In this document: one piece after another, positions 1-34,422 of the stretch
How positions within the stretch are numbered: the stretch's first letter is position 1
Layout: every line of letters begins with the position of its first letter
NCBI GenBank assembly: GCA_021828665.1
Contig: JAJZDH010000003.1
Location: 1 to 34,422, forward strand
Direction of reading: 5' to 3'
DNA from: Thermoplasmata archaeon
GTDB lineage: Archaea > Thermoplasmatota > Thermoplasmata > Lutacidiplasmatales > UBA184
Length of the DNA stretch: 34,422 nucleotides
The notes under the pieces: model-generated
The model's database searches: none
Told to the model about the DNA's origin: nothing
What the model saw: the letters and a program-made list of their open reading frames with translations, nothing else
Made by a program: the position numbers and the translations under genes

Positions 1-29
1 TCGGCCAGGAGGAAATGCACAAGCTTCAC
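1..29 (-). CDS. possible 5' end of a truncated CDS (VKLVHFLLA..., hydrophobic start)
   Basis: GTG at 29 reading out of the window on the minus strand, with TATA-like TTATAGTCC (about 66-74) around 40 nt upstream. Only 9 codons visible. Confidence 0.25.
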
Positions 30-67
30 GGTCGTCTTCCGTCCAGCTCCCCGGGAGACGGACCGGA

Positions 68-742
68 CTATAACGGTGCCCCGGCGCGGCCCGGTGGGGA
101 GAAGGTGAGCAGGAGCCCGGCTCCGAGCGGCTCCGCCGTCACCGGGCCCGCGGGGATCGTGGCCGCCGCGTCCGGGCATTCCGGCCCGCCGAGGAGCGGG
201 GGCGCCGTATGGCCGCCGATGAGCCAGGGGGCGATGTACACCGTGGCCCGGTCCACGAGACCGGCCCGGAAGAAGGAGCTCAGGACCTCCGCGCCGCCCT
301 CCACCAGGATCTGGCGGAACCCGCGGTCGGCGAGATCCCCGAGGAGCCCCTCGAGGTCCACCCGCCCCGTCCCGCCCCGGTACCGCTCGATCCCCTCCGG
401 GAACCGGCGCGGGCAGTCGGCGGCGGTGGCGAGGAGGGTGGGCGCCGAGCCGTCGAGCACGCGGGCCCCCTCGGGCGTCCGGCCGCGGGAATCGAGCACG
501 ATCCGGTAGGGCGCCCGGCCCCCGGTCTCCCCGAGAAGCTCCCAGTGGACCCGGAGCGACGGGTCATCGGCCAGCACCGTGCCGACGCCCACCACCACGC
601 CGTCCGAGGCGGCGCGGATCCGCATGACCCGGATCAGGTCCTCCGGGCCGGAGAGGCGGGCCCGCGCCCCGCCCGCGTAGGCCAGCCGACCGTCGAGGGA
701 AACGGCGCAATTCACGAGGACGCGGGGTCGGCGGCCGTTCAC
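68..742 (-). CDS. arfC: RibD C-terminal-domain reductase, probable 2,5-diamino-6-(ribosylamino)-4(3H)-pyrimidinone 5'-phosphate reductase
   Basis: Translation VNGRRPRVLVNCAVSLDGRLA...VGVGTVLADDPSLRV...ILVEGGAEVLSSFFRAGLVDRATVYIAPWLIGG is typical of RibD_C. The GTG start overlaps the upstream stop (GTGA). Confidence 0.9.
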   Translation of the reverse strand: MNGRRPRVLVNCAVSLDGRLAYAGGARARLSGPEDLIRVMRIRAASDGVVVGVGTVLADDPSLRVHWELLGETGGRAPYRIVLDSRGRTPEGARVLDGSAPTLLATAADCPRRFPEGIERYRGGTGRVDLEGLLGDLADRGFRQILVEGGAEVLSSFFRAGLVDRATVYIAPWLIGGHTAPPLLGGPECPDAAATIPAGPVTAEPLGAGLLLTFSPPGRAGAPL

Positions 743-2256
743 GGGGGAGCCGCCTGGGCGGCCCTCGCCCACGCCGCCCGGAGCTCCTCGGCGGGGAACC
801 CGGCCCGCGCCAGCTCCGCGACATTGGTGGCCACGTTGGCGAGCGCCCCCTGGTGGGCGGCCCGGAGGAGCGCGAGCGCCGTCGTCCGGTCGCTCTCGAG
901 GGCCGGCTTGACCCGGGCCCGGTGCTCCTCGAGGAGCCGGCCGACCGCCGTCGCCTCCACGGCGACGGCGAGCGGCACCTCGGCGGCGGCCCGGAGCGCG
1001 GCCCCCCAGGCGGCCCGCGCCGCCGGGTCCTCCGGGGAGGCCCGGAGCGCCCGCCGGGCGGCCCCGACCGCTTCGAAGCTCCGGGCATCGGCCCCGATCC
1101 GGTCGAGGCAGCGGTCCCGGGCGGCCCGGAGCTCGGCCCGGACCGGGAGCTCGGCCCCCGGGTCCTGGGAGGCGGACTCCGAGTAGGCGAGCGCCATCGC
1201 CCCGAGGGAGGCCCCCAGCGCGGCGGCGAGCGCCGCGGCGCTCCCCCCGCCCGGCGTGGGGGTCCGATCCGACAGGCGGTGCGCGAACTCCGTCACGGTG
1301 AGCCCCGCGAGATCGGTGGCGGGTCCCGCCACCGGCGGCGACGCCGCCACCGCCCCCGCCCGGGCCAACTGCCGTTCGAGGAGGTTCTTCCGGTCGAACC
1401 CGTTGAGCTGCAGGTAGTGCTCGGCGGCGTCGAGGAGCGCCTCCTCCGGCACCAGCCCCACGATCTCGGTCTCCGCCACCTCCGCCCCGTACCGGCGGGC
1501 CTCCGCGCGGACCATCTCGAGGACCCGGTGGATCGGCGTGCGGCGGTAGTCGGTGAGGTTCAGGGAGACCTGGGCCCGGCCCCGTCCGGCGATCTCGAGC
1601 CCGAGCGCCTTCACCTCGGCGAGGCCGCCGTCGCGGGCCCGGACGGCGTGGGCGATCCGGCGGGCCACCTGGCCGTCGGAGGTGGTCAGGTTCGCGTTGT
1701 ACGCGATGAGGACCGGCCGGGCACCGATGGCGACGATGCCCGCGGTCGGATGGACGGCCGCCCCGCCGACGTCCGGACGGCGCGCGGGATCGAGCGCCAC
1801 CGCCTCGCGGATCGCCTCGAACCCTCCGGCCCGGAGGACGCCCAGGTCGCGGTGATCCGGGCGTTCGGCGGCGTCGGCGTAGAGGTACACCGGCACCTGG
1901 AGCTCGCTCCAGACCCGGGCGGCCAGCCTCCGGGCGAGCGCCACTGCCTCCTCCCGGGTCGCCTCCCCCAGCGGCACGAACGGGACCACGTCGGCCGCGC
2001 CCATCCGCGGGTGCGCCCCCCGGTGCCGCGTGAGGTCGACCTCCCGGACCGCGACCGCGATCATGCCGAACACCGCCTCGAGGAGCTCCGGCCCCGTCCC
2101 GGCGAGGCTCACCACGGAACGGTGGTGGTCGGCGTTCGCCTCGACATCGAGGACGACGACCCCCGGCCGGTTCCGGGCCGGCGCCACGATCCGTTCGATC
2201 CGGGCGGCATCGCGGCCCTCCGAGAAGTTCGGGACGCATTCGAACCAGGTCGTCAT
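739..2256 (-). CDS. ftcD: bifunctional glutamate formimidoyltransferase / formimidoyltetrahydrofolate cyclodeaminase
   Basis: MTTWFECVPNFSEGRD...HRSVVSLAG...HRGAHPRMGAADVVPFVPL (formiminotransferase), then LTVTEFAHRLSDRTPTPGGGSAAALAAALGASLGAMA (cyclodeaminase). ATGA overlap with fen1. Confidence 0.9.
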   Translation of the reverse strand: MTTWFECVPNFSEGRDAARIERIVAPARNRPGVVVLDVEANADHHRSVVSLAGTGPELLEAVFGMIAVAVREVDLTRHRGAHPRMGAADVVPFVPLGEATREEAVALARRLAARVWSELQVPVYLYADAAERPDHRDLGVLRAGGFEAIREAVALDPARRPDVGGAAVHPTAGIVAIGARPVLIAYNANLTTSDGQVARRIAHAVRARDGGLAEVKALGLEIAGRGRAQVSLNLTDYRRTPIHRVLEMVRAEARRYGAEVAETEIVGLVPEEALLDAAEHYLQLNGFDRKNLLERQLARAGAVAASPPVAGPATDLAGLTVTEFAHRLSDRTPTPGGGSAAALAAALGASLGAMALAYSESASQDPGAELPVRAELRAARDRCLDRIGADARSFEAVGAARRALRASPEDPAARAAWGAALRAAAEVPLAVAVEATAVGRLLEEHRARVKPALESDRTTALALLRAAHQGALANVATNVAELARAGFPAEELRAAWARAAQAAPP

Positions 2257-3296
2257 GGGGCGGTCTCCTCGAACCGGTCCAGCCGGGATTGATGGCCGGC
2301 GGCGGGGAGCGGCGCGGGCGGGTGCGATCGGCGGCTCCGGCCCCGATCGGCCCGGGCGAGAGCGAGGTCCACCCGTTCCCTCGAGAAGCCGTGCCGCTCC
2401 ACCAGGAGCTCCCGGACCCGTTCCGGATCGGTCGGCCCGAACACGGGAGGCTCCGCCGGCACGATCTGGGGGTGGCGGAAGAGCTCGGCGACCGCCTCGG
2501 CCTCCGCTCGATCGAGCCCCGCCCGGCGGACGGTGGCCTCCCAGCCCAGGTGCTCGCGGACCAGTCGGAGCGCCCGTTTCGGCCCGAATCCGGCGGCTCC
2601 GTCGTTGTAATCGGTCCCGATGAGGATCCCCATTAGGATGAGTTCCTCCCCGTCGATCCCGAGATCGACCAGGAGGTCCGCCCGGTCGATGACCTGGGCG
2701 GCGGCTGTCCCCGGACCCCGGCCCCGCGCCGCGAGGCCCCGCACCAGGCGGGGGGTGCCGAAGAGGAGGCTGTCGTAGTCCTCCGAGGCGCTCGCCCAGA
2801 CCGTTCCGGCCGCCGCCAGCGCGGCCGCCTGGGCCTCCCCCTCCGAGGGGGCCTCGAGGTACGGCACCCCGAGGGCGTCGAGGAGCCGTTCGCCCTCCTG
2901 GACCATCTCCCGGGTCAGCCGGGAGGTGGCCGCCGCCTTCCGGCGCGCCCGCTCGAGGTCCCCCGCGTCGAGCGCCTCCTTCCATTCGGCCTCGGCCCGC
3001 TCCTTGGCCCGGAACCGACCGCTGAGGGTGCCGCTCTTGCGGTCGGGAGGCGCCCCGTCGAAGACCCAGTAGAGCCGGACCCCTTCGGCGAGGAGCGACG
3101 TGGTGCGGTACAGGAGTCCGATGAGGTGGGTCGTCACCCGACCTTCGGGGTCCGTGAACAGCTGCCCGTCGCGCTGCCGGATGGTGGCGAGGAACTGGTA
3201 GAGGGCATTGTAGCCATCCACGGCGAGCGTCCGACCGGCGAGCTGATCCCACGGGAGCTCCCTCGGGTGGACCAGGTCCCGGAGCGGAAGCCCCAC
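2253..3296 (-). CDS. fen: flap endonuclease 1 (archaeal FEN1)
   Basis: LAVDGYNALYQFL, YWVFDGAPPDRK, GVPYLEAPSEGEAQAA, ASEDYDSLLFG, GTDYNDGAAGFGPKRAL motifs; C-terminal PIP-box-like QSRLDRFEE. GTG start. Confidence 0.93.
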   Translation of the reverse strand: MGLPLRDLVHPRELPWDQLAGRTLAVDGYNALYQFLATIRQRDGQLFTDPEGRVTTHLIGLLYRTTSLLAEGVRLYWVFDGAPPDRKSGTLSGRFRAKERAEAEWKEALDAGDLERARRKAAATSRLTREMVQEGERLLDALGVPYLEAPSEGEAQAAALAAAGTVWASASEDYDSLLFGTPRLVRGLAARGRGPGTAAAQVIDRADLLVDLGIDGEELILMGILIGTDYNDGAAGFGPKRALRLVREHLGWEATVRRAGLDRAEAEAVAELFRHPQIVPAEPPVFGPTDPERVRELLVERHGFSRERVDLALARADRGRSRRSHPPAPLPAAGHQSRLDRFEETAP

Positions 3297-3424
3297 GTCG
3301 GCACGGAGCGGATGAGAGTACTTGGGGCTTTGGCCGCCCGCTCCGGGATGGGGCGTCGGGCCACCGACGGCCCGGGACCGGACCGGCCGGGGCCTTTAGG
3401 TACTCGTGGGGCGTGGGCCCGCCG

Positions 3425-4237
3425 ATGACGAGCCGGTTCGAGTGGGTCGACGATGCCGGGGTGGCCGCGGTCGCCCCCGGCGGTGTGGTGCTGAGCTGTT
3501 TCCCGAGCGCCGGCCTCGCGGCCACGGTGGCGGCCCATTACATGGTCCAGGTCCTGGGCCTGCCCCGGATCGGCCGGCTGGATTCCGACGACGCCTTGCC
3601 GCTCGCCATCGTCCAGGCCGGTCAGGCCCAGCCCCCGATCCGGGTCTACGGCAAGGGGGCGATCACGCTCGTCGTGAGCGAGTTCCCTCCCATCCCCTCC
3701 TCCGCCCGGTCCATCGCCGAGGCCATCCTGGACGGCGTGGCGCGTCGGCGGGCCCGGTTCGTGCTGGCCGTCGACGGCGTGGTCTCCCCACCCTCCGCCG
3801 GCGAGGAAGGGGCCGCTCCGGAGGCGGCGGTCGAGCGGTCGCCCGAAACTTCCCCGGAGGGCTCCCTCTGGGCGATCAGCGCGCAGGAGGATCCGGAGTT
3901 CACGTCGATGTTCGAGCGGGCCCGGGCCCGGCGCCCGGCGGACGGCGTGATCGGCGGAGTCTCCGGCATGCTGCTGCTCCGGGGCCAGGCCCGGGGGATC
4001 CGGACCGCCACCCTGCTCGCCAATGCCCGGGCCGGCGACGGGGTTCCCGATCACCGGGCGGCGGCGGCGCTGATCGAGGCGATCGACCGGATCCTGCCGG
4101 AGGTGAAGATCGACACCCGCCCGCTCCTCTCTCAGGCCGAGGCGATCGAACGGGCGCTCCGGGCGGCCATGAAATCCCATGCGGGGGAACCCACGGGCCG
4201 ACCGTCCCTCGACGATTCCCGGTCCATCTACCAGTAG
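3425..4237 (+). CDS. PAC2 family protein (proteasome assembly chaperone-like)
   Basis: MTSRFEWVDDAGVAAVAPGGVVLSCFPSAGLAATVAAHYMVQVLGLPRIG... matches archaeal PAC2 architecture. TATA-like CTTTAGGTA sits about 28 nt upstream of ATG 3425; an in-frame start at 3413 is the alternative. Confidence 0.75.
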   Translation: MTSRFEWVDDAGVAAVAPGGVVLSCFPSAGLAATVAAHYMVQVLGLPRIGRLDSDDALPLAIVQAGQAQPPIRVYGKGAITLVVSEFPPIPSSARSIAEAILDGVARRRARFVLAVDGVVSPPSAGEEGAAPEAAVERSPETSPEGSLWAISAQEDPEFTSMFERARARRPADGVIGGVSGMLLLRGQARGIRTATLLANARAGDGVPDHRAAAALIEAIDRILPEVKIDTRPLLSQAEAIERALRAAMKSHAGEPTGRPSLDDSRSIYQ

Positions 4238-4428
4238 GGGTGGGGAGCCCGCGCCGGCCGCGGGGTGAGGCTCCTCCGACCCCCCTCCCGCGAACGAAGG
4301 TGCGCCCCGGTGGCCGACCTCCCTCCCCCCGCCCCCGCCGGGAACCTCCTCTCGATGGGGACCCGACGACGCTCCCGCACCCGGCCCCTCGGCGGGGCCG
4401 CGGCCGGGTCGGCGGCCCGGAACCCGAC

Positions 4429-4617
4429 CTATTCGCTGCTCTCGGCCGTGGGTTGGAACGACTCCCGGTAGCTCAGGAGGTAGAGAAGCCCCACGATCAT
4501 GACCGAGATCAGTACCAGGATGGCAATCGGGTTGAGGGAGAAATAGACGGTGGTGACGGCCATCAGCACCGCGGGGAGCGCCACCGTGAGGAGAAGGGTG
4601 ATGACCCGACCGTCCAT
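4429..4617 (-). CDS. small membrane protein, two predicted TM segments (62 aa)
   Basis: MDGRVITLLLTVALPAVLMAVTTVYFSLNPIAILVLISVMIVGLLYLLSYRES...; promoter-like CCTAAGTAG upstream on the minus strand. Confidence 0.6.
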   Translation of the reverse strand: MDGRVITLLLTVALPAVLMAVTTVYFSLNPIAILVLISVMIVGLLYLLSYRESFQPTAESSE

Positions 4618-4775
4618 CGGGAGCCCGACCGGTCCGCCCCTACTTAGGGATTGGGGGAGCGGCGGAGCGAGGCGGCGGCCGGAGGCGCCCCCCCCGATCC
4701 GGAAACACCCCCTCCGGAGGCGCCCCGCTCCTCGTCGTTATACCGCCGGGGCGGCTCGCCGGCGCGGGGGGCCCC

Positions 4776-5549
4776 GTGGGGCGGCAGGGTGCATCGGTGA
4801 GGAAAACCGGAGCCGGTCGCGGGAGGGTCCGCCGCTCCCGTGCGACCACGCCCGGCGGCCCGGAGGGGCCCGCCGTCCTTCCCGAGATCCCTCTCGTGGA
4901 GATCGACGTGGACCCGGGCCCCGCTTCCCATTGGATCCGGGAGGTGACGGAACGGTGGCCGCTCGGCGTCCGGATCGATATCTGTCGGCCGACCGGCGTG
5001 GGCGGCGCCGACCTCCTCCAGGTGGTCGAGCTCCGCGGTGACCCCGGGGCGCTCGGCGAAGCGGAACGGTTCCTCCGCCACCGCCCGGAGCTGCGGGCCC
5101 TCACGGTGGCCTCGCCCTCGCCGGCGCGCCGCTTCCTCCGCGTGGTCACCCAACTGCCCGATCTCTGCCGCCGGGTCTTCGAGATCGGGGCCATCTGCGG
5201 GAGCTGCCGGTTTGTCGCTCCACCTCCGTCGGCCGACCCTCGGGAGCGGTGGACCCTCGTGGTGCCGCGGAATGCCGTCGCCCTCCGGGCGGCCGTAAGC
5301 CCCCGCTCCGGCCCGGGCCGGTCGCCGCTCCCCGTCCTCCGGGTGCGCCGGTTCGTACCCCCGAGGACCCTCACGCCCCGGCAGGCGGCGGCGCTGGAGA
5401 CCGCCTACCGGCTCGGGTTCTACGCCTTCCCCCGACGGAGCAATCTGAAGGAGGTGGCCCGGATCCTCGGGGTGAGCCGGTCGACCACGGCCGAACTGCT
5501 CCGCAGGGCCGAGAACAAGATGCTCGCCCATTCCATCGCGGACCCCTGA
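4776..5549 (+). CDS. HTH-10 (bacterio-opsin activator-like) transcriptional regulator
   Basis: C-terminal LTPRQAAALETAYRLGFYAFPRRSNLKEVARILGVSRSTTAELLRRAENKML is a canonical HTH_10 domain. GTG start at 4776 or 4797; TATA-like GTTATACC at about 4736. Confidence 0.88.
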   Translation: MGRQGASVRKTGAGRGRVRRSRATTPGGPEGPAVLPEIPLVEIDVDPGPASHWIREVTERWPLGVRIDICRPTGVGGADLLQVVELRGDPGALGEAERFLRHRPELRALTVASPSPARRFLRVVTQLPDLCRRVFEIGAICGSCRFVAPPPSADPRERWTLVVPRNAVALRAAVSPRSGPGRSPLPVLRVRRFVPPRTLTPRQAAALETAYRLGFYAFPRRSNLKEVARILGVSRSTTAELLRRAENKMLAHSIADP

Positions 5550-5591
5550 GGCCGATCCCGCATCCCGGGAGCCGGTCCGCGCCCGGAGCGC

Positions 5592-6377
5592 TCACCCGAG
5601 ACGGGGGGTTCCCTTCCGACCGAAGGCGGCGACCGCCTTCGCGTTCTCGGGGCTGCCCCGGAGCGGATCCGCGAGGTCGAGCTCGAGGGCGAGCCCGTCG
5701 GCCAGGCTCAGGTCGAGGCCCCGGCGGACCGATTCGCGGGCGGTCCGTACGGCGCGCGGCGGGAGCTCGGCGATCCGTGCGGCGACCGCGCCGGCCTCCG
5801 CGCGCAGCCGTTCGAGGGGAACGATCCGGTTGATGAGTCCGAGCTCGTAGGCGCGGGCCGCGGAGATCGGTGCGCCGGTGAGCATCATCTCGAGCGCCAC
5901 GTTCGGCGGGAGGGCCCGGGGGAGCCGTTGGGTCCCGCCTTGGCCGGGGATGATGCCCCATCGCACCTCCGGCAGCCCGAACGTCGCGTTCGGGCTGGCC
6001 CATCGGAGATCGCAGGCGAGCGCGAGTTCGAGGCCGAGCCCGAGGCAGAGGCCGTTGATGGCGGCCACGACCGGCTTTCCCGGGTCGAAGTTGCGGGTGA
6101 GCCCGCCGAGGCCCGGTTCCCGCTGCCAGCGGGAGCGCCGTTCTCCCGGACGACCTTCCGCATAGAAATCGTCGAGCCGCTTCAAGTCGATCCCGGCCGA
6201 GAACGCCTTGGAGCCGGCCCCATCGAGGAGCCCTACCCGGAGACGGTCGTCGTCCCGGAGCCGGATCCAGGCGCGGACAAGGTCCGCGTGCATCTCGGGG
6301 TCGATGGCGTTCAGGCGCTCCGGCCGTTCCAGCGTCACGCAGAGCACGCCGCCCCGGGCCCGCACGCCGATCGGCAT
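5592..6377 (-). CDS. enoyl-CoA hydratase/isomerase (crotonase) family protein
   Basis: MPIGVRARGGVLCVTLERPERLNAID...FSAGIDLKRL...PVVAAINGLCLGLGLELALACDLRWA...FGLPEVRWGIIPGQGGTQRLPR; both catalytic Glu positions are conserved. TTAAG/ATAAT element about 25 nt upstream. Confidence 0.9.
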   Translation of the reverse strand: MPIGVRARGGVLCVTLERPERLNAIDPEMHADLVRAWIRLRDDDRLRVGLLDGAGSKAFSAGIDLKRLDDFYAEGRPGERRSRWQREPGLGGLTRNFDPGKPVVAAINGLCLGLGLELALACDLRWASPNATFGLPEVRWGIIPGQGGTQRLPRALPPNVALEMMLTGAPISAARAYELGLINRIVPLERLRAEAGAVAARIAELPPRAVRTARESVRRGLDLSLADGLALELDLADPLRGSPENAKAVAAFGRKGTPRLG

Positions 6378-6600
6378 CCCGCGGCCGACCGGCCCCGGCT
6401 TAATGGGATTATCGGCGGGGAGCTCCGCGGCGGGTGCCGCCGCGAGGGGGTCGCGAGGCGCCGCTCCGTTCCCGCTCCGAACGGAGTTCCCGTCGCCCTC
6501 CCCGCTGCCGGCACCCCCTCCCGACGCCGCCGGACCGCCGCGGGGGCCCCTCCCGTGCGGGGAGAAGGGTTCATGAGCGCCCCCGGGTCCCCTCCCCTCC

Positions 6601-9600
6601 ATGGGGGCTTCCCGAACCGCCCGGGGCGCTCCCGGCCGCTCGAGGACCCGGCCCGATCGCCCGCGGAGGCGCGCCGCGGTGCCGTGGACCATCGCCGTGG
6701 TCGTGGGGATGCTCGTTTCGGGTCTCGGCGTGGCCGCCGGTTCCGGTCCCGGGGCGGCGACGGCGAGCTCCGGGTCGCCGGCCGACCGCCCGGTGGCCGT
6801 CGGCCACCGCGACGCCACAACGCCCGCGGTCCCGGGTCCCACCGGCCGTACCCCGATCGACCCGCCCGGACCCCTCGCCCCGGGACGGTCGGTTTCGGCC
6901 TCCGCGACGACCGGAACCACGGGGGTCCCACCGGCCCGCTTCTCCTCGATCCGCATGGGTTCCTTCCATCTCCCCGGCCCGCACCCCCAGTCCTGGGGCG
7001 ACTCGGCGGTGCCGCCCGGGGCCCCGTTCGCGGTCGGCCCGGTGCCGTCCGCTCCGGCCGGGGGCCCGGCTGCGAGCGCATCGGAGAACAGCTCGGTGTT
7101 CTGGAGCGGCCACTGCGCGGGTCTCTATCCGGCCACGGGAAATGCGACGTACTACGACGGTTGCGTCGGCCACGACGAGCCCGGCATTCAGTTCTACTCC
7201 CCCGTTCCCGGGAGCGCGGGGAACATCACCTGGAACGTCACCCTGCCCGTGGACGTAGGCCCCTCCCAGAACCAGTCGAACCTGTACGTCGCGGTGTGGT
7301 TCGGGATGACCCTGAGCGACCCGCTCGCCTGGCTGGACCAGTGCTTCCTGGAATTGCAGCTGTACCCCGACTCCTCGTGGAGCGTTCCCGCCGTCTCCGG
7401 CGAATGGATCGGCGCCGCCGTCGCCTGGCAGATCGAGGCGGCCACCGGCTACGAGGATCCGTGCTACTACTCGCCCCTCTACCTCCACGGCCTCCCGACC
7501 GACGGGTACTTCAACATGACCGGCGGCGACCAGCTCACGGTGGCGATGTCGGGCTGGGAGAACGACCCGTGGGGGGAGAACATCTCCCTGATCGACCGGA
7601 CCCAGCACACCACCTCGAACCTCACCCTGGTCGACCCCTACTCGAACCTCCCGCTCGATCCGGCGTATTCCACCAACAGCTACGAGAACGGGCTCCAGTG
7701 GACGCCGGGCGGCGAGTACCCCAGCGTCTTCGCCTTCGAGACCGGCCACGGGCGCAACCCCGCCTACCCGACGAATACCACCTTCAACTACTGCGCGCCC
7801 GGTCCCCCTCCCGCGACGGCGGCGAATCCCGACGTGCCGTGCCCGAGCTACGATCCGGGAAGCTGGTCGAACGACACCGCCCAACCGTGGAGGATCGAGG
7901 TCCCCACCTTCGGCACGGGGACCCGCACGGCACCGGCCGCCCAGGTCTCCTTCTCGCAGGACCTCGGTGGGATCGACCTCGATGCCGGCGCGCCGGGCTG
8001 CCCCGGAAATCTCGGCAGCGCCTACTGCAGCTATCCGTGGTACAGCTACTCCTGCGCGACCCACTCCTTCCAGTTCGGGGCCACCGACTATCCGGGGGTC
8101 TCGGAGGACTTTGGAAAATACCTGGAGTTCGCCACCTCCGCCGAATCGAACGATCTCGGGTTCGGGTACTATCCGCCCACCAACTTCACCATCCCCACCT
8201 GCGGGGCCGCCTCCGCTTCCGTGAACCTTTCGATCGGCGGGCCGTCGGGAGGTTCCGTCTACTTCCTGTCGCACGATTACGGTTCGGCCGCCGTCATCTC
8301 CGGCCTCGCCCCGGGAGCGTACTCCCTGGACGCTCTCGCTTCCGGCGCCGTGGGGTTCGACCGGTGGGCGGTGACCGGGGCGCTCGCCGTCGGCTCCCCC
8401 ACCGCGGCGTGGACCACCCTCTGGGTGAACGGGAGCGGCAACCTCTCCGCCTCGTTCCAATCCTCGCCGCCCGCGACCGTCGCGGTGACCTTCGACGACT
8501 GGGGGGCGGCGGGCTCGGTCGCGGTGCTGCCGAGCTACCTCCGGATCACCGCCGGGGCCGCCCTCGCCACGGCGGCGAACGGGAGTTCCGTGGCGCTCGT
8601 CCCGCAGATCTACGGGCTCCTCGCCGATGCGCCGCCCGGGTACAACTTCACGCACTGGGCGGTGAACGGCTCGGGAGCGGTCATCGCCGCGAGCGGGCTG
8701 CCGACGAGCTGGCTGCTGGTGGACGGCGCCGCGGCGCGGGTGACCGTCACCGCCTGGTACGCCGCGTCGTCGACGTTCGATTCGATCACGGTCGCCGTCT
8801 CCGGAAACGGGACCGTGAACCTCTCCGGCTCCTCGGGGAGCAGCTTCTCCGAGACGCTCCGCGTGGGCAGCTACCCCGTGGTGGCCGATCCCGGACCCGG
8901 CTGGTCCTTCCAGGGGTGGTACGCCGGAGGGAGCGCCGCGATCCCGGACAACGGGCCGTCGAGCAACCTCACGCTGGAGAACGGCAGTTCGTACCTCTAC
9001 GCCTATTTCGGGGAGCTGCCGGTCGCGGTCCTCCTGGAGGTGGCCCCGGCCGCCGGGGGGACCGTCTCGGTGATCCCGGGCTCGTTCGATGGGAACAACA
9101 CCACCCTCGAACTCCCCGTCGGGACGACCTCGGTGGGCGTGCGGGTCGCCACGGGCTACCGGTTCCTGGGATGGACCGTGAACCAGTCGGGTGCGGGGTG
9201 GGTCGAGAGCCCCGGGGCGGCCGTCTCGAACTTCGTCGTGAATCGGACGGTCCGTCTCACCGCCGATCTCGTGGCCGCGCCGCTCGTCACCGTCTCCTTC
9301 CGGGCCGATCCTCCGGCCGGCGGGTCGATCGAGTTCAACTTCCGCACCTACGGCAACGGCAGCCAGAACACGACCGCCAACGGCTCCTACGCCCTCGCGT
9401 TCGCCCCGTCGCCGGGGTATTCCGAGGTCGGGGTCGGAGCCTCCGGTCCGCTCTCCGTCGGGTCGGGCGTCCTCCAGATCTCGGGAGGCGGCGGGGTGCT
9501 GACGGTGGACTTCCAGGCCATCCCGCCGGTGCCGGTCGCCGTGACCTTCGTCTCCGAGCCCGTGGGAGCCATGTTCGCCCGGATCCAGGGCACCGCCGTG

Positions 9601-10959
9601 ACCTCCGGCGACACCCGGTGGATCCTGCCGGGAACGTATTCGCTGGCGGTGACGACCGCCGCGGCGGACACGTTCGCCTTCTGGACCACGGCGGGCGGGG
9701 TCGGGGTGACCCCGGGCGGTCCCAGCGCCACCCTTTCCGTTTCGGGAGGGGGCACGATCTATGCGATCGGCGCCCCGTTCGTGGTGCGCAACGTCTCGGT
9801 GGCCCCGGCCGTGGTCGACGTGGGCCGGCCGATCCTCCTCGGGGCGGTCGCGACGGGGGCGGGGCCGTTCGCGTACGCGTGGTCCGGGGTCCCCGGCGGG
9901 TGTCCGACCGGCCCCCTCCGTTCCGGTGGAGTCTCCTGCACGCCGACGGTCCCGGGTACCTACGCCGTCCGGCTCACGGTCACCGATACGGAAGGGGCCT
10001 CCCTCGGCCTCGGCCCGTTCGGACTCACCGTCACGCCGCTTCCCCAGATCCAGCTCTTCTCGGCGAGCCCGTCGGCGTTCACCTTGGGCGTTTCCACGCT
10101 CCTCTCGGTCGTGACGGCGAACCCGCCCGGCGGGGTCCCTCCGCTCACCTTCGAGTATCCGGCGTTGCCGTCGGGGTGCGCCCCCGCGGACACCGCGGTG
10201 CTCGTCTGCACCCCCGACCGGGCCGGGAATTCCACGGTGACGGCCCGGGTGGTCGACGCCTCGGGCGCGGCTTCCGAGGCGAACCTCACGCTCGCCGTCG
10301 CCCCGCTTCCCCAGATTTCGTCGTTCGCCGCCTCCCGCCTGACGGTGACCGAGGGGGCGGTCACGAACCTCTCCGTCGCGTGGACCGGGGGGACGGGACC
10401 GTTGGGATGGGTCTACACCGACCTTCCGACCGGGTGCGTCTCGGAGGACGGGCCGCGCCTCGCCTGTTCTCCGAACGGCGCGGGGACCTTCTCGCCGACG
10501 GTCCGCGTCACCGACGCCGACGGCTTCGTGGCCGTCGCGACCCTTTCGCCCCTGGTGGTGAACCCGCCGCCGTCGATCCAATCGTTCGCGGCGAACCCGG
10601 ACCGGATCCCCCTCGGAAACACCACCGAGCTCACCGTCGCCGCCTCGGGAGGAACGGGGAACCTGAGCTACCGGTACACCGGTCTTCCCGGAGGATGCGG
10701 CCCGTCCGTCTCCCCGGCGCTCGCGTGCCGGCCCGCCGCGACGGGGAATTTCACCATCGGGGTGACCGTCACCGACGCCGACGGGATCGAGGCGGTCGCG
10801 TCGGTCCTCCTCGCCGTGACGACCCCCGTCCCGGCCTCCCCGACCCATGGCGGCGCCCCGGGCACCCCGTCGTGGGAGTGGGCGCTCCTGGGGGTCGCCG
10901 GGGTGGCGGCGCTCGCCGTCGGGATCGTGGTCGGGCTCCGGCGCCGCCGGGTCGCGTGA
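6601..10959 (+). CDS. large secreted/cell-surface protein: signal peptide, unassigned N-terminal domain, InlB-like W-rich repeats, four tandem Ig/PKD-like repeats, C-terminal TM anchor
   Basis: 1452-aa ORF. Signal VPWTIAVVVGMLVSGLGVAAGS; C-terminus WEWALLGVAGVAALAVGIVVGLRRRRVA; many N-x-S/T sequons; repeated FxxW and LPxGC...C motifs. Start could also be the internal GTG near 6679. Confidence 0.85.
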   Translation: MGASRTARGAPGRSRTRPDRPRRRAAVPWTIAVVVGMLVSGLGVAAGSGPGAATASSGSPADRPVAVGHRDATTPAVPGPTGRTPIDPPGPLAPGRSVSASATTGTTGVPPARFSSIRMGSFHLPGPHPQSWGDSAVPPGAPFAVGPVPSAPAGGPAASASENSSVFWSGHCAGLYPATGNATYYDGCVGHDEPGIQFYSPVPGSAGNITWNVTLPVDVGPSQNQSNLYVAVWFGMTLSDPLAWLDQCFLELQLYPDSSWSVPAVSGEWIGAAVAWQIEAATGYEDPCYYSPLYLHGLPTDGYFNMTGGDQLTVAMSGWENDPWGENISLIDRTQHTTSNLTLVDPYSNLPLDPAYSTNSYENGLQWTPGGEYPSVFAFETGHGRNPAYPTNTTFNYCAPGPPPATAANPDVPCPSYDPGSWSNDTAQPWRIEVPTFGTGTRTAPAAQVSFSQDLGGIDLDAGAPGCPGNLGSAYCSYPWYSYSCATHSFQFGATDYPGVSEDFGKYLEFATSAESNDLGFGYYPPTNFTIPTCGAASASVNLSIGGPSGGSVYFLSHDYGSAAVISGLAPGAYSLDALASGAVGFDRWAVTGALAVGSPTAAWTTLWVNGSGNLSASFQSSPPATVAVTFDDWGAAGSVAVLPSYLRITAGAALATAANGSSVALVPQIYGLLADAPPGYNFTHWAVNGSGAVIAASGLPTSWLLVDGAAARVTVTAWYAASSTFDSITVAVSGNGTVNLSGSSGSSFSETLRVGSYPVVADPGPGWSFQGWYAGGSAAIPDNGPSSNLTLENGSSYLYAYFGELPVAVLLEVAPAAGGTVSVIPGSFDGNNTTLELPVGTTSVGVRVATGYRFLGWTVNQSGAGWVESPGAAVSNFVVNRTVRLTADLVAAPLVTVSFRADPPAGGSIEFNFRTYGNGSQNTTANGSYALAFAPSPGYSEVGVGASGPLSVGSGVLQISGGGGVLTVDFQAIPPVPVAVTFVSEPVGAMFARIQGTAVTSGDTRWILPGTYSLAVTTAAADTFAFWTTAGGVGVTPGGPSATLSVSGGGTIYAIGAPFVVRNVSVAPAVVDVGRPILLGAVATGAGPFAYAWSGVPGGCPTGPLRSGGVSCTPTVPGTYAVRLTVTDTEGASLGLGPFGLTVTPLPQIQLFSASPSAFTLGVSTLLSVVTANPPGGVPPLTFEYPALPSGCAPADTAVLVCTPDRAGNSTVTARVVDASGAASEANLTLAVAPLPQISSFAASRLTVTEGAVTNLSVAWTGGTGPLGWVYTDLPTGCVSEDGPRLACSPNGAGTFSPTVRVTDADGFVAVATLSPLVVNPPPSIQSFAANPDRIPLGNTTELTVAASGGTGNLSYRYTGLPGGCGPSVSPALACRPAATGNFTIGVTVTDADGIEAVASVLLAVTTPVPASPTHGGAPGTPSWEWALLGVAGVAALAVGIVVGLRRRRVA
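9772..10821 (+). repeat. four tandem 87-89-aa Ig/PKD-like protein repeats, each with a conserved Cys pair
   Basis: Units at about 9772-10032, 10033-10299, 10300-10560 and 10561-10821. Shared PxPxIxxFxAxP, LPxGC...LxCxP and VxVTDADG motifs. Confidence 0.75.
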
Positions 10960-11049
10960 CCTCGGCCCCGGGACCGGCCGCCCGGGCGGGACCGCCGCCG
11001 TTCGGCGGCCGGCCCCGTGGCCGCCGATCGGTCCGCCCCCCGGGGACGG

Positions 11050-12072
11050 CTACGGAACGACGACCGTCCGGAAGCCGAGGCCCTGCCGGAGCCGCTCGGC
11101 CGCGCGACCGATCTCCTCGAGGGGCACGCGCCCGGTCACGACCGGCCCGAGCTCGATCCGTCCCGAGCGCACGAGCTCCACGACCCGCCGGTAGTCGGCG
11201 GGGCGGCATCCGAGCGAGCCCACGACGGTGTATTCGTGGAACATGACCCGGGGGGCGGGCAGGACCGCCGGCGCGGAGGAGTAGCCGAGGAGGCAAAGGC
11301 GCCCGCCGCGGCGCAGCAGGGAGAAGGCCATCTCGATCGTTTTCGGATGGCCCACCGCCTCGACGACCACGTCGGCCCCGTCGTGCCAGATCCGCCGGAG
11401 TTCCCGGGCCGGGTCCCCGGTCCGGGAGGGATTCACCGTCGCGGCGGCCCCGAGACGCCCCGCGACCTCGAGTTTCGCATCGCTCAAGTCGATGGCCACC
11501 ACCTCCGCGCCGGCCCGGTACGCGAACTGGACCACGTTGATGCCGACGCCGCCGCATCCGAGGACGGCGACCCGTTCGCCGGCCCGGACCTGCGCCCGGT
11601 GGACCACGGCGTGGTAGGGGGTGGTGAGCGCGTCGGAGATGACGGCGGCGAGCACCGGGTCGATCTCCCCGGGCAGGGCGACCAGGTCTTTCGCCGGCAC
11701 CACCACCATCTCCGCGAATCCCCCGTCCACGTGGTTGCCGACCATCTTCATCCCGGGGCAGATGTTCTCCCGCCCCGTCCGGCAAAAGTCGCATCGGCCG
11801 CAGGGGAGCACCGCCGGTACCAGCACCCGGTCGCCGGGGGCGACCCCCTCGACGCCGGGTCCCAGCGCATCGATCCGGCCCGAGATCTCGTGGCCGAGGA
11901 TGATCGGCGGCGGTTTCGCGGTGGCCACCCCGTGGTCCAGGTAGTGGAGATCGGTGTGGCAGAATCCGCAGGCGAGGACGGTCACCCGCACCTCGCCGGG
12001 ACCGGGTTCGGGCCGCCCGACCTCCTCCACCTGGAGACCCCGGGCCGGATCCCGGAGCACCGCCGCCCGCAC
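11050..12072 (-). CDS. had: zinc-dependent alcohol dehydrogenase, candidate 6-hydroxycyclohex-1-ene-1-carbonyl-CoA dehydrogenase
   Basis: VRAAVLRDPARGLQVEEVG...CGFCHTDLHYLDHG...ILGHEISG...CGRCDFCRTGRENIC...VLGCGGVGINVVQFAYRAGAEVVAID. MDR-ADH family is clear; the Had assignment rests on neighbouring bcr/oah genes. Confidence 0.65.
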   Translation of the reverse strand: MRAAVLRDPARGLQVEEVGRPEPGPGEVRVTVLACGFCHTDLHYLDHGVATAKPPPIILGHEISGRIDALGPGVEGVAPGDRVLVPAVLPCGRCDFCRTGRENICPGMKMVGNHVDGGFAEMVVVPAKDLVALPGEIDPVLAAVISDALTTPYHAVVHRAQVRAGERVAVLGCGGVGINVVQFAYRAGAEVVAIDLSDAKLEVAGRLGAAATVNPSRTGDPARELRRIWHDGADVVVEAVGHPKTIEMAFSLLRRGGRLCLLGYSSAPAVLPAPRVMFHEYTVVGSLGCRPADYRRVVELVRSGRIELGPVVTGRVPLEEIGRAAERLRQGLGFRTVVVP

Positions 12073-12680
12073 GATCGGTTCAACCTCCCCCGACGGAGCC
12101 GACCGGTGCCGGTCCGGGGAAGGGACGGCCGTTCCGTCCGTGGGGGAGGGGGCCCGGCGCCCGTCGGGGGCCCCCGGCGGGGGTCGGCGGCGCCCCAGCC
12201 GGCGGGCGTCCCGGCGCTCCCTCCCGACGCCGCGCGCCGGCGGCCGGACCCGGACCGCACGGGGACCGGCGCCCGGCCGGGAACCCTGGTGGGAGGATCT
12301 CCCGGCGGCCCCCCGCGATCCCGGGCGGCCACCTGCCGGGAACGCCCTCCGCCGCGGATCGGCCCGGGACGGCTCCGCGGAGGGGACCGGTCGCCCGTTC
12401 CCCGAAGGGAATCGACGCTCCGGGCCGGAGGCACCGGAGAGGGTGGGTCGTCCGAAGAGCCCCCCGGTCCGGGAGGTCCGGAGCTCGTCGACCGGCGGGC
12501 CCCCGGAAGTGGGCCGCGGACGGACGGGACGCCTCCGCCCTGCCGGAGGTCCCGGCGGGGCCGTGACGTCGCCGCCTATCGGACCCGGGATCCGGACGGC
12601 CCCCTCGGGCGTCGGGGTCCCGGGAACCGCCCCGTTCCCCCCCGCCCATCGGGCCCGCCTCCCGCACCGCTCCTCCGGGC

Positions 12681-13925
12681 TCAGGCGAACAGGATCGACT
12701 CGACGAAGGTCTCGAGCTGGAGACGGGACTGGTCGAGCGCCGAGGACCGTTCCTCGAACTCGAGGTGAAGGGACGGGATCTTCTCCCGGTCCAGGGCGGC
12801 CCGGTACAGGACGATGTCCTCGAGCGCCGGCTCGCAGAATTTCGCGGTCAGGAAGAGGACCGCCTGCGCCCCGGCCGCCGCGACCCTTCCGAGGATGGCC
12901 TCCCCCTTCGTCGTGGGGGTGGCCCGGACACCGATGTCCAGGGGGCTCTCGACGTAGGCGCGGGCGAGGTTCTCGAGCGGATCGCCGGTCGGGTCGACCG
13001 CCGGGTGCCACCGGTAAAGCTGCAGGAGCTCGTCGTCGACGACGTAGCAGCCCACCTGCTCGAGGAGATCGAGGAGATCGAGGGTCGGCTGCTCGCAGAA
13101 CGAACCCACGAGCAGCACCCGGACGGAGTCCTTGGGACGGGGCACCCGGTCCTCGACCGCGGCGCGCATCCGGCGCAGGAGCTCGAGGTGCACCTCGCGC
13201 GGGAGGAGCCCTCCCAGCCGCCGGACCAGGTACGACTCCGTGAGGGAGATCCGGGACGGGTCCCGCCGCTTGATCTCGGTCCAACGGGCGATCTCCGCCC
13301 GCTGCCGGTTGAACAGCTCGATGGAATCGGCCAACCGGTCGGGCCGGTACGGGGAGCCGCCGGCCGATTCCAGGACGCGGAGGAGGCGGCGGTACTCGGC
13401 GACCAGGAACGGCACGGTCGCCGCCGACCGGAAATTCTGGGGGAGGTGGAGCATGTGGGTGGCGGCGCCGGGCACCGCCCGGGGAAAGATCCCCTCCAGA
13501 TTGCGGCTGACGTCGCAGATGTACGGGAAGACGAACGCCCGGAACGGGGCGAGGCGGCCGGTCAGACCCATTTCGAGGGTGGACTTGCTGATGGAGCAGA
13601 GGAAGGATCCCAGCGCCGCGTCCGCGTGGCTGATCTCGATGGTCTCCCCGCCCCCGTGGAGCGCCACGGGCAGCATCCCCATCGCATGGATCAGTTCCTG
13701 CGGGGTGTAGACGGGGAAGCATCCGACGGCCGACCGGCCGGACCGGTTCCAGGCCCGCACGGTGGGCCAGGTCGCGTCGGCTAGGACGGCCCGGGCGAGC
13801 CGGTCGACGGCTTCGAGGGATGGGGCCCGGGCGAACTCTTCGAAGGAGTCGCTCACCTCGAGGGGCGGGGCGCCCTCGGGATCGGCGGCGGCGGCGGCCC
13901 CTTCGGAGGAGGCGCGGACGGCCAT
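12681..13925 (-). CDS. benzoyl-CoA reductase subunit, BcrC/BadD/BzdN-like (HgdB-type fold)
   Basis: GCFPVYTPQELIHAMGMLPVALHGG, FPYICDVSRN, LVGSFCEQPTLDLLDLLEQVGCYVVDDEL, FCEPALEDIVLYRAALDREKIPSLHLEFEERSSALDQSRLQLETFVESI. Conserved Cys in expected places. Confidence 0.82.
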   Translation of the reverse strand: MAVRASSEGAAAAADPEGAPPLEVSDSFEEFARAPSLEAVDRLARAVLADATWPTVRAWNRSGRSAVGCFPVYTPQELIHAMGMLPVALHGGGETIEISHADAALGSFLCSISKSTLEMGLTGRLAPFRAFVFPYICDVSRNLEGIFPRAVPGAATHMLHLPQNFRSAATVPFLVAEYRRLLRVLESAGGSPYRPDRLADSIELFNRQRAEIARWTEIKRRDPSRISLTESYLVRRLGGLLPREVHLELLRRMRAAVEDRVPRPKDSVRVLLVGSFCEQPTLDLLDLLEQVGCYVVDDELLQLYRWHPAVDPTGDPLENLARAYVESPLDIGVRATPTTKGEAILGRVAAAGAQAVLFLTAKFCEPALEDIVLYRAALDREKIPSLHLEFEERSSALDQSRLQLETFVESILFA

Positions 13926-13928
13926 GCC

Positions 13929-14747
13929 TCACCCCTCGACCGCGAGGACCGCGGGGGGCCGACCGCCGAGCTTCTCGAGCCGCGCGTGGCCCAGGATCGC
14001 CGCCCCGAGCGCGGCGGCGTGGTGGGCGCGGGGGTCGGCGACGACCGGCACCCCCGCCGTCCGGGAGAGCGCCTCGACCATGGCCTCGCTGTGGACCAGG
14101 CCGCCGACGAGCGCGACCTCCGGTTGGATTCCCGCATGACGCATCAGGATGTACGCCCGCTGCGCCAGCGACAGGAAGACCCCCATCAGGATGTCGGGGA
14201 GCGGGACCTCCTCGGCCACGCTGTTGATGATCTCCGTCTCGGCCAGGACGGCGCAGACGCTGGAGATCATCTTCGGGTGGGCCGCGGCGAGCGCCTTCGG
14301 CGCCATCTCCTCGAGCGGGACCTGGAGGTACTTCGCGCACCGGTCCACGAACCGGCCCGCCCCGGCGGCGCACTTCTCGTTCATCTTGAACCGGACGACC
14401 CGGCCGGACTCCGAGATGGACATCGCCCGGGAGGACTGGCTGCCGATGTCGACCACATGCCGGGTCCCGGGGTGGAGGAAGGCGGCGCCGCGGGCCGAGG
14501 CGGTGATATCGCTCACCTGCAGGTGGCGGTCGGGGTAGGCGTAGCGGGCCCCGCCGGTCGTGCAGAGGTAGTCGACCTCCCCCGGCAGCAGGTTGGCCTC
14601 CTCGACCATCGTTTCGAGGATCTTCCGGCCGGCCGCGACGGGGTTGCCCCGGGTCGGCAGGAGGGCGGTGGCGAGGATGCGGCGGCCCTCCTCGAGGAGG
14701 ACCCCTTTGGTGGAGCCGGAACCAAGGTCGAGGCCACCCGAGATCAT
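13929..14747 (-). CDS. benzoyl-CoA reductase ATPase/activator subunit, BcrA/BzdP-like (ASKHA family)
   Basis: GGLDLGSGSTKGVLLEEG, DIGSQSSRAM, MNEKCAAGAGRFVD, SSVCAVLAETEIIN, ALVGGLVHSEAMV. Two Cys expected to ligate the bridging [4Fe-4S] cluster. ATGA overlap with upstream gene. Confidence 0.85.
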   Translation of the reverse strand: MISGGLDLGSGSTKGVLLEEGRRILATALLPTRGNPVAAGRKILETMVEEANLLPGEVDYLCTTGGARYAYPDRHLQVSDITASARGAAFLHPGTRHVVDIGSQSSRAMSISESGRVVRFKMNEKCAAGAGRFVDRCAKYLQVPLEEMAPKALAAAHPKMISSVCAVLAETEIINSVAEEVPLPDILMGVFLSLAQRAYILMRHAGIQPEVALVGGLVHSEAMVEALSRTAGVPVVADPRAHHAAALGAAILGHARLEKLGGRPPAVLAVEG

Positions 14748-15532
14748 GCGGAGATCCCCTCCGTCCGCTCGCGGCCGTGGAGCGCCGCCCCGATCGCCCC
14801 CACGTACTGCGAGAGCGGGCTCACGTTGACCGGGAGCGCGAGACGCCGCTCCAGGGTCCGGACCATCCCCCCGTTCCGGGAGACGCCCCCCGTGAAGGTG
14901 ACCTCGGGCTCCACGCCGACCCGTTGCAGGAGCGAGAGCGAGCGGCCGACGATGCCGCCGTACAGGCCGGCGAGGATATCCGGCGGCTCCTTGCCCCGGG
15001 CCACGTAGGAGGCCACCTCGGACTCCGCGAAGACCGTGCAGGTGTTCGTCACCTTCACGGGGTGCCGGGCCCCCTCGGCGAGGGCCCCGATCTCGCTCAC
15101 ATCGAAACCGAGGGCGCCCGCGCACACATCGAGGAACCGGCCGGTCCCGGCGGCGCACTTGTCGTTCATCGCGAAATCCACCACCTCCCCGCGGGGGTCC
15201 ACCTTGATTGCCTTCGTGTCCTGGCCGCCGATGTCGAGGACGACCCGCGTGCCGGGGAAGAGGAAGTGGGCTCCCTTGGCGTGGCATCCGATCTCGGTCA
15301 CGGTGAACCGGCCGAAGGCGACCTTGAACCGGCCGTAGCCGGTCCCGGTGACCACCGCCACCTCGTGGCGTTCCCGGCCGGCCTCGGCCAGCGCCTGCGC
15401 CAGCGCCCGCTCGGCGTCCTTCACCAGTTCGACGCCGACGGGGGCCAGCGACTTGCCGACGATCCGGTCTCCCTCGAGGAGCACGCATTTCGCCGTCGTG
15501 GACCCGATGTCCACGCCCGCCACGAGCGTCAC
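14744..15532 (-). CDS. benzoyl-CoA reductase ATPase/activator subunit, BcrD/BzdQ-like (ASKHA family)
   Basis: VTLVAGVDIGSTTAKCVLLEGD, LDIGGQDTKAIKVD, MNDKCAAGTGRFLDVCA, NTCTVFAESEVASY, TFTGGVSRNGGMV. GTGA overlap with the bcrB-like gene. Confidence 0.88.
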   Translation of the reverse strand: MTLVAGVDIGSTTAKCVLLEGDRIVGKSLAPVGVELVKDAERALAQALAEAGRERHEVAVVTGTGYGRFKVAFGRFTVTEIGCHAKGAHFLFPGTRVVLDIGGQDTKAIKVDPRGEVVDFAMNDKCAAGTGRFLDVCAGALGFDVSEIGALAEGARHPVKVTNTCTVFAESEVASYVARGKEPPDILAGLYGGIVGRSLSLLQRVGVEPEVTFTGGVSRNGGMVRTLERRLALPVNVSPLSQYVGAIGAALHGRERTEGISA

Positions 15533-16809
15533 GGTGCCCCCCGCAGGGGTTCCGCCGCGCCCCCCCGGCGCCGATCGAGCGACTCGAAGAACGCATCCAT
15601 CCGGTTCTTGATCTGGGCGGGGGCGAAGTACCGTGGATCCTCGTGATCCGACTCGATGTAGAGCGTGGGGATCCCGAGGTCGTGGATCAGCCGGTCCCGC
15701 AGGTCGCCCTGGCCGGCGGTGAACGACCGGCAGGACTTGATGCCGTGGATGAGCACGGCATCGGCGGCGAACTCCCGGACGTACTCCTCGATGAGCTTGC
15801 GTCGCAGCGGCCACGACTGGTTCACGTACGCCCCGAGGGCGTATTCGGCGATGCTCTCGAGCGGGCGGGCCGGGTCGTGGAGGAACCCGCGGTCGAAGAG
15901 GCCGCCCACCTTCGGATAGGTGGCGGCCACCGACACCGCGCCCCACTTCCGGAAGAAGTCCCAGAAGGTCCGGTAGTTCGGGTACGGCGGCACCCCCTCG
16001 ACGACGAGGCGGACCTTCTCCTCCGGCACGGGGTAGGCGCCGGACCGGACCCGCTCGTCGACCTCGGCGTTCAACGTCGCGTAGAACCGGGCGGCCTCCT
16101 CGGTCCCGCGCAGGACATTGATGGGGAACATGTGGAACACGGCCTCGAAGTAGGCTTCGATGGGCGAGGGACGGCGCGCGCCGGAGGCCAGGTACCGGAC
16201 CCACCCCTCCTCGGCGGCCCGGGAGTGGGCCAGGGTGCGCCGCAACGACGCCGGGTCGAACCGCCGATCGGAGGCCTTCTCCAGGAAGGCGATGAATTCG
16301 TTCAGCTGGGCGACGATGTACCCGAGGTCCTCGGTGGGGGGCCGCTCGTCCCGGAGGTACGGGACGTCCAAGAGGAAGAGCGGGCAGCCGAACTTCTCGG
16401 CCAGCGCCTCCCACCACTTCACGTAGACGTAGCAGCCGGAGAAGCTGCAGACGAGGAGGTCGGGCGGCGGGATCCGGCCGAACGGCGTCTGGCCGCCGAG
16501 CTGCTGGAGCCCGAGATCGTTCTTGACGTATCCGCACACGTCGAGGCCGTACCCCTGCGCCTCGGCCTGGAGGATGTTGGGGAGCGAGACATGCTTGATG
16601 GCGCAGTTCAGGGCGACGATCTCGGGGAAGACCACCTCGTAGCCGAACGAACGGACGATCTCCGTGAGGTTGCCGCCCACCAGCATGTAGGCGACCGGCC
16701 GCTTCGCTCCCCCGGCCGTGGCGAGATCGGCGTAGTAGGCCTCGATCATCTCGCGTTGCCGGTCCCGCGCGGAGACCAGGAAGGAGGGCTCCTCGGTGGA
16801 TGCGCCCAT
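15529..16809 (-). CDS. benzoyl-CoA reductase subunit, BcrB/BadE/BzdO-like
   Basis: RDRQREMIEAYYADL...DVCGYVKNDLGL...PDLLVCSFSGCYVYVKWWEAL...RPSPIEAYFEAVFH...RGTEEAARFYATL...KVRLVVEGVPPYPNYRTFWDFFRKWGAVSVAATYPKVGGLFDRGFLHDP...GIKSCRSFTAGQ...IESDHEDPRYFAPAQIKNRMDAFFE; very similar to remembered BcrB sequences. Confidence 0.9.
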   Translation of the reverse strand: MGASTEEPSFLVSARDRQREMIEAYYADLATAGGAKRPVAYMLVGGNLTEIVRSFGYEVVFPEIVALNCAIKHVSLPNILQAEAQGYGLDVCGYVKNDLGLQQLGGQTPFGRIPPPDLLVCSFSGCYVYVKWWEALAEKFGCPLFLLDVPYLRDERPPTEDLGYIVAQLNEFIAFLEKASDRRFDPASLRRTLAHSRAAEEGWVRYLASGARRPSPIEAYFEAVFHMFPINVLRGTEEAARFYATLNAEVDERVRSGAYPVPEEKVRLVVEGVPPYPNYRTFWDFFRKWGAVSVAATYPKVGGLFDRGFLHDPARPLESIAEYALGAYVNQSWPLRRKLIEEYVREFAADAVLIHGIKSCRSFTAGQGDLRDRLIHDLGIPTLYIESDHEDPRYFAPAQIKNRMDAFFESLDRRRGGAAEPLRGAP

Positions 16810-16829
16810 CGATCCCCCCCTCGCCGGGA

Positions 16830-17960
16830 CTACGGTGGCGGGGCCGGTCCCGCTCCGGCTCCGTCGGACAACGGGGCGCCGCACCGGCCGCAGTAGCGGA
16901 ACAGTTCGGGGAGTCCGGTCTCCCCGCACCGGCCGCAGGACCGGAGCGGGGCGCCGTGGAGGAAGTCGGCCTCCCCGCCCCGCGCGAGAGCGCGTCGCAA
17001 CTCGGCGACCCGGGCCGGTCGCTTGTCGACGAAGGCGTGCATCCCATCGAACGGTTCGGCGGTGGCGAAGTGGAGGGCGAGCCATTCCTGGGCATGCCCG
17101 ACCGTCTGGTTCCAGGCGAACTCCTTCCAGAAGTTGGCCTGCGCCTTCGTGTACCGGAGGCACTCCGGATACATCCCGAGCAGTCTCTGGGCGAGGGCAT
17201 CGACCGCCTCGTCGAGCCGCCCCAGGTCGATCCGGTACCCCCGCTCCTCCTTCTGCGCCCAGCCGATCTCCTCGGCCGTCGGCGCCGCCACCCACTCTCC
17301 GTTGCACACCACCGAGGGGACCACGGAGTTGACGAGCCCCCACTCCGCGGCCCGGGCGGCCGGGACCCGTTCGTTCGTCATCAGCATCGAGCGCGCCCTC
17401 CGGTCCCCGACGGCGAGCGGCAGCCACTGGGTCGCCCCGCCCGCGGCGACCGAACCGACCCCCACGCCGACCTGCCCGAGGTAGATGTGCGCGGCGGCGA
17501 TGGAGAGGTCGCAGGCGAGGTGGAGCTCGTTGCCCCCGCCGACGGCGATCCCGTTGAGGCGGGCGATCACCGGCTTGCCGCAGCGCAGGATGGACTCGAC
17601 CGCCTCGCGGAAGACGGCCATGTACTTCCAGTAGTCGTGGGGACGCTCGAGGAAGCGGCTCGCGTACTCCTTCACATCCCCACCGGTGCAGAACGCCCGG
17701 GAGCCCGCGCCCGTGAGGACGATCACCCCGATCCGATCGTCGCGAGAGGCGTTCCCCATCGCCCGGGTGAGTTCCCGGAGGGTGGCGGTGCTGTAGGCGT
17801 TGTGCGCCTCCAGTCGTTGGAGCGTGATCCGGACCACCGATTCGGACCGCTCGTACCGGAGGTCGAGGTATCCCCCGGATTCGTCCGCCACCGGGGAGAT
17901 CGGGTCGGGGCGGGCGGAGCCCAGGGCGGCGGAGCCGTTCGCGCGCGCCCGGACCGACAC
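16830..17960 (-). CDS. bamA: 6-oxocyclohex-1-ene-1-carbonyl-CoA hydrolase (Oah/BamA) with C-terminal zinc-ribbon extension
   Basis: RSESVVRITLQRLEAHNAYSTATLRELTRAM...DDRIGVIVLTGAGSRAFCTGGDVKEYASRF...KPVIARLNGIAVGGGNELHLACDL...GQVGVGVGSVAAGGATQWLPLAVGDRRARSMLMTNE...WGLVNSVVPSV...YRIDLGRLDEAVDALAQRLLGMYPECLRYTK matches Oah/BamA. C-terminal CGRCGETGLPELFRYCGRCGAPL. GTG start at 17960 is approximate. Confidence 0.87.
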   Translation of the reverse strand: MSVRARANGSAALGSARPDPISPVADESGGYLDLRYERSESVVRITLQRLEAHNAYSTATLRELTRAMGNASRDDRIGVIVLTGAGSRAFCTGGDVKEYASRFLERPHDYWKYMAVFREAVESILRCGKPVIARLNGIAVGGGNELHLACDLSIAAAHIYLGQVGVGVGSVAAGGATQWLPLAVGDRRARSMLMTNERVPAARAAEWGLVNSVVPSVVCNGEWVAAPTAEEIGWAQKEERGYRIDLGRLDEAVDALAQRLLGMYPECLRYTKAQANFWKEFAWNQTVGHAQEWLALHFATAEPFDGMHAFVDKRPARVAELRRALARGGEADFLHGAPLRSCGRCGETGLPELFRYCGRCGAPLSDGAGAGPAPPP

Positions 17961-18541
17961 CGCTTCCGCCCCGGGAGGCCATCGGGTCCGGTTCGGAAAA
18001 TCGTTCGCCCTGACCGGTGCGGGACCGGCGGGCCGGGCGATCGCCCCGGTCGGTGCGGCCGCTCCCGGCCCCCGAGGGATTCCGGCGGCCCCGCGGGCGT
18101 CGGCTCGCCGCCTCTTCCGACGGCTCCGCGCTCCGCCACCGGTCGCCCGCGGAGCCCGCGGCGCGCGGAGCGGTCGGTCGGATGCCTTCTCGCTCCGGGC
18201 GATCGCCCCCTCCTCGGGCCCTCGCCGACCGTACCGGTACGGGAAGGCGCGAGGATCCCCTCCGCGGGCGCCTCGTCCCCCGATCGCCCGTGGCGGTCGT
18301 CGGGCCCCCCATCGCCCCCCCCCGCGGGCCCCCGGACCGTCGGAGCACCACGGAACGGAACGATCCGGAGCGCCTCCCCCGGGCGTCGCCATCGTCCCCC
18401 CTCCCCTTGACGGACGTCGGCCGGGCCGGCACGCCGAACCCAAGGTCCGCCGTCCGAAGGGACCCCCCGTGGCCGGGGTTCGGGGTCGGGCGGAGGAACG
18501 GCGGCTTGGGCCGGCAAGCTCCAAGTACTCGGAGGGCGGAG

Positions 18542-19438
18542 ATGGCGGCACCGATGGAGCCCCTCCCGCCGCGGCCGCTCGCATCGTCGGTGCCGGGGCC
18601 GCGGGAACTGCTCGAGATCGCCCGGAAGGCCGCCCGGGCCGGCGGTCGTCGGACTCTCGAATATTTCGGGGGGCGGCTCCCGGCGGAGACGAAGTCCGAC
18701 GGCTCCCCGGTGACCCGGGCGGACCGGGCGTCGGAGGCGGCGATCCGGGCCGTCCTCCGGCGGGAGCGTCCCCACGACGGCGTCACCGGCGAGGAAGGAG
18801 GGGTGCGGCCGGGACGCTCCCCGGTCCACTGGATCGTGGACCCGATCGACGGGACGAAGTCGTTCGTCCACGGGGTGCCGCTGTACTCCGTGCTCGTGGC
18901 GGCGGAGGTGGACGGGGAGCCCACCGTGGGCGTCATCCACATGCCCGCCCTCGGCGAGACGGTCGCGGCGGCCCGGGGCCTCGGATGCCGCTGGAACGGC
19001 CGGGCCGCTCACGTGTCGCGAACGGAGCGGCTCTCCGAGGCGACCGTCCTCACCACCTCGGTCCGGGGGTTGGAGGCCCGGGGGGTGCCGTTTCGACGCC
19101 TCGCCCACCGCTCGCGGTGGCAGCGGGGGTGGGGCGACGGCTACGGGTACGCGCTCGTCGCCACCGGACGGGCCGATGCGATGATCGATTCCGCGGTCCA
19201 GATCTGGGACGCGGCGCCGCTCCTTCCCATCCTCGCGGAGGCCGGCGGACGGTTTTCCGATTGGACCGGGCGGGCCTCGATCCGGGGCCCGGACGCCGTG
19301 GGGACGAACGGGCTCCTCCACGAAGAGATGCTCCGCCTGCTCGGGCGCGAGCGCCTTCCCCCGTCGGGGCGGACCCGGGCCCACCCCGCTCCGGGCGGCC
19401 CGCGCCGGCGGGGCCGGACCGATCGGCCTCCCCGGTGA
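18542..19438 (+). CDS. inositol monophosphatase family phosphatase, candidate histidinol-phosphatase (HisN type)
   Basis: TGEEGG, WIVDPIDGTKSFVHGVPLYSV, and QIWDAAPLLPILAEAGGRFSDW are canonical IMPase motifs. Converges on a his operon lacking another histidinol-phosphatase. Confidence 0.85.
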   Translation: MAAPMEPLPPRPLASSVPGPRELLEIARKAARAGGRRTLEYFGGRLPAETKSDGSPVTRADRASEAAIRAVLRRERPHDGVTGEEGGVRPGRSPVHWIVDPIDGTKSFVHGVPLYSVLVAAEVDGEPTVGVIHMPALGETVAAARGLGCRWNGRAAHVSRTERLSEATVLTTSVRGLEARGVPFRRLAHRSRWQRGWGDGYGYALVATGRADAMIDSAVQIWDAAPLLPILAEAGGRFSDWTGRASIRGPDAVGTNGLLHEEMLRLLGRERLPPSGRTRAHPAPGGPRRRGRTDRPPR

Positions 19439-19510
19439 GGAGGCCCCCGGCCGCTTCCCGTCGTCCCGGTCCCGGTCTCCCCGGCGGGGTCGCCGGCCGG
19501 AGTTCGGATT

Positions 19511-20218
19511 CTAGGCGCCCGGCGCCGTCGATCCGCCGGCCGGATCCGGCGGGGCGGAGCCTCCTCCGGGGGCGGCCGGATCCCCGGTGGCGGGCCGCCG
19601 CCGACGGAGTTCCCGAAGGACCTCGTCGAAGGAGACCCCGCGGGCCTCCAGGAGGACCAGCGTGTGGAAGAGGAGGTCGGCGGCTTCCCACGCGATGGGA
19701 GCCCGGTCCGAACCCTCGGCTGCCAGGATGAGCTCGATCGCCTCCTCCCCCACCTTCCGGCGCAGCCGCGCCGGATCCCGGAGCAGTCCGGCCACATAGG
19801 ATCCGTCGGGGGCCCGCCGGGCCCGGTCCGCGACCACCGCTCGGAGCTCCTCGAGGATCGCATACGGGGGTTCGGGGCCGGGAAAGCAGCTTCCGGCCCC
19901 GGTGTGGCAGGCCGGCCCGAGCGGAAGCACCCGGGCGAGCAGCGCGTCCCGGTCGCAGTCCCATTGGAGGTCGACGACCCGCTGCACGTTCCCGGAACTC
20001 TCCCCCTTGTGCCAGAGCGCCCGCCGCGACCGCGACCAGAAGTGCATCTCCCCGGTCTCCCGGGTCCGCTCCAGGCTCTCGTCCGAGGCGTACGCGAGCA
20101 TGAGGACCTGGCCGGTCTCTGCATGCTGGACCACGACCGGAACGAGGCGCGGTCCCGTCCCCCCGGCCCCGCCCGGGGCGGCCCGGTCGGATCCGCCATC
20201 GGCCGGCTCCTCCGTCAT
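19511..20218 (-). CDS. hisIE: bifunctional phosphoribosyl-AMP cyclohydrolase / phosphoribosyl-ATP pyrophosphatase (HisIE)
   Basis: [53 protein letters not shown]...[11 protein letters not shown]...CHTGAGSCF (HisI), then [28 protein letters not shown]...[27 protein letters not shown] (HisE). Confidence 0.93.
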
Positions 20219-20985
20219 CCGGCCTCCTCCGAGCGCACCGGGAGGCGGTGCGCCCGCAGGTAGGACTTGATCGAGGGAATCGAGACGGCGCCGTCGTGGA
20301 GCCGGGAGGCGAGCAACGCCGCGTCGGCCAGTCCCTCCCCGAAGAGCCGTCCCATGTCCTCGAACGCCCCGAACCCTCCCGACGCGATCAGGGGCCGCTC
20401 GAGCACCCCCCGCAGCGCCCGGTAGAGGGCCCGGTCGTACCCCGCCTGCGTTCCGTCGGCGTCGATGCTCGTCACCAGGAACTCGCCGGCGCCGGCCGTC
20501 TGCCCCGCCGCGGCCCAGGCCACCACCGAGGTTCCGGTCCGCTCGCGCCCGCCGCGGAGCGCCACCTCCCACCCGTCGGCCGTCCGCGCGGCGTCGATGG
20601 CGAGGACGGCGCACTGCGTCCCGTACTGGGCCGCCGTCTCGGTGAGGAGCCCGGGGCGGCGGAACGCGGCCGTGTTCATCGCCACCTTGTCGGCGCCGTG
20701 GCCGAGGAGGTCGCCGACCTCCTGGAGGCTCCGCACGCCGCCGCCCACCGTCAGCGGGACGGAGAGCGCTCCGGCCACGTCCCGGACCACGCCGAGGTCC
20801 GGCCCCCGTCCCCGAACGGAGGCCTCGATGTCCAGGAGCACGAGCTCATCGGCCCCCTCGGCCTCGTACCGGACGGCGGCCGCGACGGGATCGCCCGCGT
20901 CCCGGAGATCCTCGAACCGGACCCCCTTGACGACCCGTCCGTCCCGGAGGTCGAGGCAGGGGATGATCCGGAGCGCGACCATCAC
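20215..20985 (-). CDS. hisF: imidazole glycerol phosphate synthase subunit HisF
   Basis: [28 protein letters not shown]...[11 protein letters not shown]...LTVGGGVRS...[13 protein letters not shown]...[13 protein letters not shown]. Start GTG 20985 or ATG 20982. Confidence 0.95.
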
Positions 20986-21542
20986 CGGAGCTCCTCCCAG
21001 GCGACCTGGCCCTTCGTGGAGAGTTCCCGGGCCGCCGGCGCGGTCGCCCGGTCGAAGGCGAGGCCGAACGCCTTGAAGGTGGCCTCGAGGAGGTGGTGCG
21101 CCTCGCCCGGCCGGATCGTCCTCTGGTGGAGGGAGAACGGGGCTTCGAGGACCAGCGACCGGAGGAGGTGTTCCCCGAGGTTGTCGGCCGGGAGGTCGGC
21201 GCGGTAGTACGGCCGATCGACCAGGTCGAGGACGACCTGGACGAGCACCTCGTCCATCGGCACCGTCGCCTCGCCGAACCGGGCGATCCCGCGCTCGGGA
21301 ATCGCCCGGCGCAGCGCCCGGCCCAGCGCGAGGGCGCTGTCCTCGGCCACGTGGTGGGGATCGTCGCCGCGGGTGCGGAGCCGGATATCGGTGCCCGAGT
21401 ACCGGGCGAAGGCCCCCAGCAGGTGGACCAGGAAGCCGTCCGGGTGCTCCCAGTCGAGCCGTCCCCGGGCGTGGAGCCGGACCGAGACCTCGACCCGGGT
21501 CTCCCGCGTCGTGCGCCGGAGCCGTGCCGCCGGGCCGGTCAT
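20982..21542 (-). CDS. hisB: imidazoleglycerol-phosphate dehydratase HisB
   Basis: RRTTRETRVEVSVRL...DPHHVAEDSALALGRAL...GEAHHLLEATFKAFGLAFDRAT; both HHxxE metal motifs. Confidence 0.93.
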   Translation of the reverse strand: MTGPAARLRRTTRETRVEVSVRLHARGRLDWEHPDGFLVHLLGAFARYSGTDIRLRTRGDDPHHVAEDSALALGRALRRAIPERGIARFGEATVPMDEVLVQVVLDLVDRPYYRADLPADNLGEHLLRSLVLEAPFSLHQRTIRPGEAHHLLEATFKAFGLAFDRATAPAARELSTKGQVAWEELR

Positions 21543-22246
21543 CGGACCGCCTCCCGGAGCCGATCCGGGCCCGGTCCCTCGCGGTAGAGGGCGAGGCCGA
21601 CCACCGCCGCGTCGAACCCGGCCGCGGCGAGGGTCCGGAGATCCTCCGGCCCGGCGACCCCCCCCGCCGCGATCCGCTCGTGCCGGCAGCGGGCCACCAT
21701 CTCTCCCAGCGGATCGCCGACGCCCTCCATCCGGCCCTCGGCGACGGTATTCGTGAAGAGGACCCCTCCCAGGGGCAGGTCGTTCGCGGTCCTCACGATC
21801 TCCCCGAGCGGCACGGCCAGGGACTCGGTCCGGCCCGCGAGGAGCGCCCGCCGGTCCCGGTGGTCGATCCCGAGGAGGATCCGTCCGGGGTGGCGCCGGG
21901 CCATCGCGACGAGCCACGGGGGATCCCGGAGGGCGCGCGTGGAGACGATGGCCCGGGAAGCCCCGGCCGCGAGGAGCTCGCCGATCCGATCCGTATCCCG
22001 GAGACCACCGCCCACCTGGACCGGCACCTCCACGCTGCGGAGGATGCGGAGGAGGAGCTCCCGGTTGTCCCCCCGGCCCAGGGCCGCGTTGAGGTCCACC
22101 ACCTGGAGCCGCCGCGCGCCCCGGTCCGCCCACGCCCGGGCGGTGGCGACCGCATCCTCGGCCACGGTCGTGAGCTGTTCCGGCGGACCGCCCCGCAGGA
22201 ACCCCACCCGGCCATCCCAGAGGTCGAGGGAAGGGATCACGATCAT
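21539..22246 (-). CDS. hisA: phosphoribosylformimino-5-aminoimidazole carboxamide ribotide isomerase HisA
   Basis: MIVIPSLDLWDGRV...LQVVDLNAALG...VPVQVGGGLRD...RAIVSTRAL...IAAGGVAGPEDL; syntenic position between hisH and hisB. Confidence 0.9.
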   Translation of the reverse strand: MIVIPSLDLWDGRVGFLRGGPPEQLTTVAEDAVATARAWADRGARRLQVVDLNAALGRGDNRELLLRILRSVEVPVQVGGGLRDTDRIGELLAAGASRAIVSTRALRDPPWLVAMARRHPGRILLGIDHRDRRALLAGRTESLAVPLGEIVRTANDLPLGGVLFTNTVAEGRMEGVGDPLGEMVARCRHERIAAGGVAGPEDLRTLAAAGFDAAVVGLALYREGPGPDRLREAVR

Positions 22247-22860
22247 CCGGCTACCCCCTCCGCCCACTCGAGGAAGGCGGCCAGGAAGGCGGCCCCCGCC
22301 CGTCCGCTCCGCTCCGGGTGGAACTGCACCCCGACCACGGATCCGGCGCGGACGACCGCGGCGAACTCGATCCCATGGAAGGAGGTCGCCACCGTCCCCG
22401 CCGTTCCGGCGGGCAGGGCGTAGGAATGGGCGTAGTACATCTCGGGATCGACCGTCGGCCCGCCGAGCCCGAGCAGCATGGGATCGGGGGTCCGCCGGAG
22501 CGGCGACCAGCCCATGTGCGGCAGGAGCGGTCCGGGGAGACGGACCACCTCGCCGCGGAGGAGCCCCAGACCCTGCCCCGGTCCCTCCTCGCTCGCCCCC
22601 GCCAGGACCTGGAGGCCGGCGCAGATCCCCAGGAGCGGCGTTCCCGCGCGCACCCGCCGCACGAGCTCGGCCCGGAGCGGCTCCACCCCCCGCGCGATCG
22701 CCGGGAAGGAGGCGACCCCGGGGAGGACGAGGATCCCGGCCCCGGCGATCGCCTCCGGGTCCCGGGAGATCCTCGGCGGGCGTCCCAGCCGTTCGAACGA
22801 CCGGGCCAGGCTGAAGAGATTGCCGGTCCCGGTGTCGACGATGAGGATCGGCCCCTTCAT
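22243..22860 (-). CDS. hisH: imidazole glycerol phosphate synthase glutamine amidotransferase subunit HisH
   Basis: ILIVDTGTGNLFSLARSFERLG...LPGVASFP...PLLGICAGLQVLAGASEEG...HMGWSPL...YYAHSYAL...GVQFHPERSG. Confidence 0.93.
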   Translation of the reverse strand: MKGPILIVDTGTGNLFSLARSFERLGRPPRISRDPEAIAGAGILVLPGVASFPAIARGVEPLRAELVRRVRAGTPLLGICAGLQVLAGASEEGPGQGLGLLRGEVVRLPGPLLPHMGWSPLRRTPDPMLLGLGGPTVDPEMYYAHSYALPAGTAGTVATSFHGIEFAAVVRAGSVVGVQFHPERSGRAGAAFLAAFLEWAEGVAG

Positions 22861-23861
22861 GCGCCCACCTCCGCGAGCGCCCCGAGGCAGCGGGCGATCT
22901 GCTCCGGGGAGCCGACGGTGATGCGGAGGCAGCCGCCGGCGGCGCCGCCGGGATAGTCGATCCGGCGCACCCAGATCCCCCGCCGTCCGAGCTCCCGGTG
23001 GATCCGGACGGCCTCCGGCGACGGACCGATCAGGAGGAAGTTCGCCTGCGAGGGCCACACCTTCCAGCCGAGACCGGCGAGGCCCCGGGCCAGCGTCCGC
23101 CGGCCCGCCCGCGCCCGGGCCACCGTCCGGGTCACGAAGCGGTCGTCGGCGAGGGCGGAGAGGGCCGCCCGGATCGAGAAGGAGGAGACGGAGAACGGCG
23201 GCCGGGCCGCCCGCAGCCGCTGGACGATCTCCGGGGCCCCGACGGCATACCCGACCCGGATCCCGGGCAATCCGTAGGCCTTCGAGAAGGTGCGGACGAC
23301 GACGACATTCGGCTGGGCGCGGGCGAGCGGCAGGAGGTCCTGCCCGGCGAACTGGTGGTAGGCCTCGTCCAGGACCACCGGACGCGGGGAGGAGGCCGCG
23401 AGCGCCCGGTAGGCCGCGGCCGGATAGGCGGTGCCGGTCGGATTGTTCGGGCTCGCGAGCAGATAGACGGAGGCATCGGCCCGCCGCAGCGCCGCCCGGG
23501 GGAGCTCCTTCGCCTCCGGCACCGGAACGGTCGCCCCGCCGTGGGCGGCGAGGAATCGGGCGTACATCGCAAAGGTCGGGTTTAGGGTGGCCGCCCGGCC
23601 CCCGTACGGGACCAGCGTGCGGACCGCAAGCCCGAGGATCTCGTCCGAACCGTGGCCGACGACGATCCATTCGGCCGGGACCCCGAGCTTCCGGGCCAGG
23701 GCCTCGACCAGCTCGGTCGCCTCCGGGTCCGGATAGGCGGCCAGGTCCGGGGGCGAGCTGCCCTCCCACGCCCGCCGGAGCGCCTCGAGATTGAGCTCGG
23801 GCACGGTGTTGAGGTCCAGCCGGTCCACGGCGTTCGTCCCGTCGGCCTCCCCCGGCCTCAT
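22857..23861 (-). CDS. hisC: histidinol-phosphate aminotransferase HisC
   Basis: RLDLNTVPELN...VGHGSDEILGLAVRTL...ASPNNPTGTAYP...VVLDEAYHQFAG...VVRTFSKAYGLPGIRVGYAVG...QANFLLIG; PLP Lys in TFSKAYGL. Confidence 0.94.
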   Translation of the reverse strand: MRPGEADGTNAVDRLDLNTVPELNLEALRRAWEGSSPPDLAAYPDPEATELVEALARKLGVPAEWIVVGHGSDEILGLAVRTLVPYGGRAATLNPTFAMYARFLAAHGGATVPVPEAKELPRAALRRADASVYLLASPNNPTGTAYPAAAYRALAASSPRPVVLDEAYHQFAGQDLLPLARAQPNVVVVRTFSKAYGLPGIRVGYAVGAPEIVQRLRAARPPFSVSSFSIRAALSALADDRFVTRTVARARAGRRTLARGLAGLGWKVWPSQANFLLIGPSPEAVRIHRELGRRGIWVRRIDYPGGAAGGCLRITVGSPEQIARCLGALAEVGA

Positions 23862-25177
23862 AGGGCGCTCCGTGGGGGAGCCACCGAACGGATCGCGATG
23901 GCGGCGGCATGGGCCCCGAACCCCTCGGCGGTTGCGATCCGGAGCGCCGGGCGGGCGAGGGACGAAAGATCCCCGCGGGCGATCTCGAGGTAGCTCACCG
24001 GCTTCTGGAAGTCCCGGACCCCCAGCGCTCCGTACGCCACCGCCGCCCCGGCCGTCGGGAGGATGTGGTTGGTGCCGGCGCCGTAATCCCCGAACGGGAC
24101 GGCGCTGAACGGCCCGAGGAAGACGCATCCCGCATTCTGCACCCGGCGGAGGAGCGCCCGGGGCCGGCGGACCCCGAGGACGAGGTGCTCGGGGGCCAGC
24201 TCGTTGGCGAGCTCGATCCCCTGCGCCCGGGAGAGGTTCCGGACCATCCAGCCGTGCCGGCGGAGGGAACGGAGGATCGGGACCCGCCGATCGGCCCCGG
24301 CCACCGCCGCCCCGAGCGCCTGCGCGACTTCCGCCGCGGGCCGGTCGTCGAGGAGGATGAGGCCGGCGGCGGAGTCCTCCCCGTGCTCGGCTTGCGCCAC
24401 GAGCTCGGCGGCCACGAACCGGGTCGGAAAGCGGGCGTCCGCCAGCACCACCACCTCGCTCGGGCCGGCGGGGGCATCGGTGCCGACGCGATCGGCGACC
24501 TGCCGCTTCGCCTCCGTGACGTAGGCGTTCCCCGGCCCCACGATCCGATCGACGGCCCGGACCGAGGCGGTGCCGTACGCGAGCGCGCCCACCGCCTGCG
24601 CGCCGCCGGCCACCAGAAGCTCGGTGGCCCCGGCGAGGTGGGCCGCCGCAAGGACGGCATCGGAGGGAAGACCGCCCCCCCGCGCGGCCGGGGAGGCGAT
24701 CACGATCTCCGGGACCCCGGCGATCCGGGCCGGCAGGACCCCCATGAGCACGGTGGAGGGATAGCCGCGGGGTCCACCGGGCACGTAGACCCCCACCCGA
24801 CGGAGAGGGCGGAGCACCTGCCCGGCCCGCGAGCCGGAGGCGCCGATCCGGATCTCGTAGGATCGGCCACGCTGCGGGGCATGGAACCGGGCGATCCGGT
24901 CGCGGGCCGCGATCAGCGCGGCCCGGAGCGGTTCCGGGATCCGACGGGCGGCGGCGGCGAAGGCGCGCGGCCCGAGGAGGAGACGGTCCGGGGCCCGCCC
25001 CTCGAACCGGCGGGCGTAGTCGGCCAGCGCCTCGTCCCCGCGCCGTTCGACGCCGGCCAAGATCTCCGCGACCCGTCGGGCGGCTTCCCGGCGGGACGGA
25101 CGGAACGCCCGGAGCTCCCGGGCGATCTCGGGAATCTCCCGGTCCCGGCCGTCCACCTCCCGGATCCACGCCCTCAC
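23858..25177 (-). CDS. hisD: histidinol dehydrogenase HisD
   Basis: VRAWIREVDG...RVGVYVPGGPRGYPSTVLMGVLPARIAGV...VAGGAQAVGALAYGT...VDRIVGPGNAYVTEAKRQV...GPSEVVVLAD...LVAQAEHGEDS...NELAPEHLVL...AGCVFLGPFSAVPFGDYGAGTNHILPT. Confidence 0.96.
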   Translation of the reverse strand: MRAWIREVDGRDREIPEIARELRAFRPSRREAARRVAEILAGVERRGDEALADYARRFEGRAPDRLLLGPRAFAAAARRIPEPLRAALIAARDRIARFHAPQRGRSYEIRIGASGSRAGQVLRPLRRVGVYVPGGPRGYPSTVLMGVLPARIAGVPEIVIASPAARGGGLPSDAVLAAAHLAGATELLVAGGAQAVGALAYGTASVRAVDRIVGPGNAYVTEAKRQVADRVGTDAPAGPSEVVVLADARFPTRFVAAELVAQAEHGEDSAAGLILLDDRPAAEVAQALGAAVAGADRRVPILRSLRRHGWMVRNLSRAQGIELANELAPEHLVLGVRRPRALLRRVQNAGCVFLGPFSAVPFGDYGAGTNHILPTAGAAVAYGALGVRDFQKPVSYLEIARGDLSSLARPALRIATAEGFGAHAAAIAIRSVAPPRSAL

Positions 25178-26040
25178 GGGATCACCCGCTGCAGCGGAAG
25201 GACCATGATGGCCCGGGCCCCCGCCCGCCGGAGCCGGCCGAGGAGGCGGTCGAGACCCTCCTCGGGGATCACGGCCTGGAGGGCGACCTCCGGCCCGCCG
25301 CCCACGAGCTCGGCGACGGTGGGTGCGTCCGAGGGATGGAGCCAGCCCGAGATCTCCGAGATCCGGTCCCGGGGGATCCGGGCCACGAGGCAGCGGCGGC
25401 CCTCCGCCGCGACCACGCTCCGGAGCGCGATCTCGATCTCCCGCAGCCGTTCCGTCCCGGCCCCCGGACGCGAACTCCCGGCCGGGCCGATGAGGACCGC
25501 CTGGGATTCGAGGATGGACCCCAACAGCTTGAGCTCGTTGTCCCGCAGGGTGCGGCCGGTCTCCACGAGATCCGCGATGAACTCCGCCGCCCCGATCCGG
25601 GGCGCCACTTCCACGGCGCCCCGGGTGGGAACGATCTCGATCTGGCGACCCAGGCTCCGGAAGTACTGGCGGACCAGGCGGGGGTAGGAGGTGGCCACCC
25701 GCGCCCCGGGAGGGATCTCCTCGGGCCGGTCCACGACGTGCCCGGAGGCGGCCGCCAACGAGAGGCGGCAATAGCCGAACGGGAGCGCCATCCGTTCCCG
25801 CACGCGCGCATCGCCCTCCCGGACGATGTCGCGCCCGGTGATCCCGAGGTCCACGGAGCCCCGGGCAACATACTCGGGGATGTCCCAGGGACTGGCGTAG
25901 TGGATCTCGTACCGTTCGGGGGAGCGGTGGTCGCTCAGCCGCCGCCCGTCGGCGTCGGGGGGCGGAAAGCCCCCCACGGCCCGGAGGAGCCGGTCGGCCG
26001 GCTCGGCGAGCCGCCCCTTGTTCGGGATCGCGAGCCGTAC
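25174..26040 (-). CDS. hisG: ATP phosphoribosyltransferase HisG (long form); 5' boundary uncertain
   Basis: VRLAIPNKGRLAEPADRLLRAVGG...DLGITGRDIV...LPFGYCRLSLA...ATSYPRLVRQYF...IEIVPTRGAVEVAPRIGAAEFIADLVETGRTLRDNELKLLGSILESQAVLI plus C-terminal regulatory domain. Conserved homology begins at about 26040, but the first ATG/GTG/TTG in frame is GTG 25977. Confidence 0.88.
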   Translation of the reverse strand, partial: VRLAIPNKGRLAEPADRLLRAVGGFPPPDADGRRLSDHRSPERYEIHYASPWDIPEYVARGSVDLGITGRDIVREGDARVRERMALPFGYCRLSLAAASGHVVDRPEEIPPGARVATSYPRLVRQYFRSLGRQIEIVPTRGAVEVAPRIGAAEFIADLVETGRTLRDNELKLLGSILESQAVLIGPAGSSRPGAGTERLREIEIALRSVVAAEGRRCLVARIPRDRISEISGWLHPSDAPTVAELVGGGPEVALQAVIPEEGLDRLLGRLRRAGARAIMVLPLQRVIP

Positions 26041-26116
26041 CGGCCCGGACCGCCGCCCGCGCGGAGTTCGGGTGGATCGGGGGGGGACGCGGCGGACCGT
26101 CGCGGGACCGGTCGCT

Positions 26117-26191
26117 TCAGAAATTCGGAATGCAGCCGACCTGCGACGTCGCGGCGTGAACGCAATCCCACGCTACGACCTCGGCTGCCAT
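26117..26191 (-). CDS. candidate 24-aa leader ORF upstream of hisG (MAAEVVAWDCVHAATSQVGCIPNF)
   Basis: ATG at 26191 lies about 28-30 nt downstream of the strong TATA-like GTTATATGC and ends at TGA 26117-26119, before hisG. Confidence 0.3.
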   Translation of the reverse strand: MAAEVVAWDCVHAATSQVGCIPNF

Positions 26192-26213
26192 CGCGTTCGG
26201 GGGGGAAAACCCG

Positions 26214-26227
26214 GGGCATATAACGAT
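26214..26227 (-). promoter_or_regulatory. TATA-like promoter of the his operon
   Basis: Minus-strand CCAATCGTTATATGC in an otherwise very GC-rich intergenic region between the HTH-10 gene and hisG. Confidence 0.5.
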
Positions 26228-26372
26228 TGGCAGGGAGGCGGCCCCCCGGAGGGTCTCTCACCTCCGGAACCCTCACTGCCGACGGGGAGAGGGAGGCGAG
26301 GTCCTCCGCTTCAAGGGCCCCGGCGCCGGATCGCCCGCGCCGGCTGCCGCCGCCGGGGGCCGTGCGCCGGGA

Positions 26373-27191
26373 TTACCGGTCGCCCCCCCGATGGGGCCGG
26401 TCGCCCGGTCCACGGGGCGGGCGCCGCACCCAGCTTCCGGGAGCGCTCCCTGGTCTTCCGGCGCTCCGGTCGCCGCTCCATGCCGCCGGTTGCGGATCGG
26501 TCGGGGAGGTACGCTCCGCCGCCGGCACGGTGAGGTAGGGCAGGAGGGAGAGGAGGATCCGATTCTCCGCCTTGCGCAGGAGCGACTGGAACCCGGGCCG
26601 GGAGATCCCGAGCCTTCTCCCGAGGGCCTCCGTGGTGATGCTCCGGGGAATGCGGTAGTATCCCTGGTCGATCGCCGCCATCAGCGCCGCGCGCTGCTTG
26701 ACGGTCAGCCCGTCGAGGAGCCCCGCCACCGGCACGAGCAGGGACCGGTCGAAGGGAAGGGTCGAAATCGGGTGGGTGCCCACCCGAACGATCCGGACCT
26801 CCGCGGGCAGGCGGTCGAAGGTGGCGGCGGAGAACTCCCTGCCGGAGACCAGGAACTGGTAGGTCTCCCCTTCCGGCGCGTAGGTCGACGGTCCCAGGTG
26901 GAGTCCGCCGTCGGCCTCCGCCACCGGAATGACCCGGCCGGAGCGGCAGCAGGCGCACTCCGGAAAACGGAGCATCGCCGCCGAATGGTCCTCCTCGAGG
27001 AAGACCACGGAACCCCCCACCGCTTCGTACGCGGCGATCGCCGCCCGGAGCTCCGCTGGGTCCGGACCCCCGAGTTCGAGCGTGGCCTGGCGGCCCCGGT
27101 GGCAGAGATGCGCGACCCTCACGGAGCTCCCGGCCGGAAGGGGGCCCGCGAACGGACACGGATGCCGTACGGTCAGGGTGACCAAGTTCAC
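26373..27191 (-). CDS. HTH-10 (bacterio-opsin activator-like) transcriptional regulator
   Basis: LTVKQRAALMAAIDQGYYRIPRSITTEALGRRLGISRPGFQSLLRKAENRILLSLLPYL is a canonical HTH_10. Mid-protein FPECACCRSG Cys motif. Confidence 0.88.
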   Translation of the reverse strand: MNLVTLTVRHPCPFAGPLPAGSSVRVAHLCHRGRQATLELGGPDPAELRAAIAAYEAVGGSVVFLEEDHSAAMLRFPECACCRSGRVIPVAEADGGLHLGPSTYAPEGETYQFLVSGREFSAATFDRLPAEVRIVRVGTHPISTLPFDRSLLVPVAGLLDGLTVKQRAALMAAIDQGYYRIPRSITTEALGRRLGISRPGFQSLLRKAENRILLSLLPYLTVPAAERTSPTDPQPAAWSGDRSAGRPGSAPGSWVRRPPRGPGDRPHRGGDR

Positions 27192-27250
27192 GGCTTTCGG
27201 TCCCTCCGACGGCGGAACCGCCCCCGGCGGCAGAGATCGGGGGTTACTAC

Positions 27251-27265
27251 ATTACCGTAATATAT
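27251..27265 (+). promoter_or_regulatory. TATA element of the MarR gene overlapped by inverted repeat ATTAC-C-GTAAT (putative operator)
   Basis: ATTACCGTAATATAT at 27251-27265 is the most AT-rich spot between the divergent HTH-10 and MarR genes. Perfect 5-bp arms around one base; TATA about 25 nt before ATG 27288. Confidence 0.45.
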
Positions 27266-27287
27266 GGCACCTAGGTTTGCCCGTCCG

Positions 27288-27791
27288 ATGCCCCGACCTC
27301 CCCGTCGCCCCCCCTCCCCCGCCCGCGGGTCGCGGCCCCGACCCCGGGACGACCCGCTCGACGGGGGGCCGCTCGCCCCGTACAAGGCGAACTATCGCGG
27401 CCTGCTCGCGGAGGTGCGGGCGCTCCTGGCACCGCGGGAGCTCCTCCTCTCCGATGCCCGCGCGCTCCGGCTCGCGGGGCGGGGCCCGACCAGTCCGACG
27501 GCGATCGCGCTGGCGCTCGACATCTCGCCCGCCTCGGCGACCGAGCTCATCGACCGCCTCGAGCGGCGGGGCCTTCTCCGCCGTTCCACCGACCGGACCG
27601 ACCGGCGGGCGGTCGTGGTTTCGCTGACCCCCTCCGGATCGCGCGCGAACCGCTGGGCCGCCGAGCGGGTGCGCCGGTTGGCCCGGGCCATCTCCCGGGA
27701 GCTGGGGCCGGAGGGGTGCGCGGCGGTCGACCACGCCTCCGGACTGGTCGCGGCCGCGCTCCAAACGTGCCGGGCCCGGCGGCTCCGGTGA
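27288..27791 (+). CDS. MarR family transcriptional regulator
   Basis: LLLSDARALRLAGRGPTSPTAIALALDISPASATELIDRLERRGLLRRSTDRTDRRAVVVSLTPSG is a classic MarR winged helix. Start placed at ATG 27288 because ATG 27264 overlaps the TATA box. Confidence 0.88.
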   Translation: MPRPPRRPPSPARGSRPRPRDDPLDGGPLAPYKANYRGLLAEVRALLAPRELLLSDARALRLAGRGPTSPTAIALALDISPASATELIDRLERRGLLRRSTDRTDRRAVVVSLTPSGSRANRWAAERVRRLARAISRELGPEGCAAVDHASGLVAAALQTCRARRLR

Positions 27792-27816
27792 GCAGCGGGG
27801 GAGAGGAGGAGCCCGT

Positions 27817-29646
27817 ATGGTCGCGTACAAGTGGACGGTGCTGTCGAACACCACGCTCGGTTCCCTCCTCGCCTCCCTCGACGGTACGATCGTCCTCATC
27901 TCCCTGCCGGTCATCTTCAAGGGACTCGGCGTCGATCCGTTCGCTCCCTCCAACTTTCCGATCCTCATCTGGCTCCTCCTGGGGTACGGCGTCGTCACGG
28001 CCACGCTCCTCGTCACCGTCGGGCGGCTCTCGGACATGTGGGGCCGGGCTCGGATGTACAACCTCGGATTCGCCGTCTTCTCGACCGGTTCGATCCTGCT
28101 GTTCGTCGAGCCGTTCTCCGGCAGCCCCGGCGCGTGGGCGCTCGTGGGGTTCCGACTTGTCCAGGCGGTGGGATCGGCGTTCCTCCTCGCCAACTCCGCC
28201 GCCCTCCTGACCGATGCGTTCCCGGCCGCCGAACGCGGCAAGGCGATGGGGATCAACCAGATCGCCTTCATCGGAGGCTCCCTCGTGGGCCTGGTCGTGG
28301 GCGGGATCCTGGCCGGCATCCCGGACCTCCACGTCGCCGGCCTTGTGCTGCCGACCTGGAGGCTCATCTTCCTCGTGAGCGTGCCGGTGGGGGTGGCGGG
28401 AACCCTGTGGGCCTACGCCCGCCTCCACGAGATCTCGATCCGGCGGATCGGGCAGAGGATCGATTTCCTCGGCAACGGGACCTTCGCGGTCGGCCTGACC
28501 CTGCTCCTCGTCTCGGTGACGTACGGGTTGCTCCCCTACGGCAGCTCCCGGACCGGCTGGTCGGATCCGTTCGTCCTCGCCGGGCTTGCCGCCGGCGGGA
28601 TGCTGCTCGTCGGCTTCCTCTTCCTGGAATCCCGGGTGGCCGACCCGATGTTCCGGCTCGAGCTGTTCCGGGTCCGATCGTTCGCCACCGGCAACATCGC
28701 CTCCCTCCTCGGTTCCATCGCCCGGGGGGGGATGATGCTCCTCCTGGTCCTCTGGTTCCAGGGGATCTGGCTGCCGTTGCACGGTTACTCCTTCGCCTCG
28801 GTCCCGCTCTGGGCCGGGATCGCCCTCATGCCGATGATCGCGGGATTCCTCGTGGCGGGTCCGCTGAGCGGCTGGCTGTCCGACCGGCACGGACCCCGGA
28901 TCCTGGCCACCCTGGGGCTCTCCCTGGCCTCGGGGACCTTCTTCGCCCTCGCGCTCCTGCCCATCGATTTCCCCTACTGGCAGATGGGTGTCCTCCTCTT
29001 CCTCCAGGGCAGCGGGATGGGGATGTTCGCGGCCCCCAACGCCGCCGCCGTGATGAACTCGGTGCCGCCGGAGAACCGGGGCGCCGCCTCGGGCATGCTC
29101 GCCACGCTCCAGAACTCCGGTCAGCAGGTGTCGATGGCGATCTTCTTCACCATCGTGATCGTGGCCCTCTCGGGGGACCTCGCCGGATCGGCCGGCCAGG
29201 CGCTCGCGGCCATCCCCATCACGGGGCCGGACCAGGGGATCCTGGCCGGCGCCATCTCGTCGAACCCGACCGGAGCGCTTTTCGGGGCGTTCCTCGGGGA
29301 GAATCCGATGGGCGGGATCCTTCCGGCCGTCGCCGCCGCCCCCGGCTGGCAGCCGCTCGGCGCGTCCGCGATGGGGGCGCTCCTGGCCCCCCGATTCTTT
29401 GCGTCGGCGGTGGCGCCGGCCTTCGGGGCGGCGCTCTCCGACGCCTTCGTCTTTGCCGGGATCGTCACCGCCTCGGGGGCGGTGATCTCGGCGCTGCGGG
29501 GGGGGCGGTTCGTCTACGGGGAACGCCGGCGCGAGGGGCCCCACGCGCCGACCGTGGGGTCCGGAGCGACCCCTCCCGCAACGCGGCGGCTCCCGCCGCC
29601 CGCCCTCGACGTCCAACCGCGGGACGGCCGCGGCGATCTTCGGTGA
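27817..29646 (+). CDS. MFS transporter, DHA2 (EmrB/QacA-like) family
   Basis: SLDGTIVLISLPVIFKGL..., VGRLSDMWGRARMYNLGF, many hydrophobic segments. GGAGG ribosome-binding-like site upstream; directly downstream of marR. Confidence 0.88.
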   Translation: MVAYKWTVLSNTTLGSLLASLDGTIVLISLPVIFKGLGVDPFAPSNFPILIWLLLGYGVVTATLLVTVGRLSDMWGRARMYNLGFAVFSTGSILLFVEPFSGSPGAWALVGFRLVQAVGSAFLLANSAALLTDAFPAAERGKAMGINQIAFIGGSLVGLVVGGILAGIPDLHVAGLVLPTWRLIFLVSVPVGVAGTLWAYARLHEISIRRIGQRIDFLGNGTFAVGLTLLLVSVTYGLLPYGSSRTGWSDPFVLAGLAAGGMLLVGFLFLESRVADPMFRLELFRVRSFATGNIASLLGSIARGGMMLLLVLWFQGIWLPLHGYSFASVPLWAGIALMPMIAGFLVAGPLSGWLSDRHGPRILATLGLSLASGTFFALALLPIDFPYWQMGVLLFLQGSGMGMFAAPNAAAVMNSVPPENRGAASGMLATLQNSGQQVSMAIFFTIVIVALSGDLAGSAGQALAAIPITGPDQGILAGAISSNPTGALFGAFLGENPMGGILPAVAAAPGWQPLGASAMGALLAPRFFASAVAPAFGAALSDAFVFAGIVTASGAVISALRGGRFVYGERRREGPHAPTVGSGATPPATRRLPPPALDVQPRDGRGDLR

Positions 29647-29829
29647 TCCGTCCCGTCGATCCCCCGGGGGCGGCGCCGGCCGCCGTGGTCCGGTCGGGGG
29701 GTGCGACCCCGGGGACCGGCACCGCCGCTCCGGCGGCGGCGACGTCCGCCCGCCTCCGGTCCGTGCCGACGACGCGGGGCCCGCCCCGTCGGCGATCTGG
29801 AGCGCGGGGGCGGGTTCCGGCCCTCGCCG

Positions 29830-31281
29830 TCATGGCCGGCGAGGGGGGGCGGCGCCCGAGGGCGACGCCGGGACCGGGCGATCCGACCCGCGGTGGCGGC
29901 TCGCCGAGAGCGCCCCGGCCGCGAGGAGGACGAGCGCCATGACGTAGAAGACCGACCGCACCGCCGCAAGGAAGGCCGCCGAGACGGAACCGATGAGCCC
30001 CCCGGTGCCCGTGAAGACCTCGAAGGCGACCTCGCGCGGCACCGCCAGCGAGGCCACCGTGATCACGAGCACGTAGCTTCCGATCGTCCCGGAGTTCGTG
30101 AGCGTCCGCAGGAGACCCGAGACCGCGCCGTAGTGCTCGGGCGGAACGTCGTGCATCACCGCCTTGTTGTTCGAGGGCCAGAAGAGCGCCCCGCCGATGC
30201 CGGTGACGAGGGAGATGAGTGCGATGAGGACGTAGGAGGTGTCCGCCCGGAGCTGGGCGTACAGCAGGACGCCCCCCAGCATGAACGCGATGCCGAGGGT
30301 GGCGAACCGGGCCGCCCCGTACCGGTCGGCCCACCGTCCCGCGAGGGGCGCGAGCCCCGAGGAGAGGATGTAGCCGGGGATCAGGAGGAGCGCGGCATCG
30401 AGCGGCGAGAGGCCGCGGATCCCCTGGAGGTACATGATCAGGACGAAGACCACGGAGAGGTAGCCGAGGCTCTGGAGGAACGAGGCGAGGAGGGACCGGG
30501 AGAGGAGGCGCGACCGGAACAGCCCCAGCGCGAGCGTCGGTTGCGGAGTCCTCCGTTCCCACCAGACGAACGGCCCCACCAGCCCGGCCCCCAGCGCCAC
30601 GAGGGCCAGGTTCTCCGCCGACGGACCGGAGGAGGCGAAATCCGTCGTGCCGTAGACCAGGAGCGCGAGGAGCGTCCCGAGCAGCAGCATGCCGACCGGA
30701 TCCAGGTGGGCTTTGATCCGGTGCCCGACCCCCAGGACCCGGTACCCGATCCCCACCGCGACGAGGCCGATGGGAACGTTGATGAAGAAGATGTACCGCC
30801 AGCCGAAGAAGGTCGTCAGGACCCCACCGAGCACGATCCCGAGGGTCGCGCCCACGTTCCATCCCATCGTGGTGAAGCCGAAGGCGCGGCCCCGGACCGA
30901 CGGAGGGAAGTGATCGGCCAGGATCGCCGTCCCCGTCGCCACCATGAAGGCGCCGCCGACCGCCTGGACCCCCCGGAACGCCACTAGGCTCGTGGCGGTC
31001 GGGGCCAATCCGCACAGCGCCGACCCGACGGTGAAGACCACGAACCCCAGGTTGTACACTCGTCCGTGGCCGAGGAGGTCGCTGATCCGGCCGGCCTGGG
31101 TGGTCAATACGGAGACCACGAGGAGGTAGATCAGGATCGTCCACAGGACCGTCGTGAGCGGCGCGGAAAGGCTCCCCGCGATGGTGGGAAAGGCGAGGAG
31201 GACGATGGTCGTGTCGACGCTGGCCATGAGCGTCCCCAGTACCACGACGAAGAGGACCCACCGCGACGGTCCGGGGGGCAC
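29830..31281 (-). CDS. MFS transporter, DHA2 (EmrB/QacA-like) family
   Basis: LMASVDTTIVLLAFPTIAGSL, AGRISDLLGHGRVYNLGF, FRGVQAVGGAFMVATGTAILADHFPPSVRGRAFGFTTMGWNVGATLGIVLGGVL, WRYIFFINVPIG. GTG start. Confidence 0.9.
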   Translation of the reverse strand: MPPGPSRWVLFVVVLGTLMASVDTTIVLLAFPTIAGSLSAPLTTVLWTILIYLLVVSVLTTQAGRISDLLGHGRVYNLGFVVFTVGSALCGLAPTATSLVAFRGVQAVGGAFMVATGTAILADHFPPSVRGRAFGFTTMGWNVGATLGIVLGGVLTTFFGWRYIFFINVPIGLVAVGIGYRVLGVGHRIKAHLDPVGMLLLGTLLALLVYGTTDFASSGPSAENLALVALGAGLVGPFVWWERRTPQPTLALGLFRSRLLSRSLLASFLQSLGYLSVVFVLIMYLQGIRGLSPLDAALLLIPGYILSSGLAPLAGRWADRYGAARFATLGIAFMLGGVLLYAQLRADTSYVLIALISLVTGIGGALFWPSNNKAVMHDVPPEHYGAVSGLLRTLTNSGTIGSYVLVITVASLAVPREVAFEVFTGTGGLIGSVSAAFLAAVRSVFYVMALVLLAAGALSASRHRGSDRPVPASPSGAAPPRRP

Positions 31282-31676
31282 GACGGGCTCACCGTTCCGC
31301 CTTAGACCCCGTCGGATTCAAAAGGGGTGCGCCGCCGCGCGCCGTTCCCGCCGCCGCCCCGTCGGGCCGGGAGCGCCGACGCCGCCAGCGCGGCCGGGCG
31401 GCCCCCCGGGGCCTCCCCTCGCCTACCCCGCACCGACCGCCCCCGGGTGGGTCGCAGCCCAAATACCGGTGGGGTTTCGGGGAGCCGGGAATCCCCGATG
31501 CCGACGACGTCACCGGTCCGGAGCGGCCCGAGTCGGGGTCCGGCCCGAGGCCGGGGGCGCGGACGCCGGTGGACCACCGGAAGGGCTCCCCGTTCCCCGA
31601 ACGGTCCGATCGGCCCCCGAGGGGCCACCGCGTCGGGGACCCCTTGCGGGCCGGCCGCACGGGAACGGAGGATCCT

Positions 31677-32060
31677 TTGACGCGGGGGATCGAGGTCGCC
31701 ATCCATCTGACACCGGGACCGAACGATACCGACGCGATCGCCGGGGCCCTCGGCAACTTGGCCGCCTATCGGTTGGGTCGGCAGCGCGGCGAGACGCTAC
31801 AGTGGCAGATCCTCAAGGTGATGGAATCGGACGGCAAGCACTTCTACCGGCTCCTGATGCGGCACCCGGAGCGGAGGCTCGACCTCGGCATTCACGCGGC
31901 TCTCGGCCGGACCCTCGAGGAGCTTTCGGCGAACTCCCCCGACGCGCTGCGGGAGGCGCTCCGGGCCGCCGAAGCCGAGGGGCTGCGGCCGGTCCCGCTC
32001 CGGACGATCCGGTACGCGGTCGATTTCTGGCGGGACGATTTCTGGAACTGGATCGGCTGA
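31677..32060 (+). CDS. hypothetical protein (127 aa)
   Basis: TTG start preceded by GGAGG; MTRGIEVAIHLTPGPNDTDAIAGALGNLAAYRLGRQRGETLQWQILKVMESDGKHFYRLLMRHPERRLDLGIHAALGRTLEEL... reads like a real globular protein. No family recognised. Confidence 0.55.
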   Translation: MTRGIEVAIHLTPGPNDTDAIAGALGNLAAYRLGRQRGETLQWQILKVMESDGKHFYRLLMRHPERRLDLGIHAALGRTLEELSANSPDALREALRAAEAEGLRPVPLRTIRYAVDFWRDDFWNWIG

Positions 32061-32108
32061 ACGCCGTCCGCTCCACCGGGCGTCGGGACCCCTCCCTGTC
32101 CGAGCCGC

Positions 32109-34133
32109 CTACCAGACGCCGACGCCGGGCCCGACGTCGTCGGGGGCCCCGCCGCCCGATGGCGGGGGGAACGCCTTGCGGAACGCCGGATGCTGCGCGA
32201 CCGGGACCGATCCCCGGTACCGGGCCGGGGCGTGAGGGTCGATGGTGAGGCGGCGGCGTGCTTCCGGCTCCCGGATCGTCAGCCGCCAGCACTGCGCCCA
32301 GGAGAGGAAGAACCGCTGCTCGGCGGAGAACCCGTCGACCGACCGCCGAGCGGCAGGCTCCCGCTCCAGACGGCGTTCCAGCGCCTCGAAGGCGAGCTTC
32401 ACGCCGCCCAGATCGGCGATGTTCTCCCCCAGGGTGAGCTCGCCGTTCACCCGGGTCCCCGGCACCCCCTCGAGCGCCCCGTAGAGGTCCACGACCCGGC
32501 GGGCCCGTTCCTCGAACTTGCGGAGGTCCTCGGCGGTCCACCACTCCCGGAGATTCCCCTCGGCATCGTACTTGCGGCCCTGGTCGTCGTAGCCGTGGGT
32601 GATCTCGTGGCCGATGACCCCTCCGATCCCCCCGTAGTTCACCGCATCGTCCATCTCGAGGTCGAAGAACGGCGGTTGGAGGATCCCCGCCGGGAAGACG
32701 ATCTCGTTCTGGGTCGGGGAGAAGTAGGCGTTGACCGTCGGCGGGGTCATGAGCCACTCGGTCCGGTCGACCGCGGAGCCGATCCGGGTCAGCTGCCGGC
32801 GGGTCTCGAAGGCCGCGGATTCGAAGATGTTCGCGAGGTAGCCGTCGGGGGTGAGCGGGATCGCCGAATAGTCCCGGAACCGGTCGGGGTGGCCGATCTT
32901 GGCCGAGAACCGATCGAACTTGGCGAGAGCGATCCGGCGGGTCCCCTCGGTCATCCAGTCAAGCTGGGCGAGCCGCTCCCGGAAGACCGCCCGCAGGTCG
33001 TCGAGGAGGAGCCCCATGCGCCGCCGGGCCTCCGCGGGGAAATGACGCTCGACGTACAGCCGGCCCAACGCCTCCCCGATCCGGGCGTCCAGGACCATGC
33101 CGGCCCGTTTCCAGCGCGGTTCCGGCTCCCGTTGGCCGAGCAGCACCCGGTGGAAGAAGTCGAAGTCCTCCGACTCGACCGCCGCCGTCAGGAACGGGGC
33201 GGCCGCATGGAGGAGGTGCCAGCGCAGGTACGCGATGGAATCGTCCAGCGGCCGTTCCCGGAGCAGTCGGTCCGCGGCGGCGAAGAACTCCGGTTGGCCG
33301 AGGACGAGGTACTCCGGTTCCCGGGCCCCGAGGTCGGCGAGGTACTGCTTCACGGCAAGGGTGGGCAGCTCGCCGTCCAGCTCCGGGGGGCTCTTCCGGT
33401 GGTAGTTCCTCTCCTCGTCCCGCAGTTCGGTCCGGCTGCGGCTCGACCGGGCCAGTTCCGTCTCCACCGCCAGGACGCGGTCCGCGTCCGCCCGGGCGGC
33501 CTCCACCGATTCCCCGCCGAGACGGAACATCCGTCCGAGGTGGGCGCCGTAGGCGGCGCGCATCTCCTCGAACAACGGGGCCAGGTAATACTCCCGGTCC
33601 GGGAGCGAAAGGCCGCCCTGATCGAAGTACAGCGCATACCGGCCGCTATCCCGCTTGTCGGGTGCCGAGTAGGCATCGAAGAGGCCGGAGATGCCGATCG
33701 CATGAAGCTCGGCGAGGCGGTGGACCAGGTCGCCGGTTCGGGAAGTCCCCCCGATCCGGTCCCAGAGGGGGGCGATGGGGCGGAGACCCTTCTCCTCGAT
33801 CCGGGCGGTGTCCATCGCAGAGGCGAAGAAGAGGCCCACCTGCCGCTGCGCCTCCGAGGTGCCCGACGGGGAGGTCCGGGCCGCCTCTTCCATGATTGCC
33901 CGGAGAAGCTCGAAATTCCGGTCCGACAGTTCGGTGAACGCCCCCCGCAGGGACTTGTCGGCCGGCACCGGATGGTCCCGGAGCCAGCCGCCCACCGCGT
34001 ACTGGTAGAAATCCCGTCGGGGATCCTGCGTCCGATCCATGTAGGCGACGGAGAAGCGGGGAACCTCCGCCGCACCGGCCCCCGGCACCCCGTCCGCCGC
34101 CGATTCCCGATGGTGCATCCGTCGGACACCCAT
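32109..34133 (-). CDS. M13 family zinc metallopeptidase (neprilysin/PepO-like), no obvious signal peptide
   Basis: NAYFSPTQNEIVFPAGILQPPFFD, GGIGGVIGHEITHGYDDQGRKYD (HExxH), GELTLGENIADLGGVKLAFEAL (ExxxD), FFLSWAQCWR. TATA-like AGGTATTGTCG about 35 nt upstream. Confidence 0.95.
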   Translation of the reverse strand: MGVRRMHHRESAADGVPGAGAAEVPRFSVAYMDRTQDPRRDFYQYAVGGWLRDHPVPADKSLRGAFTELSDRNFELLRAIMEEAARTSPSGTSEAQRQVGLFFASAMDTARIEEKGLRPIAPLWDRIGGTSRTGDLVHRLAELHAIGISGLFDAYSAPDKRDSGRYALYFDQGGLSLPDREYYLAPLFEEMRAAYGAHLGRMFRLGGESVEAARADADRVLAVETELARSSRSRTELRDEERNYHRKSPPELDGELPTLAVKQYLADLGAREPEYLVLGQPEFFAAADRLLRERPLDDSIAYLRWHLLHAAAPFLTAAVESEDFDFFHRVLLGQREPEPRWKRAGMVLDARIGEALGRLYVERHFPAEARRRMGLLLDDLRAVFRERLAQLDWMTEGTRRIALAKFDRFSAKIGHPDRFRDYSAIPLTPDGYLANIFESAAFETRRQLTRIGSAVDRTEWLMTPPTVNAYFSPTQNEIVFPAGILQPPFFDLEMDDAVNYGGIGGVIGHEITHGYDDQGRKYDAEGNLREWWTAEDLRKFEERARRVVDLYGALEGVPGTRVNGELTLGENIADLGGVKLAFEALERRLEREPAARRSVDGFSAEQRFFLSWAQCWRLTIREPEARRRLTIDPHAPARYRGSVPVAQHPAFRKAFPPPSGGGAPDDVGPGVGVW

Positions 34134-34373
34134 ACCGGACCCGCCGGGCGCAGCCGTGGGCCCGACAATACCTTTTCCCGGCCCCTTGCGGAGTCGGTCG
34201 CCGGCGCTCCGTGCGGGAGGGGGCGTTCCGGGCGGGCCCTCCCCCAGTGGGGGGGTGGGGCACGGCTTCGTCTTCGCCGGGGGCCTTCCGGAGCCTCGCC
34301 GGGGTCGTCTGCCGGAACGCGATCCGGGCGGACGCCGGCGGTGCTCGGGGGATCCCGGGCGGGGGAAGGAACG

Positions 34374-34422
34374 ATGTTGCGCGAGACGGTGTTCGCCGTG
34401 GGCGGCATCCTGCTCCTCACCA
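34374..34422 (+). CDS. 5' end of truncated membrane protein CDS
   Basis: ATGTTGCGCGAGACGGTGTTCGCCGTGGGCGGCATCCTGCTCCTC (MLRETVFAVGGILLLT...) after GGAAGGA; runs off the window. Confidence 0.4.
   Translation, partial: MLRETVFAVGGILLLT

Follow-up and report, generated by a model that had tools for sequence, protein, structure and literature searches.

The locus studied here raises the question of whether a thermoplasmatal archaeon encodes a class I benzoyl-CoA reductase (BCR), which dearomatises its substrate at the expense of ATP, or the related 2-hydroxyacyl-CoA dehydratase system. The window, i.e. the whole stretch of DNA that was analysed, is 34,422 nucleotides long. From trees, profiles and gene neighbourhood, we suggest that the product of its operon is probably a class I aroyl-CoA reductase that depends on ATP, belongs to the Bcr/Mbd branch and most likely acts on benzoyl-CoA, and that the operon also supplies two of the three downstream enzymes.

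A conserved six-gene operon

Six intact open reading frames lie on the minus strand at 11050-17910, in the order oah-like, bcrB, bcrA, bcrD, bcrC and had. A preliminary description of this DNA had reported six minus-strand genes, and this observation is confirmed: all six were found, their frames are open, and their best curated matches are of the claimed types. The reported positions of oah, bcrB, bcrC and had also hold, but the labels of the two ATPase genes had been swapped. According to profiles, alignments and the ATPase tree, the first of them is the alpha type (BcrA/MbdQ-like) and the second the delta type (BcrD/MbdP-like).

The gene junctions are operon-like, with bcrB and bcrA overlapping in GTGA and bcrA and bcrD in ATGA. 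Relatives share this gene order, with protein identities of 57-86%, and purifying selection acts on each of the six genes (dN/dS within 0.09-0.24). Chance is therefore excluded as the origin of the arrangement.

A conserved neighbour of the cluster is an HTH_10 transcription regulator (4776..5549, plus strand; PF04967, 65.6 bits), whose sequence cluster is found near bcr genes at 21 loci of the archaeal family, the window included. Beside it lies an enoyl-CoA hydratase gene (5592..6400, minus strand, start uncertain). Its product has both catalytic glutamates and is a 74% orthologue of the crotonase flanking the cluster in relatives. The bcr cluster is inverted relative to this regulator-hydratase pair, and a surface-protein gene lies between.

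The probable reductase and its ATPases

The BcrB-type subunit P0005 (15529..16809, minus strand) scores 341.5 bits against TIGR02260 (cutoff 487), and the BcrC-type subunit P0002 (12681..13925, minus strand) scores 252 bits against TIGR02263 (cutoff 421). On these models the Mbd-type subunits reach 212 bits (BcrB) and 224 bits (BcrC), less than the window proteins. Since the Mbd type also misses both cutoffs, the equivalog cutoffs do not define the whole Bcr/Mbd branch. In pairwise comparison P0005 is closer to MbdO (219.8 bits) than to HadB (134 bits), and P0002 is closer to MbdN (235 bits) than to HadC (166 bits) or BzdN (92 bits).

Phylogenies give the same grouping. The BcrB tree places the window protein and MbdO in a single clade (98/94), with HadB-type proteins and BzdO outside, and in the BcrC tree the window protein joins MbdN (SH-aLRT 96), with HadC and BzdN outside. 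The cluster thus has two distinct reductase subunits branching with BCR counterparts, although not with those of the Bzd type. The characterised references in these two trees are of the Mbd, Had and Bzd types, and the plasmid collection supplied only controls of the 2-hydroxyacyl-CoA dehydratase type. The motifs CGYVK, KSCR and DAFFE are common to the window BcrB and MbdO and are not found in HadB. Cysteines 93, 127 and 361 of P0005 and 110, 137 and 364 of P0002 align with the cluster ligands of the family. The AlphaFold model of P0005 (pLDDT 90) has MbdO as its top PDB match, with a TM-score of 0.89 against 0.88 for HadB-type structures, so the fold alone does not tell a BCR from a dehydratase.

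Both ATPases are of the ASKHA type and differ from each other. The alpha-type P0004 (14744..15532, minus strand) has a GTG start that overlaps the bcrB stop. It scores 274.5 bits with MbdQ and 213 bits with HadI. The delta-type P0003 (13929..14747, minus strand), which matches the BcrD profile better than the BcrA profile, scores 177.6 bits with MbdP and 165 bits with HadI. On the family models the values are 183 bits for BcrA (cutoff 578) and 145 bits for BcrD (cutoff 313). In the ATPase tree P0004 falls in the MbdQ group and P0003 in the MbdP group, with HadI and HgdC outside. The cluster cysteines (127/166 in P0004, 126/165 in P0003) lie within motifs aligned to MbdQ and MbdP.

The earlier argument for a class I reductase instead of a 2-hydroxyacyl-CoA dehydratase is supported by the agreement of three tree sets with the curated profiles. 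Its proposed check, whether the BcrB- and BcrC-like proteins group with the dehydratases, did not refute it, as HadB and HadC lie outside the clades of the window and Mbd proteins. The two different ATPases, which it also invoked, each have their own BCR counterpart.

Among solved enzymes, MbdONPQ of Thauera chlorobenzoica (PDB 9g87/9gai) has the same four-subunit composition, with a pair of reductase subunits and a pair of ATPases that differ from each other, and each window subunit falls in the matching Mbd group. However, the BcrB-type subunits are only ~30-35% identical, and the window system is archaeal, has another Oah-type protein and lacks dch. The Bzd-type class I BCR (PDB 8s02) shares the presence of two ATPases but forms a distinct branch, which the window BcrB- and BcrC-like proteins match at 92-106 bits, below Mbd and Had. 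HadBC/HadI, the (R)-2-hydroxyisocaproyl-CoA dehydratase (PDB 3o3m, 4eht), is alike in fold, cluster cysteines and activator fold; it differs in having one homodimeric activator, and the four window subunits branch elsewhere.

A zinc-ribbon crotonase related to Oah

P0006 (16830..17909, minus strand; start codon uncertain, conserved core from ~17903) has TIGR03200, the classical Oah family, as its best NCBIfam match, but at 198.7 bits against a cutoff of 464. The model of the zinc-ribbon subfamily gives 642 bits. The model structure has a crotonase fold (pLDDT 87). In the tree the protein is split from ordinary enoyl-CoA hydratases at 100/99 and also stands on a separate branch outside classical Oah. 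The second check proposed in the preliminary description, whether the Oah homologue groups with ordinary enoyl-CoA hydratases, thus did not refute its reading either, but the protein is not a classical Oah. As in classical Oah, the first catalytic glutamate is kept and the second is missing. The difference is a C-terminal CxxC...CxxC zinc ribbon, whose four cysteines are invariant across the subfamily. On this sequence evidence we assign P0006 to a separate subfamily, OahZn, and not to classical Oah.

The subfamily travels with the reductase: 33 of the 34 family genomes having zinc-ribbon Oah also have BcrB. Members also occur in bacteria such as Acidobacteria, Chloroflexi and Zixibacteria. 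Within this Bcr clade, bacterial clusters contain either a classical Oah above the cutoff or the zinc-ribbon type.

The dehydrogenase and the missing Dch

The Zn-dependent dehydrogenase P0001 (11050..12072, minus strand, GTG start) matches TIGR03201 (Had) best of all families, at 239 bits, below the cutoff of 338.65. Its downstream position is kept in relatives. In a phmmer search generic alcohol dehydrogenases rank first, so its role as Had rests on profile and context.

Nearly all relatives have a Dch-like gene (~255 aa) between bcrC and had, which gives them Dch-, Had- and Oah-like genes within the operon. The orthologue adjoining clusters of the main type scores 304-436 bits. Dch is present in 27 family genomes, and all but one of these also have BcrB. 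At this site the window has a 608-bp gap (12073..12680, minus strand) of unrelated, unique sequence with no substantial match in 24 related genomes. In the whole genome there is no Dch orthologue, only general paralogues of at most 143 bits, the level of genomes without bcr. The complete Bcr-Dch-Had-Oah route is thus not found here, a gap that the preliminary description had overlooked. Other crotonases are present in the genome.

A dch pseudogene in the gap was considered and rejected. The gap is 43-46% identical to dch of relatives at the nucleotide level, while the genes on both sides are 71-79% identical. The former value, from forced alignment, equals the expectation for unrelated DNA of this GC content, and there is no Dch-like frame. 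A tblastn search with overly permissive settings gave mostly noise. The same loss of dch, with the other genes of the cluster retained, is seen in another lineage (locus L045).

Host, distribution and supporting genes

Of the family's 103 genomes, 36 contain the cluster. We infer this family, whose genomes come from acidic soils and mine waters, to be the Lutacidiplasmatales (Thermoplasmatota). The Lutacidiplasmatales have been described as aerobic or facultative, and a haem-copper oxidase is encoded in this genome. Class I BCRs are oxygen-sensitive. The BcrB sequences of the family form a clade of their own, adjoined by one Heimdallarchaeota sequence. A Thermoplasmatota MAG (locus L057) with a 55% identical BcrB lies inside the same wide clade. 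In bacterial relatives a 4-hydroxybenzoyl-CoA reductase-like protein, IorA and an acyl-CoA dehydrogenase are found beside the cluster.

The genes proposed earlier as companions of the pathway are partly present. Two genes for 2-oxoacid:ferredoxin oxidoreductases exist in this genome, but there is no Dch orthologue and no ferredoxin gene within the operon. No benzoate-CoA ligase exceeds the cutoff in the 16 family genomes searched, the best in this genome reaching 228 bits against 375, which falls short of complete benzoate degradation. Because the ligase is below the cutoff, the substrate of the reductase is one that we infer.

Proposed mechanism and alternative explanations

With the known Thauera enzymes as template, the following route can be suggested. 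The alpha/delta pair P0004/P0003, with one 4Fe-4S cluster between them, would accept electrons from reduced ferredoxin. ATP hydrolysis would drive single-electron transfer onto the clusters of P0002/P0005, where a Birch-like reduction would convert benzoyl-CoA to cyclohexa-1,5-diene-1-carbonyl-CoA. Water would then be added by a Dch-like hydratase, for which another crotonase may stand in here. The alcohol would be oxidised by P0001, and the ring would be opened hydrolytically by P0006 to give 3-hydroxypimelyl-CoA.

Some observations count against this explanation: the scores on the family models all stay below the equivalog cutoffs, no benzoate-CoA ligase passes its cutoff, a Dch orthologue is missing, the operon has no ferredoxin gene, and the host of this oxygen-sensitive type of enzyme has a haem-copper oxidase.

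A less likely but serious alternative is a class I aroyl-CoA reductase with another substrate, such as methylbenzoyl-CoA, hydroxybenzoyl-CoA or another aromatic acyl-CoA, in which the zinc-ribbon crotonase opens a matching different ring. The nearest solved enzyme is indeed a 3-methylbenzoyl-CoA reductase, the Oah, Had and Dch homologues are all below their cutoffs, and a typical benzoate-CoA ligase was not found. However, the BcrB profile places the window protein closer than the Mbd type to the benzoyl-CoA-reducing enzymes, the gene set matches the benzoyl-CoA route, and some bacteria of the clade have classical Oah.

It is rather unlikely that the operon is incomplete and decaying, with the loss of dch and the inversion marking a disused pathway. 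The patchy presence in the family would fit, and dN/dS is slightly above relative-to-relative values in most, although not all, comparisons. However, the six frames are intact at low dN/dS, the cluster cysteines are retained, the L045 lineage shows the same loss with the rest retained, and further crotonases are available.

A dehydratase system of the Had/Hgd/Fld type with a duplicated activator is very improbable. It shares fold and superfamily with the window proteins, but the trees rule it out, as all four subunits branch with Mbd/Bcr, and the neighbours are Oah-, Had- and Dch-like. Bacterial contamination or a chimeric contig is the least credible reading; the 176-contig MAG, protein relatives in many bacteria, and a dch gap and inversion that could hide a misjoin are outweighed by the archaeal genes that surround the cluster on its contig (FEN1/XPG, PAC2, HTH_10), the recurrence in the family with main-type BcrB as one clade, and a contamination estimate of 0%.

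Significance

The preliminary description took the archaeal pathway to be known mainly from Ferroglobus-like Archaeoglobi, which is too narrow. MAGs of Thermoplasmata and Bathyarchaeota are reported to carry class I bcr genes (PMC6472368), as are Hermodarchaeota (PMC8163825) and 'Ca. Yaplasmales', also Thermoplasmata MAGs (PMC9239135). The occurrence in archaea is therefore not new. Those clusters are alike in class I bcr and, in some, had, dch and oah. However, they belong to sediment and seep lineages, unlike the family studied here with its acidic habitats, haem-copper oxidase and separate BcrB clade. As far as could be found, the new elements are the oxygen-respiring lineage, the zinc-ribbon hydrolase subfamily, which bacteria also have, and the loss of Dch.

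It can be speculated, quite tentatively, that acidophilic, aerobic-capable archaea perform class I dearomatisation with undescribed zinc-ribbon ring-opening hydrolases, which replace classical Oah throughout a wide clade of archaeal and bacterial BCRs, and that the host of the window rewired the route and dropped its dedicated dienoyl-CoA hydratase. Apart from this speculation, the cluster extends class I dearomatisation, which in archaea had been reported from Archaeoglobi and from lineages of anoxic sediments, to a group described as aerobic or facultative in acidic soils and mine waters, and it provides a candidate enzyme subfamily for the ring-opening step. Two questions arise, namely how an organism with a haem-copper oxidase maintains an oxygen-sensitive, ATP-consuming reductase, and which enzyme takes over from Dch.

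Layout and surroundings of the cluster

As the preliminary description had proposed, the six cluster genes are consecutive on the minus strand. In transcription order their best curated families are Oah (TIGR03200; 16830..17909), BcrB (TIGR02260; 15529..16809), two BadF/BcrA/BcrD ATPases (14744..15532 and 13929..14747), BcrC (TIGR02263; 12681..13925) and Had (TIGR03201; 11050..12072), with none of the six reaching the equivalog cutoff. However, its ATPase labels have to be exchanged: the alpha-type gene (BcrA/MbdQ) comes first and the delta-type gene (BcrD/MbdP) second. The genes bcrB and bcrA overlap by GTGA, bcrA and bcrD by ATGA, and bcrC starts 3 bases past the bcrD stop. Archaeal-type genes (XPG/FEN1, PAC2, HTH_10) surround the cluster, and the host draft genome (1.62 Mb, 176 contigs) is 97.8% complete with 0% contamination.

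The cluster is inverted relative to an HTH_10 regulator and a flanking crotonase. Between this crotonase and had lies a plus-strand gene (6601-10959) for a 1452-aa protein, which by its sequence is probably secreted or surface-exposed and anchored in the membrane at its C-terminus. Histidine biosynthesis genes (18017-25977; HisN-like, HisIE, HisA/F, HisB, HisH, HisG) lie immediately upstream of the cluster, while 26376-34133 holds a second HTH_10 regulator, two DHA2-type MFS transporters and an M13 peptidase.

Reductase or dehydratase

In a sequence search against solved structures, the best match of all four subunits is the 3-methylbenzoyl-CoA reductase MbdONPQ. The BcrB-like protein scores 219.8 bits to MbdO vs 134 to HadB, the BcrC-like protein 234.8 to MbdN vs 166 to HadC, the alpha ATPase 274.5 to MbdQ vs 213 to HadI, and the delta ATPase 177.6 to MbdP vs 165 to HadI. 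For calibration, Mbd-type proteins of Aromatoleum buckelii reach 212 bits (BcrB model) and 224 bits (BcrC model), and those of the window 341 and 252.

The phylogenies bear out the earlier preference for a benzoyl-CoA reductase over a 2-hydroxyacyl-CoA dehydratase. In a maximum-likelihood tree the BcrB-like protein and MbdO share a clade (98/94), with HadB-type proteins and BzdO outside. In quick trees made without bootstrap, the BcrC-like protein groups with MbdN (SH-aLRT 96) and the ATPases fall one in the MbdQ and one in the MbdP group, HadI and HgdC lying outside. The BcrB-like protein has the motifs CGYVK, KSCR and DAFFE in common with MbdO, whereas HadB lacks them. The fold alone does not separate the two enzyme types, as the AlphaFold model of the BcrB-like protein (pLDDT 90) matches MbdO best at TM 0.89 and HadB at 0.88.

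A zinc-ribbon Oah-like protein

The Oah-like crotonase (P0006) belongs to a subfamily split from enoyl-CoA hydratases and Dch at 100/99. It thus does not group with ordinary enoyl-CoA hydratases, yet it also stands apart from the classical Oah named in the preliminary description. The subfamily, MenB and classical Oah form one side of the tree, within which the branching order is not settled. Of the two catalytic Glu residues, P0006 retains only the first (GGGNE), as does classical Oah; MenB, too, is missing the second. The C-terminus of P0006, unlike that of classical Oah, carries a zinc ribbon whose four cysteines are invariant across 15 members from archaea and bacteria. Within the window's Bcr clade, some bacterial clusters have classical Oah above cutoff (494 bits in L080) and others the zinc-ribbon type (226 bits in L058), a pattern that hints at a shared function for the two without proving it. 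BcrB is present in 33 of the 34 family genomes with the zinc-ribbon protein (Fisher p 2e-22), although the genes are linked and this is not independent evidence.

Loss of dch

Nearly all relatives have a crotonase of ~255 aa between bcrC and had. Of all families it fits TIGR03189 best (Dch; 133-182 bits vs cutoff 292.5 in two scanned copies), and it retains both catalytic Glu residues. In the window this position (12073-12680) holds unrelated, unique sequence, while the flanking bcrC and had show 71-79% nucleotide identity to relatives. The window's genome has no Dch orthologue, the best matches reaching at most 143 bits vs 304-436 for the orthologues beside clusters of the main type. Dch is present in 26 of the 36 family genomes with BcrB; for most of the other ten, loss and an unassembled part cannot be told apart. 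At one further locus, L045, a contiguous stretch lacks dch and bcrC and had are 20 bp apart. Since the window's nearest relatives in the BcrB tree keep dch and L045 is on another branch, the two losses look independent. The remaining cluster genes evolve under purifying selection, at dN/dS values of 0.09-0.24 that lie near those between relatives and are often slightly higher.

Distribution

BcrB of the cluster occurs in 36 of the 103 genomes of the window's family; its named relatives are Thermoplasmata MAGs, and gene order is unchanged across the relatives' loci read. The SubAcS9-61 MAG is listed in the paper describing the order Lutacidiplasmatales (PMC9287336) and its BcrB falls within the family clade, from which we infer that the family is Lutacidiplasmatales.

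Outside the family, BcrB relatives at 48-58% identity occur in other Thermoplasmatota, in Heimdallarchaeota, and in Acidobacteria, Chloroflexi, Zixibacteria, Planctomycetota, Ignavibacteria, Bacteroidetes and further groups. Where the contig is long enough, a second reductase subunit and two ATPases nearly always accompany them, often with Had- and Oah-like genes. Several bacterial clusters also contain aromatic-context genes (molybdenum hydroxylase, IorA above cutoff, acyl-CoA dehydrogenase); the L080 molybdenum hydroxylase closely resembles 4-hydroxybenzoyl-CoA reductase (924 bits vs cutoff 994.55).

Family genus g4 (L022, L023, L025, L026) has a second, deep-branching BCR-like cluster (BcrB identity 44-45%), with its own zinc-ribbon Oah-like protein in L023 and L025, and these genomes carry a divergent Dch. 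Another genome of the class (L027; G040 contig C23) has a Bzd-type BCR and a HadB-like gene on one contig. Hemerythrin-like genes lie upstream of oah at seven archaeal loci (L033, L035, L036, L039, L041, L042, L043; PF01814 confirmed for L041) and adjoin two bacterial clusters, L062 (also confirmed) and L080 (by membership of the same sequence cluster); none was seen adjoining the window's own cluster. Possibly these neighbours protect the reductase from oxygen. A peptidase U32 family gene is near the cluster at seven archaeal loci (L024, L030, L035, L036, L039, L040, L041; PF01136 confirmed for L041), L024 and L040 being one genome region.

Physiology and novelty

The window's genome encodes haem-copper oxidase subunit I (484 bits) and two 2-oxoacid:ferredoxin oxidoreductases. 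Aerobic and facultative lifestyles are described for Lutacidiplasmatales in PMC9287336, in whose main text neither "benzoyl" nor "aromatic" appears. None of 16 family genomes searched has a benzoate-CoA ligase above cutoff, so benzoyl-CoA is a putative substrate.

The archaeal occurrence of class I bcr is not new. Reports of the genes together with dch, had and oah date from 2019 for MAGs including those of Thermoplasmata and Bathyarchaeota (PMC6472368) and from 2021 for Hermodarchaeota (PMC8163825); for 'Ca. Yaplasmales', bcrABCD was described in 2022 (PMC9239135). The literature searched, which covers few subscription journals and gives weak evidence of absence, held no report of a bcr cluster in Lutacidiplasmatales or of dch loss, and none of the zinc-ribbon Oah-like subfamily was met in searches directed at other subjects. 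On this evidence, what may be new is the Lutacidiplasmatales lineage, the zinc-ribbon Oah-like subfamily and the dch loss.
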